This document shows positions 1 through 64,000 of a stretch of 64,000 nucleotides of DNA, in pieces. Position numbers and translations under genes: made by a program. Position 1 is the stretch's first letter, and every line of letters begins with the position of its first letter. Source of the stretch: Elusimicrobiaceae bacterium. Lineage in GTDB: Bacteria; Elusimicrobiota; Elusimicrobia; Elusimicrobiales; Elusimicrobiaceae. The stretch covers positions 62,001 through 126,000 of the forward strand of contig JAFZUQ010000006.1 in the NCBI GenBank assembly GCA_017618215.1, written 5' to 3'. The notes beneath the pieces are model-generated. The model saw only the letters and a list, made by a program, of their open reading frames with translations, searched no databases and had not been told where the DNA came from.

Positions 1-716
1 AACTGACTATAGCCAACGGTACTGTATCGTCGCAAGGAAGTGCCTATATGGTCTTACCTAAGCTAAACAGTGGAGAACATAAAATTGCCTTTGGTATGAA
101 TGGGGGTAGCATATCCGCATCCAGAACCCAAAATGTAGAAAATCAAACTGCTAACTTTTATATACAAGCAATACAGCACGACGAAAGCGTGATTCCTGTT
201 TTATCCGTATATACCGAAGATTATATAGATCCCTATACTTCAGGATCGGGAGGTGATATATATATTCTAAACATGAAACTTCCTATGACAGCAGCAGGAT
301 CCTATTGGCAACCTGTCAAAATTAAACAAAGTGATGGAACTTACAAAAAATATATCATACTTGTTATTCACCCCGGCGTCGATGGTGACCATCCAAAAGA
401 AGAAGTGTGTTTATGGAGAAATACTGCTAACCCTTCAAATATGGGAAGGTACAGATGGAGAAAACAAACAACCAATTGGGCTGCGGATGGAGGAGGATGG
501 CATGAAACTAGCACTACAACTGTTGGTCCATACGAATGTTATGATACGACACAAACAACATATATCACGAATGGTCATACTTGTGACTGTAGCCAAGATG
601 AGCCACCTAATTCTAATACCGATCCTTGTTGGCCTCACCCCAAAGTCCAATGTGGAATAATAAATGAGAATGATAATAATACTAATCTCCCAGATCCGTT
701 TACCAATGCTTGGTAG
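1..716 (+). CDS. surface or pilin-like protein, 5' truncated by window edge
   Basis: The frame is open from base 3 with no stop before the first ATG at 48, so the gene almost certainly begins outside the window; 237 residues are visible. The visible part is rich in Asn, Thr, Ser, Gly and Tyr, with no membrane segment and a beta-rich look. The last 60 residues hold six cysteines (a Cys near GPYECYD, a CDC pair, then DPCWPHP and VQCG) in a Pro/Asn-rich tail, which suggests disulfide bonding outside the cytoplasm. I do not recognise the family. A type IV pilin-like or other exported protein is a guess; the N-terminus that would show a signal peptide is missing. It ends at a strong terminator shared with the end of lpd. 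Confidence 0.6.
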   Translation, partial: LTIANGTVSSQGSAYMVLPKLNSGEHKIAFGMNGGSISASRTQNVENQTANFYIQAIQHDESVIPVLSVYTEDYIDPYTSGSGGDIYILNMKLPMTAAGSYWQPVKIKQSDGTYKKYIILVIHPGVDGDHPKEEVCLWRNTANPSNMGRYRWRKQTTNWAADGGGWHETSTTTVGPYECYDTTQTTYITNGHTCDCSQDEPPNSNTDPCWPHPKVQCGIINENDNNTNLPDPFTNAW

Positions 717-730
717 TTATTTTAGTTCAT

Positions 731-2080
731 TTAACGGCCGCTCTTTTGAGCGGCCTCTTTTATTATTTCGGAAATTGTAGGATGGGCAAAGACAGTATTT
801 GCAAGGTCAGTGACGGACAATCCGCATTTAATGGCTAGCAAAACAATATGAATTATTTCCCCGGCATTCGGTGCTACTATTTGGGCACCCAGTATTTTGC
901 CGGTTTTTGTGTCTTCAACAAGTTGGGTAAAACCATCGCTATCGCCTTGTGCTAAAGCGCGGCCGTTTGCAAGAAGGAATGATTTTTTTACTACCGCTTC
1001 AAAACCTTTGGCACGGGCCTCTGTTATACTTAAACCGATATTTGCAGCCTCCGGCCAAGTATATATGGCTGATGGTATTAAACTATTATTATAAACTAAA
1101 TCTTGGCCCATTATGCGTGCCGCAACAACTTCGCCTTGCGCGGTAGCGGCATGCGCAAGCTGGCATAAATTATTAACATCACCAATAGCATAAATATTGG
1201 GTTTGATTTCTAAAGTTTCCGGATTTACTTGTAAAGGCAAGGTAATACCTGCGGCATCTAAATTCAATTCTTCTACATTTGCGCGGCGGCCAAGTGCTGC
1301 TAAAATTTCTTCACAAACGATTTCCTGCCCGTTATCAAGTAAAATTGTTTTTCGATTATTGTCTATTTTAATTTCTTTTGCCGCAGTTCCTGTAAATATT
1401 TTTACACCGCGCTTTATTAGTATTTGTTTTAAGGTGCGGCGTATTGTTTCTTCTTCTTTAGGCAAGATATCTGCTTGCATTTCAATAATTGTTACTTGAA
1501 CGCCCAAAGCCTGCATTAAACAGGCAAATTCGCAAGCAATAACACCGCCACCTAAAATTGCTAAAGTTGCGGGTAATTTTTCTAAATTAAAAATTGTAGA
1601 ATTATCGTAAATTTTACCCTTGATACTTTCAAATTGTTTAGGAAAAAATGCCCTTGAACCTGTGGCAATAACAATGTCATCAAAGGTTAAATTTTGCCCC
1701 CCCACCTCAAGTGTATTTGCAGAAGTAAATTTTGCTTTACCTTTGATAATTTTGACTTTTGCCGCTTCAAGCATTTTTAAAATACCCGAGCGTAGTTTTA
1801 AAATTGTTGCTTTTCTTTGTTCCTGAAGTTTAGCAAAAGATAATGTTTTAAAATATTCTTCCCCTAAAGCAGGGTTTGAAGAATATTTTTCAAGCTCCTT
1901 AACTAAACTGAAATGATGGGCGCCCGCAAGCAAGGCTTTAGACGGTATACAACCGCAATTTAAACATACGCCGCCAAGTTCGCCGCTTTCAATTAAAGTA
2001 ACTTGTGCGCCGAGTTTCGCCGCCTTCAAGGCACAAGGGTATCCGGCCGGGCCGGCACCGATTATTGCGATATTTTTCAT
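731..2080 (-). CDS. lpd: dihydrolipoyl dehydrogenase-like flavoprotein
   Basis: Class I pyridine nucleotide-disulfide oxidoreductase of 449 residues, the usual length for lipoamide dehydrogenase. An FAD-binding GAGPAG motif lies at residues 8-13, the redox loop CLNCGC at 39-44, a second nucleotide-binding GGGVIACE motif near 175, and the C-terminal HPTISE motif supplies the catalytic pair His433/Glu438. The family oxidises dihydrolipoamide with NAD+ in 2-oxoacid dehydrogenases or the glycine cleavage system, but no E1, E2 or H-protein gene is nearby. The start codon overlaps the nrdG stop as TAATG, so it is translated with the anaerobic ribonucleotide reductase genes. The loop has Cys42 where CLNVGC is usual, giving three cysteines. 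A role as disulfide reductant for the reductase is possible but inferred. Confidence 0.9.
   Translation of the reverse strand: MKNIAIIGAGPAGYPCALKAAKLGAQVTLIESGELGGVCLNCGCIPSKALLAGAHHFSLVKELEKYSSNPALGEEYFKTLSFAKLQEQRKATILKLRSGILKMLEAAKVKIIKGKAKFTSANTLEVGGQNLTFDDIVIATGSRAFFPKQFESIKGKIYDNSTIFNLEKLPATLAILGGGVIACEFACLMQALGVQVTIIEMQADILPKEEETIRRTLKQILIKRGVKIFTGTAAKEIKIDNNRKTILLDNGQEIVCEEILAALGRRANVEELNLDAAGITLPLQVNPETLEIKPNIYAIGDVNNLCQLAHAATAQGEVVAARIMGQDLVYNNSLIPSAIYTWPEAANIGLSITEARAKGFEAVVKKSFLLANGRALAQGDSDGFTQLVEDTKTGKILGAQIVAPNAGEIIHIVLLAIKCGLSVTDLANTVFAHPTISEIIKEAAQKSGR
736..761 (+). terminator. intrinsic terminator for the pilin-like gene, inside the lpd 3' end
   Basis: GGCCGCTC (736-743), loop TTTT, GAGCGGCC (748-755), then TCTTTT. 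The eight-pair GC-rich stem followed by a T-rich run works on the plus strand. The same bases encode the last residues of the convergent lpd gene on the minus strand. In the minus direction the stem is followed by A-rich sequence, so it should not terminate lpd. Confidence 0.8.
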
Positions 2081-2697
2081 TAAATCGCATGCTCCAATTT
2101 TAAAGTTGGTTTGATTTCGTTAACAGGTAAACATTCCTGAAGTTTAAATTTACTGACGTCAGGGCACATTGATTTGATAATATCAAGGTCGGCATCATTT
2201 AACACTTCTTTATAATACGTAGTCCTAAACTGGTAGTCAATACCGCTGTTAATAATTAAAGACATTGTTTCTTTAACTTTGTCTATATCGACGGGGCCAC
2301 ATACTAAATGGTATTTTTCAAAGGGGGCTTTGATATCCATGGCAATAAAATCAACCAAATGTTCATTAATAAGTTCCCTTACCATCTGGGGATTTGTACC
2401 GTTGGTATCAAGTTTGATTTTGTATCCGAAAGATTTAACTTTTACAATAAAGTTTTTGAGATCTGCTTGCAAGGTAGGTTCCCCACCTGTAATGACGAGA
2501 CCTTCCAAACAGTTTTTACGTTTTTCTAAGTAGTATAATATTTCTTCTTCATCGTAAGAAGTATTCGCGGAAATAGGCAGAAGTTCCGGGTTATGACAAT
2601 ACTTACACCTGATATTACAACCCTGCGTAAAAACTATTGCCGAGATATAACCCGGAAAATCTATCATAGAAAACTTGAGAAGCCCACCTATTTTCAC
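2080..2697 (-). CDS. nrdG: anaerobic ribonucleotide reductase activating enzyme (radical SAM)
   Basis: Radical SAM protein of 205 residues. The CxxxCxxC motif at Cys27, Cys31 and Cys34 (CNIRCKYC) binds the [4Fe-4S] cluster that cleaves S-adenosylmethionine; GGEP follows near residue 70. The N-terminus (KIGGLLKFSMIDFPG) is typical of the NrdG2-type activase of class III reductases. Its job is to place the glycyl radical on NrdD, here presumably on the separate 74-residue protein encoded 25 bases upstream. It starts with GTG, preceded by AGGCGG eight bases away. The stop overlaps the lpd start by one base. A pyruvate formate-lyase activase is less likely given the neighbours. Confidence 0.92.
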   Translation of the reverse strand: MKIGGLLKFSMIDFPGYISAIVFTQGCNIRCKYCHNPELLPISANTSYDEEEILYYLEKRKNCLEGLVITGGEPTLQADLKNFIVKVKSFGYKIKLDTNGTNPQMVRELINEHLVDFIAMDIKAPFEKYHLVCGPVDIDKVKETMSLIINSGIDYQFRTTYYKEVLNDADLDIIKSMCPDVSKFKLQECLPVNEIKPTLKLEHAI

Positions 2698-2722
2698 TGC
2701 AAAAACCGCCTACTACTAAAAA

Positions 2723-2947
2723 CTATTTATCGCTTGAACATTCACAACCGCAATTGCAGCCACCTGCCATCTTAATATTCTTACGCATTGCGAATTCTTC
2801 TTTTTTACCTTTGTTCCAATTTTGAACAGGCCTTAAATAACCAACTACCCTTGAGTACACTTCGCAATTTGTGCCTTTTGTGTTCTCTTTAGCTGCTTTA
2901 AGTTCTGTAATTTTATTTTCAATATTTTTTCTTTCTTGTGCGGTCAT
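2723..2947 (-). CDS. stand-alone glycyl radical subunit of class III ribonucleotide reductase
   Basis: A 74-residue protein whose centre (CEVYSRVVGYLRPV then QNWNKGKKEEF, residues 28-51) matches the glycyl radical loop found at the C-terminus of NrdD. Gly36 would carry the radical. Residues 5-24 (ERKNIENKITELKAAKEN) should form a helix. The tail GGCNCGCEC has cysteines at 64, 66, 68 and 70. The upstream nrdD gene lacks this motif and stops right after its zinc ribbon, so the two chains together make one complete NrdD. A strong SD (GGAGGAAGG) sits five bases before the ATG, so it is translated on its own. The alternative, a GrcA-like spare part that repairs a damaged enzyme, does not fit because NrdD here has no radical site of its own. 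Confidence 0.88.
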   Translation of the reverse strand: MTAQERKNIENKITELKAAKENTKGTNCEVYSRVVGYLRPVQNWNKGKKEEFAMRKNIKMAGGCNCGCECSSDK

Positions 2948-3030
2948 AAACCTTCCTCCAAATTGTTCTTTATATTATTTTTGCAAATTATTTTGCATTG
3001 TGCAAGACCCAATTTTTTATAGGTCCTTTT

Positions 3031-3052
3031 TTTTCTTGACAAATCAAGAAAA
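3031..3052 (-). other. AT-rich hairpin between nrdD and the glycyl radical gene
   Basis: TTTTCTTGA (3031-3039), loop CAAA, TCAAGAAAA (3044-3052): a nine-pair inverted repeat three bases after the nrdD stop. No T-run follows on the minus strand, so it is not a standard terminator. It could stabilise the upstream message or be an RNA processing site that sets the ratio of the two subunits. Function is inferred. Confidence 0.5.
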
Positions 3053-3054
3053 AG

Positions 3055-5115
3055 TTATTTGCTATACAATTGCTCCTCTAAGAGTGCAATTTGTTTGTCT
3101 ATAGCTTCAATTTTTTCCGCCTTACATTTGGGGCACTCAAAATGTTCCCCTTCTATATACCCACATTTGGGGCATACACTAAATGTCGGCGTAATAGAAA
3201 AGTAAGGAAGTTGGTACCCTTCGCAAACTTTCTTAATGAATTTTTTAAGAGCTTCCGTATCTTTAATACGTTCACCCATAAAAATGTGTAAGACTGTTCC
3301 GCCTGTGTATTTGGCCTGGATTTCGTCTTGTAAATCTAACAACTCAAAAATATCATCGGTAAAGTTAACTGGCAACTGGCTTGAGTTCGTATAAAACGGC
3401 GGGCGGCCGGCATTTGCTTGCTCATTATCGGAAACAATAATATCAGGATATTTTTCCCTGTCAAGCTTAGCAAGACGGTAAGAAGTCCCTTCCGCAGGTG
3501 TTGCTTCTAAGTTATAATTATTGCCCGTTTCCTTTTGGAATTCTATAAGTTTTGCACGCATAAAATTCATAACTTTTACACCGAAAGCACGGCCCTTTTC
3601 GGAACCTATATTTTCCCCAAACAAGTTAAGGCAGCATTCATTTAAACCGACAATACCGATTGTGGAAAAATGGTTCTTCCAATATTCGTTAAAGCGTTGT
3701 TTTACACTCCTTAAATAGAAGCTCATGTAAGGATATAAGTTTGCAGCAGTAAAGCGTTCAATAACTTTACGTTTAATTTCCAAACTGAGTTTAGCTGTTT
3801 CCATACGGTCTGTTAAATTATTGAAAAATTCTTCTTCCGTTGAAGAAATATAACCTAAACGCGGCATATTAATAGTTACAACACCGATAGAACCTGTCAA
3901 AGGTGCTGAACCGAATAATCCGCCGCCGCGCCTATTAAGTTCCCTATTGTCAATGCGTAAACGACAGCACATTGAGCGGGCATCTTCCGGGTTCATATCG
4001 GAATTTACAAAGTTTGCAAAGTAAGGTATACCATATTTTGCCGTAATATCCCAAAGAGGTTGGTAAGACGGGTTATCCCAGTCAAAATCCTTTGTAATAT
4101 TGTAGGTAGGTATCGGGAAAGTAAAAACACGGCCTTTTGCATCACCGTCAAGCATAAGTTCCAAAAATGCTTTATTGAACATATCCATTTCTTTTTGGAA
4201 TTCACCGTATTTCCTATCTTGAATTTTACCCCCGATGATTACCCCTTGATTCTTATAATAAGAAGGAACATTTAAGTCTAAAGTGACATTAGTGAACGGT
4301 GTTTGGAAACCAACTCTTGTAGGAACGTTTACGTTGAATAAAAATTCCTGCAAAGCTTGTTTCACTTCAGCATAACTTAACTTATCATATGCGATAAAAG
4401 GGGCAAGCAAAGTATCAAAGTTTGAAAATGCCTGCGCACCGGCGCTTTCCCCTTGCAAAGTATAGAAAAAATTTACGACTTGACCCAAGGCAGTCCTGAA
4501 ATGCTTTGCCGGTTTTGATTCAGCTTTACCGACAACCCCTCGAAAGCCGCTGATAAGCAAATCTTGTAAATCCCAGCCTACACAATATGCACCGAGCAAA
4601 CCTAAATCGTGCAAATGGAAATCACCGGACAAATGCATATTTTTTACTTTTTCCGGGTAAATTTTATTTAACCAATAAATCTTTGTAATTTCAGAGGATA
4701 CATAATTGTTTAAGCCCTGCAAAGAATAACCCATGTTACTGTTTTCATTAACTTGCCAGTCAAGGCGCTGCAAATATTGATCAACAAGTTCAACATTGAA
4801 TTTTGAGGAAATTTCCCTGACTTTAGCCCTTTGATCCCTGTACAAAATATATGCTTTAGCGGTTTTATGAAAGGTTGAATTAATTAAAACGTCTTCAACA
4901 ATATCTTGTATATTTTCAACGCTGGGGGTTGTTTCAGAATAAAGTTGTTGGACTATATTGATAACGCGGATAGTCAATTTTTTAGCGGTTTCGGCATCAA
5001 ATTCACCGGTGCTTTGGCCCGCTTTTAAAATTGCATTGGTAATTTTTTTTGCTTCAAAAGGTTGATTTAAACCGTCGCGTTTAACTACGTTCAGTAAGAT
5101 TTCATTGTTTTGCAT
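3055..5115 (-). CDS. nrdD: anaerobic ribonucleoside-triphosphate reductase large chain, lacking its glycyl radical domain
   Basis: Class III ribonucleotide reductase, 686 residues, reducing ribonucleotides to deoxyribonucleotides without oxygen. Residues 1-100 form an ATP-cone (VKRDGLNQPFEAKKI near the start), the allosteric domain. The barrel follows, with CCRLRIDNREL near 372 and GLNECCLNLFG near 490. The C-terminus carries a zinc ribbon (CPKCGY then CPKCKAE). A full NrdD continues into a glycyl radical loop (RVxGY); this chain instead ends with the helix-like IEAIDKQIALLEEQLYSK and a stop. The missing loop is encoded by the next gene. The start has an SD (GAGGAAAAAATT before ATG). The promoter is the extended -10 at 5202-5210. 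Confidence 0.95.
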   Translation of the reverse strand: MQNNEILLNVVKRDGLNQPFEAKKITNAILKAGQSTGEFDAETAKKLTIRVINIVQQLYSETTPSVENIQDIVEDVLINSTFHKTAKAYILYRDQRAKVREISSKFNVELVDQYLQRLDWQVNENSNMGYSLQGLNNYVSSEITKIYWLNKIYPEKVKNMHLSGDFHLHDLGLLGAYCVGWDLQDLLISGFRGVVGKAESKPAKHFRTALGQVVNFFYTLQGESAGAQAFSNFDTLLAPFIAYDKLSYAEVKQALQEFLFNVNVPTRVGFQTPFTNVTLDLNVPSYYKNQGVIIGGKIQDRKYGEFQKEMDMFNKAFLELMLDGDAKGRVFTFPIPTYNITKDFDWDNPSYQPLWDITAKYGIPYFANFVNSDMNPEDARSMCCRLRIDNRELNRRGGGLFGSAPLTGSIGVVTINMPRLGYISSTEEEFFNNLTDRMETAKLSLEIKRKVIERFTAANLYPYMSFYLRSVKQRFNEYWKNHFSTIGIVGLNECCLNLFGENIGSEKGRAFGVKVMNFMRAKLIEFQKETGNNYNLEATPAEGTSYRLAKLDREKYPDIIVSDNEQANAGRPPFYTNSSQLPVNFTDDIFELLDLQDEIQAKYTGGTVLHIFMGERIKDTEALKKFIKKVCEGYQLPYFSITPTFSVCPKCGYIEGEHFECPKCKAEKIEAIDKQIALLEEQLYSK

Positions 5116-5152
5116 AATTTTTTCCTCTGTTTTAAGTTTGAAGAAGTCTAAT

Positions 5153-5168
5153 CCCCCTAAAACAGGGG
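5153..5168 (-). other. leader hairpin upstream of nrdD
   Basis: CCCCCT (5153-5158) and AGGGG (5164-5168) around loop AAAAC form a five-pair GC-rich stem in the 5' untranslated region of nrdD, about 30 bases from the presumed transcription start. It may be a simple stability element. No known riboswitch motif and no clear NrdR box were seen. Confidence 0.4.
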
Positions 5169-5201
5169 AAAATTAACACTGCTTCTTATGTGAGTAAGTA
5201 A

Positions 5202-5230
5202 ATTGTAGCATAACTTTTGGCAAAATGTAA
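5202..5230 (-). promoter_or_regulatory. predicted nrdD promoter (extended -10)
   Basis: On the minus strand TGC precedes TACAAT (5207-5202), an extended -10. A weak -35 (TTACAT, 5230-5225) lies 17 bases upstream. It gives a leader of about 80 bases, consistent with the SD at the nrdD start. Confidence 0.55.
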
Positions 5231-5286
5231 AATCACGAGGGAAAATTGGACTTGACAAAGGTCGCAAGAAATATTTTTATCGTCGT

Positions 5287-5328
5287 AAAAAACAAACCTG
5301 TCCACAAGTTAACAATTGTGGACAGGTT
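5287..5328 (-). terminator. intrinsic terminator of the phoH-like gene
   Basis: A perfect 13-pair stem, AACCTGTCCACAA (5295-5307) with TTGTGGACAGGTT (5316-5328), and an eight-base loop. On the minus strand it is followed by TGTTTTTT. It lies about 40 bases after the stop of the PhoH-like gene and separates it from nrdD. Confidence 0.85.
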
Positions 5329-5367
5329 GTGCATAACTTAGCCAAATTTGTGTAAAATTCAGCGTTT

Positions 5368-6684
5368 TTAGAGAAGTTTTCCGGCCAAATCTGCCAAGGT
5401 GCTTCTCTCCGTTTTTGTAAATGTTATATGTCCGTAATTCTTTTGGCCCTTAAAACGTTCTACCAAATAGGTTAAACCGTTGGATTCCGTATCCAAGTAA
5501 GGAGTATCAATTTGGTATGGATCCCCGGTTACAACCACTTTAGTACCTTCACCGGCACGGGATAAAATGGTTTTTATTTCGTGCGGAGTGAGGTTTTGGG
5601 CATCGTCAACAATCATATACTGTTTTGGTAATGTGCGCCCGCGGATATGGGAAACTGATGCAATTTCAAGTTTACCGCTGCTGGTTAAGTAACGAACTTC
5701 TTCTTCCCCTTCTTCCGGGTTCTTTTTACCGGCGAGGAAACTTAAATTATCGTAAATTGCGCCCATCCATGCATCGAGTTTTTCTTCCATAGTACCCGGT
5801 AAAAAGCCAAGATCACGCCCAACGGGAACAATCGGTCTGCAAACAAGGAGCCTTCTGTAATTTTCGTCATCAAAAGTTCTTTTTAAGCCGGTTGCCAAAG
5901 TGATTAAAGTTTTACCTGTACCCGCAGAACCGACAAGCGTAACTAAATCAATCCTGTCATCAAGCAAAAGTTCCATGGCAAAACGCTGTTCTTTGTTTAA
6001 GGGTTTTATACCCCAAGCAACAGGTTCTTGATTTGAAAGAGGTTTCAAGAATTTACCATCAAGTGTAACACGCCCGACAGCCGATTTTTTAGAACCGTCG
6101 TCACTTTTTAAAATTAAAAATTCATTTGGATAATAAGTACCTTTCAAAGCGAGTTCTTTTTTAGCATAAAATTCATCAATTTTATTTGCCGGGACTTCTA
6201 TTTCCTGTGAACCTAAATAAAGTTCGTCATATTTAATTTTATCTGCATTATAATCCTGGGCTTCAACACCGATAGCTTCCGCTTTAATACGCAAATTAGT
6301 ATCTTTTGAAACAATAATAACAGGTTTTTTTGCAGTTTTATTTTCCTGTTCCCTAAAATAACAATAAGCGACATTTAAAATTTCATTATCCGCTTTATCA
6401 AAAGAAATTTGGGAAGGCAGTTTGTTTTCTTTAGGGAATTCAACTTTTAGTACACCGCCATTATCAAGTTTAACACCTTTACCGAGTTTCCCTTTTTTAC
6501 GTAAGGCATCAAGTTCCCTTGCAATCAAACGGGCATTCTTGCCACGTTCATCGGAAGATGTTTTAAAATTATCAAGTTCTTCAATGACAACCATTGGAAT
6601 AATGATTTCATTATCACCAAAATGTTTAATGGCGTTTGGATCGTGTAAAAGCACATTTGTATCCAAGATATAATACTTTTTCAT
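5368..6684 (-). CDS. PIN domain-PhoH family ATPase (PhoH2/YlaK type)
   Basis: 438 residues in two domains. The N-terminal PIN nuclease domain (1-150) has the acidic residues Asp8 (LDTNVLLHDP), Glu35/36 (EELDNF) and Asp128 (SKDTNLR). A short linker leads to the C-terminal PhoH ATPase domain with a Walker A GSAGTGKT at 252-259 and Walker B-like MIVDDAQN near 360. PhoH2 proteins are described as ATP-driven RNA helicase-nucleases, probably acting in RNA turnover; the substrate here is unknown. SD GGAGG precedes the ATG. It is divergent from the GH57 gene across 57 bases and ends at a strong terminator, so it is likely monocistronic. Confidence 0.9.
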   Translation of the reverse strand: MKKYYILDTNVLLHDPNAIKHFGDNEIIIPMVVIEELDNFKTSSDERGKNARLIARELDALRKKGKLGKGVKLDNGGVLKVEFPKENKLPSQISFDKADNEILNVAYCYFREQENKTAKKPVIIVSKDTNLRIKAEAIGVEAQDYNADKIKYDELYLGSQEIEVPANKIDEFYAKKELALKGTYYPNEFLILKSDDGSKKSAVGRVTLDGKFLKPLSNQEPVAWGIKPLNKEQRFAMELLLDDRIDLVTLVGSAGTGKTLITLATGLKRTFDDENYRRLLVCRPIVPVGRDLGFLPGTMEEKLDAWMGAIYDNLSFLAGKKNPEEGEEEVRYLTSSGKLEIASVSHIRGRTLPKQYMIVDDAQNLTPHEIKTILSRAGEGTKVVVTGDPYQIDTPYLDTESNGLTYLVERFKGQKNYGHITFTKTERSTLADLAGKLL

Positions 6685-6706
6685 AAGGCCTCCAACTAAA
6701 TTTTAC

Positions 6707-6735
6707 TTGCGTAAACCTTAAACATATTGTAGCAT
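6707..6735 (+). promoter_or_regulatory. leaderless promoter of the GH57 gene
   Basis: TTGCGT (6707-6712), 17-base spacer, TAGCAT (6730-6735), then six bases and the ATG at 6742. Transcription should begin at or next to the A of ATG. No SD is present. This is one of seven such arrangements in the window. Confidence 0.5.
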
Positions 6736-6741
6736 ATTAAT

Positions 6742-9096
6742 ATGGAAAGATACTTATGCATACATGGGCATTTCTACCAGCCCCCTCGCGAAAATCCTTG
6801 GTTAGACGAAATTGAAATTCAGGAAACCGCACGCCCACACAAAAATTGGAATGAGCGTATCAGCGCGGAATGTTACCGTGCTAATGCTTTTGCGCGTATT
6901 TTAAACCCGCAAAAGCAAATTGTTGATATAGTAAACAATTACAGTAAGATAAGTTTTAACTTCGGGCCTACTTTGCTTTCTTGGCTTGAAAAATATGATT
7001 CTTTAACTTATAAAGCCCTTTTGGAAGCAGATAAAAAAAGTCAGGAACTTTTCGGTGGACATGGAAGTGCTATCGCACAAGTTTATAATCACATAATTTT
7101 ACCACTTGCAAACGATAGAGATAAAGAAACACAAATAATTTGGGGTATTGCAGATTTTGAAAAACGTTTTAAACGCAAACCGGAAGGCATGTGGCTTGCA
7201 GAGACAGCCGTTAATACAACAACCCTTGAACTTCTTGCAAAACATGGTATAAAATTTACAATTTTAGCACCAAGCCAATGTGCAAGGACACGCAAAATCG
7301 GCACACAAAATTGGCAAGAGGAAAATAATGCAAAAGTAGATCCCAAAAAACCATATCTTTGCAATTTACCGTCCGGCAATAAAATTGCTTTGTTCTTTTA
7401 TGACGGCCCTATTTCGCAAGGCATTGCTTTCGGGGACACCTTAAAAAGCGGTGAACGTTTTGCGGCGAGGTTACTATCTGCCTTTGATACGAGGCATGAG
7501 CCACAACTTGTACATATTGCTACAGACGGTGAAACTTACGGTCATCATCAAAAATTCGCCGATATGGCTTTGGCATACTGCTTAAATTACATAGAAAGAA
7601 ATAATTTGGCGACTTTAACGGTTTATGGGCAATACTTGGAAATGTTTCCCCCCTCTTTTGAAGCTCAAATAAGAGAAAACACTTCCTGGAGTTGTGCACA
7701 CGGTATTGAACGATGGCGCTCAAATTGCGGATGTAATTCCGGTATGCACAGGGACTGGCAACAACTTTGGCGCGCTCCTTTAAGAAAAGCTTTAGATTCT
7801 GTAAGAGATAAAATGTTAACTACCTTTGAAAATTTAGGCAAAGAATATTTTAAAGATCCTTACGAAGCGAGAAATAACTATATCTCAGTAATACTCGATC
7901 ACTCAAAAATAGAAGAATTTTTAAAAACTCACGCAACGCAAAAAGGCCTAAACAATAAACCGGCAGCATTAAAACTGATGGAAATGCAAAGAAATGCTTT
8001 GCTTATGTACACAAGTTGCGGTTGGTTTTTTGATGAAATCTCCGGTATTGAAACTGTACAGATTATGACTTATGCAAAACGCGCTATAGGTTATCACAAA
8101 GGTCTAACTGGGGAAGATTTACAAAATGGTTTTATGGAACAGCTTGCGCTTGCACCCAGCAATATTCCTTTATTTAAAGACGGCGCAAAAGCATATAAAG
8201 ATTTAGTTATGCCGATTTCGCGCGGACTCCGTAAAGCAGCTATTGATTATGCAATTTCTTATTTACTGGATGAAATTTTATTTGAAGACAGAATATACAT
8301 ATACAATATTGAAGATAATAAAATCGATGTTTTGCATCAAGAACACATAAAACTAATTTGCGGAAGCGCGGTTTTCGTTAACCGCTTAACTACCGAAAAA
8401 CGCTTAGTTAGTTTCGCTGTCTTACACCAAGGAGGGCCGGACATTACCGCCGGTGCAATTTACGGGCAAACAGATAATTTGGAACAATTAAAAGAATTAT
8501 TTTCTTACGGAGAATATGCACAATGTGTTGCCTTAATTAAAGGCTCTTTCGTGGATACCCTTACCATTAAGGATCTACCTAAGGATAAGCAAATAAAATT
8601 GCTAGCCAATGTAATTGACAAAGCTAAAAAACGCATAAGAACAAACTATATAAATCTATTCAAACAGGAAAAGACCGTACTGGAATATATTAAAAATATT
8701 GATTTGCCTATGCCACGCCTCTTCTTAGATTTAGCGGAATTCGTTTTAAATTATGAACTTAGGGAAGAACTTATAAAGGACACTATTGACAATGCAAAAA
8801 TATCCCAAATTATAACAGATTTAAAACAAACTTCAGCCGAACTTAATATAGAAGATGTTAAACACATCTTGACAAAAAAGTTGGTTGCTTATACCAAAGT
8901 TTTAGAGCAAGATCCGCAAAATTTAGAATGTGTGAATAAAATAATTGACTTACTTAATTTTGCGAATATGTTTAATCTACCGCTTGATTTATATTGTACA
9001 CAAAATACAGTGTTCCGTCTTAAAAAAGAAGGATTATTAGGTGATAGTGAACTCGTAAAGATACTTTTATCAAAACTTAATTTAAATTTAATGTAG
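6742..9096 (+). CDS. glycoside hydrolase family 57 protein with DUF3536 domain
   Basis: 784 residues. The N-terminal GH57 barrel carries the HxH motif (HGHFYQPP, His8 and His10), an EGMWLAETAVN segment near 145 with the likely nucleophile Glu, and TDGETYGHH near 255 with the likely acid Asp. The remainder is the long helical DUF3536 region seen in many GH57 proteins of unknown substrate. GH57 enzymes act on alpha-glucans (amylase, 4-alpha-glucanotransferase, branching enzyme), so glycogen metabolism is plausible, and a glycogen synthase gene lies further along. No signal peptide, so cytoplasmic. The ATG at 6742 lacks an SD and is probably read from a leaderless message. Confidence 0.9.
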   Translation: MERYLCIHGHFYQPPRENPWLDEIEIQETARPHKNWNERISAECYRANAFARILNPQKQIVDIVNNYSKISFNFGPTLLSWLEKYDSLTYKALLEADKKSQELFGGHGSAIAQVYNHIILPLANDRDKETQIIWGIADFEKRFKRKPEGMWLAETAVNTTTLELLAKHGIKFTILAPSQCARTRKIGTQNWQEENNAKVDPKKPYLCNLPSGNKIALFFYDGPISQGIAFGDTLKSGERFAARLLSAFDTRHEPQLVHIATDGETYGHHQKFADMALAYCLNYIERNNLATLTVYGQYLEMFPPSFEAQIRENTSWSCAHGIERWRSNCGCNSGMHRDWQQLWRAPLRKALDSVRDKMLTTFENLGKEYFKDPYEARNNYISVILDHSKIEEFLKTHATQKGLNNKPAALKLMEMQRNALLMYTSCGWFFDEISGIETVQIMTYAKRAIGYHKGLTGEDLQNGFMEQLALAPSNIPLFKDGAKAYKDLVMPISRGLRKAAIDYAISYLLDEILFEDRIYIYNIEDNKIDVLHQEHIKLICGSAVFVNRLTTEKRLVSFAVLHQGGPDITAGAIYGQTDNLEQLKELFSYGEYAQCVALIKGSFVDTLTIKDLPKDKQIKLLANVIDKAKKRIRTNYINLFKQEKTVLEYIKNIDLPMPRLFLDLAEFVLNYELREELIKDTIDNAKISQIITDLKQTSAELNIEDVKHILTKKLVAYTKVLEQDPQNLECVNKIIDLLNFANMFNLPLDLYCTQNTVFRLKKEGLLGDSELVKILLSKLNLNLM

Positions 9097-9104
9097 GAGA
9101 TTTT

Positions 9105-10499
9105 ATGCCAAACCCAGCAGTTCCCCCTCAAAAAGGGCAAAGGCAGGAGCCTGAAGACAGAATAAAAAATTTTGACGAAGTTGCACAAGGTTTAACAAAA
9201 GAACAAGCTTTACAAGAGGCAAACCGTTGTTTAAATTGTAAAAATAAACCTTGCCAGATGGCTTGCCCTGTAAATGTACAAATACCTGATTTTATTCAAT
9301 ATTTGCTTAAAGATGATGTTAAAAGCGCTGTTTCAAAAATTATGGAAACAAGTCTATTACCTGCAATTTGCGGACGTGTTTGCCCTCAGGAAAAATATTG
9401 CCAAGGGGCGTGCACTTTAAAGGAAAAGTTTGGGCCGGTATCTATCGGCTTACTTGAAAGATATACCGCAGACAGTGCAAGGAAACAAAGTCTAACCACA
9501 CCACCGATACCGCAAAAAGAAAGCGGTTTCAAAGTAGCTTGTGTGGGTTCCGGGCCATCTTCCCTCGCTTGCGCGGCGGAACTTAGGCGCAAAGGCCATA
9601 AAGTCACTGTTTTTGAAGCTTTGCATAAACTGGGTGGTGTTCTAAGTTACGGAATACCGGCTTTTCGCTTACCTCGCGAAGTAATTGAATCTGAAATAAA
9701 AAACCTCAAGAAAATGGGTGTCGATTTCGAAGAAAATGTTTTAATAGGTCCATCAATAAGTATTGAAGAACTTTTAAAGGATTTTGATGCCGTATATCTC
9801 GGCAGCGGGGCAGGACTACCTATGATGGCAAATATCCCGGGGGAAAATGCCGTAGGCGTTTACAGCGCAAATGAGTTTTTAACGCGCGTAAATTTAATGA
9901 AAGCTTATGATCCGAAATATGATACCCCCATTAAAATCGGTAAAAAAGTTTTAGTTCTTGGCGGCGGAAATTCCGCAATGGATGCCGCACGTTGTGCACG
10001 CCGCTTAGGTCAAGGTGAAGTTACCATTATTTATCGCCGTAGTCAAGCGGAAATGCCCGCCCGTAAAGAGGAAGTTGAAAATGCAATGGAAGAAGGCATA
10101 AAATTCAGTTTTTTAACAATTCAAAAAGAAGTTTTAGTTGATGAAAACGGCCACGCTTATGCTTTAAAATGCACGCGCGCAAAACTTGGCGAACCGGATG
10201 AAAAAGGCAGAAGACGCCCTGTTGAAATTGAAGGATCTGAATTTACTATCCCAGCAGATAGTATCATTATTGCTATCGGCCAAAAACCGAACCCGATAAT
10301 TCCAAAATCAACGCCGCAACTTAGAACAACCGAAAAAGGTACTTTAGTTTTAGACGATAATCAAAAAAGCACGATGGAAGGAGTATTCGCAGGAGGAGAT
10401 ATTAAACGCGGCGGTGCAACTGTTTTACTTGCTATGAAAGACGGCATTACCGCAGCAAAGGAAATAAATAAATACCTCGAAACTAAAGGAGCGAAATAA
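9105..10499 (+). CDS. nfnB: NfnB-type NADP(H) subunit (glutamate synthase small chain family)
   Basis: 464 residues of the GltD/NfnB family. The N-terminus binds iron-sulfur clusters (CLNCKNKPCQMACP near 45 and CGRVCPQEKYCQGAC near 90). An FAD-binding GSGPSSLACAAELR follows near 150 and an NADPH-binding LGGGNSAMDAAR near 290; the second FAD motif is GVFAGGDI near 430. The next gene encodes a ferredoxin-NADP reductase-like subunit, so the pair is the electron-bifurcating NADH-dependent ferredoxin:NADP+ oxidoreductase NfnAB (also annotated SudAB) rather than glutamate synthase; no large GltB chain is present. SD GTAGGAGA precedes the start, eight bases after the GH57 stop. Confidence 0.88.
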   Translation: MPNPAVPPQKGQRQEPEDRIKNFDEVAQGLTKEQALQEANRCLNCKNKPCQMACPVNVQIPDFIQYLLKDDVKSAVSKIMETSLLPAICGRVCPQEKYCQGACTLKEKFGPVSIGLLERYTADSARKQSLTTPPIPQKESGFKVACVGSGPSSLACAAELRRKGHKVTVFEALHKLGGVLSYGIPAFRLPREVIESEIKNLKKMGVDFEENVLIGPSISIEELLKDFDAVYLGSGAGLPMMANIPGENAVGVYSANEFLTRVNLMKAYDPKYDTPIKIGKKVLVLGGGNSAMDAARCARRLGQGEVTIIYRRSQAEMPARKEEVENAMEEGIKFSFLTIQKEVLVDENGHAYALKCTRAKLGEPDEKGRRRPVEIEGSEFTIPADSIIIAIGQKPNPIIPKSTPQLRTTEKGTLVLDDNQKSTMEGVFAGGDIKRGGATVLLAMKDGITAAKEINKYLETKGAK

Positions 10500-10500
10500 A

Positions 10501-11355
10501 ATGCAGAAATATCAAATTTTAAATAAACTCAATTTATCCGATACAATTTCTTTATTTGAAATTTATGCCCCTTTAATTGCAAAATCTGCCAAAGCCGGGC
10601 AATTTGTAATTTTAAGATATACGAAAGAGGGAGAAAGGGTACCTGTAACCCTAGTTGATTGGAATAAAGAAAAAGGCACAATAACTGTAATTATACAGGC
10701 AATCGGCAAAAGTACAGTATTATTTAACACGTTGAAAACAGGTGAGTGTTTTGACAGCGTTGCCGGTCCACTCGGTCAAGCAATAGAAATAAAAGATTAC
10801 GGGACCGCAGCAGTTATCGGCGGTGGCGTAGGTATTGCGGAAATCTTGCCTATTGCAAAAGCCCTAAAAGTAGCCGGAAATAAAATTGTTTCCGTGCTCG
10901 GTGCAAGAACTGCAAATCTGTTAATTTTGGAAAAAGAAATGCAAGAAATTTCTGACACTTTCGTTATTGCTACTGATGACGGCAGCAAAGGCCAAAAGGG
11001 TATGGTTACCGATGCTTTAAAGACTTTACATGAAAACGGCACAAAAATAAATGTAGGTTTTATTATAGGGCCTATACCGATGATGAAATTTACCGCACGC
11101 CTCATGGTGCAGCTTGGTATAAAACCTTATGCAAGTTTAAACCCGATTATGCTTGACGGTACAGGCATGTGCGGATGCTGCCGCGTGGAAGTTAACGGCG
11201 AAACTAAATTTGCCTGCGTTGACGGCCCTATGTTTGAGGCAGAAAATATCAATTTTGATAATTTAATGAAACGCACTTCAGAGTACACACAAGAACAAAA
11301 ACAAAAACTTGAAGAATTTGAAAAAACTCACAAATGTAAAATAGGCTTGCACTAA
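10501..11355 (+). CDS. nfnA: NfnA-type ferredoxin-NAD(P) reductase subunit
   Basis: 284 residues. An N-terminal FAD-binding barrel is followed by an NAD(H) domain (GGGVGIAEILPIAKAL near 103) and a C-terminal [2Fe-2S] site (GTGMCGCCRVEV then FACVDGP, residues 220-242). This is the architecture of NfnA/SudB and of dihydroorotate dehydrogenase electron-transfer subunits; the adjacent NfnB decides for NfnA. The complex couples NADH and reduced ferredoxin to two NADP+, balancing anaerobic redox pools. The start follows the nfnB stop by one base, and its own stop overlaps recG as TAATG. Confidence 0.88.
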   Translation: MQKYQILNKLNLSDTISLFEIYAPLIAKSAKAGQFVILRYTKEGERVPVTLVDWNKEKGTITVIIQAIGKSTVLFNTLKTGECFDSVAGPLGQAIEIKDYGTAAVIGGGVGIAEILPIAKALKVAGNKIVSVLGARTANLLILEKEMQEISDTFVIATDDGSKGQKGMVTDALKTLHENGTKINVGFIIGPIPMMKFTARLMVQLGIKPYASLNPIMLDGTGMCGCCRVEVNGETKFACVDGPMFEAENINFDNLMKRTSEYTQEQKQKLEEFEKTHKCKIGLH

Positions 11356-13430
11356 TGGCAAATATCAGAAACTTAAAAGGTGTCGGCGAAGCAAAGGCAA
11401 AACTTTTTGCCGCTTTAGATATTGATACAGTTTCCGATTTATTGCATTATTACCCACGCACTTACAGTGACAGACGCAAAAATGCGCCGTTGGGTTCTTT
11501 TAAACATATTGAAGATATTTGCGGTTGCTTTAAAGTGTTAAGCGCGCAAGGGATAAAAGCACGCAGCTTAGATATTTTCAAAGTTATGCTTGAGGGTGAA
11601 GATAAACAAATTTATGAAGCCGTTTGGTTTAAAAAACGCACTTTTAAATTTGACAGTTTGCTTCCTTTACGTCAAACTTTTAAAACAGGCGCTTGGTTTT
11701 GGATCGTAGGTAAGCGAGAAAATAAAAATTCTTTTACTGATAGAAAAATTTTAGTTGAAGAATATTATCCCCTTGATAGTACAGACTTAAAATATAATGT
11801 TGATGCACTTATTCCTTTATACTCGCTTACTAAAGGTTTAACACAAAAATTTTTGCGTTCTTGCCAGGCAAACGCTTTGCAAAATTATTTAGTTGATGAA
11901 GAAGAAGTCTTACCGCTTGATTTGCTTAAAAAACGCGGGCTTTTGCAGTCGAAACAGGCAATTAAAGCAATACATTTTCCAGTGTCTATGGCGGAACTTG
12001 AAAATGCGCGCCGCCGCTTAATTTACGAAGAATTTTTACTTATGACACTTGCTTTTAACTTAAAGGCACGCCAAAAATTTGTGGTACAAAAAAAGCATAA
12101 ATACACCTTAACAAAAAAATATTTAACACCTTTTAAAAATAATTTGGGTTTTAGTTTTACCCCCTCACAAGTTAAAGTTATAAATGAAATTTTTAAAGAT
12201 ATGCTTGCGCCGACTGCTATGACAAGATTAGTACAAGGCGATGTAGGATCGGGTAAAACGGTGGTGGCAATTTCCGCATTGCTTTTGGCGGTAGAAAGCG
12301 GCCTGCAAGGTGCATTTATGGCACCGACTGAAATTTTAGCTACGCAACACTTTATTACACTAAACAAATATTTAAAACCGCTTGGCATAAACACTGCTTT
12401 ACTTACATCAAAAACGACGGCCAAAGAACGCCAAACTTTGCTGAACAAATTGGCAAACGGTGAAATTCAAATTCTAATTGGTACCCATGCTTTAATTGAA
12501 GATAAAGTGGAATTTAAAAATCTCGGCTTAATTGTTATTGACGAGCAACATCGATTTGGCGTAAAACAACGCGCAAAACTACGTCAAAAAGCAGAACAAG
12601 TTGATATGCTTTCCATGACCGCAACGCCTATTCCTCGTACTTTTGCACTTGCTTTTTACGGGGATCTTGATGTTTCCACAATTTCCGAACTTCCAAAAGG
12701 CAGGCAGGAAATAAAGACTTTCCACACTTCGGAAACCGAGGCATTTTTAAAAGCCAAAGAAGCAGTTTCTCGCGGTGAGCAAGTTTATATAGTTTATCCT
12801 TTAATTGATGAGAGTGACAAGCTTGAACTTAAAGCGGTTACCGCGGAATTTGAAGCAGCAAAAATCAAATTTCCAGGCATCAATTTGGGCCTAATACATG
12901 GCGCGATGAAGCCAAAAGAAAAGCAAAAAATAATGGAAGATTTTTTGGCTAAAAAAATTGATATTTTATTTGCCACACCCGTAATAGAAGTAGGTATCGA
13001 TGTAAAAAACGCAACTGTTATGATTATTGAAAACGCGGAGCGTTTTGGCTTGGCAAGTTTACATCAACTTCGCGGAAGAATCGGCCGCGGTGATAAAGCA
13101 TCGACCTGTTACCTCGTGACAAAAAATTTAAGCACAATTTCAAAAGAAAGAATAAATATAATTTGCCAAACTTGCGATGGTTTTAAAATCGGCGAAAAGG
13201 ATCTTGAAATACGCGGACCAGGAGAAATACTAGGCACACGCCAAAGCGGCGAACTTGAATTTAAAGCCGGCGATATTATCCGTGATAAAGATGTTCTGAA
13301 ATGGGCCGTAGAAGATCGTGATTATTTGGTAAATAAAGATTTCTTTTTAACTCTGCCCGAACACTCTGCCTTAAAGCGACGCTTAATAGAATTATATCAA
13401 AAGAAGTGGCCTTTAATTGATTTAGGGTAA
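11355..13430 (+). CDS. recG: ATP-dependent DNA helicase RecG
   Basis: Superfamily 2 helicase of 691 residues, normal for RecG, which remodels stalled forks and Holliday junctions. The N-terminal wedge begins at once (NIRNLKGVGEAKAKLF). Helicase motifs: Walker A GDVGSGKT near 296, DEQH box (VIDEQHRFG) near 395, TATPIPRT near 420, and RGRIGRG near 570; the C-terminal TRQSGELEF is also typical. It overlaps nfnA by one base, so it is co-expressed with redox genes, probably by chance of operon packing. It converges on lpxK with only 14 bases between stops and no clear terminator. Confidence 0.95.
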   Translation: MANIRNLKGVGEAKAKLFAALDIDTVSDLLHYYPRTYSDRRKNAPLGSFKHIEDICGCFKVLSAQGIKARSLDIFKVMLEGEDKQIYEAVWFKKRTFKFDSLLPLRQTFKTGAWFWIVGKRENKNSFTDRKILVEEYYPLDSTDLKYNVDALIPLYSLTKGLTQKFLRSCQANALQNYLVDEEEVLPLDLLKKRGLLQSKQAIKAIHFPVSMAELENARRRLIYEEFLLMTLAFNLKARQKFVVQKKHKYTLTKKYLTPFKNNLGFSFTPSQVKVINEIFKDMLAPTAMTRLVQGDVGSGKTVVAISALLLAVESGLQGAFMAPTEILATQHFITLNKYLKPLGINTALLTSKTTAKERQTLLNKLANGEIQILIGTHALIEDKVEFKNLGLIVIDEQHRFGVKQRAKLRQKAEQVDMLSMTATPIPRTFALAFYGDLDVSTISELPKGRQEIKTFHTSETEAFLKAKEAVSRGEQVYIVYPLIDESDKLELKAVTAEFEAAKIKFPGINLGLIHGAMKPKEKQKIMEDFLAKKIDILFATPVIEVGIDVKNATVMIIENAERFGLASLHQLRGRIGRGDKASTCYLVTKNLSTISKERINIICQTCDGFKIGEKDLEIRGPGEILGTRQSGELEFKAGDIIRDKDVLKWAVEDRDYLVNKDFFLTLPEHSALKRRLIELYQKKWPLIDLG

Positions 13431-13444
13431 ACACAGAAAAAATT

Positions 13445-14515
13445 TTACGGTTCAATGGTTTCTTTCAAAGTTTCAAGGCCATCACCTGTTAAAGACATTT
13501 CAATTTCAAGCATATAGAAATTATCTTTAACATATTCTTGCCAACCGTCCGGCAATTTTACATAATCTTTAAAAGTCGTAATTAAAGGCAAATTCCCTCG
13601 CAAAGAAACCATATTTTTAATATCATCAAGCGTATATTTTTTATGGTCTGCATAACGCCATGTTTGCTTCAAATTTATACCAAGGTTTTTTAAAGTAGTT
13701 TCAAAAGATTTCGGGTCCCCCAACGCACAAAAACATACGGCAGAACCTTTCATAGCATCTAATGCCACTGGTTCATTCTTGATTAAATCAAAATAATTTT
13801 TGGGTTTATGCACTGCTTCCAATACAGGTAATGAAGGATTATAATGTTTAATTCGTTTTTTAATACTTGCAAGTTTTGATTCTGAAACTAAATCACTATG
13901 TGTTAAAAATAATAAATCAGCACGCTCAAGCGCAGTTAAAGGCTCTCGTAAATTACCGTATGGCAAAAGGCCGCCGCCAAATGGTTTTTGGGCATCAAGC
14001 AAAACTATATTTCGGTCCCTTTTAAGTTTATGGTGCTGGAAACCATCATCCAACAATATTACCTGGCTTTTAAATTCTTCCGTAGCGCGCTTTGCAGCTT
14101 TATAGCGACTTTTACTAACAATAACCGGAACTTGTTTTTCCTTTAAAAGAAGATTCATCATATAAGGTTCATCTCCAGCATTTTGCCAATCCAGAGATTT
14201 TTGATCATACAGCACAACAACTTCTTCCTCTTTTTTGGGACGTTTATAACCACGTGAAACCACCGCTACTCTAAGGCCCATTTCTGCTAAAATCCTGGCA
14301 CAGAGTAAAACTGTCGGAGTTTTACCTGTTCCCCCAGCGGTAATATTTCCAATGCAGATAACAAAACTATCAACACTTTTTTGTTTTTTGATTTTTAATT
14401 TGTATAGAAGTAAATTTAATTTAACCGCAATCAAATACAGAACGGAACAGGCTTTTAAAGCATAATGCCCGATTTTATATTTCAGTATTTTTTTACGGAT
14501 ATTTTCTAACCCCAT
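13445..14515 (-). CDS. lpxK: tetraacyldisaccharide 4'-kinase (lipid A synthesis)
   Basis: 356 residues. LpxK phosphorylates the 4' position of the lipid A disaccharide at the inner membrane. A hydrophobic N-terminal helix (ALKACSVLYLIAVKLNLLLY) anchors it; the P-loop lies in NITAGGTGKTP near 62; LLDDGFQHHKLKRD near 152 is the family signature. This is the best single sign that the organism makes lipid A. The start sits exactly six bases after a TATAAT box with no SD, so the message is leaderless. Confidence 0.93.
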   Translation of the reverse strand: MGLENIRKKILKYKIGHYALKACSVLYLIAVKLNLLLYKLKIKKQKSVDSFVICIGNITAGGTGKTPTVLLCARILAEMGLRVAVVSRGYKRPKKEEEVVVLYDQKSLDWQNAGDEPYMMNLLLKEKQVPVIVSKSRYKAAKRATEEFKSQVILLDDGFQHHKLKRDRNIVLLDAQKPFGGGLLPYGNLREPLTALERADLLFLTHSDLVSESKLASIKKRIKHYNPSLPVLEAVHKPKNYFDLIKNEPVALDAMKGSAVCFCALGDPKSFETTLKNLGINLKQTWRYADHKKYTLDDIKNMVSLRGNLPLITTFKDYVKLPDGWQEYVKDNFYMLEIEMSLTGDGLETLKETIEP

Positions 14516-14521
14516 ATTTTT

Positions 14522-14551
14522 ATTATATTATTTTAGTAGGCTTTATGACAA
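14522..14551 (-). promoter_or_regulatory. leaderless promoter of lpxK
   Basis: On the minus strand TTGTCA (14551-14546), 18-base spacer, TATAAT (14527-14522), then six bases to the ATG at 14515. The near-consensus boxes place the transcription start at the start codon. Confidence 0.7.
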
Positions 14552-14583
14552 ACTAAAACCCACGCCTAGGGGTTCGGCGTGGG
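14551..14583 (-). terminator. intrinsic terminator after the 54-residue gene
   Basis: CCCACGCC (14559-14566) pairs with GGCGTGGG (14576-14583). Read on the minus strand the stem is followed by TTTTAGTTT. It lies 26 bases after the stop of the small gene and just upstream of the lpxK promoter, so lpxK is transcribed independently. Confidence 0.85.
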
Positions 14584-14609
14584 GGAGGAGAGAATATGAA
14601 AACTAATGG

Positions 14610-14774
14610 TTATTTCTCATATTCCGTTATACAATCTGCTATTTTACTGAAATTTCGCTGTACACCTAAAGGGCTTTCCTTATGGGAAACATAACAATCT
14701 TTTTTCCCTTCATTAGATAAAACTACCATCTTGGTATTACTTATAGATAATAAAAATTTTAATGTTGGTTTCAT
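14610..14774 (-). CDS. small protein of unknown function, 54 residues
   Basis: An open frame of 54 residues beginning MKPTLKFLLSISNTKMVVLS and ending CITEYEK. It has an SD-like GGCGGTGA six bases before ATG and a strong terminator 26 bases after its stop, so it looks like a real monocistronic gene. It is basic at the N-terminus, has two cysteines, and no clear membrane segment. I do not recognise it. A 32-codon frame on the other strand (14596-14694, SD GGAGGAG) overlaps it; the minus-strand one is preferred because of the terminator and the leader structure upstream. Confidence 0.55.
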   Translation of the reverse strand: MKPTLKFLLSISNTKMVVLSNEGKKDCYVSHKESPLGVQRNFSKIADCITEYEK

Positions 14775-14831
14775 AATATTCACCGCCTTTGATGCTTCTT
14801 ATACTTAAATTTTACTGCTTTTAAATGAATT

Positions 14832-14901
14832 AAAAAAGGGCCAAAAGGGTAAATCTTAAAGTTTTTGGACCTAGAATAATTTTCCCAAAAGACCTATTAT
14901 A
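14832..14901 (-). promoter_or_regulatory. attenuator-like leader upstream of the 54-residue gene
   Basis: On the minus strand a TATAAT (14901-14896) is followed by three complementary segments: TTTTGG (14890-14885), CCAAAA (14868-14863) and TTTTGG (14846-14841). Segments two and three, extended by GG/CC pairs, form a hairpin (14838-14871) directly followed by TTTTTT (14837-14832), a terminator. Segments one and two can pair instead and would break it. This is the layout of a transcription attenuator; the signal it reads is unknown. Confidence 0.4.
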
Positions 14902-15077
14902 AAAAAATTATCACGACTAAACCCTACAAATTTTAAAAAAAATATTAATTTTCTCTGCAATAATTTGAAATTAAAACAGTAGCGCGGGAAAGTGTCCGCA
15001 CATCGCACAATAGTTTTAAATAAATCCAAATCGAGTGCATAAACCTTTCAAAAGTTAAAATATTTCTTATTTTCCCC
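14902..15077. other. AT-rich intergenic stretch without a gene
   Basis: No open frame with an SD was seen. One GC-rich patch (about 14982-15007, with imperfect GCGGGA/TCCGC pairing) stands out from very AT-rich surroundings but has no assignable role. The rest is upstream sequence for the two divergent transcripts. Confidence 0.5.
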
Positions 15078-15107
15078 TTGAAAATATAGTTGCCTATTTT
15101 GTACCAT
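15078..15107 (+). promoter_or_regulatory. leaderless promoter of the EIIA-like gene
   Basis: TTGAAA (15078-15083), 18-base spacer, TACCAT (15102-15107), then six bases to the ATG at 15114. No SD. The -10 box is weak, but the spacing matches the other leaderless genes. Confidence 0.45.
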
Positions 15108-15113
15108 TTATAT

Positions 15114-15542
15114 ATGGAGATAAAACCTCAGCAAATCTATCTAATAAATACCCCTACAATGAAACAGGAACTGGTAAAATATTTAGTCTCAAATATCTGT
15201 GCCGGTACTGCTTTGAATCAGGAAGATATTTTTAAGGCAATAATTAAACGTGAACAAGGCATAAGCACAACCTTGGAATCAGGTTTAAGTATACCTCATG
15301 CCCGTATTGAGGGCTTAACTTCCTTTAGAGCAGCAGTGGCCATTATACCGCAGGGTATACAAGACAATTACGGTAAAGACATTAAGGTTATGTTTTTATT
15401 CTTATCTCCAAGCGGTGAACAGTATTTCCCGGAACATTTAAAACTGCTTGCAAAACTTGCAGAAACTTTTACCCCGGCTTTTATTGACGAACTTTGCACA
15501 TTAAAAACTGTTGAAGAAATTGCCACCAAATTACCCTTTTAA
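15114..15542 (+). CDS. PTS EIIA domain protein (PtsN/fructose type)
   Basis: 142 residues forming one PTS EIIA domain. The phosphorylatable His lies in SIPHARIEG near residue 62, the family signature. Such stand-alone domains usually regulate transporters or nitrogen and potassium metabolism rather than carry sugar. The next gene, two bases on, is an amino acid-type permease with a soluble tail, so this protein may gate that transporter; this is inferred. A longer frame with a TTG start at 15090 exists, but that codon lies inside the promoter, and ATG 15114 is six bases after the -10 box. Confidence 0.85.
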   Translation: MEIKPQQIYLINTPTMKQELVKYLVSNICAGTALNQEDIFKAIIKREQGISTTLESGLSIPHARIEGLTSFRAAVAIIPQGIQDNYGKDIKVMFLFLSPSGEQYFPEHLKLLAKLAETFTPAFIDELCTLKTVEEIATKLPF

Positions 15543-15544
15543 TT

Positions 15545-17557
15545 ATGAATAACGAAACAACAAACGCTCAAAACAAATCTAAGGTAAAAAGCGTGGTGGT
15601 TATATCCACCGCTATGCTTACATTTATTACATTTTGGAAAGCAGCTGCTATCGTATTATGCGATTTTGGCTCAAGCGCTTTCTATGCCGGCGGTATCGCT
15701 TACAACGCATTTGGGCCGGCTTTCCCGTGGTATATTTTGGGGGTATCATTTTTCTCCGGTTTACTACTAATGATGTACCTGGAATCTTGCTCTATGTTTA
15801 CCAGAAGCGGCGTTTTCCCGGTTGTAAGTGCTGGGCTAGGTGAAAAGGCCGCACAACTTGCTGCTTCAGCCCTTTTATTTGATATGGCTTTAACGGGGCC
15901 TATCAGCGGCCTCAGTGCCGGGAATTATTTAATAGGTTTAATAAATTCTACTTTTGCTACTTTTAAAATAAATATTGTTATTAATCCTGAAATGTTTTCC
16001 ATGATTTTTGCAGCAGCAGTAGTTATTTACTTTTGGTATCAAAATGTTAAAGGTATAGAAGACTCAAGCGAAAAGAGTGCAAAAATTATTAAACTTTCCT
16101 TAATTATTTGCGGTATTTTATTTTTATGGTCCGCTATAACTTTGGCCTTACGCGGAACAGTAACTTTACCCCCCCTTAAACCTCAACTTACCAAAGAGGC
16201 TATGGGTTGGGCCGCAAATATTCCGTTTATGCAAAAAGTCGGTTATATCGGTGTACTTATTGCCTTGGGACATTCAGTTTTGGCTTTAAGCGGTCTTGAA
16301 ACTTTAGCACAAGTTTTTAGGGAACTTGAATATCCAAAAATCCAAAATCTTAAAAAAACCTCAATGATAATCTTCGTTTTTGCCGTAGTTTTCACAGGTG
16401 GTTTAACTTTCCTAGCTGCCCTAATAATTGCACCGCAAGATATGGCAAAATACAGTGACAATTTAATTTCAGGCCTTGCAATGTCTTTAACAGGGCCGAC
16501 ATTCTTAAAACTCATCTTGCAAGCAGCGGTTGTTTTTGCCGGCGGTTTAATGCTTTGCGGCGCAGTCAACACCTCAATAATCGGTGCAAACGGAACAATG
16601 AACCGCATCGCAGAATCAGGTATTTTAACAGATTGGTTCCGCAAAATACACAAAAAATACGGTACGACTTACCACATAATAAACACCATTTGTTTAACAC
16701 AACTCCTAGTTATATTCTTATCACGCGGACATGTTTATTTAATCGGCCAAGCATATGCTTTTGGTGTGCTTTGGAGCTTTGTGTTTGAGATGGTATCTAT
16801 CGTAGTACTCCGTTTCAAAAACCGTGAACAGAAACGCGAATTTATGATGCCGTTAAATATCAAATTTGACCATTTTTATATTCCAATAGGCGCAGGTTTA
16901 GTTGGTTTTATTGTAGTTGCCCTAGCAGGTATAAACTTGCTTACAAAAAAGGTTGCCACAATTTCAGGTATATCTTTTGGGCTTGTATTATTTTTGATAT
17001 TTCATATCTCAAGCCGTTTAAATGCCAAAAAAGCAAATATTATGTTTGAGGAAGGCCCACGCGAAAAATTAAATGAAACACAGGTGCCGGAACTCAACAA
17101 AGCATTTGAAAATTTACCTTATAAAGAAAATGTGATAGTAGCTGTAAAAAATGCAGATAATTTATATCACCTTGAAAAAGTTTTAACAGATTTAAAAGAT
17201 ACCGAAATAAATATTATAGTATTGTATGTGCGCCCGCTTGACAATTGGAGTGCCGGCAAAGATAGAGAGCGTATAAGTGTAGACTATAAGGAACTTTTCA
17301 CACAAGTGATTTTAAAAGCAGAAAGTTTTGGACGTCCGGTACATCCTATAATGGTTAACGGTAATGATTTCTTTGCTGCCGCCGCACAAGTAGCATTTGC
17401 GGCAAAAGCAGAAAAAATTATTATGGGTGTTTCCGGTACATACGGCGCAAATGAGCAGATGGAATATATGGTAATGGCTTGGGCAGCATTACCTGAAAAG
17501 TATAAGATTACGGCAGAAATTTTATGGCCTGGGCGTGAAGTATCATTTAAATTTTAG
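15545..17557 (+). CDS. APC superfamily permease with C-terminal USP-like domain
   Basis: 670 residues. The first 500 hold about twelve hydrophobic segments typical of amino acid-polyamine-cation permeases (TFITFWKAAAIVLCDFGSSA at the first helix, ALGHSVLALSGLETLAQVFRE mid-protein). Residues 510-670 are soluble and resemble a universal stress protein fold (ENVIVAVKNADNLYHLEKVL at its start, IIMGVSGTYGANEQMEYMVM near its end). Substrate unknown; amino acid or cation uptake is likely. It is preceded by the EIIA gene with a two-base gap and followed eight bases later by def. The USP-like tail may bind a nucleotide and adjust transport. Confidence 0.82.
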   Translation: MNNETTNAQNKSKVKSVVVISTAMLTFITFWKAAAIVLCDFGSSAFYAGGIAYNAFGPAFPWYILGVSFFSGLLLMMYLESCSMFTRSGVFPVVSAGLGEKAAQLAASALLFDMALTGPISGLSAGNYLIGLINSTFATFKINIVINPEMFSMIFAAAVVIYFWYQNVKGIEDSSEKSAKIIKLSLIICGILFLWSAITLALRGTVTLPPLKPQLTKEAMGWAANIPFMQKVGYIGVLIALGHSVLALSGLETLAQVFRELEYPKIQNLKKTSMIIFVFAVVFTGGLTFLAALIIAPQDMAKYSDNLISGLAMSLTGPTFLKLILQAAVVFAGGLMLCGAVNTSIIGANGTMNRIAESGILTDWFRKIHKKYGTTYHIINTICLTQLLVIFLSRGHVYLIGQAYAFGVLWSFVFEMVSIVVLRFKNREQKREFMMPLNIKFDHFYIPIGAGLVGFIVVALAGINLLTKKVATISGISFGLVLFLIFHISSRLNAKKANIMFEEGPREKLNETQVPELNKAFENLPYKENVIVAVKNADNLYHLEKVLTDLKDTEINIIVLYVRPLDNWSAGKDRERISVDYKELFTQVILKAESFGRPVHPIMVNGNDFFAAAAQVAFAAKAEKIIMGVSGTYGANEQMEYMVMAWAALPEKYKITAEILWPGREVSFKF

Positions 17558-17565
17558 GAGTTATT

Positions 17566-18081
17566 ATGGCAATTTTAAAAATCTATAAATATGGGGAAGA
17601 AATCTTGACACAAAAAACCAAGCGAATTAATTTTAATTTGATGGAAAAGAAACTCCCTAAAATTATTGATGATATGACGCAGACTTGTTTGATGATGGAA
17701 GGTGTTGGCCTTGCCGCACCGCAAGTTGGGCTTGATATTGCTTTGGTTGTCGTAATGCTTCCGCAAAAAGAAGAAGGCAAATATAAACGCTATATTTTAA
17801 TTAACCCGGAAATTACCGTTAAAAAAGGTAAAGTTATAAGCCAAGAAGGTTGTTTATCTTTCCCAGGTCTTGCAGTTCAAATTGAACGTGCAACCGAAGT
17901 TAAAGTTAAATATTTAGACGAGCGAGGACTCCCTGTTGAACTTACCGCAAAAGGCTTCTTAGCCATAATTTTGCAACATGAAATTGACCATCTAAACGGC
18001 AAAACTTTTATTGACAATTTACCCAAAGTAGCCAAAGACAAAGCTCTAAAGGATATAGAAGAGTTGTCCAAAGAGTGGTAA
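17566..18081 (+). CDS. def: peptide deformylase
   Basis: 171 residues with all three deformylase motifs: GVGLAAPQVG near 45, EGCLSFP near 95 and HEIDHLNG near 137. The Cys and two His bind the metal and the Glu is catalytic. It removes the formyl group from N-terminal methionine of new proteins. SD TAGGAG precedes the ATG. It ends one base before the convergent GGDEF gene. Confidence 0.96.
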   Translation: MAILKIYKYGEEILTQKTKRINFNLMEKKLPKIIDDMTQTCLMMEGVGLAAPQVGLDIALVVVMLPQKEEGKYKRYILINPEITVKKGKVISQEGCLSFPGLAVQIERATEVKVKYLDERGLPVELTAKGFLAIILQHEIDHLNGKTFIDNLPKVAKDKALKDIEELSKEW

Positions 18082-18082
18082 T

Positions 18083-19549
18083 CTATTTCTTTTTTATTTC
18101 TTCGTAAAGAGTATAAAAACCGCGACCGCCTTGCTTCACATGATATAAAGCATCATCGGCACATTTAAATAAGTCATTAACATCATCACTATCGGTCGGG
18201 TAAACTGATATACCTTGGCTAATTGTCAACTTAACAACTTTGCCACCACTTAAATCTGAAGGTATTTCAATTTCTTTAACTCTTTTTAAAAGACGGGCGG
18301 CAATATGTTTTGCCTCTTCCCCGGAAGTACGCGGAAGAAGTATAACCATTTCATCTCCGCCGTAACGGCAAGGAACATCTGTTTGGCGTAAACTGCTTTT
18401 TATAACATTACTGACCGCTTTTAAAGCCGCGTCACCGAAAAGATGCCCGTAAGTATCATTTATTTTCTTAAAATAATCAATATCAAGCAATATTATTGAG
18501 AACATTAAATTAAAGCGTTTTGATCGGTAAACTTCCTGTGCCAAATTTTCCTTAAAAAACCTTCTTAAAGCAAGGCCTGTTAAATCATCATAATTTGAAA
18601 GTTCTTGCACCTTTTCAAATAATCTGGCATTATCAATAGCCAAGGCAATTTGTTGAGAAAATTGTTTTAATGATAAAACTTCTTCCTTCTTTATCGGTGT
18701 TCTGGAAAGTACATTATCAAAGCACATAAAGCCCAAATTTTTACCTTGTACCGATAAAGGTATTATTAAACGGATATCAGAGTTTGATGCTTCATCAGCC
18801 AATTCATTTTTAATATTTACACCGACTTCCAAAGTCTTAAATTCTCCGGATAAATCTACGGAATAACCTTCTGCAATTTCATTTGTTTTAGTATCTGATA
18901 GGTATAAAGAAGTTCTGTCAAACCTAAACGTATCTTGTATGTTTAAAAGTATTTCTTTTAAACTGTCACTTAAACGCAGAGAAGTTGCAAAAACGGTTGT
19001 TAATTTATTCATCGCTTCAGCACGTTTAAGCTGCGCGCTGTGATACATATCAACTTCAGTTAAGTTTATACGAGAGGAAAGCTCACGCGCAAGATCAATT
19101 AAGACTTCCTTTTCATCTTGTGTAAAAGGCGCATTTTTTTTAATCCTTTCTACACGTAAAACGCCCAAAGAACTTGACATCATTTTACCGGTTTTCATCG
19201 TTTTGATACTATTTTCCGGCCCACGCCATTTAAGCAAAACATAAACGGCAGGATAGTCTAAAGTTGGGCTATCCATAATACCATCTTGCAAAAGTTTTAT
19301 AATCTCAGGCGAATCTTTATCAATAAAAATATCTTCTTGCAAACTATAAGATTTTAAACCTTCACTCATTATTTTTAAAGATAAAACAGATTTTTTTTCT
19401 TCCCAATCATAATAAAAAACCCTATCTGCACCGATATAATTTTCTATTAAAGGCATAGCATGGGAAAGCAAAGAATACATATCCCCAAAGTGTTCCGATA
19501 ATGCTTGATAAAAAGAATAAAGCAAAGCTGTTCTTTTATTCGTTTCCAT
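18083..19549 (-). CDS. GAF-GGDEF diguanylate cyclase
   Basis: 488 residues. Two GAF-like sensor regions (about 10-160 and 175-320, joined by a helix) precede a GGDEF domain. The signature is RYGGDEM with GGDEM at 397-401, a tolerated variant, and an inhibitory site RQTD at 388-391, so it should make and sense cyclic di-GMP. There is no membrane segment; it is cytoplasmic. The start lies one base after the stop of a solute-binding-like protein without signal peptide, with SD AAGGAT overlapping that stop, so the two are co-translated and may form a sensor pair. Confidence 0.9.
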   Translation of the reverse strand: METNKRTALLYSFYQALSEHFGDMYSLLSHAMPLIENYIGADRVFYYDWEEKKSVLSLKIMSEGLKSYSLQEDIFIDKDSPEIIKLLQDGIMDSPTLDYPAVYVLLKWRGPENSIKTMKTGKMMSSSLGVLRVERIKKNAPFTQDEKEVLIDLARELSSRINLTEVDMYHSAQLKRAEAMNKLTTVFATSLRLSDSLKEILLNIQDTFRFDRTSLYLSDTKTNEIAEGYSVDLSGEFKTLEVGVNIKNELADEASNSDIRLIIPLSVQGKNLGFMCFDNVLSRTPIKKEEVLSLKQFSQQIALAIDNARLFEKVQELSNYDDLTGLALRRFFKENLAQEVYRSKRFNLMFSIILLDIDYFKKINDTYGHLFGDAALKAVSNVIKSSLRQTDVPCRYGGDEMVILLPRTSGEEAKHIAARLLKRVKEIEIPSDLSGGKVVKLTISQGISVYPTDSDDVNDLFKCADDALYHVKQGGRGFYTLYEEIKKK

Positions 19550-19550
19550 A

Positions 19551-20753
19551 TTAATCCTTATAAAGACGGAGTATTTCTTGCACGTCTCGGTCCGCCTTTT
19601 TGAGTTCTTTTTTTAGAAGTTCAGGTGTATATTTGCGCATCAAAATAGCACTTGAAACCGCACCCATAACATTAGCCATAATTTCCATCACAGCACCTGT
19701 AACTATATGATTTGGCAAAGTGTGGGCAGACGCTATAATATTTGTATATTTTTGAACCCTTTCAGGTGATGCTAAAAGAAAATTTTCAAATGCACCGTCG
19801 TAAGATGGAAATGCCTCTATCTTAGATGCATAAGCCACCTGTTTTTCCGGTTTTGTAAGCCATTTTAAAAGTGTATATGCGTGCTCACTTTCCTTACTTT
19901 TCCTTAATATACCAACGTTTATAGCACCAAGGTAGTTAACATTCTTCGCACCCGTTTTAGGTATAGGTAAAGTTTTTACTTTAAACTTAGCGCCTTCAAA
20001 CATTGAAATATTTTGCCTGCGCGTAATAATTAAACTTGATTTACCTGCCGAAATATTGCCTATAGAACTGCGTTCCCTTAAAATGGGCATATAACCTTGT
20101 AAGGCCAAATCAATAAAACTTTGCATACCTTCTTGAAAAGCATTGGAACTAAAACCTGACTGCTCTAAATTTTTAGAGAACAAATAGGCACCTTTACTCC
20201 ATAAACAAGGCAAAACACATCTATGTGAAAGAGAACCCCTCCAATCACTGTTTTGAACAGGGTAATAATCATCTACGTCATTAAAATAGTTTCTTAATTT
20301 TTTACACACATCTAGCAAACCCTGCCATGTGGAAAGATCTTCTTCAGGTTTATTTGTAACTGCTTTCAAATGGTCTTCCCTATAATGCAAGGCAGTTATA
20401 TCAAGCCACCAAGGAAAAGAATAAATTTCCTCCGTATCATTTAAAAAACAATGCGGGCGCAACGGATCAAGCACGTGCGAAACATTAATATCTTTATCAA
20501 ATTGCTGCAAAGGCTCAAGAAGTTTTGCCGTAGCTAAAATAGAAGTCCAATAATGTGGAAAAGCAATCAAATCAGGGCAACCATCTTTACCGATATCATG
20601 CTTTAAAGTAAAAATCTTATTCCATAAAGCACGCCTATTGATTACTTGTACTTCCAAATTTATATCAGGGTTTTGTTGACGGAAATCTTTTAAAAAGCTT
20701 TCCATAACCTCTGAAGTTTCTATCCCACTATCAGGGAGCATCCAAAAAATCAT
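19551..20753 (-). CDS. extracellular solute-binding protein-like protein without signal peptide
   Basis: 400 residues resembling family 1 solute-binding proteins of sugar ABC importers: the opening strand IFWMLPDSGIETSEV, FLKDFRQQNPDINLEVQV, then PDLIAFPHYW and YSFPWWLDITALHY. It starts directly at the first strand of the fold. An in-frame TAA lies immediately before the ATG and the ATG overlaps the tsaD stop (ATGA), so no signal peptide or lipobox can be added. No permease or ATPase genes are near. The protein should stay in the cytoplasm, and its partner gene is a diguanylate cyclase. Its ligand is unknown. Confidence 0.75.
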   Translation of the reverse strand: MIFWMLPDSGIETSEVMESFLKDFRQQNPDINLEVQVINRRALWNKIFTLKHDIGKDGCPDLIAFPHYWTSILATAKLLEPLQQFDKDINVSHVLDPLRPHCFLNDTEEIYSFPWWLDITALHYREDHLKAVTNKPEEDLSTWQGLLDVCKKLRNYFNDVDDYYPVQNSDWRGSLSHRCVLPCLWSKGAYLFSKNLEQSGFSSNAFQEGMQSFIDLALQGYMPILRERSSIGNISAGKSSLIITRRQNISMFEGAKFKVKTLPIPKTGAKNVNYLGAINVGILRKSKESEHAYTLLKWLTKPEKQVAYASKIEAFPSYDGAFENFLLASPERVQKYTNIIASAHTLPNHIVTGAVMEIMANVMGAVSSAILMRKYTPELLKKELKKADRDVQEILRLYKD

Positions 20754-21763
20754 TTACTTATCCAACTCCTTAAAGGCATATTCGGGTTTATTTTTATACT
20801 TTTATTTATTTTAGCATAATTTAGTTTATAATAAGCACACAATGCAAGCATAGCAGCATTATCCGAAGTCAAGCCACGCCCTGCAAAACGTACATAATAA
20901 CCAAGTTTTTTACCCTCTTCAAGCATTTTATTTTGTAACTTCTTATTTGCGCATACACCGCCACCTATAACAATATTCTTTATACCATATTTTTCGGCGG
21001 CACTTAAAGTTTTATAAACTAAAGTATCGGTAACGGCTTCCTCAAAAGCAAGGCAGACATCAGCCGGATTATAATCTTTATGGTCCCGTAAATAATAACT
21101 TACCGCTGTTTTAATACCGCTAAAAGAAAATTCAAAATTCCCTTTCATAAAAGGGCGCGGAAATTTTATTGCACCCATTTTGCCCTTTAAAGCCAAGGCT
21201 GAAACTTGCGGTCCTCCCGGGTAAGGCAATTTAAGCAATTTAGCGACTTTATCAAAAGCTTCTCCGGCGGCATCATCACGCGTTTTGCCGAGAAGTTTAT
21301 ATTTCCCATAACCTATAACCTTCCAAAGTTCAGTATGGCCGCCTGAAACAATTAAAGAAATTAAAGGGAATTTTAGCGGTTTATTTGCTAAATTACCATC
21401 GAACTCTGCTGCATATAAATGGCCTTCCAAATGATTTACACCAATAACGGGAACATCATATAAAGCACCTAAAGTTTCTGCAGCAACACGCCCAACCAAA
21501 AGGCCACCAGGCAAACCTGGGCCATTTGCAAAAGCGATAGTTGTTGGCGTAATTTGTTTATCTCTTAAAGCAGTGCTTACAACACTTGCTACTTTTGCTG
21601 CATGTGCACGGCTTGCAAGTTCCGGTACCACACCGGCATATTTTTTATGTAAATCTATTTGCGTATAAATGACATTTGAAAGCAACTCCTTCCCGTCTTT
21701 TAAAACGGCAGCGGAGGTTTCATCACAAGTTGTTTCAATTGCCAAAATATAACTGCTGTCCAT
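20750..21763 (-). CDS. tsaD: tRNA threonylcarbamoyladenosine transferase TsaD
   Basis: 337 residues of the Kae1/TsaD family. The ASKHA-fold opening ILAIETTCDETSAAVL, the metal-binding HLEGHLYAAEF near 107 and GGGVCANKKLQ near 265 are all present. With TsaB, TsaC and TsaE it makes t6A at position 37 of tRNAs that read ANN codons. The ATG overlaps the ctpA stop as TAATG, and the stop overlaps the next gene as ATGA. Confidence 0.96.
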   Translation of the reverse strand: MDSSYILAIETTCDETSAAVLKDGKELLSNVIYTQIDLHKKYAGVVPELASRAHAAKVASVVSTALRDKQITPTTIAFANGPGLPGGLLVGRVAAETLGALYDVPVIGVNHLEGHLYAAEFDGNLANKPLKFPLISLIVSGGHTELWKVIGYGKYKLLGKTRDDAAGEAFDKVAKLLKLPYPGGPQVSALALKGKMGAIKFPRPFMKGNFEFSFSGIKTAVSYYLRDHKDYNPADVCLAFEEAVTDTLVYKTLSAAEKYGIKNIVIGGGVCANKKLQNKMLEEGKKLGYYVRFAGRGLTSDNAAMLALCAYYKLNYAKINKSIKINPNMPLRSWISK

Positions 21764-23091
21764 TAAGCCTCTTTAACTTTTTCCGTTTTCGCATCTTGGG
21801 CTTTGATCTCTTCGATATTCAAAGCGCCCAAAACTTTACGAGCTTTTAAAAGTTCAACGGCACGGTTTAATTGTTCATCCTTAATCTCTTTACCTTCAGT
21901 CGTTGCTGTTTTTTTAGAAGGTGAATAAATCATTGTAGTTCTTTGTACTATAGAAGATTTCGCTGTAGGCAAATCAAAATTTACTACGATATCGGGGAGT
22001 ATACCTCCGGTTGTATTTGGACCCTTCTTCTTAAAGTCTCTATGAATCATACGTCCTAAAGGTGTATAATATTTTGCGACTGTAAGTTTCAAAGCAGAAC
22101 CGTCCTCCAGTGTACTCACTTGCTGAACACTGCCTTTACCGAAAGTCCTTGCACCAATCAAAAGCGCACGTTTATGATCTTGCAGTGCACCTGCAACAAT
22201 TTCACTCCCGGAAGCTGAGCCTTCGTTTACAAGTAAGATAATGGGTAAATCTGGATACAGAGCTTTTTTAGCGCTCTTATATTCTTTAAAATAAGCCGCA
22301 TTTCTCCCCTTTGTATATACTATAAGTTTATTTTCCCCGATGAACATCTTAGCTAAATCAATAGCACTGTCTAAAGTACCGCCCGGATTAAAACGAAGAT
22401 CTAAAATAAGGCTTTCCATATCTTGCTTTTTAAGATCTTCCAAAGCCTTTCTAACATCTTCAACTGTATGGCCTGAGAAATCTTCCACATAAACGTACCC
22501 TATTTTATTTTCAAGCATTTTGGGATATACTATTTGCGGAATAATTTTTGCCTTACTTAATGTAAATTTTTTGGTTATTTCTGTACCTTTTTTATCTTTA
22601 CGTTTAATAACAAGGGTTACCTTTTCCCCAATGGTACCGCGCATCATATCTATTGCCTCATTAGAGGAAATATCCTTAACGAGTTTATCATTAATTTGAA
22701 TAATTTCATCACCCGGTTCAATACCAGCTTTATAAGCAGGGCTGTTCGGCAAAGGCGTAACTACAAAAAGTTCACCCTCCTTCCCTATTAAACGTATTCC
22801 CAAACCACCGAACTCCCCACGCGTTTCTTCTTTAATACGTTTTGTATTTGTAATATTGATAAATTCAGAAAATTCATCCAAATTATTTACCATACCATAT
22901 AAAGCATTAGTAATAAGTTCCTTCGGTTGGGTTTCTTCCACGTAACTGTCCTGAATTTTAGACATTACCTCAACCATAATTTTGAGTTGATCAAGCCCAC
23001 TATCCACCCCCGAATAAGCAAAAGGAAACAAGCTACCTACAAAAAATGCAGCAACTATAAAAATAACATATTTATTAACTTTTCTTTTCAT
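21763..23091 (-). CDS. ctpA: C-terminal processing protease (S41, CtpA/Prc family)
   Basis: 442 residues. An N-terminal membrane anchor or signal (YVIFIVAAFFVGSLFPFAYS) exports it to the periplasm. A PDZ domain (about 90-175, GLGIRLIGKEGELFVV then SPAYKAGIEPGDEII) precedes the S41 catalytic domain with the Ser in EGSASGSEIVAG near 293 and the Lys in FGKGSVQQ near 318. It trims periplasmic proteins at the C-terminus. First gene of ctpA-tsaD-SBP-GGDEF; SD GAGGTG and an extended -10 upstream. The last 50 residues are charged and variable. Confidence 0.93.
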   Translation of the reverse strand: MKRKVNKYVIFIVAAFFVGSLFPFAYSGVDSGLDQLKIMVEVMSKIQDSYVEETQPKELITNALYGMVNNLDEFSEFINITNTKRIKEETRGEFGGLGIRLIGKEGELFVVTPLPNSPAYKAGIEPGDEIIQINDKLVKDISSNEAIDMMRGTIGEKVTLVIKRKDKKGTEITKKFTLSKAKIIPQIVYPKMLENKIGYVYVEDFSGHTVEDVRKALEDLKKQDMESLILDLRFNPGGTLDSAIDLAKMFIGENKLIVYTKGRNAAYFKEYKSAKKALYPDLPIILLVNEGSASGSEIVAGALQDHKRALLIGARTFGKGSVQQVSTLEDGSALKLTVAKYYTPLGRMIHRDFKKKGPNTTGGILPDIVVNFDLPTAKSSIVQRTTMIYSPSKKTATTEGKEIKDEQLNRAVELLKARKVLGALNIEEIKAQDAKTEKVKEA

Positions 23092-23106
23092 ATTACACCT
23101 CTATAC

Positions 23107-23115
23107 ATTTTAACA
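23107..23115 (-). promoter_or_regulatory. predicted ctpA promoter (extended -10)
   Basis: TGT followed by TAAAAT on the minus strand, 15 bases before the ATG with GAGGTG between. It lies in the 54-base gap after envC, so ctpA and downstream genes can be transcribed separately from the operon upstream. Confidence 0.45.
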
Positions 23116-23145
23116 AATTTAGGGTATATTAGGAATAAGACCTAA

Positions 23146-24306
23146 CTAATTACTCTTCAAATATACAAGCGGATCTAAAGCTTGGGTACCGGAGCGGACT
23201 TCAAAATACAAAGCAGCTTTACCTTGCCCCATGGCAGTACCTTGTGTATCATAACCGCAAGTGCCTATAACACTACCGCTCTTTACCACTTCACCGACAT
23301 AGGCTTTAATTTCTTGCAAGAAACCGTATATCGTAAAAAATCCTTGACCATGGTCAACAATAACAACTTGACCATAAGAGCGGAAAGCACCGGCGAATAT
23401 AACTTTCCCTCCCTCAACTGCTTTGATTGGAGTTCCGGCAAAAGCCGCTATTTTTATACCATCCCTAAATATCCATGTTTTAAGTTGTTGATTATACTCT
23501 TTACCGAAACGGCTGATAACCTGCCCATTAAGTGGCCAAGGTAATGACTTCTTAGCCACATTTACAAGTTCTTTGGTAGAAGCAGGTTTTGATTCTAACC
23601 CCTGTTTTTTCTCTGATGCAGCACGTTTCTTTTCTGCCTGTTTTAAAAGTTTCTCCATTTGTTCTGCGCTGTTTTTAAGTTCTTCGAGTTCCTTTTTGGC
23701 TTGTTTTAACTTTTCTTTTGCAGTGGTTAAATCTTTTTCTTTATCTTTATGGGTAGCTTCAAGCTTTTCTTTTTCTGCTTCAAGGGCCGATTGTTGGGAA
23801 AGTAAATTTTCTTTTTCTAACTCTGTTTGCTTCAAGTCTTTTTCATTTTTTTCCAAAGATTTTTGTAAATTTTTATAATATCCGGCTTTTACATCTAATA
23901 AAGAATTTAAAATCAAATTTCTTGATACGGTTTCCCCTGTATTAAAGTCAGACTGTAAAATATTCTCTACTATCGTAGCAGTTAAGGTTTCCTTCATTAA
24001 AGTTTGCCACATAGGCAAAGTAGTTTTCATCATTTCTCTACGGCTTTGCAAGGAAGAAGTTTTACTTTTTACTTCTATTAAATTACTTTTTATTTCTTCT
24101 GTTTTTTTGCCGGTTTGCTTTTCTTTTTGTGTTAAGTTTTTAAGTTCTTGTTCTAATTTTTTTTGTTTCTCTTGGTACTCTTTAAGTTGTTTTTCTTTTA
24201 AAGAGGCCTTTTCTTTTATACCCTGCAAATCCGTCTTTGAAGCAGCAAAAATTGTGCTTCCCAAACAAAAGAAAAAGCAAAAAACAGTTATTAAAATCTT
24301 CCCCAT
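23146..24306 (-). CDS. envC: EnvC-like murein hydrolase activator (degenerate LytM/M23)
   Basis: 386 residues: signal peptide (1-22, ITVFCFFFCLGSTIFAA), a long coiled coil rich in Lys, Glu and Gln (about 25-250), and a C-terminal LytM domain (265-386). Active M23 peptidases need His and Asp zinc ligands in HxxxD and HxH. Here the positions read FRDGIKI, YGFLQE and ALYFEV, so the zinc site is gone. That is the pattern of EnvC, which activates amidases for septum splitting. FtsX, which recruits EnvC, is encoded just upstream and overlaps by 16 bases, supporting this role. Confidence 0.85.
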   Translation of the reverse strand: MGKILITVFCFFFCLGSTIFAASKTDLQGIKEKASLKEKQLKEYQEKQKKLEQELKNLTQKEKQTGKKTEEIKSNLIEVKSKTSSLQSRREMMKTTLPMWQTLMKETLTATIVENILQSDFNTGETVSRNLILNSLLDVKAGYYKNLQKSLEKNEKDLKQTELEKENLLSQQSALEAEKEKLEATHKDKEKDLTTAKEKLKQAKKELEELKNSAEQMEKLLKQAEKKRAASEKKQGLESKPASTKELVNVAKKSLPWPLNGQVISRFGKEYNQQLKTWIFRDGIKIAAFAGTPIKAVEGGKVIFAGAFRSYGQVVIVDHGQGFFTIYGFLQEIKAYVGEVVKSGSVIGTCGYDTQGTAMGQGKAALYFEVRSGTQALDPLVYLKSN

Positions 24307-25061
24307 TTAGCTAAACTCCTGCCAAATAAAAGACAGAATAAAAAGCACCCTATTTGCGGTAAAGTAAACGGATCATAAGGTGTTAAAGGAAGCATTTTTA
24401 AGAATGTAAGCAAAACATACATAAACCCAAAAGCAAAACCATAAGCAAATACCGAAGAGCCAACAGCATAAAAGCGGTCTGTTAAGGAAACCGGCATATA
24501 TTTTACTTCTATAAAAAAACCGAGTGCAAGCAAAGCAAATGCTACACCTATTAGAACAATATCTATCGTCTTAATTAAAGCAAACAAATAAGATGCTACA
24601 GCACTTTCCTGTTCTTGGAAATATGCCATGGCGTCCTCACTCATTGGGGAAATATATTGCTGGGCCCAATCACTTGGATTTAAAAAAGCCGTACCGGACA
24701 ATTTAACTTCATAAAAATGGGGTAAAGCACCTTTAGGTAAAAATGCTTGCAAATTTAATCCGGAATTACCTTGCTTTAAATAACTTTTTATATCATCCTC
24801 ATTAAGCATTTTTACTTCGCTGACTTCCGGTAAAAAATATAATTTTGAAGAGAAATTTTTTGCCTGCTCTTCATTAGCATTTTTCAAAACAACCGCTATT
24901 TTAAAATCATCCGTTATTAAATCAAGTGCATAATTTGTACGCTCACGGCAAAATAAAACTATCTGAAGGAGTAAACCCAAAGCAAAAACCAAAAAGAATA
25001 TTTTTATTGCTTTTGTTCCTTGTTTTACCTGATTTTTTTGATTATTTTTTGTTTTATCCAT
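24291..25061 (-). CDS. ftsX: FtsX-like cell division membrane protein
   Basis: 256 residues with four hydrophobic segments: one near the N-terminus (KIFFLVFALGLLLQIVLF), then an extracytoplasmic domain carrying the FtsX-type VSEVKMLNEDDIKSYL, then three C-terminal helices. FtsEX transmits an ATP-driven signal through EnvC to cell wall amidases. No ftsE lies in this operon. Sequence is divergent, and the identification leans on layout plus the EnvC-like neighbour. The start is ATG 25061, after AGGTGG and one base beyond the glgA stop; an upstream GTG in frame lies within glgA and is less likely. Confidence 0.75.
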   Translation of the reverse strand: MDKTKNNQKNQVKQGTKAIKIFFLVFALGLLLQIVLFCRERTNYALDLITDDFKIAVVLKNANEEQAKNFSSKLYFLPEVSEVKMLNEDDIKSYLKQGNSGLNLQAFLPKGALPHFYEVKLSGTAFLNPSDWAQQYISPMSEDAMAYFQEQESAVASYLFALIKTIDIVLIGVAFALLALGFFIEVKYMPVSLTDRFYAVGSSVFAYGFAFGFMYVLLTFLKMLPLTPYDPFTLPQIGCFLFCLLFGRSLAKWGRF

Positions 25062-25062
25062 T

Positions 25063-26523
25063 TTACCACCTTGCACCAAGGCTTAGAGCTTCCTCATATA
25101 GTTTTAAATACTTAGTGGAAGAATTATCCCAGGAAAAGTCTTCCATCATAGCATTCTCACGCATCTTAGCAAATGCTTTTTTATTTGAATATATTTGAAG
25201 TGCACGATTAATTGCGTATATAAGGGCGTTTGGATCAAAATTATCTATAAAAAACCCGGTGGCTTTATTTATTGATGCATCGTCAGTAAAACCTTTAACT
25301 GTATCAGCAAGGCCGCCTGTTTTCGTAACTATCGGCAAAGTTCCATAACGCATTGCTATCATTTGGCTAAGCCCACAAGGTTCAAAACGTGACGGCATTA
25401 AATAAAAATCCCCTGCTGCATAAACTTTATGGGCAAGGTTTTCATCAACCGCACCGCAAAAAGCAATATAGTGCGGATTTGAAGAAGCCAAATTTTTTAA
25501 ACTTTGTTCTACACTCGGTTCACCTTTACCTAAGAAGGCAAACTGTACTTTCCCTGCTAAAGCGGAAGCCACAGAAGAAACCAAATCAATACCCTTTTGA
25601 TAAGTCAAACGTGATACCATAACAAATAGTGGTATATTTTCGTTAACTTCAAGGCCGAGTTCCTTTTGTAAAGATTTTTTGCAAAGCATTTTGCCTTTCA
25701 TAGATTCTTCATCATATCCCATAGGTATTAAATTATCACTTTGCGGATCCCAAACATCTATATCAAGGCCGTTTAAAATGCCACGGAAAGCGGGTCCCTT
25801 TGAACGCAAAACACCTTCAAAACCAAAACTATTTTGCCCATTTAGAAGTTCCTTCGCATAGGTAGGGCTAACCGTTGTTGCACGTGTGGCAAAAACGACA
25901 CCTGCTTTTAAGAAACTTATACCGCCCCAATATTCAAATTTATCCGGCGTAAAATCAGGCCCCCAAAAACCGGCTCTGTCAAAAGTAGATTTAGGATAAT
26001 AACCTTGATAAGCAATATTATGTATGGTAAAAATACTTCTTGTTCTGGCAAAATATGCATCGGTTTTATATAATGTTTCAAGATATGCAGGAATAAGGCC
26101 TGTTTGCCAATCATGTGCATGTACAATATCCGGTTTAAAGCCGATAAATTTACAAGCTTCCAAAACAGCACGGGAGAAGAAAATAAAACGGTCATCATTA
26201 TCCCTATAGTCTTTGCCATTTTCATTATAAAAACCCGGGCGGTCAAAATATTTGGTTGAGTGTATAAAAAACACTAAAGTGTTTCCCCATTTAAGATAAA
26301 ACAAACGTGCCGGCTCAATATTATTACCGACAGGTACTAAAAAAGTACCCGGCACAGCTTTTAAAGAAGCCGTATTTTTTACACGCCTGTAATAGGGTAA
26401 CATTAATAAAACTTTTGCACCGCGTGCACGGGAAAATTCTTGCGTAATTGCCCCCACGACATCGGCTAAACCGCCGGTTTTACAAAAAGGAAAAGCTTCG
26501 CTGGCAGCTAAAACTATATTCAT
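25063..26523 (-). CDS. glgA: glycogen synthase (ADP-glucose, GT5)
   Basis: 486 residues, GT5 family. The opening NIVLAASEAFPFCKTGGLADV carries the KTGGL motif that binds ADP-glucose. HAHDWQTGLIP near 135 and the C-terminal PSRFEPCGLSQMIAMRYG with the catalytic glutamate are also diagnostic. It extends alpha-1,4-glucan chains of glycogen. It overlaps the scpB stop as TAATG, in an operon otherwise devoted to chromosome and cell division. The GH57 protein at 6742 may act on the same polymer. Confidence 0.96.
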   Translation of the reverse strand: MNIVLAASEAFPFCKTGGLADVVGAITQEFSRARGAKVLLMLPYYRRVKNTASLKAVPGTFLVPVGNNIEPARLFYLKWGNTLVFFIHSTKYFDRPGFYNENGKDYRDNDDRFIFFSRAVLEACKFIGFKPDIVHAHDWQTGLIPAYLETLYKTDAYFARTRSIFTIHNIAYQGYYPKSTFDRAGFWGPDFTPDKFEYWGGISFLKAGVVFATRATTVSPTYAKELLNGQNSFGFEGVLRSKGPAFRGILNGLDIDVWDPQSDNLIPMGYDEESMKGKMLCKKSLQKELGLEVNENIPLFVMVSRLTYQKGIDLVSSVASALAGKVQFAFLGKGEPSVEQSLKNLASSNPHYIAFCGAVDENLAHKVYAAGDFYLMPSRFEPCGLSQMIAMRYGTLPIVTKTGGLADTVKGFTDDASINKATGFFIDNFDPNALIYAINRALQIYSNKKAFAKMRENAMMEDFSWDNSSTKYLKLYEEALSLGARW

Positions 26524-27374
26524 TATTTTGTTCCTCCCTTTTCATTTTGTTCTTGATTATTTTCTTGGTCTAATAACCCCTCATTTTGCACATTATTTGT
26601 CTGAATATCAGTGTCCCCTTCTGTGGAAGTATCATCTTCGGCAGAAATATTATTTTCTTCCAAAGGCAAAATATTATCTTTAAAAGGCGGCATTGCCTGG
26701 TCAAAAGGCAAATCGCTTTGTATTTCCTTTGGGCCTTTTGCGGCAAAAGTTTTCATATCAGGCAGTTCACTTAAATGATTAAGCCCAAATACCCTCAAAA
26801 ATTGATCTGTAGTCGCATAAACAAGCGGACGGCCGGCAACTTCTTTTTTACCGGCTATTTTTACAAGGCCACGGTCCAAAAGTTTTTCAAGCGGGCCGCT
26901 GACATCAACACCGCGTATAACCTCAATTTCCGCCCTAGTAACAGGTTGCTTATAAGCAATAATTGCAAGTGTTTCCAATGCGGCCGGGGATAAACGTATG
27001 GACATCTTTTCATTATAGAGTTTTCTTACCCATCTGCCATATTCGGGCTTAGTGCACATTTGAAAACCACCACCGATTTCAAGCACCTGCACGGCACTGC
27101 CGGCATTAGCGTAATCGGTTTGAATTTCCTGGATAATATCGCGCGTTAAAGCAAGATCACCGATTTCAGCTACCTGGTTCACTTTTGATGCACTCAAAGG
27201 TTTATCCGTTATAAAAAGTAAAGTTTCAATAATATTTTTAAAATCACTGCGGGATAAAATAACTTCTTCCTGCTTTTTCTCTTCGTTATTTGTTTCTTGA
27301 TTTTGTTCGGCAGAAGTTTGTTCTTGTTTTACCTCTTCTTTATTTAATTCTTCGGTTTGTGGGGTGTTTTCCAT
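26523..27374 (-). CDS. scpB: segregation and condensation protein ScpB
   Basis: 283 residues. The conserved winged-helix core spans about 45-215 (IIETLLFITDKPLSASKV and LETLAIIAYKQPVTRAEIE with VDVSGPLEKLLDRGLV). Both ends are extended by Glu/Gln/Asn-rich tails likely to be disordered, which makes the protein longer than the usual 180-200 residues. It joins ScpA and SMC in the condensin that compacts the chromosome. It directly follows scpA and overlaps glgA. Confidence 0.94.
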   Translation of the reverse strand: MENTPQTEELNKEEVKQEQTSAEQNQETNNEEKKQEEVILSRSDFKNIIETLLFITDKPLSASKVNQVAEIGDLALTRDIIQEIQTDYANAGSAVQVLEIGGGFQMCTKPEYGRWVRKLYNEKMSIRLSPAALETLAIIAYKQPVTRAEIEVIRGVDVSGPLEKLLDRGLVKIAGKKEVAGRPLVYATTDQFLRVFGLNHLSELPDMKTFAAKGPKEIQSDLPFDQAMPPFKDNILPLEENNISAEDDTSTEGDTDIQTNNVQNEGLLDQENNQEQNEKGGTK

Positions 27375-28136
27375 TTATTTTTCCTCCGCTTCTTCTAAAA
27401 GTTTATGATAATCATCATCTTTGTGTTCTTGATTTAGGTAAATTCTTATTTCCCCGTTTTGTTTATCTTGACGTGCATAAATTTTATTTATTTTTAGCAG
27501 TTCAAGTACCGCCATAAAACAGGTTATTACGCCACGTTTTTTAGTTTCACCCATAAAAATATCGTCAATCAAAACCCATGGGCGGGAAGTAACCATTGCA
27601 AGAACCTTTTCAATTTTCTTATCTATCGGGAATTCCTCTATTTTCAAAAGGTCAGCATTTTGCCTTTCCTCTAGACGGGCGAAAGCACGTTTTACAGCAG
27701 CAAGCAAATCAAATAATTGAACGTTTACGACTTTATCTTCCTGATTAAAAACCGGGGCCTGTTTATAAAAATTATCTTTAAATTTATCAAAATTTTGTTG
27801 CAGGAAATTTGAAGCCTGTTTAAACTTTTCGTACTCAACTAATTTTGCAATAAGTTCTTTTGCCGGATCTGGGCCTTGTTCTTCTGTCGTAGGGACTTGG
27901 CTTGGCAAAAGTTGGCGCGCTTTAATTTGCATTAAAGTACTTGCCATAACCAAAAACTCCCCTGCTACATCTAAATTGAGTTGTTTCATCAAGTCAAGAT
28001 ACTCAAGATACTGCGTAGTTATAGCTGAGATATTTACCTCGTAAATATCCAAATTATCTTTTTTGATAAGATGCAAAAGCAGGTCCAAAGGGCCTTCAAA
28101 AACATCTAATTGAATTTTAAGAGTATCCGTTTCCAT
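27375..28136 (-). CDS. scpA: segregation and condensation protein ScpA
   Basis: 253 residues, the kleisin of the bacterial SMC complex. The N-terminus LDVFEGPLDLLLHLIKKDNLD is the family hallmark, with QYLEYLDLMKQLNLDVAGEF after it, and the C-terminal winged helix follows (ITCFMAVLELLKINKI). The stop is adjacent to the scpB start. It lies 11 bases after trpS. Confidence 0.96.
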   Translation of the reverse strand: METDTLKIQLDVFEGPLDLLLHLIKKDNLDIYEVNISAITTQYLEYLDLMKQLNLDVAGEFLVMASTLMQIKARQLLPSQVPTTEEQGPDPAKELIAKLVEYEKFKQASNFLQQNFDKFKDNFYKQAPVFNQEDKVVNVQLFDLLAAVKRAFARLEERQNADLLKIEEFPIDKKIEKVLAMVTSRPWVLIDDIFMGETKKRGVITCFMAVLELLKINKIYARQDKQNGEIRIYLNQEHKDDDYHKLLEEAEEK

Positions 28137-28147
28137 TTAAATTTCCG

Positions 28148-29206
28148 TTAATAAAGTTTCATTGCTTTCTTAACTTCGCTCAAAGTTTTTGCGGCGCTTT
28201 CACGCGCTTTGGCAGAACCATCTGCCAATATTTTATCCAAGTAAGTTCTGTCTTTTAAAAGCTCTTGTTTTTTGCGATTAAATTCTTCAAAAGAAGGGCG
28301 CATATATTCAAAAAGCTCCTTCTTACACGCTACGCAACCAAGTGCCCCTGCTTTGCATTCCGCACAACGTTTTTCAAAATCTTTGTTATAAAGTTTATGG
28401 AAAGTAAAAACCGTACAACCATCGGGATTCGCAGGATCTGTTGCTTTCTTTTTGTTAGGATCTGTAAACATAGTCATAATTTTTTTACGCAAACTTTCCA
28501 CATCTTCCCCCACCTCAATGGTATTGCCGTAAGATTTTGACATTTTACGCCCATCTAAACCTGTTACTTTGGGAACCTTGGTAAATAAAGCTTTAGGTTC
28601 AACTAAAACATCTGTGTTAAATTGTTCGTTAAAACGCCTTGCAATTTCGCGTGAAATTTCAAGGTGCGCGCTTTGATCTTGCCCCACAGGAACATAAGTA
28701 GCTTTATGTATCAAAATATCCGTTGCCATTAAAACCGGGTAGCCGAGAAAACCAAAAGATGCAATTTCTGAAAGTTCCTTTTCCGTTAACATAGCAAGTT
28801 TTTCGGCTGCGGTTTTATCATCACCTATTTGACCTGCATACTTCTTTTTAAAAATTTCAACGAGCTGTTCTTTATAAGTTGGGTTTCTGAGCAACCAACC
28901 AAGCGGTGTAATCATACCAAGCAAAGTGTTAAGTTCGGACACTTCCGGTACATGCGATTGTACAAAAATTGTGCATTTTTCCGGATCAAGCCCGGATGCA
29001 AGCCAGGTTACAACCATATCAAGAGTGTTTTTGGTTAAATCTTCAGTCTTTTCACTTGCAGTTGTTAAAGCATGTAAATCCGCTACAAAGAAAAAGCATT
29101 TATGGGTATTTTGTAAAGTAAGCCAATTATTTAAGGCACCGAAAAAGTTGCCTAAATGAATTTTACCCGTAGGGCGCATACCGGAAACTATAATTTTACA
29201 GTCCAT
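28148..29206 (-). CDS. trpS: tryptophanyl-tRNA synthetase, probable iron-sulfur type
   Basis: 352 residues. The class I signatures are TGKIHLGN near 15 (HIGH-like) and KMSKSYGN near 215. After it comes a cysteine set, Cys-x19-Cys-x6-Cys-x2-Cys, within CTVFTFHKLYN to CAECKAGALGCVACKKEL. Thermotoga maritima TrpRS has a similar set (C-x22-C-x6-C-x2-C) that binds a [4Fe-4S] cluster near the anticodon site. Start chosen at ATG 29206, five bases after SD GGAGGAAG; a TTG 18 bases upstream is in frame. The start overlaps the M50 protease gene by 11 bases. Confidence 0.93.
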   Translation of the reverse strand: MDCKIIVSGMRPTGKIHLGNFFGALNNWLTLQNTHKCFFFVADLHALTTASEKTEDLTKNTLDMVVTWLASGLDPEKCTIFVQSHVPEVSELNTLLGMITPLGWLLRNPTYKEQLVEIFKKKYAGQIGDDKTAAEKLAMLTEKELSEIASFGFLGYPVLMATDILIHKATYVPVGQDQSAHLEISREIARRFNEQFNTDVLVEPKALFTKVPKVTGLDGRKMSKSYGNTIEVGEDVESLRKKIMTMFTDPNKKKATDPANPDGCTVFTFHKLYNKDFEKRCAECKAGALGCVACKKELFEYMRPSFEEFNRKKQELLKDRTYLDKILADGSAKARESAAKTLSEVKKAMKLY

Positions 29207-29831
29207 TAAAACTTCCTCCGACAAAAGATAAAATTAAATTAAAAATAATATAAAACACCGGCAATAAAATTTTTTCAAATACGCCGATTAAAATCAAAAT
29301 TACTACAAGTAACATGCCATATTTTTCAAAACGCATATATTTATTTGCTGCATTTGTAGGTAAAAAACGTGCTAGTATTTTACTGCCGTCAAGTGGTGGA
29401 ATTGGCATCAAATTAAATAAGGCTAAAAGTAAATTTATCATTATGGAATATACAAAAACCTGCATTAAAATCGTAAAATTAGGCGCAAGCATAACAACCA
29501 ATTTTAATGCAAAAACCGAAATTACAACTAAAACTAAATTTGCTGCCGGCCCTGCAAAAGCAACTTTGGCCATGTCATTTCTGATGTTATTTAAGTTATA
29601 TGGGTTTACCGGCACAGGTTTCGCCCAGCCGAAAAGGGGTAAACCTGATGTAATACAAAAAAGCGGTACAATAATAGAACCCACCAGGTCAACATGCTTT
29701 AACGGATTAAAAGTGAGCCGCCCCAAAATATAAGCGGTATCATCACCGTTACGGCAGGCAATATAGCCGTGGGCGTATTCGTGTAAAATAATAGAAAAAA
29801 ACAGTATGGGCAAATATACTATAGCGCTCAT
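29196..29831 (-). CDS. site-2 protease family (M50) membrane metalloprotease
   Basis: 211 residues, mostly membrane. Zinc ligands lie in HEYAH near residue 18 (SIILHEYAHGYIACR), and the third ligand in PIPPLDGSKIL near 150. This is the short M50 group without a PDZ domain (like YwhC/Rip3 types), whose substrates are mostly unknown; intramembrane cleavage of a regulator is the family role. Start set at ATG 29831, exactly six bases after TGCTATAAT; the longer frame to 29867 would start upstream of the promoter. It is the likely first gene of the seven-gene operon down to envC. Confidence 0.9.
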   Translation of the reverse strand: MSAIVYLPILFFSIILHEYAHGYIACRNGDDTAYILGRLTFNPLKHVDLVGSIIVPLFCITSGLPLFGWAKPVPVNPYNLNNIRNDMAKVAFAGPAANLVLVVISVFALKLVVMLAPNFTILMQVFVYSIMINLLLALFNLMPIPPLDGSKILARFLPTNAANKYMRFEKYGMLLVVILILIGVFEKILLPVFYIIFNLILSFVGGSFNGL

Positions 29832-29837
29832 AAATAT

Positions 29838-29846
29838 ATTATAGCA
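29838..29846 (-). promoter_or_regulatory. leaderless extended -10 promoter of the M50-envC operon
   Basis: TGC-TATAAT on the minus strand (29846-29838), then ATATTT and ATG at 29831. Exactly six bases separate the -10 box from the start codon, and no SD is present. The -35 region is weak, as expected with an extended -10. Confidence 0.65.
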
Positions 29847-29920
29847 TTTATATGATATATAGCACATCGGATATTACCAACTTAATAACATATTGGCATA
29901 ACATTTCCCGATTTTTTATT

Positions 29921-29929
29921 TGCTATAAT
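29921..29929 (+). promoter_or_regulatory. leaderless extended -10 promoter of glf
   Basis: TGCTATAAT (29921-29929), then six bases (AATTTT) to ATG 29936. It mirrors the divergent promoter of the M50 gene 75 bases away and sets the glf start. Confidence 0.65.
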
Positions 29930-29935
29930 AATTTT

Positions 29936-31063
29936 ATGAATAATAACCAGCATATTACGCCGGACATACTTATAGTCGGTGCCGGAATCAGTGGCATAGC
30001 TTTGGCACGTTTATTGGCTGAAAAGGACTATAGCGTATTGGTTATTGATAAACGCCCGCATATAGGCGGCAATTGTTATGACTATAAAGATGAAAACGGA
30101 ATTATTATTCATAAATACGGCCCGCATATTTTCAGGACAGATAATAAAGAAGTTTGGCAATTCCTGTCGCGTTTTACCGAATGGCAAGAGTATAAACATA
30201 AGGTTCGTGCAATTATTGACAGTAAAGAAGTACCTATACCTTTTAATTTTACCTCAATAGATATTTTATTTGATGCACAAAAAGCAAAAATTTTTGAAGA
30301 AAAATTAATTTCAAAATACGGTGAAAATAAAAAGATACCTATTTTAAAATTAAAGCAATCTACCGATAAAGATTTACAAGAACTTGCCGCTTTTGTTTAT
30401 GAAAAAGTTTTCTATCACTACACCTTAAAACAATGGGGATTAAAACCGGAAGAATTAGACGGGGACGCCTTGGCCCGCGTTCCTGTTTACACAAGTTATT
30501 ACGACGGATATTTTACCGAAAAATATCAGGCAATCCCCAAAAACGGATATACAAAAATGTTTGAAAATATTCTAAAACATCCAAACATCAAAGTGCAATT
30601 AAATACTGATTTTAAAGATTTAAAAAATATCAAATATAAAAATTTATTTTACAGCGGGCCTATCGACGAATATTTTGATCATAAACTCGGCCCCTTGCCT
30701 TATCGCAGTTTAAATTTTGAATTTAAAACTTTGCCGCAAAAACAATTTCAAGATGTTGCGGTAGTAAATTATACAGGCCAAGAACCATATACAAGAATAA
30801 CGGAATTTAAACATTTTTTAAACGAAGAAACATCAAGTACAACAATTGCTTATGAATATCCCTCGGCTTTTGAACTAGGTAAAAATGAAAGATATTACCC
30901 CATACCTAAACAAGAAAATGAGCAACTCTATAAACGATATTTAGAACTTGCCGGCAAAGAAAAAAACATTTACTTTATAGGCCGTTTAGGAGAATATAAA
31001 TATTACAGTATGCACAGTGCCGTTGCTGCAATTTTTGAATTGGTTAAAAAATTCGCTACTTGA
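29936..31063 (+). CDS. glf: UDP-galactopyranose mutase
   Basis: 375 residues. The FAD-binding opening ILIVGAGISGIALARLLAEK, RPHIGGNCYDYKDENG near 40 and HKYGPHIFRTDN near 62 are diagnostic, as are the tyrosines and arginines in EPYTRITEFKHF near 280 and EYPSAFELGK. It converts UDP-galactopyranose into UDP-galactofuranose, a precursor for cell surface glycans, and so fits the glycan cluster at 32983-41446. Start chosen at 29936 on the basis of the promoter and the family N-terminus; the frame extends 28 codons further upstream. Confidence 0.96.
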   Translation: MNNNQHITPDILIVGAGISGIALARLLAEKDYSVLVIDKRPHIGGNCYDYKDENGIIIHKYGPHIFRTDNKEVWQFLSRFTEWQEYKHKVRAIIDSKEVPIPFNFTSIDILFDAQKAKIFEEKLISKYGENKKIPILKLKQSTDKDLQELAAFVYEKVFYHYTLKQWGLKPEELDGDALARVPVYTSYYDGYFTEKYQAIPKNGYTKMFENILKHPNIKVQLNTDFKDLKNIKYKNLFYSGPIDEYFDHKLGPLPYRSLNFEFKTLPQKQFQDVAVVNYTGQEPYTRITEFKHFLNEETSSTTIAYEYPSAFELGKNERYYPIPKQENEQLYKRYLELAGKEKNIYFIGRLGEYKYYSMHSAVAAIFELVKKFAT

Positions 31064-31083
31064 TATTTAAGTTAAAATTTTGC

Positions 31084-31136
31084 TATATTAATGGCGGGAG
31101 AGCAGCCTAAATTCATAAAATAGGAGCTCTTTTTTT
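31084..31136 (+). promoter_or_regulatory. promoter and terminator-like leader before the 99-residue gene
   Basis: TGC-TATATT (-10 at 31084-31089) would start a 41-base leader. AGAGC (31099-31103) pairs with GCTCT (31126-31130), and CCTA (31106-31109) with TAGG (31121-31124). A run of T (31130-31136) follows and ends at the ATG. The SD AGGAG lies inside the 3' arm. It may be an attenuator that also hides the ribosome site, or the terminator of glf. Confidence 0.45.
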
Positions 31137-31436
31137 ATGATTATTACTGATTTATCCCAAGAAACCCCCTTAAACAAAGCCGTAAATTTAAAAGATATTG
31201 CTGTTCATGCAGGAATTGCAAAATGTTATAGCATAATTGCAACAGGCACTTTTACAGGTACACCCAAATTAACTATTTCCCACGACGGTACAAATTTCTA
31301 TCCACTTTATAATAATGATGGTGAACAAATTGAACTTGAAGCAAGCAAAGCATTATTTTTAAATTTTGCGAATGTATATCTTAAAGTTGATTTGACCGGT
31401 GTTACTTCTGAAGATTTAAAAGTTTCTATTCAATAA
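31137..31436 (+). CDS. phage structural-like protein, 99 residues
   Basis: A 99-residue beta-rich protein with the pattern ISHDGTNFYPLYNNDGEQIEL and KALFLNFANVYLKVDLTGV, reminiscent of small phage or tailocin structural proteins that report noise around a target value. No signal peptide, no cysteine pair. It sits nine bases before a large tail-fibre-like gene, and the two are probably one unit. Recognition is by style of sequence only. SD AGGAG is present but spaced 11 bases away and lies in a hairpin. Confidence 0.5.
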   Translation: MIITDLSQETPLNKAVNLKDIAVHAGIAKCYSIIATGTFTGTPKLTISHDGTNFYPLYNNDGEQIELEASKALFLNFANVYLKVDLTGVTSEDLKVSIQ

Positions 31437-31445
31437 GGGGGTATT

Positions 31446-32915
31446 ATGCAATATAATTTGCAAAGTTCCCTTGTAACCAACTTAAGAATCAAGCAAAAAA
31501 ATGACACTTTTAAAAAGCCAGACAGTTGGCCTAATATTAGGAAAAATGCACAAAACGGTCACATTTACTTACTCGTTGATGACAGATATCCTATTGGTTT
31601 TGTAGCAACCGTCACAGGCGGTTATTCTATTAATATTGACGGTGAGCATTACGATGATTATAACAGCCAAGACCAATTCTCTATGGCAGATTGGTCTGAT
31701 TATACCGATACAGAAGGTTATACTATCAATTACCCTACAAATGCTACAAAAGCACACATCATTGATATTTATTCTCAAACAGAAAGCAATGATATAACTG
31801 CTTTCGCTTGCGCAAGGACCGCCGCAAGCGGTAATGAAGCACAAGGTGTTTTATGGGCACACTTTCACATAAACAATGATATTGATTTAAGTAAAGGTTT
31901 CGCTTACACGGAATATTATAATGATTTATTAACTGCTGTTACTGCTAAAAACAACTTAATAATTGCAAGCGGTTTAGATTATTGTTTTTATAACGCAGCA
32001 AGTTTAAAATATTTGCCAAAAATAAATTATTCTAATGTCTCTGATATGACAAACTTTATTACAAACGCTCCTGCTCTTGAAAATACTGTATTGGATGTTT
32101 CTGCTGCAACAACTTTAACTAAAATTGACATCTGTGGAGATAGTACACATTTTATGTCAGGTTTCAAAGGTTTAAGAATTTCAAATCAAGCACCTTTTAA
32201 TTCTGCAATTACTCCCCAAATAAATATTTCCTATACAAATATGGATAAAGCCGCATTACTGCAACTATTTAATGATTTACCTACGGTAACAGACGGGCAA
32301 AGCATTAAAATCGTAGGTTGTAGTGGTACCAAATTAATTTCAGCAGGCAGTCCAACAATCGCTGATGGAATTGTAAGTAATTTCAGTAACAGTAATTATT
32401 TAACATCTTCACAACAAGTTGCTTTAGGCAATAATTTTGAAATTGTTACAGCATTTATAACGACAGACTTCACTAGTTATCAAGCAATAGTCGCAGCACC
32501 TCAAAACGCAACTTCCGATAGATTTATAATCCAAGTAGAAACAACCGGTAAATTATCATATTGGACTACTAATGGTTCAGACGGAATTATAAAACATGCC
32601 GGCTCTAATACACTTGCTGAAAATACGAAATATTATCTCAAGATGATTTGTAACAATGGTAGTTATACTGTTTATATCTCAACTGATAATACTACATTTG
32701 TAACAGATACCTCTTTTACAAGCGAATATAGTTTAGCTACAAATCATATATGGATAGGTAAATCTCAAAATAATATATTCTTTAAAGGTTCAATAGATTT
32801 AAATAATACTCATATTAAAATCAATGAACAGACTTGGCTTAATATAGATAATTATTTACTACCTGATGAAAGCGCAATAGCAACGGAGAAAGGCTGGACA
32901 GTTACAGTATCTTAA
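31446..32915 (+). CDS. phage tail fibre-like protein with LRR-like and LamG-like parts
   Basis: 489 residues, no signal peptide or membrane segment. Residues about 130-300 hold a BspA-like leucine-rich segment (SLKYLPKINYSNVSDMTNF and KAALLQLFNDLPTVTDGQSI), seen in phage tail and bacterial surface proteins. Residues about 310-470 resemble a LamG/concanavalin-like sugar-binding domain (NNFEIVTAFITTDFTSYQAIV and KYYLKMICNNGSYTVYIS). A receptor-binding or adhesive role is likely. It follows the 99-residue gene with SD AGGGGG and ends at a terminator. No capsid, portal or integrase gene is nearby. Confidence 0.55.
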   Translation: MQYNLQSSLVTNLRIKQKNDTFKKPDSWPNIRKNAQNGHIYLLVDDRYPIGFVATVTGGYSINIDGEHYDDYNSQDQFSMADWSDYTDTEGYTINYPTNATKAHIIDIYSQTESNDITAFACARTAASGNEAQGVLWAHFHINNDIDLSKGFAYTEYYNDLLTAVTAKNNLIIASGLDYCFYNAASLKYLPKINYSNVSDMTNFITNAPALENTVLDVSAATTLTKIDICGDSTHFMSGFKGLRISNQAPFNSAITPQINISYTNMDKAALLQLFNDLPTVTDGQSIKIVGCSGTKLISAGSPTIADGIVSNFSNSNYLTSSQQVALGNNFEIVTAFITTDFTSYQAIVAAPQNATSDRFIIQVETTGKLSYWTTNGSDGIIKHAGSNTLAENTKYYLKMICNNGSYTVYISTDNTTFVTDTSFTSEYSLATNHIWIGKSQNNIFFKGSIDLNNTHIKINEQTWLNIDNYLLPDESAIATEKGWTVTVS

Positions 32916-32929
32916 AGAAATATAATTAA

Positions 32930-32957
32930 AACCCCGTATTAAACGGGGTTTATTCTT
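32930..32957. terminator. bidirectional intrinsic terminator
   Basis: AACCCCGT (32930-32937) pairs with ACGGGGTT (32943-32950) around a five-base loop; TATTCTTT follows on the plus strand and TTAATTAT on the minus strand. It separates the tail-like gene from the convergent glycan cluster. Confidence 0.85.
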
Positions 32958-32982
32958 TAAATAATATTAATTTTATCTGTAA

Positions 32983-34128
32983 TTAAATTTTCAGAATTTT
33001 CTTACACATACTCTTTACTTTACAATAAATTCTTACCCATAAGGGACGATATGTTAATTCTTTAATCAATTTATTAATTTGTTCTTTCTGCCAACATCCA
33101 AAAAATTCTTCTCTTTTTATGTGTGGTTTAACTGAAGTTTTATAATAAGGATTATATTTGATAACTGTATCAAAAGAAACTTCTTTATAAACAATGTCAT
33201 CCTTTAATATATTAAATAACTTTTCTGATTTTTCGGTATTGATAAACAGAATAGACAGCCCATTTCTATCGAACATTTCAGGCGCATAATAGGAATAGCC
33301 CCAAGCATCCCCAATAGTGAAATCGGAAAACCTATTACTGTCTTTAAAATAACACTTATGACAAGAAGGCCTACAAAAAATTGTTTCGCCAAAACCTATA
33401 CGAAAAAGTGACATTTTTTTACTTTGAGGTTCTATTTTACCATCATTAAAATAGAAATAAAGTTTTGATTTATCCCAACCATATTTTTTATCCCGAAAAT
33501 CAATTTTTACAAGTTTGTTTACGTCATAGTTTTGTTTTAAAAATTCTTTCCACACACCGGGGCTTGGAACACTGTGGCAAATAATATCTGCAGTAAGTAA
33601 ATTATCATACTCTTTGTTTAAGAAACTTTTAAGCCCTGCTATTTGGCAAGGCGTGCCGGTATATAAAACCTGACGGTCTTCTTCTAAAAACTTTTTAGTT
33701 TCTTTGAAAGTTTCAAGAGTATTACTTTGTACATATTTTGAACGGCGTAAAATATTCAAATCTTCTTTTTTATCTATAAATCGGTGGTAGACTTCCCAAT
33801 TTTTATTAAAAGCAGCACCAAATACTACCCCGTTTTGTTCTAAAACATAATCAGCTAGAATACTAAACATACCACCCGAAGAACTCTTTTTTAATACTTC
33901 GGTATTTTTATTTTTAGCCACATATACTTTAGGTCTAAAATCTTGTTTTTGATTATTTAATATGGGACAAATTTTAAGGCAAAGTCCGCATTTAATACAT
34001 TTTTTATCATCAATGACAGGATATAAAAAGCCCTCATTATCTGCCCGCATAGTAATAGCATTTTTAGGGCAAATCTGCACACAAGCCCCACATCCGCAAC
34101 ATTTTTCTTTGCCTATTATTTGTATCAT
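32983..34128 (-). CDS. FrhB-like iron-sulfur protein of glycan cluster
   Basis: 381 residues. Two ferredoxin motifs open the protein (CCGCGACVQICPKN and CIKCGLCLKICPIL, residues 10-52), followed by the coenzyme F420 hydrogenase/dehydrogenase beta-subunit fold (SSSGGMFSILADYVL near 85, GTPCQIAGLKSFL near 160). Such FrhB-like proteins commonly sit beside polysaccharide pyruvyl transferases in glycan loci, as here, though their reaction is not established. It is the last gene of the cluster and overlaps the flippase gene by four bases. Confidence 0.85.
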   Translation of the reverse strand: MIQIIGKEKCCGCGACVQICPKNAITMRADNEGFLYPVIDDKKCIKCGLCLKICPILNNQKQDFRPKVYVAKNKNTEVLKKSSSGGMFSILADYVLEQNGVVFGAAFNKNWEVYHRFIDKKEDLNILRRSKYVQSNTLETFKETKKFLEEDRQVLYTGTPCQIAGLKSFLNKEYDNLLTADIICHSVPSPGVWKEFLKQNYDVNKLVKIDFRDKKYGWDKSKLYFYFNDGKIEPQSKKMSLFRIGFGETIFCRPSCHKCYFKDSNRFSDFTIGDAWGYSYYAPEMFDRNGLSILFINTEKSEKLFNILKDDIVYKEVSFDTVIKYNPYYKTSVKPHIKREEFFGCWQKEQINKLIKELTYRPLWVRIYCKVKSMCKKILKI

Positions 34129-35645
34129 GTTAATTTCCTTAAAACAAGTTTCTTAATACGTCCAAAAAGTTGTAACATATTTTTAGAATCTATAATATAA
34201 TTAAGCGAAGTTGTCCACATAATTAGCAACAGAACAATTCCAATCGCATAAACCATCCAATCAAAAACACTATTAATATACAACGGATATTTAAACCATA
34301 TCAAACTTGTTAGTCCGAACGTAATGAAAACCGGTATGATATGACGTAATGTGCGAACATAACTAAGTTTTGTAACATGTTTAGGAATAAAGAAAAGCAA
34401 ATCTATATCTCGATAAATATTAGCCAAAATAGCCCCGCCTACAATACCATAAAGCCCCCAAAAATAAGCACCTATGGCTCCGCCAATTGTCGCAATAAGT
34501 GCTTGTGTAGTGCTCTGCCAACGGGTTTGGCGATACATTCCGGCAGAAATAACCAACATACCTTGTGGAGTTTTAAGGTTATGCAATAATCCTTTTAACA
34601 CGCAAACAAAGCCCAAAGCAGGTAACAAATAGTTAGCATCTGTTATGTTTCTGGTATAAATTTGAATAAACGGTAAAATTAACAATAAAGCCGCACTATA
34701 TACAATTGTAATGAGCATATAATAAAATTGTTCAAATTGTTGAGTAGATTCTTTCAAAACTCTCCTTTGTTTACGGGCAATTACATCCCCAAACGAGGCC
34801 CCCAAGCCCGCCCCGAAAATTCCAAAAATACTTTCAATACCCATTAATACTAAATTGTATATACTAAAAATACTTACTTCTATCAAAGATGTAAAAATAG
34901 TTGCTAATACTATCGGTAAGGCTGAATGGACACTTCCCAATACTTCCAAATACAACACATTCCAACGCTCTTTAATAGATTTTTTGTTTGGAGAAACGCT
35001 ATAATCTACGAATGGAAAATGACGTATTGTATAATAATATAGCATAAAAGAGCGAACAAAAACAGAAAGCACGACTGCAACTTCTACCGTAACGATACTA
35101 AAGCCCAATTTAGCCAAACCCCATACGATTAAGATATTTAGCAACCAATATACAATTTGTGCGCAAGAAATAACATAACTTCTTTGACTTGCCGTTAATA
35201 ATACGCGGTATTTAGAAAGTGTAAAGAAATCAAGTACCCCTTTAACCCCCAAAGAAAATACCACTAATGCAATCTGCCAAGCAGTTAATTGAAGTGTTTT
35301 GGCAAAAACAGGATATAAAATTGCCAATAAACAAACTAAAGTTAAAAAGATATATCCTGAGGTTTGATAAAACTTTTTAGCGGCTGATAAAATACCATTA
35401 ATAGCAGGGATATCATTATCTGCCAACGGTTTATAAAGTGCATAAATACTTGCACCGGAAATACCTGCTTCTACTAGTACAAAGTAAGAAATGAACTGCG
35501 TAACAGATACTATAAAACCATTAATTTCAGAACCATATACTGTAAGTAATACTCTAGGAATAATAAATGCTGATACCATGGCTACTATTTGTTGCATGGC
35601 CATAGTAAATGAATTTTGTAAAAAAAGTTCAGTCCGACCTTTCAT
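34125..35645 (-). CDS. polysaccharide flippase (Wzx-type)
   Basis: 506 residues with about 12-14 hydrophobic segments, typical of MOP-superfamily oligosaccharide flippases. The opening NSFTMAMQQIVAMVSAFIIPRVLL and ISYFVLVEAGISGASIYALYKPLADND resemble Wzx proteins of O-antigen and capsule loci. It would move lipid-linked repeat units across the inner membrane. With the Wzy-like polymerase upstream it supports Wzx/Wzy-dependent synthesis. Confidence 0.85.
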   Translation of the reverse strand: MKGRTELFLQNSFTMAMQQIVAMVSAFIIPRVLLTVYGSEINGFIVSVTQFISYFVLVEAGISGASIYALYKPLADNDIPAINGILSAAKKFYQTSGYIFLTLVCLLAILYPVFAKTLQLTAWQIALVVFSLGVKGVLDFFTLSKYRVLLTASQRSYVISCAQIVYWLLNILIVWGLAKLGFSIVTVEVAVVLSVFVRSFMLYYYTIRHFPFVDYSVSPNKKSIKERWNVLYLEVLGSVHSALPIVLATIFTSLIEVSIFSIYNLVLMGIESIFGIFGAGLGASFGDVIARKQRRVLKESTQQFEQFYYMLITIVYSAALLLILPFIQIYTRNITDANYLLPALGFVCVLKGLLHNLKTPQGMLVISAGMYRQTRWQSTTQALIATIGGAIGAYFWGLYGIVGGAILANIYRDIDLLFFIPKHVTKLSYVRTLRHIIPVFITFGLTSLIWFKYPLYINSVFDWMVYAIGIVLLLIMWTTSLNYIIDSKNMLQLFGRIKKLVLRKLT

Positions 35646-35666
35646 AAATTTTAACGATATCCCCTT

Positions 35667-36668
35667 CTATAATACTCTTAGCAACCATTGCAGAGAATCT
35701 TCCCTACGTTTTTCAATTAACATGTTAATCTTAGAATAATTTATGGGTTTTGCAAATATATCTGCCAAAGCAAAAACATGAGTAGCATCCCTATCCTGTA
35801 AACCGGCCCACTCCATCGCATCAAGCACTTTCGCCTTACCTTGAGGAAAAATTGCGACTTCTTTATTAAAAATTAATGAAAACATAACCCCATGGAATTG
35901 GGAAGTAACAACATAATCCGCATCTTTAATATAACCCAGGAAATCAAAAGGGGTACCGTATATGTTTTCATCACACCATGTTATATCACAACCTACAGAA
36001 ATAATTTTCTTCCCGGTTTGTTTAGCAAATTGTTCAACCATTTTCCTTTCATGTTCCGATATACCCATCTCATATAGAAAAATAAAATTTTTGTGTGGGC
36101 AAGGTTCTGCTAATTTGGTCCATTGTTTAAATAGCAAAGTCGGGTCAACAACGGTAGCAGGATCCCTAGATGAAATTGTCTTAACGAGATTAAAGGTATT
36201 TCTATCTCTAACAGAAATATGTTTAAATTCGGAAAAATTAAAATCAGGCCCCGCAAGTCGTTTAAATTGTTCTGGTATTAACGAATTAGCACTTGCCGCA
36301 TACGAAATAATATTAGGAATTGAAATCCCTTTACCAAGATATTGTTTATAATGGATAAAGTTATTTGACAAATTCCAAACCTCATCGGAACCTACAATGA
36401 TTGTATCAAAATCATTTGGATTACGGCGAGTTACCTGCAATCTGTTTGACACTTTGTCAAATTGTTTCAACAATTTGTAATGATGAATTACTTTTCTAGG
36501 ATATTTACATTTAATTAATTTCAACCTATCTAAAAAACGGCTTTTTGCTAAATCTATAATTTCTACCTCATAATGCCGGTCTTGTAAAATTGTCTGCAAT
36601 GCAAACGCTTGCAGAAAAGCACCGTAATTTAAAGCATTGTGTAATGTTAAAATACCAATTTTTTTCAT
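35667..36668 (-). CDS. polysaccharide pyruvyl transferase family protein
   Basis: 333 residues. KIGILTLHNALNYGAFLQAF at the N-terminus, DTIIVGSDEVWN near 90 and SQFHGVMFSLIFNKEVAIFP near 280 are hallmarks of the family, which adds pyruvate ketals to sugars. FrhB-like partner gene is two genes downstream. The start chosen is ATG 36668; a TTG at 36680 would add four residues. No strong SD is visible, and the gene upstream ends 16 bases before. Confidence 0.88.
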   Translation of the reverse strand: MKKIGILTLHNALNYGAFLQAFALQTILQDRHYEVEIIDLAKSRFLDRLKLIKCKYPRKVIHHYKLLKQFDKVSNRLQVTRRNPNDFDTIIVGSDEVWNLSNNFIHYKQYLGKGISIPNIISYAASANSLIPEQFKRLAGPDFNFSEFKHISVRDRNTFNLVKTISSRDPATVVDPTLLFKQWTKLAEPCPHKNFIFLYEMGISEHERKMVEQFAKQTGKKIISVGCDITWCDENIYGTPFDFLGYIKDADYVVTSQFHGVMFSLIFNKEVAIFPQGKAKVLDAMEWAGLQDRDATHVFALADIFAKPINYSKINMLIEKRREDSLQWLLRVL

Positions 36669-36684
36669 ATTAAATTTCAATAAC

Positions 36685-37389
36685 CTATTTAAATATCTTT
36701 TTAAGTTTATTAACTATCTTAGCGCCTAACAAAAGCCGTCCTTTGGCTTTTAAGCGGGTTATGCCTGTTTCCCACAAGCGGCTATTCCAATGAATACCAT
36801 ATGTATTTGGAGTAAGCAATAACTCAGAATATTTTCCGCCAATAGGGCTAAAATATTCTGGAGGTAAAATAGTAACATTTTTTAAATTAATAACTTGTTT
36901 AGTATTAATATCATATCCCTCTTTTAAAAAAAGATATGTGTTCATTTGGGTACAAGGGGTCAAATCCGGCCCATCGGTAGTTATAAAATGTTTTCCATTA
37001 TATAGATCCCGCATTTCTTTTATAGTAGGATGATGAGCAGTAGCCCCAAAGCCCAATCCTGTATTTATACCTGAACCATCCGCTGCTACAAAAGCATCAA
37101 AGGCAAGTAAATCATCTAATGATTTCACTAATTCTACGTCCGTATCCAAATAAATACCACCATGTTGATATATAATATCCAAACGTGCTAAATCTGACAC
37201 AAAAGCCCATTTTTTTGTTTGATAGGCCTCTTGAAGATAGGGATTTTTAGCAATATCATAATTTCCCTCGTTCCATAATTTAATTTCATAATCCGGGCAA
37301 TGTTTTTGCCAACCGGCTATACATTTTTTAACGATATCAGGATATTTATTTTTCCCAAACCAACAATAATGAATTATTTTAGGTATCAT
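36685..37389 (-). CDS. GT32-like glycosyltransferase
   Basis: 234 residues. IPKIIHYCWFGKNKYPD at the start, WAFVSDLARLDIIYQHGGIY near 70 and the DxD motif in YLDTDVE near 96 identify a DXD sugar-binding glycosyltransferase of the GT32/capsular synthesis type. The metal-binding Asp pair holds the nucleotide sugar. Acceptor and sugar are unknown. It sits between the polymerase and the pyruvyl transferase, ten bases after the polymerase stop. Confidence 0.87.
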   Translation of the reverse strand: MIPKIIHYCWFGKNKYPDIVKKCIAGWQKHCPDYEIKLWNEGNYDIAKNPYLQEAYQTKKWAFVSDLARLDIIYQHGGIYLDTDVELVKSLDDLLAFDAFVAADGSGINTGLGFGATAHHPTIKEMRDLYNGKHFITTDGPDLTPCTQMNTYLFLKEGYDINTKQVINLKNVTILPPEYFSPIGGKYSELLLTPNTYGIHWNSRLWETGITRLKAKGRLLLGAKIVNKLKKIFK

Positions 37390-37398
37390 TTTTCCCCT

Positions 37399-38484
37399 CT
37401 AAAAACAAAACTCAAATGGCAATACATGATTCCATCCAGGCCGATATACAAAAACTATACTTTGATATAACACGAAACATCCGATTATCCCTATTGCGAT
37501 AAAAACACGTGATTTTCGCGGATAACAATGCACAAAAAATGGGAGTGAAATAAAATTAAATATTGACATGCACAATACAATCCTTTCCAACAAAATGGCT
37601 CTAATAGAAATACACTGTAAACAAAACGCTAAAATACTGCACCATAATAAAAATGACACTTTTAAAGGACTGCTTTTTCCTAACTTGTGATTGTATATAA
37701 ATATATAAGAAAATAAACAAAAAGTTGTAATAACAAACTGGACTAGTGTATTCATAATATTAGCCAACTTTAATTGTTCTCCTAAAAGTCCCCCATCTAT
37801 TAAATAAACTGCATACCTCCCTGTAATCGCAATTATTTTTTCTAAAATCGGTGCCAAAAATACCAAACTTAAAATCGTAAATAAAATAATCCAAATTAAA
37901 TAACGAAATTTAAATTCCAAAGGATATAAAAAATAAAGGATAAGTGTTATAAAAGATGAATAATGAAAAGATACAGATATACACCAGCAAATAAAAAAAG
38001 AGAAAAACTGCCTTCTAATAATGAACGGTATAGATAATAAAATTACACACATAGCCATTTCTTGCCGTAAAATATTCATACTGTTAGAAAAACCTAACAC
38101 AACAAACAGTAAGACAGCTAACATAATTGAGTTTGAATATTTATACAATGTATACATCCATGTACCTATAATAAACATTGAAGTACATAATAATAATACT
38201 TGAGGATTAGTAGTAAATATTGTTAAAAAACGGTTAAACAATAAATATCCCGCTTCCATATGGGATTGTAATAAGTCTGGGAAACTAATAAGCCTAATAA
38301 ATGTTTCAACATAAGGTAAAGTATCATTACCTATATTCCAAGAGCGAAATCCTGAAATAAACGCTAACTCCACAAAACACAACCATGCAAAAATGATATT
38401 TCTTTTTTTATCAGTACCAGTTAACAATATACCTTGAAACAATATAATTGCTATTAACAGATAAAATTGCCATAAATATTGCAT
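37399..38484 (-). CDS. EpsG/Wzy-like O-antigen polymerase
   Basis: 361 residues, nearly all hydrophobic, with about ten membrane segments. FRSWNIGNDTLPYVETF near 47 and the following ILRQEMAMCVILLSIPFI near 140 match EpsG-family polymerases. It would link repeat units on the outer face of the inner membrane. The sequence is AT-rich and variable, as normal for Wzy proteins. Confidence 0.82.
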   Translation of the reverse strand: MQYLWQFYLLIAIILFQGILLTGTDKKRNIIFAWLCFVELAFISGFRSWNIGNDTLPYVETFIRLISFPDLLQSHMEAGYLLFNRFLTIFTTNPQVLLLCTSMFIIGTWMYTLYKYSNSIMLAVLLFVVLGFSNSMNILRQEMAMCVILLSIPFIIRRQFFSFFICWCISVSFHYSSFITLILYFLYPLEFKFRYLIWIILFTILSLVFLAPILEKIIAITGRYAVYLIDGGLLGEQLKLANIMNTLVQFVITTFCLFSYIFIYNHKLGKSSPLKVSFLLWCSILAFCLQCISIRAILLERIVLCMSIFNFISLPFFVHCYPRKSRVFIAIGIIGCFVLYQSIVFVYRPGWNHVLPFEFCF

Positions 38485-38495
38485 AATAATTTACT

Positions 38496-39635
38496 CTAAT
38501 CTTTCTTCAACAGTTGATTTAAAATATTTACCTTTGATTCAATGGTAAGATGTTTTTTGTAATAGTGTAATGCCGCGCCTGCAAGCGATTCCCGTACTTC
38601 CGCATTTGCATTAAACACATCCAACCAATAGGCCATATCTTTTGCTGTTTTACAAATGACTCCACCCGGCAAATACCGCGCAACACCTACATCGGTGGAA
38701 ATAAATACTGTTCCTGCAGCCATGGCCTCTATCAAAGAAATAGAAAAAGCTTCCCAAGTACTGCCCATTAAATAAACAGAAGCGTTTTTAACATATTCTA
38801 TTGTTTTTTCCCGGCTGATACCGGTTAATAATTGTACTTTGCGTGGACCGTATTTTTTTTGCAATGAATTATTTAATTTTTGTAAATATTTATAATAAGA
38901 TGTTTCCATGCTACCGATAAGTATTAATTCCATATCCTTGCCGGCATTACTTTCATAAAAAGATTTTAATAAAAATTCTTGGTTTTTACGCGGAATATAG
39001 TTTGACACACATATAGCATAAGGCTTTTTATCTTCAATATCTTGACAATAAAATTTATCCTCTGCAGCATTTTCCAAAACAATGCCTTCAATGCCATAAT
39101 GTTTTTTGAAAAAGGTATAAGCATCATCAAAACGATGTAATTGCAAGACGTGATTATATTGTTTAAATTTATTTGTATTTACAAAATATAGCCATCCCCA
39201 ACGGATATGCCGCCATATTTTGTAAGCAAATGCTTTGAAAGAATTAAAATCTGTACGACGCCAACAAAAGTCATACATACCGTGCATATGAAGAATTTTC
39301 TTACATTTAATTTGAGGTAAAACCGGATACAGGAAATCCGTAAATGCCGTTTGGGTACATACATTAATCAAAACATCAGCATCTTTTGCTAATTTCACAA
39401 TTAATTGCTGATATTTCTTTTTATTCCCGAAATGCAAGGCATATTTGGTATAAACGGGCACGCGAATAATCTTCATACCCATAAAATTTTCTTCTTCCGG
39501 GCTGCCTTCAACTTGCGAGGTTACAATAGTTACTTCATGTCCTTTTTGGGCGAGCCCTTTTGTAAGATATTCCGTAACGGCCTGCACACCGTCTTTTTGT
39601 GGGTAAAATGTACTAACGGTAACTAATATTTTCAT
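38496..39635 (-). CDS. glycosyltransferase family 4
   Basis: 379 residues in two Rossmann domains. The N-terminal VSTFYPQKDGVQAVTEYLTKGLAQKGHEV is the GT4 opening; the C-terminal half has CVSNYIPRKNQEFLL near 215 and the EX7E-type STWEAFSISLIEAMAAGTVF near 315. It is a retaining transferase adding a sugar to the growing glycan. The acceptor is unknown. Confidence 0.92.
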   Translation of the reverse strand: MKILVTVSTFYPQKDGVQAVTEYLTKGLAQKGHEVTIVTSQVEGSPEEENFMGMKIIRVPVYTKYALHFGNKKKYQQLIVKLAKDADVLINVCTQTAFTDFLYPVLPQIKCKKILHMHGMYDFCWRRTDFNSFKAFAYKIWRHIRWGWLYFVNTNKFKQYNHVLQLHRFDDAYTFFKKHYGIEGIVLENAAEDKFYCQDIEDKKPYAICVSNYIPRKNQEFLLKSFYESNAGKDMELILIGSMETSYYKYLQKLNNSLQKKYGPRKVQLLTGISREKTIEYVKNASVYLMGSTWEAFSISLIEAMAAGTVFISTDVGVARYLPGGVICKTAKDMAYWLDVFNANAEVRESLAGAALHYYKKHLTIESKVNILNQLLKKD

Positions 39636-39637
39636 AA

Positions 39638-40633
39638 CTATTTACCCCTTATAAATTTATTAAAAAGCTCAATTTTTTTAATAGTTAATTTACGGCGCAA
39701 AGCACGGGGAGAACTTGCTTTTTTCACCGATAATTTTTTTAAATAAAAATCTAAGCGAGATTGCTTTTTTTGCCGTACTTCAATAAAATTTAAAGAAATT
39801 TCTTGCCAAGGTTCAAAACCTGCCGGAGTAATCAAATACTTCTGTGGAGTATCTTTAAATATACGTTCCAAACGGCGTTTTTGTATATGAATATATGCAT
39901 ATTCTTTTGTTTCTATGCTTTCCGCAGTTAATGTTTGTGCATACACTTGCCCGTTTTCTATAGAAAAAATACGTTTACCATATTCTAAAACAAAACCGGG
40001 GTTTTGATAATGGGATAACATAAAATTATGATATAAACAATTTACGTCCGCGATAAAATTTTCAAACGGATATATGCTTAATTTATTATGCCTAAAAATT
40101 GCATTTATACCATAATCATCATTTTCATCGAAAGCAAAATGAGTCGGAGAAGAAAAAATATCCTTATAATTGAAATTATGAGCAGAAGTTAGCATAAATG
40201 CTTTTGTAATTTCAGGTATATTTCTATATAAACACAAATGGCCTAAATGAGAAATTTTACCGTAACTTTGTTTAGGTAAAAACTTGTGTATCTCACCAAA
40301 AATCATATCCAAATCGCAATATCCCCAATAATCGCAACCTTGTAAATATTTCTCAAAGATATACCCGAAAGCCGGCCTATAATCACATAATTTATACGGT
40401 GTTTTTAAGGAAATAGGAAAATCAAATTTTGACTGTACTAAAGACTGAAGTTCTGCAAATTTCATTTGCTTTATTTGTACATTTTCCGGCAATATACCGT
40501 TATAAACATCATCGGTAAACACAATGAATAATATTTCTTTATTATATCCACAGGACTGAAGCCATAAATCAAATATAGCGGGAAGTTTGCCAAAATAAGG
40601 TGAAAAGACAATATATTTATAATTACTATTCAT
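39638..40633 (-). CDS. DUF6625-like putative glycosyltransferase
   Basis: 331 residues. The opening YIVFSPYFGKLPAIFDLWLQSC and GYCDLDMIFGEIHKFLP near 107 resemble DUF6625 proteins, in which a DxD-like CDLDM site suggests a GT-A fold. It lies two bases from the GT4 gene and three from the GT2 gene, so it should act on the same glycan. The activity is not shown for this family to my knowledge. Confidence 0.72.
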   Translation of the reverse strand: MNSNYKYIVFSPYFGKLPAIFDLWLQSCGYNKEILFIVFTDDVYNGILPENVQIKQMKFAELQSLVQSKFDFPISLKTPYKLCDYRPAFGYIFEKYLQGCDYWGYCDLDMIFGEIHKFLPKQSYGKISHLGHLCLYRNIPEITKAFMLTSAHNFNYKDIFSSPTHFAFDENDDYGINAIFRHNKLSIYPFENFIADVNCLYHNFMLSHYQNPGFVLEYGKRIFSIENGQVYAQTLTAESIETKEYAYIHIQKRRLERIFKDTPQKYLITPAGFEPWQEISLNFIEVRQKKQSRLDFYLKKLSVKKASSPRALRRKLTIKKIELFNKFIRGK

Positions 40634-40636
40634 ATA

Positions 40637-41446
40637 TTACCTCAAAGCCTTCCTATAGAAATATCCGCGAACGCTGTTTGGCATTAAAACTTGTACACAA
40701 AAACGAACTGCCATATTAAATAAATGGGTAGGCAAAGAAATTAAACCCAGCTCGCACAATTTTTTGCTCATAGCATAATTGCTTTTAAAATATTTTAATC
40801 CACCGCGCCGCCCATACATTGCTGAGTTTATTCGTGCATTAAGTAATATTGCAGGTAAATTTGCCATCTCATAACCTTTAGCTGACATGCGCGCCCACAA
40901 ATAATAATCTTCCATTAAGTGAAAAGGCTGATAATTGCCTACATCCAAAATAGCACTTTTTTTATACATAACCGTCATATGATTAAACGGACTGCGCGTT
41001 CTTATGAACTTTTTAATATCTAAGTCAGTACAAGGTACCTTACGTATTGCAATAGGTTGTAAACTATCGCCATCAATTTCTTGTATCCAACCGCTTAAAA
41101 CAGCTATATCAGGGTATTTTTCGAAGTATAAAAGTTGCTTTTCAAATCTATCTGGAAGGGAAATATCATCTGAATCCATACGGGCAATCAAAGGATAAGA
41201 ACATTTCTCTATCCCCTGTCTTAAAGCCTCGCCAAGCCCGCTGTTTTTTACCAAACGGTGCAAAATAATTTTGCTACTGTATTGTGCTAAAACGTCTTCC
41301 AACTCTTTAGTTAAAGGGCCATCACAAACAATAACTACTTCATTAGGCTTTACAGTCTGGGCAAAAACACTCTCTAACGCCTCTTTTAACCAAACAGGGT
41401 TATCCCCTTTATAAACTGACATTAAAACACTAAATTTCTGTTCCAT
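40637..41446 (-). CDS. glycosyltransferase family 2
   Basis: 269 residues. FSVLMSVYKGDNPVWLKEAL opens the GT-A fold and the DxD motif is in ARMDSDDISLPDRFEKQ near 90, followed by the MEDYYLWARM segment near 185 that carries the catalytic ED. It starts the glycan operon. The start is ATG 41446, which matches the family N-terminus; the open frame continues upstream but its TTG at 41557 coincides with the -35 box. The ATG has no SD and lies four bases after a second TATAAT. Confidence 0.9.
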   Translation of the reverse strand: MEQKFSVLMSVYKGDNPVWLKEALESVFAQTVKPNEVVIVCDGPLTKELEDVLAQYSSKIILHRLVKNSGLGEALRQGIEKCSYPLIARMDSDDISLPDRFEKQLLYFEKYPDIAVLSGWIQEIDGDSLQPIAIRKVPCTDLDIKKFIRTRSPFNHMTVMYKKSAILDVGNYQPFHLMEDYYLWARMSAKGYEMANLPAILLNARINSAMYGRRGGLKYFKSNYAMSKKLCELGLISLPTHLFNMAVRFCVQVLMPNSVRGYFYRKALR

Positions 41447-41530
41447 AGATATTATAGGATCTACTTCATAAACCACTTTAATTATGGTAATATTTTGCTT
41501 TTTATTTAATACCCCTATACGTATACATTT

Positions 41531-41557
41531 ATTATACCAAAAAGGGAGAGATGTCAA
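41531..41557 (-). promoter_or_regulatory. predicted promoter of the glycan operon
   Basis: On the minus strand TTGACA (41557-41552), a short 15-base spacer, and an extended -10 TGG-TATAAT (41536-41531). Transcripts would run through eight genes to the terminator at 32930, with a leader of about 80 bases before the GT2 ATG. Confidence 0.55.
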
Positions 41558-41612
41558 CAGATCCCGTTCTAAAAGACAAAAGAATATTAAACTTAAATGG
41601 ATTAATTTAATC

Positions 41613-42146
41613 TCATTTTGATTGTTTAAATTTTTTTAACGATTTATTTTGTAAACGCAGTATTTCTGTTTTGCGCATTTCACTTAACAAATATCTAATA
41701 TATGTGAACGGAAGGTAATACGGATGTTCTTTGCAATGAACTTCTTTATAAGTTAATTTTTTATAAAATTTTCCTTTATAGCCTAAAGCAAAAAAATTTA
41801 TGAAATTTAATTCAGGCGGTTTGGGTAAAATTTTACAAATATCCATATTATAAGTTAATTCCGATATTTCATTTAAAAAATTATTGATGATATAATTAAA
41901 CATTTGGCTATGTTCGCCGATTATTTGGCCTATACCATCCTTGGAATCCTTTTCATAATAAAAATCACTATCACCGCTGGAATTTACTGCAATAAATAAA
42001 TTCCTGGGATATCCGCAAGAATCACACATATTGAATTCCACACCGGCAACTATAATTTCATCTATCCCAAAAGATTTTATACCCGGCTTATTAAAATTAT
42101 CTAAATTAAACCAAAACAAACGTTTCTTTTTATATACCTTATTCAT
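41613..42146 (-). CDS. hypothetical protein, 177 residues
   Basis: No family recognised. It is a cytoplasmic-looking protein rich in Asn, Lys, Phe and Tyr, with two cysteines in NMCDSCGYPRN near 40 that could bind metal, and a basic C-terminal tail (KSLKKFKQSK). Base composition is more AT-rich than its neighbours. It lies between pbpC and the glycan operon and has its own likely promoter (TGT-TATAAT, 42188-42180), so it need not belong to either unit. It could be a recently acquired gene. Confidence 0.65.
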   Translation of the reverse strand: MNKVYKKKRLFWFNLDNFNKPGIKSFGIDEIIVAGVEFNMCDSCGYPRNLFIAVNSSGDSDFYYEKDSKDGIGQIIGEHSQMFNYIINNFLNEISELTYNMDICKILPKPPELNFINFFALGYKGKFYKKLTYKEVHCKEHPYYLPFTYIRYLLSEMRKTEILRLQNKSLKKFKQSK

Positions 42147-42179
42147 AGACTATAAATTTATAATAACTAATCTAATTTA

Positions 42180-42188
42180 ATTATAACA
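42180..42188 (-). promoter_or_regulatory. predicted extended -10 promoter of the 177-residue gene
   Basis: TGT-TATAAT on the minus strand, about 34 bases before the ATG at 42146. The surrounding 186 bases are over 75 percent AT by eye and hold no other gene. Confidence 0.4.
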
Positions 42189-42332
42189 AAAGTAATTATA
42201 TTATTACAAATATTTTTTATAAGGTCCGCCCAATATTTAATAAAATATAAATGGAAGATTTAATAAAAATTATCTCAGAAATAATGGAAATAACATATAT
42301 AATAAGTGGGCATATCTAAATTTGTGCTAAAT

Positions 42333-44669
42333 CTATTTAGCCGCAATTTGAAATAAAGAATTAGTATATCGTCCAAAATCGTCTACAACAAGTAATTTAT
42401 GTTTACCTACTTCTGTTTCTATAAAACAAGGCTCTGTAGGTTTACCGGAGCAAATAAAATTATCATCTACGAACCAATATAAATCCGAAACATCGGCATC
42501 TGCAGTAGCACGAAGGGCAATATTTTCCCCATCGGAGTAATAAACTATATCAGGTCTTGGGGTTAAGATTTCAGGCTTTTTACCTTTATTTGTTTGCATT
42601 TCTATTTCACAACCTGGCTCATATAAAGGCGGTTTTAAATGATAAATTTTTGCCTTATTGAATAGGTCTTCTAAATCAGACGGCCAGAATTCATAAATGC
42701 GAGTATATGTGTTACCTTCTTCCTCAAAACATGCCCTTAAACCTGTCTTTTTATTTATAAGTACAGGTCTAAAAATATTTGATATTTTTATCGGTGATTT
42801 ACCTAAAATAAAATAATCTTCCACTACACTTGGGCAATACTTATCCGGTAACCCCCCGTCTATTTCACAAAATCTTGTGCGTACAACTTTTTTGTTAGGA
42901 TAAATTGGGGGAAGAAAGGTTTCCGGACTATCTTTAACAACTATCTCAATTAAACCGCTAAACAATTCCCCGGCAGCCGTTCTGCCAAAAATATTATTGT
43001 TACTTTTACCATCAAAATTACCGACCCATACCCCCAAAACATAATCGCCGAAAATTCCCACAGCCCATGCATCTTTAAAAGCGAAAGAAGTACCTGTTTT
43101 CCAAGCGACTTTCACTTTATCACCCAAATGATTATATATTTTTTTATTAGCATATAAGGGGTTTGAAGTAAGCATATCAAATAAAACAAAACTGGCTTCG
43201 GGGGATAATATTTGGTTTTCTTCTTTTATAGGTTCATCTTTTAAAAAACTTATATTTTGTACTTTTCCTCCATTTGCTATGGCTGCATACAGTTTAGCGA
43301 GCTCAAGCAAAGACACATCAATACTTCCTATAACCCCACTTATGCCGTAATAATCTGCCTGTTTTAAATTTTTTACACCACCAATCTTCAATAAATTAAC
43401 GAAATTATCCAACCCTACTTTAACAGCTAAATCTATAGCCGGGATATTCCTGCTGTTTACTAATGCACTTTTTGCCGAAACAGGGCCCAAAAATTGTTTA
43501 TCTGAATTTTCCGGTGCATATATACCAAAATATTGCGGTGTATCTTTTAACAGTGTCAAAGGGTGTATCAAACCCTCATCTAAAGCCAAACCGAAAATAA
43601 AAGGTTTTAATGTAGAACCTGACATTCTTTGAGCAGCAAACCCGTTTACTTGCCCAAAAATAGTATCATCAAAAAAATTGACAGATCCTACCGCAGCCTC
43701 AACACGCATTGTTTTTGTGTTTAATAAAAGTACCGCTGCATTATTTAAATTAAGAGATGATTTTTTATTTATAAATTTTTTAACAAAGTCTTCAATTTTT
43801 TGTTGTAATTGTAAATTAATAGAAGTAAAAACTTCCGATTTACTTTGTGATGTATTTGTATAATCTATTACATGCGGAATATAAAAAGGCAAATTTGATG
43901 GAGAAAATATATCACTTTTAATATTTAAGAAAGTTTTTAACTTTTCGTCCTGCGGGTGCTTTTTTATCCAATTTTGAAACAATTTTGTCCGTATCTCCCT
44001 CATATTTTCATAACCTTTAGGTGTTGAAGGACGCCGTGCATTTGGATTTTGAGGAATAACCGCTAGTGTTAAATTTTCTACCAAAACTAAATCTTGCACT
44101 CTTTTATGGAAATATATTAAAGATGCCGCCCCCACACCTTCAATATTATATCCGTAAGGGGCGGTATTTAAATACGCTTCCAAAATTTCTTTTTTAGAAT
44201 AAAATGCTTCCAAGTAAAGAGCATAAAAAATTTGTTTTATTTTGCCGGGGATAGTTTTTGTATCTAAATTATAAATAATTCTTGCCGTCTGCATAGTTAT
44301 GGTAGATGCACCTATCCGGCGGCTTTTTATAAAATATGTTTCCTTTAAAGCACGGAATAAAGAAAATAAATTTACTCCAAAGTGTTTATAAAAATGCCGA
44401 TCCTCATAAAGCAAAACAGCTTCCTGTAATTCTTTAGGAATTTCCGATAAAGGAATAAATAAACGGTATTTATCGTCATAAGAAGGGGTAACCCTTGCTA
44501 AAGTACCGTCTTTTAAGAAGAAAGATTTTGAAAAAGTGTATTTATTAAGTAAAGGCGATTTTGTTTGCTTTATGTATATAAAACCTGCCAAAAGTATACA
44601 CCCTATCACTATAAAAATAATGATAGGGCGTTTCTTTTGTATAAATAATTCTTTAACGTTTCTCAACAA
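42333..44669 (-). CDS. pbpC: penicillin-binding protein 1C (bifunctional)
   Basis: 778 residues. One N-terminal membrane helix (PIIIFIVIGCILLAGFIYI), a GT51 transglycosylase with EDRHFYKHFGVN near 72 and RRIGASTITMQTAR near 117, then the transpeptidase with SGSTLKPF near 350, SRN (NSRNIPAID) near 400 and KTGTSFAFKDAW near 530, and the C-terminal domain of PBP1C. It makes and cross-links peptidoglycan. It overlaps the alpha-2-macroglobulin gene by 17 bases, the classic pbpC-yfhM pairing. Confidence 0.95.
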   Translation of the reverse strand: MLRNVKELFIQKKRPIIIFIVIGCILLAGFIYIKQTKSPLLNKYTFSKSFFLKDGTLARVTPSYDDKYRLFIPLSEIPKELQEAVLLYEDRHFYKHFGVNLFSLFRALKETYFIKSRRIGASTITMQTARIIYNLDTKTIPGKIKQIFYALYLEAFYSKKEILEAYLNTAPYGYNIEGVGAASLIYFHKRVQDLVLVENLTLAVIPQNPNARRPSTPKGYENMREIRTKLFQNWIKKHPQDEKLKTFLNIKSDIFSPSNLPFYIPHVIDYTNTSQSKSEVFTSINLQLQQKIEDFVKKFINKKSSLNLNNAAVLLLNTKTMRVEAAVGSVNFFDDTIFGQVNGFAAQRMSGSTLKPFIFGLALDEGLIHPLTLLKDTPQYFGIYAPENSDKQFLGPVSAKSALVNSRNIPAIDLAVKVGLDNFVNLLKIGGVKNLKQADYYGISGVIGSIDVSLLELAKLYAAIANGGKVQNISFLKDEPIKEENQILSPEASFVLFDMLTSNPLYANKKIYNHLGDKVKVAWKTGTSFAFKDAWAVGIFGDYVLGVWVGNFDGKSNNNIFGRTAAGELFSGLIEIVVKDSPETFLPPIYPNKKVVRTRFCEIDGGLPDKYCPSVVEDYFILGKSPIKISNIFRPVLINKKTGLRACFEEEGNTYTRIYEFWPSDLEDLFNKAKIYHLKPPLYEPGCEIEMQTNKGKKPEILTPRPDIVYYSDGENIALRATADADVSDLYWFVDDNFICSGKPTEPCFIETEVGKHKLLVVDDFGRYTNSLFQIAAK

Positions 44670-47600
44670 TTAATTTGCCTTCGTCTGTGCTTGCACTTAA
44701 AGCACTATTGTACATTGCCTCTGCAATTACAGCCGGAACTATAAATTCCCCGGCATTAACTACTTTTACTTTATATGTTAAAGTGCTTGTATTAGTGCCA
44801 TAATTACCAAAAATAAGCAAGCGATCCTCCATAGGCTCGGCAAAAGTATATGACCCTTGCAAAGAACCCCTTACAAACATAAACGGTGCCGCAAACATAT
44901 CTACTATTGCAACATTTGTTATTTGCTTTCCGGTTAGGGATTTAATTTTTATTTTAACAGTTAATTCTTCGCCTGCTTTTATTTGATTGACGGTTTCGCC
45001 TTTATCATTTAAAAATTCTTGATAAATTTCCAAACCGTTTGAATATTTCTTAAGCGGTTTATTATCATAACCTTCTTGTTTTAAGAACCAGAAATTACCC
45101 ATAGGTGCATTTTGGCTAGCCGTAACTTTAAATTCTTTACAAGAAAGAGGTATTTCGCTAACTTCCGCTATTTCACCGTTTTTAACTTTTAAATTATTAT
45201 TATCACAGGAAACTTCAAATACGGCATCTGTACTGTTAAACTGTTTGGCATATTCAGATAATGCCGCCATTGAATAACTTGCAGACATTGTATTATAGTT
45301 ATTTAAAGCAATATCCCTGATAATAAGTTTCAAAAGTTCTTTTTGTTTCTTATCGTTTAATTTTTCCGGGAAATACTTTGACACCAAATACAAATATTTT
45401 GCATTACGCGTTAAACTTGTATCATAATCATTATAGGAAGTATATTTATTAACAGGTTCATAAGATTTAATCAAACCTTGTGCCTTATTGTTATCTTGAA
45501 GCATTTTATAGGCAGCTGCCAAATAAGCGCCTTCAATATTTTTCTTATAAGCAGGTTTATTGGTTTCAAAATATTTCTCTAAAGATGCTAAATAAGAGCC
45601 TTGGCTTTCCCCGTTGCGTGCAAGTAAATAATGCCCGTAAGCCATAAGTTCGGCTTGCCTATTGCTATAAGGAATACGGGATACATATTTTTTAATCCTT
45701 TCCATAGCCTCTGTAAGTAAAGTGTTCGGTATATTATAACCGAATTCTTTAGCCGTTAAAAGCATATCGGCAACATACATAGTTAATTCATCATCACCGA
45801 ATCCATCATCCCAAGCAGAGAAAGAGCCATTATCAGTTTGCCTTAAACTTAACTTACTAGTAACAGTATCTAATTCTTCTTGTACTTGTTTCTTTTCCTC
45901 TTTACCTTTTGCGGCAGCATAAGCCAAACGCGGGAAAATTTGGCTTGTTAATTGTTCCGTGCAACCGTAAGGATAATTCTTTAAGAAAGTTTCCAAAGAT
46001 AAGAATAAAACCAAAGGATTTTGTGATATATTCAAAGCACGGTTTTCCCTATAAGCATACATATCCCTGATACTAAAATCTTTGATTGTAAACTTATTAT
46101 CCAAAGCATTACCCATATCTACAGTTACTTTATAGGGGCTTGACGGCCTTACGCTTAAATCAAAAGAAGTTTGATATGTCTCTTTTAATGACTTTTCTTT
46201 TACTTTAAAGGTTATTGTATTGTTTCCGAAATTATCCAAGGCCTGAACTTTAAAGTAAATTGTTTTTTCCTCACCGTTTGCTATAGTAACGGTTTGTGTT
46301 TTATCACCAATTACTTTTAAACCATCAGAAGTATTTATAGAAGCATTAAAATTGCCTTTACTTAATTTTTCATTTTCATTTGCAATTCTTAAACCGACTT
46401 GAAAAAGATCATTCGGTACAGCCATACGCGGTGCAGAAGCATTTAAAATAACCGGCGATTTTACATTTACAGATTTTGAAGTACTGCCAACAGCCCTATT
46501 ATTTACAGCAACAGCCATAACCCTGATATTACCGTTAAAATAATTAGGAACCTTATAAGTATATGTTTTTGCGGTACTATCTGCATTCAAAATCTTAGAC
46601 CAAAAAGTTACCGGTGCTAAGCGGTTGCGTTTAAATTCATTTTGGTATAAAGCCATGTTTGTACCTTCAGACATCATATCACCGCCAATAGCGGAAACCT
46701 GGTTTATAATACCCAAATCAGGCAAGAATAAGTCAAAAATTTGATAAGTTCTCACAGCTAAATTCTTCTTGCGGAAGAAATATCCTAAAGGATTAGGTGT
46801 TTTATATTTTGCTACCTGTAATATACCTTCACTTGAGCCAAATAATATTATTTTTGTCGGTTGTGAAGTTTTATATTGTATATTTAATTGTTGCCCCGGT
46901 TGAACCAATTCAGGCGTGTTTAATTCTATATCTAATGTCCTTTGAGAAGGAGTAACATTAATGTATTTTACACCGCAACTGAATGGGGAAACAAAAATTT
47001 CCGGCGAATTTAAGGCTCGTACGAAAGAAATATTTAAATAAGCCCCACCTTCAACGGTATTTGGTATTCTTATTTTTTGTACACTGCTTGTCGTATTTGT
47101 TTTAAACCATTTGGAAGTATATACCTTATCACCTTCCAAAGTTATAAGGCCCATACCGGCATAAGGAGTTATTAAATTGATAGTAATTTCTTCATTAGGT
47201 TCAAAAGACTGTTTATCCAAATACATTACAAGTTCAGAGGACCTTTCTAAGTTAAAAGAAGCATTGTTTTGGCCCGCAACAAAATATTCTATTTTACTTA
47301 AAGCCTCTCCTGAATTATTATATAAAGTAGCGGAGAAATGCCCCGGTTTATCAGTCGGTAATTTAAAAGAAGTACCTTTTTTAGCAATATCAAATTTCTG
47401 CTTACTGATTTCTGTTTCCTGTAAAACAGATTGATAGCGGTAAACATCATCATATTGTTTAGTCAAAGCAGAAACATAACTCTGTTCTTTTAAAGCCAAA
47501 GTTAACCCCTTTAAATCAATTTTTTCCAGATTATTATTTAAGACAATAAAATCAATTTGAACTTCTGAGTTTTTATTTAAGAAAGATAAATTTGAATCTG

Positions 47601-50190
47601 TTTTATAACCCACTATATATTCCAAAGGCGACACATAGGCGGAAACTGCTGTTGAAACCGATTTTGAACTTTCCTGTTCTAAAGCGTCAGCATAGAAACG
47701 CATTGTATAAGTACCTTTTGAATATCTGTTTAAATCAATATCAAAAACTGTATTACCTTCAACATCTGTTTTTTGAGGGGTTAAAGGAACTGTTTCCTCA
47801 CTGATTAAACTTTTATTTTCTTTTAAAGTATCTATGAACTTGTAATCTTTATAATCTTTAAAAGTAAATTTTGTAGGTATAAAATCCACAGAAGCCTTAA
47901 CTTCATTACCTTGTGCGGGGGATCCATACATATTCTGCACAGATACTTGTACACCCAAAGATTCTTTAGTCAAAAACCACCCTTTAACCTTTTTATTTTG
48001 AATCTGTGAAGATACTTTTAATTTATCCTCTTCATATTCTTCAACTTTAAAAGAAGTAGAATTTAAGAAATCTAAATACTTATCCTTGTTAACCGAATAA
48101 ATATCTATCTGATAAGTTCCTATTAGTGAATTTTTGTTTAATTGGTAAGACATTTCCGTTAAACCTTCTTCAGTTAAAGAAATATCCTTTTCAAACAATT
48201 TCGTTCCGCGCGGATCTGTAATTTTTATTTTTATAGGCAAACCGGCTGTGGTAGTCCAGGTTTTATTTTTGGCAATAAAAGCGAAATCAACTTTTTCACC
48301 GGGCCAGTAAAGGCCTCTGTCGGTCCATGCAAATACTTCCAAATCACGGCTTGAGCTATTACCGTAAACATCAAACCTTGAATAATCTACGCGCCTATCT
48401 TCTTTGTTATAAGGAATATAGGTAAAATCATTATCTGTTTTTACTAAGAAAGCAACAGGGTATTTATCGGCCTTAAAGTCAGAAAGATTAGGTATATTTG
48501 CCATACCTTCTTCATTTGTATAAACAGTTTTAATAACCGTTCCGTTTAATGCCAAAACTTCAACTTTAGCATTGGCAAGGGGCTTTTGTTCCGATATGGA
48601 AAGTGCATATAATTTAAAACTGTCATTTTCAAGGTTTTTATAAATTACTCCGATGTCGCTTATAATAATGAGGCGTTTATCCTGGGTGCTATAATCTGAT
48701 TTAGCACTGATTAAAAACAGCCCTTTGCCTTGTTTTAAATATTCTTTCAAGTCAATTGAAGAATAATTAAGTGTTTTATAATCACCATTTAAAGTTATTT
48801 TCTTTTTAAATATCTCACTGATATTGTTTTCGTTAAAGTCATAGCGGTTAATGAAATTGGGGCTTCTCATATTTCCGTAAGTTTGGGAAACCAAATGGTT
48901 TATTTGATTTGGCATAATACGGGCCAAAGTAACTTCAAATTTATTTATACCTAAACTTACAAAATTTAAATTCTTACTTCCGCCTAAAGGAATAATCGAA
49001 CCGTCCCCAACTATTGAAAGTTCCTTCGGATATTTCGGAACTCTAATGGTGTTTGTGACTTCATCATTTAATTTAAAACCACTTTCGGAAACTATTATGG
49101 GTTTGACTTTAACGTATAGATTATATTCACCTTTTTCATCATTAAAGTCAAATTTAAATGAGTGTATGGTACCTTCTTCATTATTCGGCATAGACTGCAG
49201 ATTAAGGCGTTTTGCGGTATTTAAAACTTCCTGTGTAATTTTTTTGGTATTTTTCTTTACTAAATATGCTTCTACTTTATTATTTAATTGGTTTGGAGAT
49301 ACCGAATCTGAAAAATCAATAACCAAAAGTTGTTCCGGCACATTATCTTTATTTTTTTCCGTTATAGCGGAAATCTTATTTATCTTAAAATATTTATCTT
49401 CCTGAGGTATTTGAATTGAAGATTTTACAGGTATATTATCATATTTTATTTCTAAACTTACCGGCTGCTCTTTAGGTAAGATGTTAATATTCTCGTACTT
49501 AACAAAAGCATATCTTTTATACTGGTCAAAAGTTATTTGAGGAGTAACGCGTTTTTTATTTAAAGTGAGAGTCAAATTTTCAGTAAATTTTGTTTCATCC
49601 AAAGGATAATTTACCTTAACTCGCGCGATAATATCAAATTTCTTCTTCTGTGTAATATCCTTGTTAATGGCAAGATTCTCTATTTTAACATCATTTCCCG
49701 GTGTAGTAAAATTAAGTTTATTATTTTTTAATTTAAGTTCCGAGGAAATCAAATCTTTATTTACGGTAACTGTAAATTTTTGGTTTGGAAGCCAATCTTT
49801 TTCCGGGGTAAAAACAAGTTGTTTCCCACCTTTTGTAGACCAAGTTCCTCTTAAATCTGGAGAAATTGTAATTAAAGGAGTAACATCTTTATCTTGGTGT
49901 TCAAAGGCAATAAAATCTCGACCGTTATAATGGTTTTTGGGATCGTAAATGTATAATCTGGGAATATCCCCTAAAACAGTTTTAGAGTTTCCCTCTACAG
50001 TAACACTCCTTGTTACTAAAGGTTCAATTATTAAACCTACGATATTATTATCAGGATTAAGCCCGGAATTTCTATCAAGATTCACAGGTTCTGCTGTTTT
50101 ATGAATCCCAAACCAAATCAAAACACCTATTACGACAACGCTTGAAGCGACAATAGACAAAAACTTCTTATTTTTAAATAAATTTTTCAT
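44653..50190 (-). CDS. yfhM: bacterial alpha-2-macroglobulin (YfhM-like), thioester type
   Basis: 1845 residues, anchored by one N-terminal helix (FLSIVASSVVVIGVLIWFGI), with no lipobox cysteine. A series of beta-sandwich macroglobulin domains fills the first 1100 residues. The thioester motif is GCTEQ with Cys1410, so it can trap proteases covalently, as in E. coli YfhM (CLEQ). The helical thioester domain and a C-terminal receptor-like domain follow. Paired with PBP1C, it is thought to protect the periplasm while breaches in the wall are mended. SD AAGGAGA precedes the start, with a TATAAT box upstream. Confidence 0.95.
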   Translation of the reverse strand: MKNLFKNKKFLSIVASSVVVIGVLIWFGIHKTAEPVNLDRNSGLNPDNNIVGLIIEPLVTRSVTVEGNSKTVLGDIPRLYIYDPKNHYNGRDFIAFEHQDKDVTPLITISPDLRGTWSTKGGKQLVFTPEKDWLPNQKFTVTVNKDLISSELKLKNNKLNFTTPGNDVKIENLAINKDITQKKKFDIIARVKVNYPLDETKFTENLTLTLNKKRVTPQITFDQYKRYAFVKYENINILPKEQPVSLEIKYDNIPVKSSIQIPQEDKYFKINKISAITEKNKDNVPEQLLVIDFSDSVSPNQLNNKVEAYLVKKNTKKITQEVLNTAKRLNLQSMPNNEEGTIHSFKFDFNDEKGEYNLYVKVKPIIVSESGFKLNDEVTNTIRVPKYPKELSIVGDGSIIPLGGSKNLNFVSLGINKFEVTLARIMPNQINHLVSQTYGNMRSPNFINRYDFNENNISEIFKKKITLNGDYKTLNYSSIDLKEYLKQGKGLFLISAKSDYSTQDKRLIIISDIGVIYKNLENDSFKLYALSISEQKPLANAKVEVLALNGTVIKTVYTNEEGMANIPNLSDFKADKYPVAFLVKTDNDFTYIPYNKEDRRVDYSRFDVYGNSSSRDLEVFAWTDRGLYWPGEKVDFAFIAKNKTWTTTAGLPIKIKITDPRGTKLFEKDISLTEEGLTEMSYQLNKNSLIGTYQIDIYSVNKDKYLDFLNSTSFKVEEYEEDKLKVSSQIQNKKVKGWFLTKESLGVQVSVQNMYGSPAQGNEVKASVDFIPTKFTFKDYKDYKFIDTLKENKSLISEETVPLTPQKTDVEGNTVFDIDLNRYSKGTYTMRFYADALEQESSKSVSTAVSAYVSPLEYIVGYKTDSNLSFLNKNSEVQIDFIVLNNNLEKIDLKGLTLALKEQSYVSALTKQYDDVYRYQSVLQETEISKQKFDIAKKGTSFKLPTDKPGHFSATLYNNSGEALSKIEYFVAGQNNASFNLERSSELVMYLDKQSFEPNEEITINLITPYAGMGLITLEGDKVYTSKWFKTNTTSSVQKIRIPNTVEGGAYLNISFVRALNSPEIFVSPFSCGVKYINVTPSQRTLDIELNTPELVQPGQQLNIQYKTSQPTKIILFGSSEGILQVAKYKTPNPLGYFFRKKNLAVRTYQIFDLFLPDLGIINQVSAIGGDMMSEGTNMALYQNEFKRNRLAPVTFWSKILNADSTAKTYTYKVPNYFNGNIRVMAVAVNNRAVGSTSKSVNVKSPVILNASAPRMAVPNDLFQVGLRIANENEKLSKGNFNASINTSDGLKVIGDKTQTVTIANGEEKTIYFKVQALDNFGNNTITFKVKEKSLKETYQTSFDLSVRPSSPYKVTVDMGNALDNKFTIKDFSIRDMYAYRENRALNISQNPLVLFLSLETFLKNYPYGCTEQLTSQIFPRLAYAAAKGKEEKKQVQEELDTVTSKLSLRQTDNGSFSAWDDGFGDDELTMYVADMLLTAKEFGYNIPNTLLTEAMERIKKYVSRIPYSNRQAELMAYGHYLLARNGESQGSYLASLEKYFETNKPAYKKNIEGAYLAAAYKMLQDNNKAQGLIKSYEPVNKYTSYNDYDTSLTRNAKYLYLVSKYFPEKLNDKKQKELLKLIIRDIALNNYNTMSASYSMAALSEYAKQFNSTDAVFEVSCDNNNLKVKNGEIAEVSEIPLSCKEFKVTASQNAPMGNFWFLKQEGYDNKPLKKYSNGLEIYQEFLNDKGETVNQIKAGEELTVKIKIKSLTGKQITNVAIVDMFAAPFMFVRGSLQGSYTFAEPMEDRLLIFGNYGTNTSTLTYKVKVVNAGEFIVPAVIAEAMYNSALSASTDEGKLIVEKR

Positions 50191-50207
50191 AAAATCTCCT
50201 TTTAAAA

Positions 50208-50225
50208 ATTATATCAAATTTGATA
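50208..50225 (-). promoter_or_regulatory. -10 box and overlapping palindrome upstream of yfhM
   Basis: TATAAT on the minus strand (50213-50208) overlaps a perfect 14-base palindrome TATCAAATTTGATA (50212-50225). A repressor bound there would block RNA polymerase. The binding protein is unknown. No clear -35 was found. Confidence 0.45.
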
Positions 50226-50591
50226 CAACCCCAAATAGTTCAAAATATCTAAGGTGATTTACACCTATTAATTGAAAATTTGTTTTTTAACTTTTCATTG
50301 TGGGGATTTTTATCGTTTTGATACTTACTTACATTTATGTTTTGCCATATATTCTCAATATTTGGTAAAATATATGTTAGAAGTTAATGCTTTTATGGCA
50401 TTTCGGTCTTTAATTTAGTGTTTTTTTATAGTTTAATTCCGCTGACTCTGTTTTTGGCTAAAAATAGTAAGTTCCCCAAAAAATGGTCACTTTTTGGACA
50501 CCCGGTACTTTAAAATTTCCAAAATAAAACAAGTTCAAAAAAGCAGTTATTAAAAATTATCAACGAGGAATTAACCAAAATTTTAATAAAT
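50226..50591. other. AT-rich intergenic stretch between yfhM and tRNA-Glu
   Basis: No SD-led open frame was seen. A small perfect inverted repeat (AGGTG 50252-50256, CACCT 50262-50266) is the only ordered element; it could be an operator or part of the yfhM control region. A tRNA promoter is not obvious. Confidence 0.4.
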
Positions 50592-50665
50592 GTCTCGTTC
50601 GTCTAGTGGTCCAGGACGCCGCCCTCTCAAGGCGGAGATCACGGGTTCAAATCCCGTACGAGACG
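50592..50665 (+). tRNA. tRNA-Glu (anticodon CTC)
   Basis: 74 bases. Acceptor arm GTCTCGT pairs with ACGAGAC; anticodon stem CCGCC/GGCGG with loop CTCTCAA, anticodon CTC, reading GAG; T arm ACGGG-TTCAAAT-CCCGT. The sequence resembles E. coli tRNA-Glu throughout. The discriminator is G and the CCA end is not encoded. A T-run follows. GAG needs this tRNA only if the TTC isoacceptor is limiting; the latter is not in the window. Confidence 0.95.
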
Positions 50666-50681
50666 TTTTTTATTGCCAAAA

Positions 50682-51914
50682 CTACCTAATCTTTATATGA
50701 TAATTGTATTTGGAAAGTTTGTAACTTATTATGCAGGCAATTATAAGCATTAGACCGCCTAAAATCGCAAAAGTATTTGCAACGCCCACCGCAGCTGCTA
50801 AAGAGCCTGCAAAAAAACTGCTGAAAGAATTCGTACCTGCATAGCATAAACTGTTAATGCTCATCACGCGCCCGCGTTTTGAATTTGCAATAACCGACTG
50901 TAAAAGCATATTTTCCGTAGACGTAAAACTTGCCATGCCAAGCCCGGCAAAAAACATCAAAATCATAGTCAAAGTAATACTGCTGAAACTACCCATCAAA
51001 ATATATGCAAGGCAAATTGTCGCACAACCGCCAAACAAAATGCGGCGCATCCAATTAACACTCGTTTTGGTAGCAAGCATTAAAGATGCAAGCAAAGAAC
51101 CAATACCCACCGTACCCAAAATAAAACCTAAAGTATCGGCATTACCGTTTAGGACTTTGCTGACATAAACCGGCAAAAGCATCGGGTAAGCAAGCATAAG
51201 CAAACAGAAAATTGCAAAATATAGTTGAAGTAGCGAAATTTGATGGTGTTTTATAACATAATTAAATCCAGTTTTAAGGCTATGTAGCATACTGTCATTT
51301 TTGACTTCGTCCGGTTTTTCATCGGTAATTTTCATTTGTGAAACCAAATAAATGTTTGGCAGTATCAGTAAAAAGTTTATAAAAAAGCAAAAAGTAATGC
51401 TTGTATAAGCAATCAACATACCGCCGATAGCAGGCCCGATAAAGCGTGCCAAATTAAAGCAAGCAGAGTTTAAGGAAATTGCATTTGGAAGATCTTTAAT
51501 ATCATCCACAAGCAAAACGAAAGTGGACTGCCTTAAAGGATTATCAATTGCGGCTATGCTATTTAAAAGCAGGCCACATACGAAGATAGACCAAATTTTA
51601 ATATTCCCCGTAACAGTAAAAAGCGTAATAAGCAAGGCCTGCAAAGCAAACAAAATTTGTACCATGAATAAAAGTTTTTGGCGGTTAAATTTATCAACAA
51701 TTACGCCGGCAAAGGGTGTAATTATAAATAAGGGTGCTGCGGTAAAACACATAATTGTACCCATCGCAAAAGGCGATTTGGTTATATCGTAAACAAGCCA
51801 ACTGATAGTGATATTTTGTATCCATATCCCGATTTGCGACACGGCAAGCCCAGGAAAAAACAAACGAAAATTACGGTACTTGAACGCCCGAAACATTAAC
51901 TTAAATTCTTGCAT
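50682..51914 (-). CDS. MFS transporter (EntS-like exporter)
   Basis: 410 residues with twelve hydrophobic segments. FRAFKYRNFRLFFPGLAVSQIGIWIQNI is the opening shared by EntS-like and DUF894 exporters, and GVIVDKFNRQKLL near 73 is the loop 2-3 motif of the major facilitator superfamily. It probably exports a small molecule. The start is ATG 51914, six bases after TGCTAAAAT with no SD, so leaderless. It converges on tRNA-Glu. Confidence 0.88.
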   Translation of the reverse strand: MQEFKLMFRAFKYRNFRLFFPGLAVSQIGIWIQNITISWLVYDITKSPFAMGTIMCFTAAPLFIITPFAGVIVDKFNRQKLLFMVQILFALQALLITLFTVTGNIKIWSIFVCGLLLNSIAAIDNPLRQSTFVLLVDDIKDLPNAISLNSACFNLARFIGPAIGGMLIAYTSITFCFFINFLLILPNIYLVSQMKITDEKPDEVKNDSMLHSLKTGFNYVIKHHQISLLQLYFAIFCLLMLAYPMLLPVYVSKVLNGNADTLGFILGTVGIGSLLASLMLATKTSVNWMRRILFGGCATICLAYILMGSFSSITLTMILMFFAGLGMASFTSTENMLLQSVIANSKRGRVMSINSLCYAGTNSFSSFFAGSLAAAVGVANTFAILGGLMLIIACIISYKLSKYNYHIKIR

Positions 51915-51920
51915 ACATAT

Positions 51921-51929
51921 ATTTTAGCA
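51921..51929 (-). promoter_or_regulatory. leaderless extended -10 promoter of the MFS gene
   Basis: TGC-TAAAAT (51929-51921, minus), then ATATGT and the ATG at 51914: exactly six bases, as in the other leaderless genes. Confidence 0.55.
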
Positions 51930-52073
51930 TTAATAAAGGAGGTGTGAAGTTAACGCTTTTTGCTAGCGTCGTCTTTTGGGCTAATTTAAATTTTGCTTTA
52001 ATTAAATAGTAAATTCACTTTAAAAGCACGCTTGAATTGTATTTGCTCAAATGCATCTTTTAAAAAATCTAAT

Positions 52074-53183
52074 TTATTCATACGTCTTTTTTTCTATCTT
52101 TTTGACTGCTTTAATAATCTTTTTTGTAATGCGTACGCCAATTTTATCTCTAGCAGTACGAGCCACATGTAACGCTATAATATATTTCTGGTCACGATAT
52201 CTAATAATAGGCCCTCCGCTGGTACTACCCATTGAATTGGCATTATGATAAATATAATCTTCGTCGCGAGATAAAATATAACCTCTAGATTGATACAAAG
52301 AGATTTCACTTTGTGGTGTTATGAACATTATATAAGCAAAACCACTGCTATTAAACATATGCCCTAACAATATAATTTCTGACCATTGTGGTATCGTGCC
52401 ATCTGGTACGGCTTTTAAACCCAGCCAACCCGTTTCATTACCTAAATCTTTATCAAGTACAATAATACCGTAATCATCTGGGGATAGTTTATAATATCCT
52501 TCTTTATTATTAATTCGTCTATAATGCTTAGGTACCCAAAATTCTTTTGAATTAGCATGAGGATAATCAGAGATAGAATGTGCAGCAAGAGTATCTTTTT
52601 CTGCTTTTGCTAATGTTTCTTGTTTTATGTCATTCTTTATACTACTAAAATCAATATAAGGCAAGTTTTCATCTAATAAATATTTCTTTTTAAAATAATG
52701 TTTTCGGGGAGTATCAGACGGTTCATTTTCACCATAATATGCATCAATTTTTTGTTTTTTGATTGGCATTCCTGTTGCATATACTGTTGCATTTTGTATA
52801 TATTTCCCGTTTTCCGTTAAACAATGGGCAGCTGTTAACACAGTTCTAGGCCCAATCATGGATCCCGAACAAAAGGAATACGTTTTCGCACCTGTGCTAT
52901 CTGTATGCGCGAGTCTTTTAATTATAACCGCCGCACGATGATGAAGGGAAGCGTTACCAGTAATTTCCTTTGAATCATCTCCCGCTGTCGCAGAAACACT
53001 TAAATCATTTGGCAAAGATATATCCATTTCAGATGGATCTTCATCAAATATATCTGAAATTGTTACTGTGTATTCTTGTAATGTTTCAGGTTTAAAAATA
53101 GTCCATATATCTTGATTTTCCATCGCTTGAGAGAAATTTGTTAATACAAAAAAACTAAACAAACAAAATACGAATTTTTTCAT
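52074..53183 (-). CDS. secreted trypsin-like serine protease (S1, V8-like)
   Basis: 369 residues. Signal peptide 1-20 (FVFCLFSFFVLTNFSQA). The catalytic triad is visible: His120 in VLTAAHC, Asp237 in DDYGIIVL and Ser322 in GSTSGGP. Cys105 and Cys121 can form the usual disulfide next to the His. Residues 21-80 form an acidic pro-region. A 60-residue insert rich in Lys and Asp separates His and Asp. It is likely periplasmic or secreted and digests proteins, but its target is unknown. SD GGAG, and TATAAT at 53213-53208. Confidence 0.87.
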   Translation of the reverse strand: MKKFVFCLFSFFVLTNFSQAMENQDIWTIFKPETLQEYTVTISDIFDEDPSEMDISLPNDLSVSATAGDDSKEITGNASLHHRAAVIIKRLAHTDSTGAKTYSFCSGSMIGPRTVLTAAHCLTENGKYIQNATVYATGMPIKKQKIDAYYGENEPSDTPRKHYFKKKYLLDENLPYIDFSSIKNDIKQETLAKAEKDTLAAHSISDYPHANSKEFWVPKHYRRINNKEGYYKLSPDDYGIIVLDKDLGNETGWLGLKAVPDGTIPQWSEIILLGHMFNSSGFAYIMFITPQSEISLYQSRGYILSRDEDYIYHNANSMGSTSGGPIIRYRDQKYIIALHVARTARDKIGVRITKKIIKAVKKIEKKTYE

Positions 53184-53207
53184 TGACTTTATCTCCTATT
53201 GTGAATT

Positions 53208-53213
53208 ATTATA
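53208..53213 (-). promoter_or_regulatory. predicted -10 box of the S1 protease gene
   Basis: TATAAT on the minus strand, 24 bases before the ATG with GGAG in between. No convincing -35 was seen. Confidence 0.4.
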
Positions 53214-53388
53214 AAATATTATTCATACCACAACAAGGGCCAAAAGTCCTATCAAAACGAGCTCCGAGAGTCCTACCTCTGTTTATTTTTCTCAATCATT
53301 CCCCCCAAAAAACACCCTATCTCTAAATTTAGTAAAATATATATAAGTAGTTCCACACTCTAAAACTTTAATTTAAGGAAATAAATTT

Positions 53389-54462
53389 ATGGATATCGGA
53401 ATTGTCGGGTTGCCAAATGTCGGCAAATCTTCACTTTTTAACGCATTAACACAAGCAGGCGCACAGGCCTCAAATTACCCTTTTACTACTATTGAACCGA
53501 ATGTCGGCGTTGTACCAATCCCCGACAAAAGGCTTGATGCCCTTTTTGATATCTTTAAACCACCAAAGAAAACTGCTGCTTTTATCCGCTTTGTGGATAT
53601 TGCAGGTATTGTAAAAGGTGCAAGTAAAGGTGAGGGCCTCGGTAATAAATTTTTGGCAAATATTCGTGAAGTTGATGCAATAATTCACGTTGTACGCTTG
53701 TTTGAAAATGAAAATATCACGCACGTTGCCGGCAGTATTGATCCTCTCCGTGATATAGATATCATTCAAACCGAACTTATGCTCGCTGATTTAGAAAGTG
53801 TTGAAAAAATGCTTCCAAAACAAGAAAGCGCCGCAAAATCAGGAGATAAAGCTGCGAAAGCAAAACTTGAAGTGCTTAAAAAACTTCAAAAATGTTTAGC
53901 GGACGGCAAACCGGCAAGCAGTCTAAATTTAGACGAAGAAGAAAAAGTCGATTTGCAACTCTTAACCTTAAAACCCGTATTGTTTGTTGGTAATAATTCC
54001 GAAACACCAAATAAAGAAAATGCGCAAAAAGTTGCAGATTATGCAAAAAGTTGCGGTGCGGGTTTTGTCGAACTTTGCGTTAAACTTGAAGCGGAAATTG
54101 CCGAACTACCCGACGACGAAAAACAAATGTTTTTGCAAGACCTCGGCAGTGATTATACCGGGCTTGAAAAGATTGTCCGCGCCGGTATGGCCCTTTTAAA
54201 TATGTGCACATTTTTTACCGCCGGCCCGGAAGTTGAGGTACGTTCCTGGTTAATCCCCGTCGGTTGCCCGGCACCTAAGGCGGCAGGTAAAATACACTCA
54301 GATATTGAGCGCGGTTTTATTTGCGCGGAAGTGTACGACGTTAAAGATATTTTAGAATATAAGTCCGAAAAAACTTTAAAAGAAAAGGGCCTAATCCGCC
54401 AAGAAGGGCGCGATTATATTATTAAAGACGGTGATGTTTGTGTCTTCAAATTTAATGTGTAA
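53389..54462 (+). CDS. ychF: YchF family GTPase/ATPase
   Basis: 357 residues. G1 GLPNVGKSSLFNAL at the start, G3 DIAGIVKGASKGEGLGN near 66 and NNSE in place of NKxD near 203, which is the change that makes YchF prefer ATP. A coiled coil (about 130-170) and a C-terminal TGS domain (PEVEVRSWLIP on) complete it. It binds ribosomes and is linked to the oxidative stress response. SD AAGGAAAT. It overlaps rlmD. Confidence 0.95.
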   Translation: MDIGIVGLPNVGKSSLFNALTQAGAQASNYPFTTIEPNVGVVPIPDKRLDALFDIFKPPKKTAAFIRFVDIAGIVKGASKGEGLGNKFLANIREVDAIIHVVRLFENENITHVAGSIDPLRDIDIIQTELMLADLESVEKMLPKQESAAKSGDKAAKAKLEVLKKLQKCLADGKPASSLNLDEEEKVDLQLLTLKPVLFVGNNSETPNKENAQKVADYAKSCGAGFVELCVKLEAEIAELPDDEKQMFLQDLGSDYTGLEKIVRAGMALLNMCTFFTAGPEVEVRSWLIPVGCPAPKAAGKIHSDIERGFICAEVYDVKDILEYKSEKTLKEKGLIRQEGRDYIIKDGDVCVFKFNV

Positions 54463-55648
54463 AAATGCCGCTTTGTGCGGCGGTTGTGCTTTAATTAAAA
54501 TTCCGTACGAGGAGCAACTTAAACAAAAAGTTGCCGCCGTCAGCACTTTGCTTGCGCCGTATTTTTCAGGCGAAATTAAAGTTACACCGACTGCCCTAAA
54601 TAAATTTTACCGAAATAAAATTGAGTTAAGTTTTACCCATCAGCCCATACACAAAGAGCCGCAAAATAAAAAAATTAAACGCGATAAAACCCTGCCGCTT
54701 GAATTTGAAGACGTGCTCGGTTTCCGCCAAATGGGGCGTTGGGACAGGGCGGTAAATTTAACCGATTGCCTTATTTTTAATGAAAATTTACCGTGGTTTG
54801 TTTACAAGATTATGCTTTGGGCAAAAGCAAAAAATTTGAGTTTTTACGACCAACGTAAACACACCGGCACTTTGCGTACTTTAATGATGCGTCAAAGTTT
54901 TAACAAAAAAGGCGGCATGCTTGTTTTTATTTCCACCACGCCTTTTGATACTGACGGCCTAACTGAAATTTGCCAGCAAATTTACCCCGGCTTTAGTGTT
55001 TTGACTGCTATTAATGACGGTATGAGCGACGCAAGCGGAATAAAAGATTTAAAAGTTTTAAGCGGAACAGATACCATGCAAGAAGTGCTTTTGTTCGACG
55101 GCGGAAAGGAAATTATTTTTGAAATTTCGCCGCAATCGTTTTTCCAAACAAACACAAAAACAGCAAATTTGATGTACCAAAAAGTACGCCAAAAAGTTGC
55201 CGAAATTAAACCGAAAATTTTATATGATTTTTACGGCGGTGCAGGCAGTTTTTCTTTAACAAATGCGGACCTTATTGAAAAATCTTTTTGCGTGGAGTGT
55301 GTGCCCGAAGCAGTTGAAAACGGCAAAAAAAATACCGTGTTAAACAATATAAAAAATGTGGAATTTTATTGCCAAACTACGGAAGATTTTTTAACCAAAA
55401 ATAAAATTGAGCCAAATAATTCCCTAGTTATTTTGGATCCTGCCCGTGCGGGAGTGCATCCGAAAGCATGCGAAAAGTTAGCAAGTTGCGGAGTTAAAAA
55501 TATTTTATATATTTCCTGCAATCCAAAAACATTAGCGGAGAATTTGGAAGTCTTAACAAAAAATTACGTCGTTAAAAGCGCGGAGTGTTTTGACTTTTTT
55601 CCCAACACAAAACATATTGAAACTTTCGTGGAGTTAGTTTTAAAATGA
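54455..55648 (+). CDS. rlmD: 23S rRNA (uracil-5-)-methyltransferase (RlmD/TrmA family)
   Basis: 397 residues. An N-terminal cysteine cluster CKNAALCGGC with a later Cys in NLTDCLIF binds [4Fe-4S]. The AdoMet domain has DFYGGAGSFSLTNA near 270, DPARAGVHPKAC near 330 and the nucleophile in YISCNPKTLAENL near 350. It methylates uridine C5 in rRNA; which site is not decided by sequence. The start at ATG 54455 puts the cluster right at the N-terminus and overlaps ychF by eight bases; GTG 54431 and ATG 54434 are alternatives. Confidence 0.9.
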   Translation: MCKNAALCGGCALIKIPYEEQLKQKVAAVSTLLAPYFSGEIKVTPTALNKFYRNKIELSFTHQPIHKEPQNKKIKRDKTLPLEFEDVLGFRQMGRWDRAVNLTDCLIFNENLPWFVYKIMLWAKAKNLSFYDQRKHTGTLRTLMMRQSFNKKGGMLVFISTTPFDTDGLTEICQQIYPGFSVLTAINDGMSDASGIKDLKVLSGTDTMQEVLLFDGGKEIIFEISPQSFFQTNTKTANLMYQKVRQKVAEIKPKILYDFYGGAGSFSLTNADLIEKSFCVECVPEAVENGKKNTVLNNIKNVEFYCQTTEDFLTKNKIEPNNSLVILDPARAGVHPKACEKLASCGVKNILYISCNPKTLAENLEVLTKNYVVKSAECFDFFPNTKHIETFVELVLK

Positions 55649-57981
55649 ATCAAGATTTTTTAAAAACCCTAAACTCTGCGCAGCTTGAGGCGGTAAATTA
55701 TACCGGCGGGCCATGCTTAATTATCGCAGGCGCCGGAACAGGTAAAACAAAGACATTAACTTGCAAAATCGCGAAACTAATTCAAGACGGCATGCCGCCA
55801 TATAAAATCTTGGCGGTAACATTTACAAATAAGGCCGCAAAAGAAATGCGTGAGCGTTTAAATATGCTTGTGGGCGGCGTTGCCGGGCAAATTTGGATTT
55901 ACACTTTCCACTCTTTTGCACTCCGTATTTTAAGGCAAAATGCGGAAGCTGCAAAACTTGTACGCGACTTTGTTATTTACGACGAAACAGAGCAAAAAAA
56001 AGTTGTATCACTCTGCCTTGAAGAAATGGGTGTAAAAGATGCTAAAAAAGAAGTTAGCTATTATGTTTCAATAATTTCGCGTGCAAAAGATGAAATGCTT
56101 TCTGTGGAAGATTTTTTAGCACAAGCAGTTGCTTCAAATAATGAAAAAAAGATGCAGGTTGCCGAAGTTTACCGCCGCTACCAAGCCAAGCTTGATGCGA
56201 GTTATGCGCTTGACTTTGGGGACTTGCTTTTTAAGACGGTGTTACTCTTAAAAAATAATCAAGAAGTGCGTGAATATTACCAACAATTTTTCAAATATAT
56301 TTTAGTGGATGAGTACCAGGACACGAACAAAACGCAATACCTTTTAACTTCGGTACTTGCGCAAAAACACCGCAATTTGTGCGTGGTAGGCGATCCGGAC
56401 CAATCAATTTATTCCTGGCGCGGTGCAAACATAAAAAACATTTTAAATTTTGAGCGCGATTTTAAAGATGCAAAAGTAATTACGCTTGAGGAAAATTACC
56501 GTTCCACTCAAATTATTTTGGATGCATCAAACAAACTTATAAAACAAAATAAAAACAGAAAAGAAAAGAGTTTGCACACCTCAAAAGAAGGCGGTGAACC
56601 TATAATTGTGCGCGAATTACCGTCGGAAGGTGAGGAAGCGCGCTTTGTTGCAAACCAAGTCCAAATGATGGTGGATGATGACGGTGCGAATTTAAATGAT
56701 ATTGCCGTTTTCTACCGCACAAATGCGCAATCAAGAAATTTTGAAGATACCTTTAGACGTTACCAAATCCCGTACCGCTTAATCGGTGCTGTAAAATTTT
56801 ATGACAGAAAAGAAATTAAAGATATTTTGTCTTATGCAAAACTTTTAGTAAACCCAAGCGACAGTGTTAGTTTGCTTCGCATAATTAATACACCAAGAAG
56901 AAGTATTGGTAACACCACAATTGCCGCACTTTTAGCCTATGCGCAAAAAAATAATATTACTTTATGGACTGCTTTAAAGCAACAAAATTTTATTGACGGA
57001 ATAAAGCCGACTGCGTTGCGCGGAATAAAAGAATTTGTTAATTTAATAGACGGCTTAACTTTGGAAAAAGAGATGCTTGCACCGTCTGAAACTATTGCAA
57101 AACTTTTGGAACTTTCCGGCTATCAAAAAAGTATTGAAGACGAAATGGAAAAAGACCCGGAGGCCGCACAAAGAATCGGTAACTTAAACGAACTTGTAAA
57201 CGCAGTTAAAGAGTATGAAGAAAGATGTATTAAAGATAAAACCGCGCCCACTTTAAGCGGATATTTGCAAGAAATTTCTTTAATTACCGCTGAGGAAGAA
57301 GGCGCGGAACAAAGCGGCGGTGCGGTAACTTTAATGACCGTACATTTGGCAAAAGGGCTTGAATTCCCAACGGTATTTGTAACAGGTTTGGAAGAAGGTT
57401 TATTCCCGCTTTCCTCAAAAGATGAAGACGAACTTGAAGAAGAACGCCGCTTGTGTTACGTTGCCATGACGCGCGCAAAAAAGAATTTGTTTATGACTTA
57501 TGCCGCAACACGCCGCATCTTTGGTAAAACTTATGAAAATTTTGCATCCCGCTTTTTATACGATAGTGGACTTTTGGAAGAAGAAGCCTATCAACCGCGC
57601 GAGCGGCAAGAAGTTGCTTTCCGCGGCAAACCACGCGGCGGAAATTACTACGGTAAATATAATCATTTTACAACAAATACCACTTATAACAATGCGGCAA
57701 ATTATCAAGATGATGATGATTTTAGTTATACACCTTATAAAACAACTGCACCGCAAACCGCCACATTTACCACCGAAAAATCTGCACCAACACCGGCACC
57801 AATTAACGCAAGCAGCGGTGTAAAAATTGGCACAGTGATAAAACACGGAGTTTTCGGTTTAGGTAAAGTTGTTTTAATTACCGGTAGCGGTGAGGCAGCA
57901 AAAATTACCGTCATTTTCAACAATGGCACAAAGCGCGTTTTTATGCTCAAATACGCCCCACTTGAAATTGTCAGGAAATAA
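55645..57981 (+). CDS. pcrA: UvrD/PcrA-type DNA helicase
   Basis: 778 residues, superfamily 1. Walker A GAGTGKTKTL near 30, VDEYQDTNKTQY near 222, GDPDQSIYSWRGA near 250, and VTGLEEGLFPL near 580 match UvrD/PcrA. The C-terminal 50 residues (GTVIKHGVFGLGKVVLITGS) form the Tudor-like domain that binds RNA polymerase in PcrA. It acts in nucleotide excision and mismatch repair. The start overlaps the rlmD stop as ATGA, forming ychF-rlmD-pcrA. It ends next to the convergent thioesterase gene. Confidence 0.95.
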   Translation: MNQDFLKTLNSAQLEAVNYTGGPCLIIAGAGTGKTKTLTCKIAKLIQDGMPPYKILAVTFTNKAAKEMRERLNMLVGGVAGQIWIYTFHSFALRILRQNAEAAKLVRDFVIYDETEQKKVVSLCLEEMGVKDAKKEVSYYVSIISRAKDEMLSVEDFLAQAVASNNEKKMQVAEVYRRYQAKLDASYALDFGDLLFKTVLLLKNNQEVREYYQQFFKYILVDEYQDTNKTQYLLTSVLAQKHRNLCVVGDPDQSIYSWRGANIKNILNFERDFKDAKVITLEENYRSTQIILDASNKLIKQNKNRKEKSLHTSKEGGEPIIVRELPSEGEEARFVANQVQMMVDDDGANLNDIAVFYRTNAQSRNFEDTFRRYQIPYRLIGAVKFYDRKEIKDILSYAKLLVNPSDSVSLLRIINTPRRSIGNTTIAALLAYAQKNNITLWTALKQQNFIDGIKPTALRGIKEFVNLIDGLTLEKEMLAPSETIAKLLELSGYQKSIEDEMEKDPEAAQRIGNLNELVNAVKEYEERCIKDKTAPTLSGYLQEISLITAEEEGAEQSGGAVTLMTVHLAKGLEFPTVFVTGLEEGLFPLSSKDEDELEEERRLCYVAMTRAKKNLFMTYAATRRIFGKTYENFASRFLYDSGLLEEEAYQPRERQEVAFRGKPRGGNYYGKYNHFTTNTTYNNAANYQDDDDFSYTPYKTTAPQTATFTTEKSAPTPAPINASSGVKIGTVIKHGVFGLGKVVLITGSGEAAKITVIFNNGTKRVFMLKYAPLEIVRK

Positions 57982-58401
57982 TTAATTTTCTTTCAAGCAG
58001 TTTTCTAGGAGTGTGTGTATCTCCGAATTTGCACGTTTAACAGACAATGGCCTGCCTTCCTTAGAAGTAAAACAATGCTCGCTTATAGCAGTTGCGGAAA
58101 GTTTATTTTTAGTTAAATTAAAAATTTCGTATTCAAAATTAACGCGTACACCGGTGTATTTTACGGCTTTAACTTTAATTTCAAATTCATCATCAAACCA
58201 AACAGGGAAATGATAATTACAGGTAAAACTTACGACGGGACTAAAAATATTTGCCTCTTCCATTTTTGTAAAAGGCAAATTTATTTTTTCTAAAAAATAT
58301 ACGCGCGCTTCTTCCATCCACCTAAAATAATTGGAGTGATGTACGACGGCCATTTTATCCGTTTCGTGATAATGCGCTTTGCGTTTATAGGAAATTATCA
58401 T
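57982..58401 (-). CDS. YbgC/FadM-type acyl-CoA thioesterase
   Basis: 139 residues, hot-dog fold. YHETDKMAVVHHSNYFRWMEEARV at 11-34 carries the catalytic Asp15 and the helix of 4-hydroxybenzoyl-CoA thioesterases. It hydrolyses acyl-CoA or acyl-ACP thioesters; Tol-Pal-linked YbgC is one possibility, but no tol gene is nearby. It overlaps the tetR stop by four bases and is probably co-transcribed with it. Confidence 0.88.
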   Translation of the reverse strand: MIISYKRKAHYHETDKMAVVHHSNYFRWMEEARVYFLEKINLPFTKMEEANIFSPVVSFTCNYHFPVWFDDEFEIKVKAVKYTGVRVNFEYEIFNLTKNKLSATAISEHCFTSKEGRPLSVKRANSEIHTLLENCLKEN

Positions 58402-58994
58402 TTTCTTGTATCCTCATTTAAAGTCATACCTTCAATTAAAAAAGTAAAAGCCATTGTAAAAGTTTCAAGTGCTTTGTTAAGTTCAAGACGGCTTTTGATT
58501 GCATCCACATTAAAACCACGGCAAAAGCACCAAATTGCGTAAGCCATTTCCTTAATATTCATAGGTTTTAAAAAACCATTTTTTACGCCGTATTCAATGG
58601 CGGGTATCATATGGTCAATCCACCAAATTTTATTGCTTTCATTGACGATATCGTTATTGAACATATAGTCGCTGAAATCTTTTTTTATCTCATAAGTTTT
58701 GATTAAAACATCCGTTGCAAGACTGACTAAATATTTATGGTAATTTTCTTTTTTATTATAAGGGCGCAACATACATTGGCGCATTTTTTGAACAAGATTC
58801 TGGGAAACGCAAATCAGAACCTCATCAATGTTTTTAAAGCGGTTATAAAAAACGCGGTTTGTGATTTTGAGCTTTTTCAAAACCATCTGCACATTAATAT
58901 TTGCCGCACCGCCCTCATAAACCATTTTTGTAACAGTATTTATGATTTTGGTGGAAATTTCATCTTGTAATTTTACGCCGCCCGAATATGGCAT
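58398..58994 (-). CDS. TetR/AcrR family transcriptional regulator
   Basis: 198 residues. The N-terminal helix-turn-helix (ANINVQMVLKKLKITNRVFYNRFKNIDEVL) is typical of TetR; the C-terminal domain has a ligand pocket of unknown specificity. Start set at ATG 58994, seven bases after AAAGGAA; a GTG 33 bases upstream lies within the leader. It faces the nitroreductase gene, with two strong promoters back-to-back, so it may control both itself and that gene. The thioesterase downstream points to fatty acid or acyl-CoA sensing. Confidence 0.85.
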   Translation of the reverse strand: MPYSGGVKLQDEISTKIINTVTKMVYEGGAANINVQMVLKKLKITNRVFYNRFKNIDEVLICVSQNLVQKMRQCMLRPYNKKENYHKYLVSLATDVLIKTYEIKKDFSDYMFNNDIVNESNKIWWIDHMIPAIEYGVKNGFLKPMNIKEMAYAIWCFCRGFNVDAIKSRLELNKALETFTMAFTFLIEGMTLNEDTRK

Positions 58995-59039
58995 ATTTTG
59001 TTCCTTTGTGTTTTTAATTCCCAGCACACTATATGCTAT

Positions 59040-59068
59040 ATTGTAGGAATTTTACAGTTACTTGTCAA
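59040..59068 (-). promoter_or_regulatory. tetR promoter
   Basis: TTGACA (59068-59063), 17-base spacer, TACAAT (59045-59040) on the minus strand. It has a full -35 consensus. The start should fall near 59033. Confidence 0.8.
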
Positions 59069-59075
59069 ATTTATA

Positions 59076-59104
59076 TTGACTTTTGAGAATAAAAATTTTA
59101 TTAT
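59076..59104 (+). promoter_or_regulatory. nitroreductase gene promoter
   Basis: TTGACT (59076-59081), 17-base spacer, TATTAT (59099-59104). The -35 boxes of the two divergent promoters are only seven bases apart, so one bound repressor could shut both. Confidence 0.7.
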
Positions 59105-59143
59105 TGCTTATATAACTAATAAGGGTTATATTTGGGGGTAAAT

Positions 59144-59737
59144 ATGGAATTTAACGAAACAATAAAAAAACGCAGATCTTGCTACCATTTGGGGACACTT
59201 TCTGCAGAAAAACAGAAACTTGTTTCGCAAATTTTGGAGCATTGTTTATTAAATGCACCTACACCTTTTAACAGCCAAAGTGCGCGCGTAATTTTACTTG
59301 AAAATAAAAATCACAAAAAACTTTGGAACATAGTTTTAAACACTTTACAAAAGAAAGTTCCGCCGGAAAACTTTGCACCGGTTAAAGAAAAAATTGCAAC
59401 TTTCGCAGCCGCAAGCGGAACAATTTTGTATTTTGAAGATACAGTTGTAACCGAAAATTTACAAAAACAATATCCGGCTTATGCCGTAAATTTCCCTATT
59501 TGGGCCGCACAAGCAAACGGGATGCTGCAGTTTTCGGTTTGGTGCGCTTTGGCGGGTGTTGGTATAGGTGCAAGTTTACAGCATTATAACCCGATAATTG
59601 ACACAGATGTTCGTGCGACTTTTAAAATTCCTGCCACATGGCGGCTGATTGCGCAAATGCCTTTTGGCGAAATTTTAAGCGCACCGCAAAATAAAACTTT
59701 TGAACCGCTTGAAAAACGTTTTAAAGTTTTAAGTTAG
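59144..59737 (+). CDS. nitroreductase family protein
   Basis: 197 residues. The opening EFNETIKKRRSCYHLG fits the FMN-binding start of the nitroreductase fold, and NFPIWAAQANGMLQFSVWCALAGVGIGASLQHYNP near 120-155 is the dimer and FMN region. Reductants are usually NAD(P)H; substrates are nitro, quinone or enal compounds. SD GGGGG lies five bases before the ATG at 59144; a TTG start at 59132 would include the SD and is rejected. Its stop overlaps the next, convergent gene by four bases. Confidence 0.83.
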   Translation: MEFNETIKKRRSCYHLGTLSAEKQKLVSQILEHCLLNAPTPFNSQSARVILLENKNHKKLWNIVLNTLQKKVPPENFAPVKEKIATFAAASGTILYFEDTVVTENLQKQYPAYAVNFPIWAAQANGMLQFSVWCALAGVGIGASLQHYNPIIDTDVRATFKIPATWRLIAQMPFGEILSAPQNKTFEPLEKRFKVLS

Positions 59738-60183
59738 TTATTCTTTTTTAAATAATTTTCCAAGATTTCCGCGGCCATGGCAACCAACTCGGCACACGGG
59801 CGTTTCTTGTAGTAATTTTCCGTGCGCTGCTCTGGTTTAAGTGGTAAATTATTTTTATCAAGCCCTAAAAGTTCGCGGCAAATAATACTGCCGTTTTGCT
59901 TTTTAAACTCCGCGCAAATTTCTTGCACCGCAAGATAATGTTTTTGTTTGGCGGCATAATCTTTTGCGGTATTATAGCCGCGTTTTAAACCAAGTGCCAT
60001 ACACATTCCGCTGACTGCACCGCACACTTCACGCTGCGCACCAAGCCCACCGCCGAAAGACGAGGCAATTTTTAAAGCAATATCTTTATTTAAGCCTTCA
60101 TCTTCGGCGAAAGCCAAAAATACTGCTTGCGCGCAATTATAACCCTCTAAAAAATAATTTTTTGCAATTTCCTTTTTTGTCAT
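59734..60183 (-). CDS. C_GCAxxG_C_C family redox-active protein
   Basis: 149 residues. It has the family's cysteine pattern: YNCAQAV near 18, FGGGLGAQREVCGAVSGMCMALG near 45-67 and SIICRELLGLD near 110. The family is thought to bind a metal or undergo redox chemistry; the function is not established. The ATG is six bases after TAAAAT with a -35 TTGGAA, and there is no SD, so it is leaderless. Cysteines outside the motif are few. Confidence 0.85.
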   Translation of the reverse strand: MTKKEIAKNYFLEGYNCAQAVFLAFAEDEGLNKDIALKIASSFGGGLGAQREVCGAVSGMCMALGLKRGYNTAKDYAAKQKHYLAVQEICAEFKKQNGSIICRELLGLDKNNLPLKPEQRTENYYKKRPCAELVAMAAEILENYLKKNN

Positions 60184-60189
60184 AAGTAA

Positions 60190-60219
60190 ATTTTACAATT
60201 TATAGTTTAAATCTTCCAA
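60190..60219 (-). promoter_or_regulatory. leaderless promoter of the C_GCAxxG_C_C gene
   Basis: TTGGAA (60219-60214), 18-base spacer, TAAAAT (60195-60190) on the minus strand, then six bases to the ATG at 60183. Confidence 0.55.
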
Positions 60220-60224
60220 CCTTA

Positions 60225-60239
60225 GAACAATATTTGTTC
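60225..60239. promoter_or_regulatory. palindrome between divergent promoters
   Basis: GAACAA (60225-60230), TAT, TTGTTC (60234-60239). It lies between the -35 boxes of the C_GCAxxG gene and the RNA gene, where a regulator could affect both. The centre has seven bases between GAAC and GTTC, not the four of a Bacillus LexA box. Confidence 0.35.
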
Positions 60240-60250
60240 CTAGAGACCCC

Positions 60251-60280
60251 TTGACATTTTGAAAAAAACGGTTATACTAT
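60251..60280 (+). promoter_or_regulatory. promoter of the small RNA gene
   Basis: TTGACA (60251-60256), 18-base spacer, TACTAT (60275-60280). A full -35 consensus with a near-consensus -10 suggests strong, constant transcription starting near 60287. Confidence 0.8.
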
Positions 60281-60286
60281 AGTATA

Positions 60287-60455
60287 TCCGCGGAGGCCGT
60301 TTCGGGCGGGTGTTGTGTGAGGTGGCAGCGGTGCCCCTACATAGCGTTAAGCCCCCTTGAAGATGTAGAGCTGGCGGATTAAAAGGAAATGTGTATAATG
60401 ACGAAAGTCTATAACTAACTAACCCTCGTGGAATACCGAGGGTTATTTTATTTTG
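60287..60455 (+). ncRNA. unassigned small RNA gene, about 165 bases
   Basis: From the promoter to the terminator there is no plausible protein frame apart from a six-codon one near 60399. The region is more GC-rich than its surroundings. Stems that can be drawn: ATCCGC near 60286 with GCGGAT near 60375, CAGC with GCTG just inside it, CTACAT (60338-60343) with ATGTAG (60364-60369), and GAC-GAAA-GTC near 60400. The long closing stem would suit a 6S RNA, but I cannot match conserved 6S bases. SRP RNA is ruled out by the missing GGAAGC tetraloop region. No tmRNA or RNase P motifs were seen. Confidence 0.65.
60421..60455 (+). terminator. intrinsic terminator of the small RNA gene
   Basis: AACCCTCG (60421-60428) pairs with CGAGGGTT (60437-60444); ATTTTATTTT follows. 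Eight pairs and a T-rich tail. It may also stop transcripts from the convergent ABC-F gene, whose stop is at 60471. Confidence 0.9.
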
Positions 60456-60470
60456 TCTTTTTAGCTAATT

Positions 60471-62306
60471 TTATTGTAAATTTTCCAATTCGGTAGTAAG
60501 TTCAAGCCACTTGGCTTCAAGGTCAGTAATTTCTTTATTTATAAAGGCAAGTTCAATGCTTAAATCAGTATTAAATTGCACGGTTAAACGCTGCTCAATA
60601 TTTTGTTTTTGATTGGTTAATTTATCAAGTTTTTTCTCAATTTCCCTGATTTGTTTTTTTATGGGGGCGGCTTGTGCACGAAGTTCGGCCGCAGTTCTGC
60701 GGCGCTCTCTTTTTATGTCCGCTTTATTTTGCGCGGCACTTGCACCGCCGCCGTGTAAAACAAAGTTTTTATAATCTTCCAAATCGCCTTCATAATTTTG
60801 GACTGTACCGTTTGCGACGAGCAAAAGGCGGTCTGTAACTTCCTCAAGCAAATTAAAATCGTGCGTAACTAAAATTACTGCACCGCTGTAATTGTTTAGA
60901 GCCTCACTTAAAGCTCGGCGGGAAGTTATGTCTAAATGGTTTGTCGGCTCGTCTAAAATTAAAATATTTGGGCGCGCAATTGTTATCATTGAAAGGAGTA
61001 GCCTGCTCTTTTCCCCCCCTGAAAGGCTGCCGATTTTTGTGTCCGCTTTATTTTTTTGCAAGCCAAAACAAGCAAGATGAGTGTAAACTTCAGCCTCTTT
61101 GGCCTCAGTCATTTTTTCTTTAGCAACTTCATAAGGTGTTTTATCAAGGTCAAAAACTTCCGTCTGATGTTGGGCGAAATAACCCACTTTTATTTTGCGT
61201 GCATAAGTTAATTTACCTTCCATTGTCGGCAGCATTCCGGCAAGCAATTTAGCAAGTGTACTTTTACCGTTACCGTTTGCCCCAAGCAATGCAATTTTAT
61301 CTTCCGCACCGATAGTTAAATTAATATTTTTTAAAACAGGTGTGTCATTATATCCGCAGGAAACATCTTCCAAAGTATACAAATATGCATCAAGCAAATC
61401 AGGCTCCGGGAAAGTAAAACGAACGCTTTTTTCTATCGGAATTTTTGGTGCGTCGCCCATACGCTCAAGCATTTTTAAACGGCTTTGTGCCTGCTTAGCT
61501 TTGGTGGCTTTATAGCGGAATCTATCGACGAAACTTTGCAAATGTTTGCGTGTTTCTTCATAGCGTTTTGCGTCTTTAATAATTTGCTCGGTTTGATTAT
61601 GGCGGGTACGTTCATAAGTATCATAATTGCCGGTATAAGTTTTTAATTTACACTCATCGACTAAAATAATTTTTTCGCAAATTTTATTAAGTAATGCGCG
61701 GTCGTGGCTGATTAAAAAAAGTGTTTTATCGGTTTTCTCCAAAAAACTTTCAAGCCAAATTGAGGTTTCTAAATCTAGGTGGTTTGTAGGTTCGTCCAAA
61801 AGCAAAATATCAGACGGGGCAAACAAAGCAGCCGCAAGAGCAGCACGCACGCGCCAACCGCCGGAAAGTTCTTTTAAAGGCTTTTTTAATTCCTCATCCA
61901 AAAAACCAAGACCGCCCAAAATCGCACTTGCACGCGCTGAAGCGCTGTTGGCACCGAGGTTATTTAATTTATCGTAAATTTCTGCAATTTCTTCGCCTGA
62001 TTTGGCGATGGCAAGTTTATCATACAAAACCTTTAAACGTTTATCTGCCTGCAAAACATATTCAAGTGGAGTTAAAGAAGTATCTTTAATTTCCTGCTCA
62101 ACGGTGGAAATTTGCGTGCCGGAACTAAGGGTAATTTTACCGCCGTCCGGGTAAATTTGACCGAGAATAAGACGAAATAAAGTAGTTTTTCCGCAACCGT
62201 TTAAACCTACAAGGCCGGTTTTTGTACCGTCGGCAATAAAGCAAGAAGCATCTTCAAAAATCGGGCGAAGGCCTATATGATAACTTAAATCAGAAATTTC
62301 TATCAT
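60471..62306 (-). CDS. ABC-F family ATPase
   Basis: 611 residues with two ABC domains and no membrane helix. First domain: GLNGCGKTTLF near 35, LSGGWRVRAALA near 145, LLLDEPTNHLD near 168. Second domain: GANGNGKSTLAK near 345, LSGGEKSRLLLS near 430, LILDEPTNHLD near 452. A charged linker lies between them and a coiled coil follows at the C-terminus, as in Uup/YdiF types. Members act on the ribosome in translation or resistance. It begins 18 bases after typA, with SD AAAGGG. Confidence 0.92.
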   Translation of the reverse strand: MIEISDLSYHIGLRPIFEDASCFIADGTKTGLVGLNGCGKTTLFRLILGQIYPDGGKITLSSGTQISTVEQEIKDTSLTPLEYVLQADKRLKVLYDKLAIAKSGEEIAEIYDKLNNLGANSASARASAILGGLGFLDEELKKPLKELSGGWRVRAALAAALFAPSDILLLDEPTNHLDLETSIWLESFLEKTDKTLFLISHDRALLNKICEKIILVDECKLKTYTGNYDTYERTRHNQTEQIIKDAKRYEETRKHLQSFVDRFRYKATKAKQAQSRLKMLERMGDAPKIPIEKSVRFTFPEPDLLDAYLYTLEDVSCGYNDTPVLKNINLTIGAEDKIALLGANGNGKSTLAKLLAGMLPTMEGKLTYARKIKVGYFAQHQTEVFDLDKTPYEVAKEKMTEAKEAEVYTHLACFGLQKNKADTKIGSLSGGEKSRLLLSMITIARPNILILDEPTNHLDITSRRALSEALNNYSGAVILVTHDFNLLEEVTDRLLLVANGTVQNYEGDLEDYKNFVLHGGGASAAQNKADIKRERRRTAAELRAQAAPIKKQIREIEKKLDKLTNQKQNIEQRLTVQFNTDLSIELAFINKEITDLEAKWLELTTELENLQ

Positions 62307-62324
62307 AGGTTGCCCTTTGAGGGT

Positions 62325-64000
62325 TTATTCCTCCGCGGCTTCTTCTTTGCGGGATGCTTTGCGGCGTTCGTGAATATTTAAGATTTTCTTTCTTAAGCGA
62401 ACTGAAGTCGGCGTAATTTCCACAAGTTCATCCGGGGCAATATATTCAATGGCTTGTTCCAAACTCATGATACGTGGCGGCGTTAAAACTAAAGCATCGT
62501 CAGCCGCTTTACTGCGCATGTTTGACATACGTTTTGCTTTGCACGGATTTACAACAAGGTCATTATCGCGTGAGTTTTGGCCGATAATCATACCTTCATA
62601 AACTTGCACGCCGGGGCCTAAAAACATTTGGCCGCCATCTTGCAAAGCGTTTAAAGCATAAGAAGTTGTCACACCCGGCTCTTTGGCAATCAAAACACCG
62701 TTGGAACGGAGTGGCGGAACATCAACTTTTGGATAATACCCGTAAAAACTATGGTGCATTATACCAAGGCCGCGTGTCGAAGTTAAAAATTCATTTTTAA
62801 AACCAATTAAAGCACGGGACGGAATTACATATTCCAAACGTAACCGGTTTTCACCTTCGCTTACCATATTTTCAAGTTTAGCACCGCGTTTACCGACGAG
62901 TTCAAAAACAGCACCTTGCACATCTGAAGAAATATCTAAAATAAGATATTCCATTGGCTCTAAAATTTTACCGTCTTCTTCTTTATACAAAACTTCGGGA
63001 CTGGAAACTGCAAGTTCAAAACCTTCGCGGCGCATATTTTCAATTAAAATTGTTAAATGGAGTTCGCCGCGGCCGTAAACTTTAAAGCGGCCTTCGCCCT
63101 CTAATTGTTCAAGTTTCATACCCACGTTAGTTTGGGCCTCTTTTTCAAGACGTGCTTTTAAGTGGCGGCTGGTTAAAAATTTACCTTCGCGGCCTGCAAA
63201 CGGGGAATCATTAACAAAAAAGTCCATTGAAATTGTAGGCTCATCAATAACGAGTGGAGGGAGAGGTTCTTCAGCGCCGACCATGCATAAAGTATCGCCA
63301 ACTTCCACGCCTTCAAGCCCGCTGATTGCGACAATATCACCTGCTTTTGCACTTTCAACTTCCTGTTTACCGAGGCCGATAAAGCGCTCGATTTTTGCGG
63401 CTTTACCCAAAACCCTTTTACCGTTTTGTTTGAGCATGGCTACTGTTTGGCCTTGCTTGATATCACCGTTTAAAATGCGGCCGATACCGACTGCACCCAA
63501 GAAATTATTATAATCAAGCATTGTTACTTGCATTTGCAAGGGTTTTGTTTCATCTGCGACAGGGGCAGGAACATGTTTTAAAATCGCATCAAAAATAGGG
63601 GCAATATCGGTGCCGGGTTTATCCATATCATTAGATGCCCAACCTGCACGGCCCGAAGCATATATGATAGGAAAATCAAGTTGCGCGTCACTAGCACCAA
63701 GTTCCATAAAAAGTTCAAAAACTTCATCAACTACTTCTGATGGCCTGATATGATCGCGGTCCATTTTATTGATTACCACTATCGGTTTAAGCCCAAGTGC
63801 AAGGGCCTTGCGCAATACAAAGCGTGTCTGGGGCATTGGACCTTCAACGGCATCAACCAAAAGCAAAGCGCCGTCAACCATTTTTAAGACGCGCTCCACT
63901 TCACTACCGAAATCTGCGTGGCCCGGAGTATCAACAATATTAACCGTATAACCTTTATAATTTACGGCAGTACATTTTGATAAAATTGTTATACCGCGCT
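62325..64000 (-). CDS. typA: translational GTPase TypA/BipA, 5' truncated by window edge
   Basis: The frame is open to the window end, where it reads [20 protein letters not shown], so the start lies outside. The visible part has G3 [16 protein letters not shown]4 NKMDRDH, and the BipA C-terminal region ([19 protein letters not shown] and [16 protein letters not shown]), ending in a basic tail ([16 protein letters not shown]). The G1 motif is missing from the window. TypA binds 70S ribosomes and helps assembly and stress growth. It precedes the ABC-F gene by 18 bases, so both probably form one operon. Confidence 0.95.

What the first reader, a model, noticed from the sequence alone, without database searches (positions are those of the whole stretch)
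31137..32915. Phage tail-like pair next to a surface glycan locus
A 99-residue structural-like protein and a 489-residue LRR/LamG-like protein without signal peptides lie between glf and the glycan cluster, with no other phage genes. Such placement suggests a domesticated receptor-binding module or tailocin piece that recognises surface sugars, or a phage-exclusion decoy.
Basis: partly seen in the sequence, partly recalled or inferred. Interest (0 to 1): 0.5.

Follow-up and report, generated by a model that had tools for sequence, protein, structure and literature searches.

The report
Receptor spike of hidden gene-transfer particle
Two small genes beside a sugar-coat gene cluster in a gut bacterium probably encode the sugar-binding spike of a phage-like particle whose other genes are scattered over the same chromosome and kept across its relatives, which points to an undescribed DNA-sharing (gene transfer) particle.

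Summary
In detail: 99-aa and 489-aa genes at 31137-31436 and 31446-32915, between glf and a polysaccharide cluster, in a 1.34-Mb Elusimicrobiaceae-type genome. They are not a stray tailocin piece. The genus also carries, at separate places among ordinary genes, TerS-TerL, portal-protease, and a capsid-to-tail cassette with a short (231-aa) tape-measure-like gene. TerL, portal and capsid are each in 11 of 11 near-complete genus genomes; the pair is in 10 of 11. The pair shares a leader hairpin with the portal operon and, in 7 of 11 genomes with the LRR gene, is followed by a 60-aa gene whose homologue lies in the fibre module of a related prophage. The 99-aa model best matches a pentameric prophage protein (YomS, Z 8.2, modest). 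The 489-aa protein is an LRR-like solenoid with an inserted LamG-like domain. Best reading: receptor-binding spike of a dispersed GTA-like element, analogous to the capsule-binding RcGTA head spike. Particles, DNA packaging and sugar binding are not shown. 'Domesticated receptor-binding module' holds; 'tailocin' and 'decoy' do not fit.

The parts
31060..31089 (+). promoter of the pair: TTGATA -35-like (31060-31065) and extended -10 TGCTATATT (31081-31089)
   Evidence: read; the extended -10 alone is a general promoter of these genomes
31096..31136 (+). leader GGGAGAGC...GGAGCTC hairpin with U-run directly before the ATG; the RBS-like AGGAG (31122-31126) is inside the 3' arm. Attenuator or RBS-masking role is inferred
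   Evidence: shared with portal operons and some MCP operons
31137..31436 (+). 99-aa beta-sandwich (jelly-roll-like) protein, proposed spike base
   Evidence: VIA match to pentameric prophage protein YomS Z 8.2, phage VP1 capsid chain Z 6.5, BPP-1 chain Z 5.5
31446..32915 (+). 489-aa spike fibre / receptor-binding protein
31458..31493 (+). N-terminal hydrophobic peptide (LQSSLVTNLRIK), proposed docking peptide to the base
   Evidence: similar peptide in 8 of 11 LRR fibres of the genus by eye and in the replaced fibre of G003; G005, G006 and G013 have other N-termini; docking inferred by analogy with RcGTA
32343..32861 (+). LamG/ConA-like domain inserted near the C-terminal end of the LRR part (limits approximate)
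   Evidence: insertion seen in the alignment; PF13385 weak, residues 315-451; VIA matches to lectin-like folds over residues 324-440; model confidence there is low
29852..31063 (+). glf-like gene (UDP-galactopyranose mutase by reading), left neighbour
   Evidence: no family search was made for it
32983..40633 (-). polysaccharide cluster to the right (FrhB-like, flippase-like, pyruvyl transferase, GT, EpsG, GT4, DUF6625)
   Evidence: the flippase-like gene 34125-35645 had no Pfam hit at 1e-5 and is named by reading

Best explanation
The pair is the receptor-binding spike operon of a gene-transfer-agent-like element that is part of the chromosome of this Elusimicrobiaceae genus. The 99-aa jelly-roll-like protein forms the (probably pentameric) base; the 489-aa protein docks on it through a short hydrophobic N-terminal peptide and shows an LRR/LamG receptor domain to the outside. 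It is more likely a head spike like RcGTA Rcc01079-Rcc01080 than a tail fibre. The rest of the particle is made from three other loci: portal-protease, TerS-TerL, and capsid-to-tail. The particle would package host DNA and use the spike to bind surface polysaccharide of sister cells. Shown: conservation, dispersal, intact TerL motifs, leader shared with the portal operon, purifying selection, domain swapping in the fibre. Inferred: particle formation, base-fibre contact, sugar binding, DNA transfer.
For: Portal in 14 of 18 genus genomes, MCP in 15 of 18, TerL hits in 15 of 18 (14 of them the 396-399-aa element type; the G008 hit of 456 aa looks like another gene); each 11 of 11 near-complete. 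Ordinary genes, by reading, around them. The MCP cassette matches head-tail adaptor, neck, tail terminator, major tail, chaperone and tape-measure families; the tape-measure-like gene has 231 aa, about 216 residues in RcGTA. TerL Walker-type and nuclease-type motifs invariant in 14 of 14 (motif names recalled). The pair is in 10 of 11 near-complete genomes and lies beside polysaccharide-type genes in 11 of 12 chromosomal spike loci, judged by gene clusters shared with annotated or eye-named genes. A leader matrix trained without the pair puts 8 of 12 spike leaders above all but at most 3 of 725 controls; the pattern's only two sites in G006 and in G014 are the spike and portal operons. The 60-aa follower gene has a homologue in the fibre module of a related prophage (E 1.5e-21 among 427 ORFs). 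99-aa fold matches. G003 keeps base and a similar N-terminal peptide but has another fibre body.
Against: No particle, expression or transfer data. Near-complete G004 lacks the pair. Six family genomes outside genera g1 and g6 carry the portal but no recognisable pair. The strict leader criterion is met by 0 of 12 TerS and 4 of 15 MCP operons. Three of 12 spike leaders are beaten by 17-25 controls and G003 by 142. The two prophages related to the element show no 99-aa or LRR homologue. The 99-aa profile matches no phage or RcGTA chain in the PDB up to E 10; Foldseek E-values are weak. Agreement with a host gene is only moderate (Spearman 0.29-0.80). The tail-hub-size gene of G009 is split in two frames. 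The follower gene c10 was not found behind the pair in the window nor in the other G000 stretches held.
Confidence: 0.74

Rival explanations
1. The pair is the tail fibre (tail-tip adhesin plus small adaptor) of the same GTA-like particle, not a head spike.
For: The gene behind the pair in 7 of 11 genomes (c10) has a homologue in the tail-fibre region of the G006 prophage. Genus g6 homologues of the LRR part end larger fibres that sit last in a podovirus-type cassette, most with a T7-like N-terminal part by reading. In the element's cassette the last large gene v7 is followed directly by the small genes v10 and v11, without a fibre gene. The RcGTA tail fibre also binds capsule (abstract).
Against: The 99-aa fold matches pentameric and capsid-surface proteins, and a small base plus fibre is the RcGTA head-spike layout. 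The genus g1 LRR proteins paired with the 99-aa gene lack the tail-type N-terminal part. The v10 gene has only a doubtful match in the prophages (E 0.04), so the empty-place argument is positional.
Confidence: 0.33
2. A stand-alone surface adhesin or colonisation factor of phage origin, unrelated to any particle made by the cell.
For: Location in the glycan locus; LRR and LamG-like domains occur in surface proteins.
Against: No secretion signal by reading; leader shared with the portal operon; conserved together with capsid, portal and terminase; the 99-aa gene has homologues in two prophages.
Confidence: 0.1
3. Remnants of one decayed prophage whose pieces drifted apart, without present function.
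For: Genes are scattered and no integrase or replication gene was recognised around them by reading; c10 is missing behind the pair here; the G009 tail-hub-size gene is split.
Against: Reading frames otherwise open across 12-15 genomes; dN/dS well below 1 (0.08-0.24 for the 99-aa gene in 6 pairs, 0.12-0.33 for the fibre in 5 pairs with finite dS); 11 of 11 presence of TerL, portal and MCP; portal 55-68% identical in 6 of 6 genomes of four further genera.
Confidence: 0.08
4. A capsid-carrying killing particle or phage-exclusion decoy rather than a DNA carrier.
For: Nothing here shows DNA delivery; host-kept phage particles can have other uses (general knowledge).
Against: Conserved TerL with intact motifs would not be needed.
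Confidence: 0.08

Closest known systems
RcGTA head spike, Rcc01079 (base) and Rcc01080 (fibre)
   Same: small jelly-roll base plus fibre with a hydrophobic N-terminal peptide, used to reach capsule (PMC7296036 section 9; PMC10218006 abstract)
   Different: no sequence match found; fibre body is LRR plus LamG-like; the operon sits beside a polysaccharide locus; pentamer and docking not shown here; peptide spacing differs
RcGTA and other gene transfer agents (viriforms)
   Same: phage-derived genes at several loci, conserved vertically, HK97-type head genes, short tape-measure gene (passages)
   Different: no particle or transfer shown; another phylum; MCP at most 34.6% identical in the 15 of 418 phage records listed
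YomS / XepA of Bacillus subtilis prophages
   Same: closest solved fold to the 99-aa model (Z 8.2, 89 residues, rmsd 3.5); pentamers (abstract)
   Different: described as lytic-cassette proteins; 8% identity
HFTV1 turret (base protein plus head protein)
   Same: two-protein capsid protrusion with a sugar-related outer domain (passages)
   Different: hexameric base on MCP hexamers, trimeric head
Fibres of the podovirus-type cassette in sister genus g6
   Same: share the LRR receptor part (24-43% identity to the window protein in 9 of 9 g6 homologues)
   Different: larger, most with a T7-like N-terminal part; no 99-aa partner found in g6

Membership tests
Gene transfer agent (criteria as in PMC9662315, passages) | proteins of a caudoviricete ancestor that form particles | tested here: inconclusive
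   genes met: TerL, portal, protease, MCP, adaptor, neck, terminator, MTP, chaperone, tape-measure-like (head completion only weak); particle formation not testable
Gene transfer agent (criteria as in PMC9662315, passages) | fully endogenised, often at several loci | tested here: met
   four loci in G000: C6:51150-52758, C9:91689-93478, C18:16566-24413, C6:93137-94915
Gene transfer agent (criteria as in PMC9662315, passages) | mostly vertical inheritance, co-diversifies with host | tested here: inconclusive
   for: 11 of 11 near-complete genus genomes for TerL, portal and MCP, portal in 6 of 6 genomes of four further genera. Mantel tests against one host gene, TrpS, in 11 genomes: Spearman 0.29-0.80, P 0.001-0.037 for eight head and tail genes; 0.50 (P 0.007) for the 99-aa gene; 0.31 (P 0.055) for the fibre. 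No tree congruence test was made
Gene transfer agent (criteria as in PMC9662315, passages) | cannot package its whole own genome | tested here: inconclusive
   loci lie on three contigs and 40 kb apart on one; head capacity unknown
Gene transfer agent (criteria as in PMC9662315, passages) | packages random host DNA and delivers it | not testable with these tools
   needs particles
RcGTA-type head spike | jelly-roll base that forms a pentamer | tested here: inconclusive
   fold matches only; oligomer not predicted
RcGTA-type head spike | sequence relation to Rcc01079 | tested here: inconclusive
   profile search of PDB chains up to E 10 gave two unrelated hits only; Rcc01079 was not compared directly
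RcGTA-type head spike | fibre N-terminal hydrophobic peptide docking on the base | tested here: inconclusive
   similar peptide in 8 of 11 LRR fibres and G003 by eye; docking not tested
Tailocin | tail without capsid, portal and packaging genes | tested here: not met
   portal, MCP and TerL kept
Intact prophage | one contiguous integrated genome with integration and replication genes | tested here: not met
   loci are apart and flanked by ordinary genes by reading; no integrase or replication gene recognised in the stretches read
Laminin_G_3 (PF13385) | score over the curated cut-off | tested here: not met
   20.6 of 27.6 bits

The most novel reading that the evidence does not exclude
Elusimicrobiaceae carry an undescribed, family-old gene transfer agent with scattered genes. 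Its receptor-binding spike operon has settled in the cell's own capsule locus, where the receptor domain is swapped and varied like the capsule genes, so that particle aim and surface sugar can change together and DNA goes to kin. A common leader hairpin (antitermination or RBS switch) fires scattered operons together. In sister genus g6 the element is gone and a second, podovirus-type particle is fixed instead, but it uses the same LRR receptor domain.
Probability: 0.4. Interest if true: 0.88.

Novelty: new variant of a known kind. Interest (0 to 1): 0.72.

Why it matters
Well-studied gene transfer agents come from few lineages (recalled, and passages). This would be one in a phylum for which none of the 6 and 2 papers listed by my searches reports one. 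It gives a testable link between a GTA's aim and its host's capsule locus, a candidate common RNA switch for scattered GTA operons, and a set of genera in which the phage cluster is contiguous (G019), partly joined (G020, G021) or scattered (g1), and one where it seems replaced (g6).

Tried and rejected
Paralogues in the own genome: none. Homologues in viral contigs and phage records: none found for either protein at the sensitivity of these scans. Pfam and PHROGs on the pair: only weak hits. Promoter-only regulon test: the extended -10 TTTGCTATAAT also tops the controls, so it is a general promoter and was dropped as evidence; only the leader counts. The composite leader criterion (11 of 13 portal, 10 of 15 spike rows, 4 of 15 MCP, 0 of 12 TerS, 0 of 725 controls) was tuned after seeing the spike leaders; the matrix was not trained on them. 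Where I write 'of 12' spike leaders, three of the 15 rows are left out: G016 (contig end) and two prophage paralogues, which all fail. Of the 40 pattern sites, 22 are at spike, portal or MCP operons and 18 are not; the G000 site on C11 lies inside a conserved coding gene, the one on C17 was not followed. Joint exchange of the spike with capsule genes: the 99-aa gene of G000 is nearest to G014 (92%, TrpS 89%) and not to G010 (72%, TrpS 96%), but the neighbouring glf does not follow this, so joint transfer is not shown. No covariance model of the leader was built; MAFFT left the arms out of register. In the Mantel tests 11 genomes were used; G004 and G013, among others, were left out. For the TerL alignment the G008 hit and the prophage copies were left out. 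My simple ORF caller drops overlapping small genes: v10 and v11 of G000 and G003 were missed and found. A PDB profile search of the 99-aa family gave only unrelated hits. Searches for papers on the VP1 capsid chain and on GTA leader antitermination listed none; one search found none of its terms.

Full report
What is there. The window belongs to a 1.34-Mb genome in 19 contigs (contig C6, 62001-126000). Of 8 loci with a 99-aa relative in the named genome collection, 7 come from records titled Elusimicrobia or Elusimicrobiaceae. The 99-aa and 489-aa ORFs are as described, one copy each in the genome. The 99-aa protein has relatives in 13 of 100 genomes searched (own included), all in the own genus g1; the 489-aa protein in 20 of 100, 11 in g1 and 9 in the sister genus g6. 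Of the 11 near-complete g1 genomes the pair is in 10; G004 lacks it.

Anatomy. In g1 the order is 99-aa, LRR protein and, in 7 of the 11 genomes with the LRR gene, a 60-aa gene c10 (six by clustering; G009 by HMM). The window has no c10 behind the pair. The conserved part of the 489-aa protein is its first 300 residues, with block-mean pLDDT above 90 for residues 21-280; the best structural neighbours are LRR proteins (TpLRR Z 9.9, rmsd 3.7, 194 aligned). The window protein carries an extra LamG-like stretch between the end of the LRR part and the last conserved motif KGWTV; most g1 relatives run straight through. In G003 the fibre is a different 216-aa protein, but its N-terminus (YLQTTLPIEI) resembles those of 8 of 11 LRR fibres (such as LQSSLVTNL, LQNSLLADL, TSLLTSL), and so does the protein behind the prophage 99-aa paralogue (ILYSSLVLSS); G005, G006 and G013 have other N-termini (by eye). 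So the 99-aa partner stays while the receptor body is swapped.

The 99-aa fold. The model (mean pLDDT 87; the other four models 64-71) is a beta sandwich. VIA-align gives YomS Z 8.2 (89 residues, rmsd 3.5), phage VP1 capsid chain Z 6.5, BPP-1 chain Z 5.5. Z near 8 is modest by the tool's own note, and Foldseek E-values are weak. YomS and XepA are pentamers (abstract). The RcGTA head spike has a pentamer of jelly-roll base proteins with one fibre bound by a hydrophobic N-terminal peptide, and its head fibres attach to the capsule (section 9 read); RcGTA head and tail fibres both bind capsule (abstract).

The rest of the particle. A terminase search hit 15 of 18 g1 genomes, 11 of 11 near-complete; 14 hits are a TerL of 396-399 aa, in G000 about 9 kb left of the window. 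It lies with a small gene (TerS by position only, no family hit) among ordinary genes. Portal (PF04860, 8e-73 for the G006 copy) and protease (PF04586, 4e-8) form another small locus; portal 14 of 18, 11 of 11. An HK97-type MCP was found in 15 of 18, 11 of 11 (G006 and G017 have a second one in prophages, G001 a second hit below cut-off). It is followed by head-tail adaptor, weak head completion, neck, tail terminator, major tail protein, chaperone and tape-measure-like genes, then two genes of 215 and 783 aa that I call distal tail and hub by position only, then small genes v10 and v11. The order is the same in the 15 loci as far as contigs reach, apart from small genes that my ORF caller missed. 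The tape-measure-like gene has 218-282 aa in 12 genomes against 670 and 716 in two related prophages; that of RcGTA has about 216 (113+83+20). TerL motifs are invariant in 14 of 14. In the prophage of G006 a fibre module follows the hub-size gene and ends with a c10 homologue; in the element v7 is followed directly by v10 and the spike operon is elsewhere.

Common control. Portal, spike and some MCP operons start with an extended -10 and a GGGAG-type hairpin with a U-run; in the window the hairpin holds the RBS-like AGGAG and the U-run touches the ATG. The -10 is not specific. The leader is: a matrix from 31 portal, MCP and TerS leaders puts 8 of 12 spike leaders above all but at most 3 of 725 control upstream regions; G009, G010 and G013 are beaten by 17-25, G003 by 142. 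Genome-wide, the pattern has 40 sites in 18 genomes against 17 for the reversed control; by position, 9 are spike, 9 portal (two on contigs with portal fragments) and 4 MCP operons, 18 others. TerS leaders fail the strict criterion in 12 of 12.

Age and selection. The portal is also in 6 of 6 family genomes outside g1 and g6 (four genera, 55-68% identity), but in g6 only as 28-34% versions in 3 of 36 (the 60 genomes are a sample). In G019 portal, adaptor, MTP, distal-tail and hub homologues are one cluster; G020 has portal-protease-TerS-TerL and G021 TerS-TerL-portal together; G018, G023 and G025 have portal-protease alone in the stretches read. The 20 viral loci found have at most 36% identity. 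dN/dS is 0.03-0.12 for TerL and portal over seven genome pairs, 0.08-0.24 for the 99-aa gene (6 pairs) and 0.12-0.33 for the fibre (5 pairs with finite dS); many dS are high. Distances follow the host gene TrpS only in part, the distal-tail, MTP and fibre genes least, so some exchange or fast change is likely. The hub-size gene of G009 is split in two frames, by mutation or assembly error.

Verdict. The pair is best read as the receptor-binding spike operon of a GTA-like element. It works like an RcGTA spike; membership in a known GTA family is not claimed. Whether it sits on the head or at the tail tip is open (about 2:1 for the head, inferred). None of the papers listed by two searches joining Elusimicrobia with gene transfer agents or prophage tail fibres reports such an element by its title or abstract start (listings only); the gut packaging study PMC12946183 does not mention Elusimicrobi in its main text.

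Noticed in passing
L056-L058, L072-L077, L119, L120 (genus g6 genomes): A podovirus-type cassette (portal PF12236, GP7-type capsid, tail proteins, fibre ending in the LRR domain, lysis-like genes by reading) in much the same order, often near an ftsK-like gene; portal over cut-off in 11 of 12 g6 genomes tested plus one fragment. Possibly a second fixed, host-kept particle.
   Followed up: partly
L308 (G019), L306 (G020), L307 (G021): The element is contiguous or partly joined in other genera, a possible series from cluster to scattered loci.
   Followed up: partly
L059:10074-10724 (G003): The spike fibre is replaced by an unrelated 216-aa, lectin-like (by eye) protein behind a conserved 99-aa gene; the leader hairpin is changed too.
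   Followed up: partly
L213:8487-8520 and the same place in other g1 MCP loci: The MCP promoter overlaps a palindrome like TGATACATTTGTATCA, a possible operator that I did not see at the other loci.
   Followed up: no
L069:999-11336 (G014) and L067 (G013): A prophage with a 2847-aa LPD-domain protein carries a 99-aa paralogue and its own fibre-like gene.
   Followed up: partly
window 42333-50190: Alpha-2-macroglobulin-like protein (1845 aa) next to a PBP1C-like protein.
   Followed up: no
L146:18880-19404, L184:5520-7102, L213:17072-18013: Type IV pilin-like genes (by reading) lie next to several element loci; such genes look frequent in these genomes, so it may be chance.
   Followed up: no
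L223:5597-8021 (G009): The hub-size tail gene of the element is split in two overlapping frames.
   Followed up: no

What the first reader, a model, noticed from the sequence alone, without database searches (positions are those of the whole stretch)
60251..60455. Orphan small RNA gene with near-consensus promoter
TTGACA-18-TACTAT followed by about 165 bases of GC-richer, foldable sequence and a strong terminator, with no protein frame. It does not carry the SRP, tmRNA or RNase P signatures. A 6S-like long hairpin is possible. It could be a new regulatory RNA of this lineage.
Basis: partly seen in the sequence, partly recalled or inferred. Interest (0 to 1): 0.6.

Follow-up and report, generated by a model that had tools for sequence, protein, structure and literature searches.

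The report
Conserved Elusimicrobia small RNA with mini-gene
This is a free-standing small RNA gene, unknown to the RNA-family library and conserved across a family of gut Elusimicrobia, that folds into a long hairpin and also carries a tiny 5-8 codon reading frame ending right at its terminator, which makes it a good candidate for an RNA that both folds and is read by ribosomes.

Summary
At 60251-60453 there is a promoter (TTGACA-16-TATACT, a better reading than the reported TTGACA-18-TACTAT), about 163 nt of 50% GC sequence in a 35.5% GC window, and a strong terminator. No Rfam family matches. It is a real RNA gene: a covariance model finds it in 77 of 90 Elusimicrobiaceae genomes (14/18 of the window's genus), and convincingly nowhere else among 341 Elusimicrobiota. 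The fold is supported by covariation (94% of cells paired; 32 of 42 pairs change on both sides). Its neighbours and orientation vary, so it acts on its own rather than on a downstream gene. It is not 6S RNA: RF00013 finds none in the order, and the 3' 40% of the RNA is not part of a 6S-type rod.

All 65 full-length homologues examined have a Shine-Dalgarno, an AUG, 5-8 codons (mostly) and a stop 0-4 nt before the terminator stem; shuffles give about 1%. The peptides differ by genus (MTKVYN/MTKESITN, MIMTLMS/MKMTYMS, MSKLTN). I read it as a free-standing, probably trans-acting structured RNA whose 3' half is loaded by ribosomes. Transcription, translation and targets are untested.

The parts
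60251..60278 (+). sigma-70-type promoter: TTGACA (60251-60256), 16-nt spacer, TATACT (60273-60278)
   Evidence: 11/12 matches; 16-nt spacer conserved in 63 of the 64 homologues with a scored promoter
60285..60448 (+). predicted RNA, about 163 nt; ends inferred from the promoter and terminator, not mapped
   Evidence: covariance model R1 match 60279-60449 (G000:C6:122279-122449); conserved in 77 of 90 family genomes
60286..60379 (+). 5' structured domain: rod of stacked helices (P1 60286-60291/60374-60379, then P2, P3 and an apical hairpin), with a 3'-side bulge that reads UUAAG here, between P2 and P3
   Evidence: RNAalifold on 13 sequences; same architecture predicted separately in three genera; 32 of 42 pairs covary over 65 sequences
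60384..60387 (+). Shine-Dalgarno-like AGGA, 10 nt before the AUG
   Evidence: mean unpaired probability 0.70-0.78 by genus
60398..60418 (+). micro-ORF ATG ACG AAA GTC TAT AAC TAA (MTKVYN*), followed by further stops in TAACTAACTAA so that all three frames stop
   Evidence: equivalent SD+AUG+short ORF+stop abutting the terminator in 65/65 homologues, about 1% expected from shuffles
60400..60409 (+). small hairpin GAC-GAAA-GUC overlapping the micro-ORF
   Evidence: consensus fold; conserved in the window's genus, built from the other side in g6, not evident in g2
60420..60453 (+). intrinsic terminator: stem 60420-60445 and T-rich tail
   Evidence: terminator pairs >99% formed over 65 sequences

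Best explanation
It is the gene of a free-standing, structured small RNA of Elusimicrobiaceae, transcribed from its own strong promoter and ended by its own terminator. SHOWN by comparison: the 5' ~95 nt fold into a conserved rod with a conserved 3'-side bulge; the 3' part is a Shine-Dalgarno, an AUG, a short run of codons (5-8 in nearly all) and a stop placed at the foot of the terminator; the gene keeps its form while its neighbours and orientation change. INFERRED: the RNA acts in trans rather than on a downstream gene. The rod is the recognition domain for an unknown partner (protein, ribosome or small molecule), and the 3' half is a translated minigene on which a ribosome starts and stops against the terminator hairpin. 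The RNA would thus be a ribosome-engaged, possibly dual-function regulator that works like the freed leader RNA of an attenuator but has no downstream operon. Because the genomes lack a recognisable Hfq, an Hfq-dependent antisense mode is less likely than binding to a protein or the ribosome.
For: Covariation: 94.2% of cells paired against 76.8% in shuffles and 39-52% in slid controls; 32/42 pairs with changes on both sides; similar consensus structures derived separately in three genera. Distribution: 14/18, 60/66 and 3/3 genomes of genera g1, g6 and g2. Own promoter with a fixed 16-nt spacer. Neighbouring genes differ between genera and many are convergent. Micro-ORF in 65/65 with SD and the stop 0-4 nt from the terminator, against 1.1% in dinucleotide shuffles of the same segment. 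In g6 the length changes keep the frame, and where one AUG is lost another in-frame AUG remains. The SD is mostly unpaired. No Hfq in 25 genomes.
Against: No transcript, peptide or partner has been shown. The ORF is so short that codon-level selection cannot be tested well. In g1 the loop length changes out of frame (4, 6 or 7 nt), and only the row of stops in all frames keeps an ORF there, so the peptide sequence itself may not matter. The 65 sequences are related; only about three lineages are independent. Four of 18 genomes of the genus, six g6 genomes and the three single-genome genera g3-g5 lack a detectable copy (some of these assemblies are incomplete).
Confidence: 0.5

Rival explanations
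1. A purely non-coding trans-acting RNA. The SD-AUG-stop pattern is not translated; the 3' segment is conserved because it base-pairs with targets or forms the small hairpin next to the terminator.
For: Strong conservation of AUGAC, GUC and ACUAACUA as sequence; a hairpin GAC/GUC is conserved in g1 and g6; out-of-frame loop changes in g1.
Against: The hairpin is built from different sides of AUGAC in g1 and g6 and is not evident in g2, whereas the SD+AUG+stop arrangement holds in all; about 1% by chance per sequence; no Hfq found.
Confidence: 0.22
2. An mRNA whose product is a functional 5-8 aa peptide; the rod is a regulatory 5' leader (riboswitch-like) that controls its translation.
For: Promoter, structured leader, SD, ORF, stop, terminator is the layout of an mRNA; in g6 the peptide keeps the pattern M-x-M-T-x-M-S and length changes stay in frame.
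Against: Peptide sequence differs strongly between genera (MTKESITN, MKMTYMS, MSTPVN) and shifts frame within g1; in the predicted ensemble the SD is mostly unpaired and the rod does not compete for it.
Confidence: 0.13
3. A functional stand-in for 6S RNA that binds RNA polymerase.
For: Single copy, strong promoter, rod with an internal loop and paired 5' end, similar length, and no 6S RNA detected in the order.
Against: No RF00013 match even at E 10 in the locus; the rod is only ~95-105 nt, the 3' ~60 nt lie outside it, and there is no large symmetric bubble between two long stems; no copy detected in 13 family genomes or in the rest of the phylum.
Confidence: 0.1
4. A cis-acting attenuator or riboswitch of the adjacent gene.
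For: Leader-peptide-like ORF next to a terminator.
Against: The downstream gene differs between genera and is often on the opposite strand, as in the window itself, where the ABC-F gene is convergent.
Confidence: 0.03

Closest known systems
Attenuator-derived trans-acting leader RNA and peptide (rnTrpL / peTrpL of Sinorhizobium meliloti; PMC7298713)
   Same: Short leader peptide ORF upstream of an intrinsic terminator in a small RNA; the leader peptide has a function in trans.
   Different: There the RNA is the 5' leader of a biosynthetic operon; here the gene stands alone with unrelated neighbours, the ORF is 5-8 codons, and a ~95-nt covarying rod precedes it.
Dual-function small RNAs (SgrS/SgrT, SR1/SR1P; sRNA ORF survey PMC5521070)
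   Same: Small RNA with its own promoter and terminator carrying an SD and a short ORF.
   Different: Known ORFs are longer (the survey counts 10-50 aa; SR1P about 39 aa and SgrT about 43 aa from my own knowledge); base-pairing function is often Hfq-linked, and no Hfq was found here.
6S RNA (RF00013)
   Same: Stable-looking rod RNA with paired 5' end, single copy, similar length.
   Different: No covariance-model match; no large central bubble between closing stem and terminal stem; 3' part outside the rod and carrying an ORF.

Membership tests
6S RNA (RF00013) | Covariance-model match at or above gathering score | tested here: not met
   No match at E<=10 in the locus and none over cut-off in 40 genomes of the order; controls E. 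coli and B. subtilis ring.
[quoted passage not shown]
   Consensus folds show a short rod with small loops and a 3'-side bulge; the 3' ~60 nt are outside it.
6S RNA (RF00013) | Binds RNA polymerase and templates product RNAs | not testable with these tools
   needs a biochemical assay
SRP RNA, tmRNA, RNase P RNA | Match to the Rfam models at this locus | tested here: not met
   No match. tmRNA and RNase P lie elsewhere in the genome. The order also lacks the Ffh M domain, so an SRP RNA is not expected.
Dual-function small RNA | Independent transcription unit (own promoter and terminator) | tested here: met
   Promoter and terminator conserved; sequence-based only, no transcript shown.
Dual-function small RNA | ORF that is translated | tested here: inconclusive
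   SD+AUG+stop in 65/65 against ~1% in shuffles; in frame in g6, not strictly in g1; no ribosome profiling.
Dual-function small RNA | RNA itself regulates targets | not testable with these tools
   no expression data or mutants
Transcription attenuator leader | Conserved downstream gene in cis | tested here: not met
   Different neighbours by genus, often convergent.
Transcription attenuator leader | Leader ORF next to an intrinsic terminator | tested here: met
   stop 0-4 nt before the terminator stem in 65/65

The most novel reading that the evidence does not exclude
A dedicated 'minigene RNA': a stand-alone gene whose folded domain governs ribosome loading on a 5-8 codon ORF that ends on the terminator, so that the RNA reports on or traps translating ribosomes in trans. 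This would be a translation-sensing small RNA without an operon, in bacteria that also lack a recognisable SRP and Hfq.
Probability: 0.25. Interest if true: 0.8.

Novelty: new variant of a known kind. Interest (0 to 1): 0.56.

Why it matters
It appears to be a strongly supported, undescribed structured RNA family in a phylum with almost no RNA biology. Its combination of a covarying rod with an extremely short ORF placed against the terminator in a stand-alone gene is unusual and testable in the cultured species Elusimicrobium minutum, whose genome G018 probably represents. It could show a new way in which a small RNA couples to the ribosome in bacteria that lack recognisable Hfq and SRP.

Tried and rejected
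6S RNA. SRP RNA: considered because the order lacks a recognisable one, rejected because no SRP motif matches here and the Ffh M domain is missing too. tmRNA and RNase P: found elsewhere in the genome. Cis-acting attenuator or riboswitch: neighbours vary. Phage-borne element: the pattern has no match in viral contigs. Low-scoring model hits in G005, G008, G009, G013 and G020 were inspected and resemble the family only at the terminator, so I count only matches better than about E 1e-12. Rfam hits with E>1 in the locus (snoRNA, STnc240 and others) are chance-level. The z-score of single-sequence folding (-2.2) does not distinguish the strands and was not relied on. Papers: none holds both '6S RNA' and 'Elusimicrobi'; the 11 papers with 'Elusimicrobi' and 'small RNA' do not, by title, describe this RNA (not read in full).

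Full report
Where it is. The window lies in a 1.34-Mb genome (G000, contig 6). Named relatives that carry the same RNA are uncultured Elusimicrobia and Elusimicrobiaceae. One relative, G018, is a single 1,643,562-base contig, which from my own knowledge is the size of Elusimicrobium minutum Pei191. Handles g1, g2 and g6 below are unnamed genera of the same family; g1 is the window's own. That this family is Elusimicrobiaceae is inferred from these named records.

Observation. The promoter is TTGACA-16-TATACT at 60251-60278 (11 of 12 matches). About 163 nt follow at 50% GC (62% in the hairpin domain) in a 35.5% GC window, then a terminator at 60420-60453. No ORF of 60 aa or more lies inside. 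Rfam has no match: none at the gathering score in the window apart from a distant tRNA, none at E<=10 apart from chance-level hits in the locus, and none convincing to the RNA in 15 homologous loci.

Conservation. BLAST finds the full RNA in the genus only. A covariance model from 13 sequences (R1) extends it to the family, and a second model from 65 sequences (R2) searched in 341 Elusimicrobiota gives strong matches in 77 of 90 family genomes: 14/18 in g1, 60/66 in g6, 3/3 in g2, 0/3 in three single-genome genera. Nothing clearly above the noise level is seen outside the family. I treat matches weaker than about E 1e-12 as noise because the weak R1 hits I inspected resemble the family only at the terminator. 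Viral contigs have no match to the core pattern.

Structure. The 13-sequence consensus has 16 pairs with changes on both sides. Over 65 sequences, 94.2% of cells are paired (shuffles 76.8%, slid controls 39-52%) and 32 of 42 pairs show changes on both sides. That alignment was fitted to the model, so I also folded g1, g6 and g2 alignments separately: each gives the same order of closing helix, second helix, 3'-side bulge, third helix and apical hairpin. A single-sequence z-score of about -2.2 is the same on both strands and carries little weight.

Micro-ORF. After the rod comes a largely unpaired stretch with a Shine-Dalgarno (mean unpaired probability 0.70-0.78), an AUG and a short ORF whose stop lies 0-4 nt before the terminator stem, in 65 of 65 homologues. 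Dinucleotide shuffles of the same segments give this 1.1% of the time. The peptides are MTKVYN (window), MTKESITN, MTAVSITN and similar in g1; MIMTLMS, MKMTYMS, MTRMS, MNMTMS and similar in g6; MSKLTN and MSTPVN in g2. An in-frame upstream AUG would give a few slightly longer versions. In g6, length changes inside the ORF keep the frame, and wherever one of two AUGs is lost the other remains. In g1 the loop length changes out of frame, but TAACTAACTAA provides a stop in every frame. So the constant element is a ribosome stopping against the terminator, perhaps more than the peptide. The sequences are related, so this is roughly three independent lineages, not 65.

Context. Neighbouring genes differ by genus: ABC-F and a C_GCAxxG_C_C-type protein in the window's group, a squalene/phytoene-synthase-like protein, an alanine:cation-symporter-like protein or ThyX in g6, NAD-biosynthesis and glycerate-kinase genes in g2 (identified by eye from the sequences). 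Many are convergent with the RNA, so a cis role is unlikely. In the window's genome the whole promoter-RNA-terminator cassette is flipped relative to G010, G003 and G002 between the same genes; G010 and G003 have 18-19-nt inverted repeats, 89-95% complementary, flanking it.

What it is not. 6S RNA is not found in 40 genomes of the order, and this RNA does not have the 6S layout of a central bubble between two stems described in PMC4064990. RNase P RNA and tmRNA are elsewhere. SRP RNA is missing from the order at Rfam sensitivity, but so is the Ffh M domain, so there is no vacancy for this RNA to fill. PMC7987157 already noted that few Elusimicrobia have SRP proteins.

Mechanism. Shown: a conserved, structured, stand-alone RNA gene. 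Supported but not shown: ribosome entry on the micro-ORF. Inferred: action in trans, with the rod as the recognition domain. The nearest working analogy is an attenuator leader RNA and peptide that act in trans, as for peTrpL (PMC7298713), but without an operon. No Hfq was found in 25 relatives (only 5 of 14 controls ring, so a divergent Hfq is not excluded).

Noticed in passing
whole genomes of the order (G000-G083): No Ffh M domain (PF02978) in 30 of 30 genomes while 14 of 14 control genomes ring, and no SRP RNA (RF00169) over cut-off in 60 genomes: the order seems to have lost the SRP. PMC7987157 noted few SRP homologues in Elusimicrobia.
   Followed up: partly
window 60188-60484; L083 5827-6066; L028 6721-6957: The RNA cassette is inverted in the window's genome relative to three close relatives; two of these relatives carry 18-19-nt inverted repeats around it that include the end of the ABC-F gene, as if the cassette can flip.
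   Followed up: partly
L014, L016, L017, L019 (other Elusimicrobiaceae): The upstream part of the promoter (CCCCTTGACATTTT...) matches promoter-like stretches at other loci of related genomes, one of them upstream of a pilin-like gene, suggesting a lineage-wide extended -35. In the window the extended pattern occurs twice, not clearly more than chance.
   Followed up: partly
L060-L061, L064 (genus g2): In g2 the -10 element lies about 45-80 nt further upstream, so the RNA there probably has an extra GC-rich 5' segment.
   Followed up: no
G122:C25:274-442 and G122:C129:12544-12714: One g6 assembly has two strong copies of the RNA; paralogue or mixed assembly.
   Followed up: no
relatives G000-G015, G060-G068: No Hfq (PF17209) in 25 of 25 genomes.
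   Followed up: no
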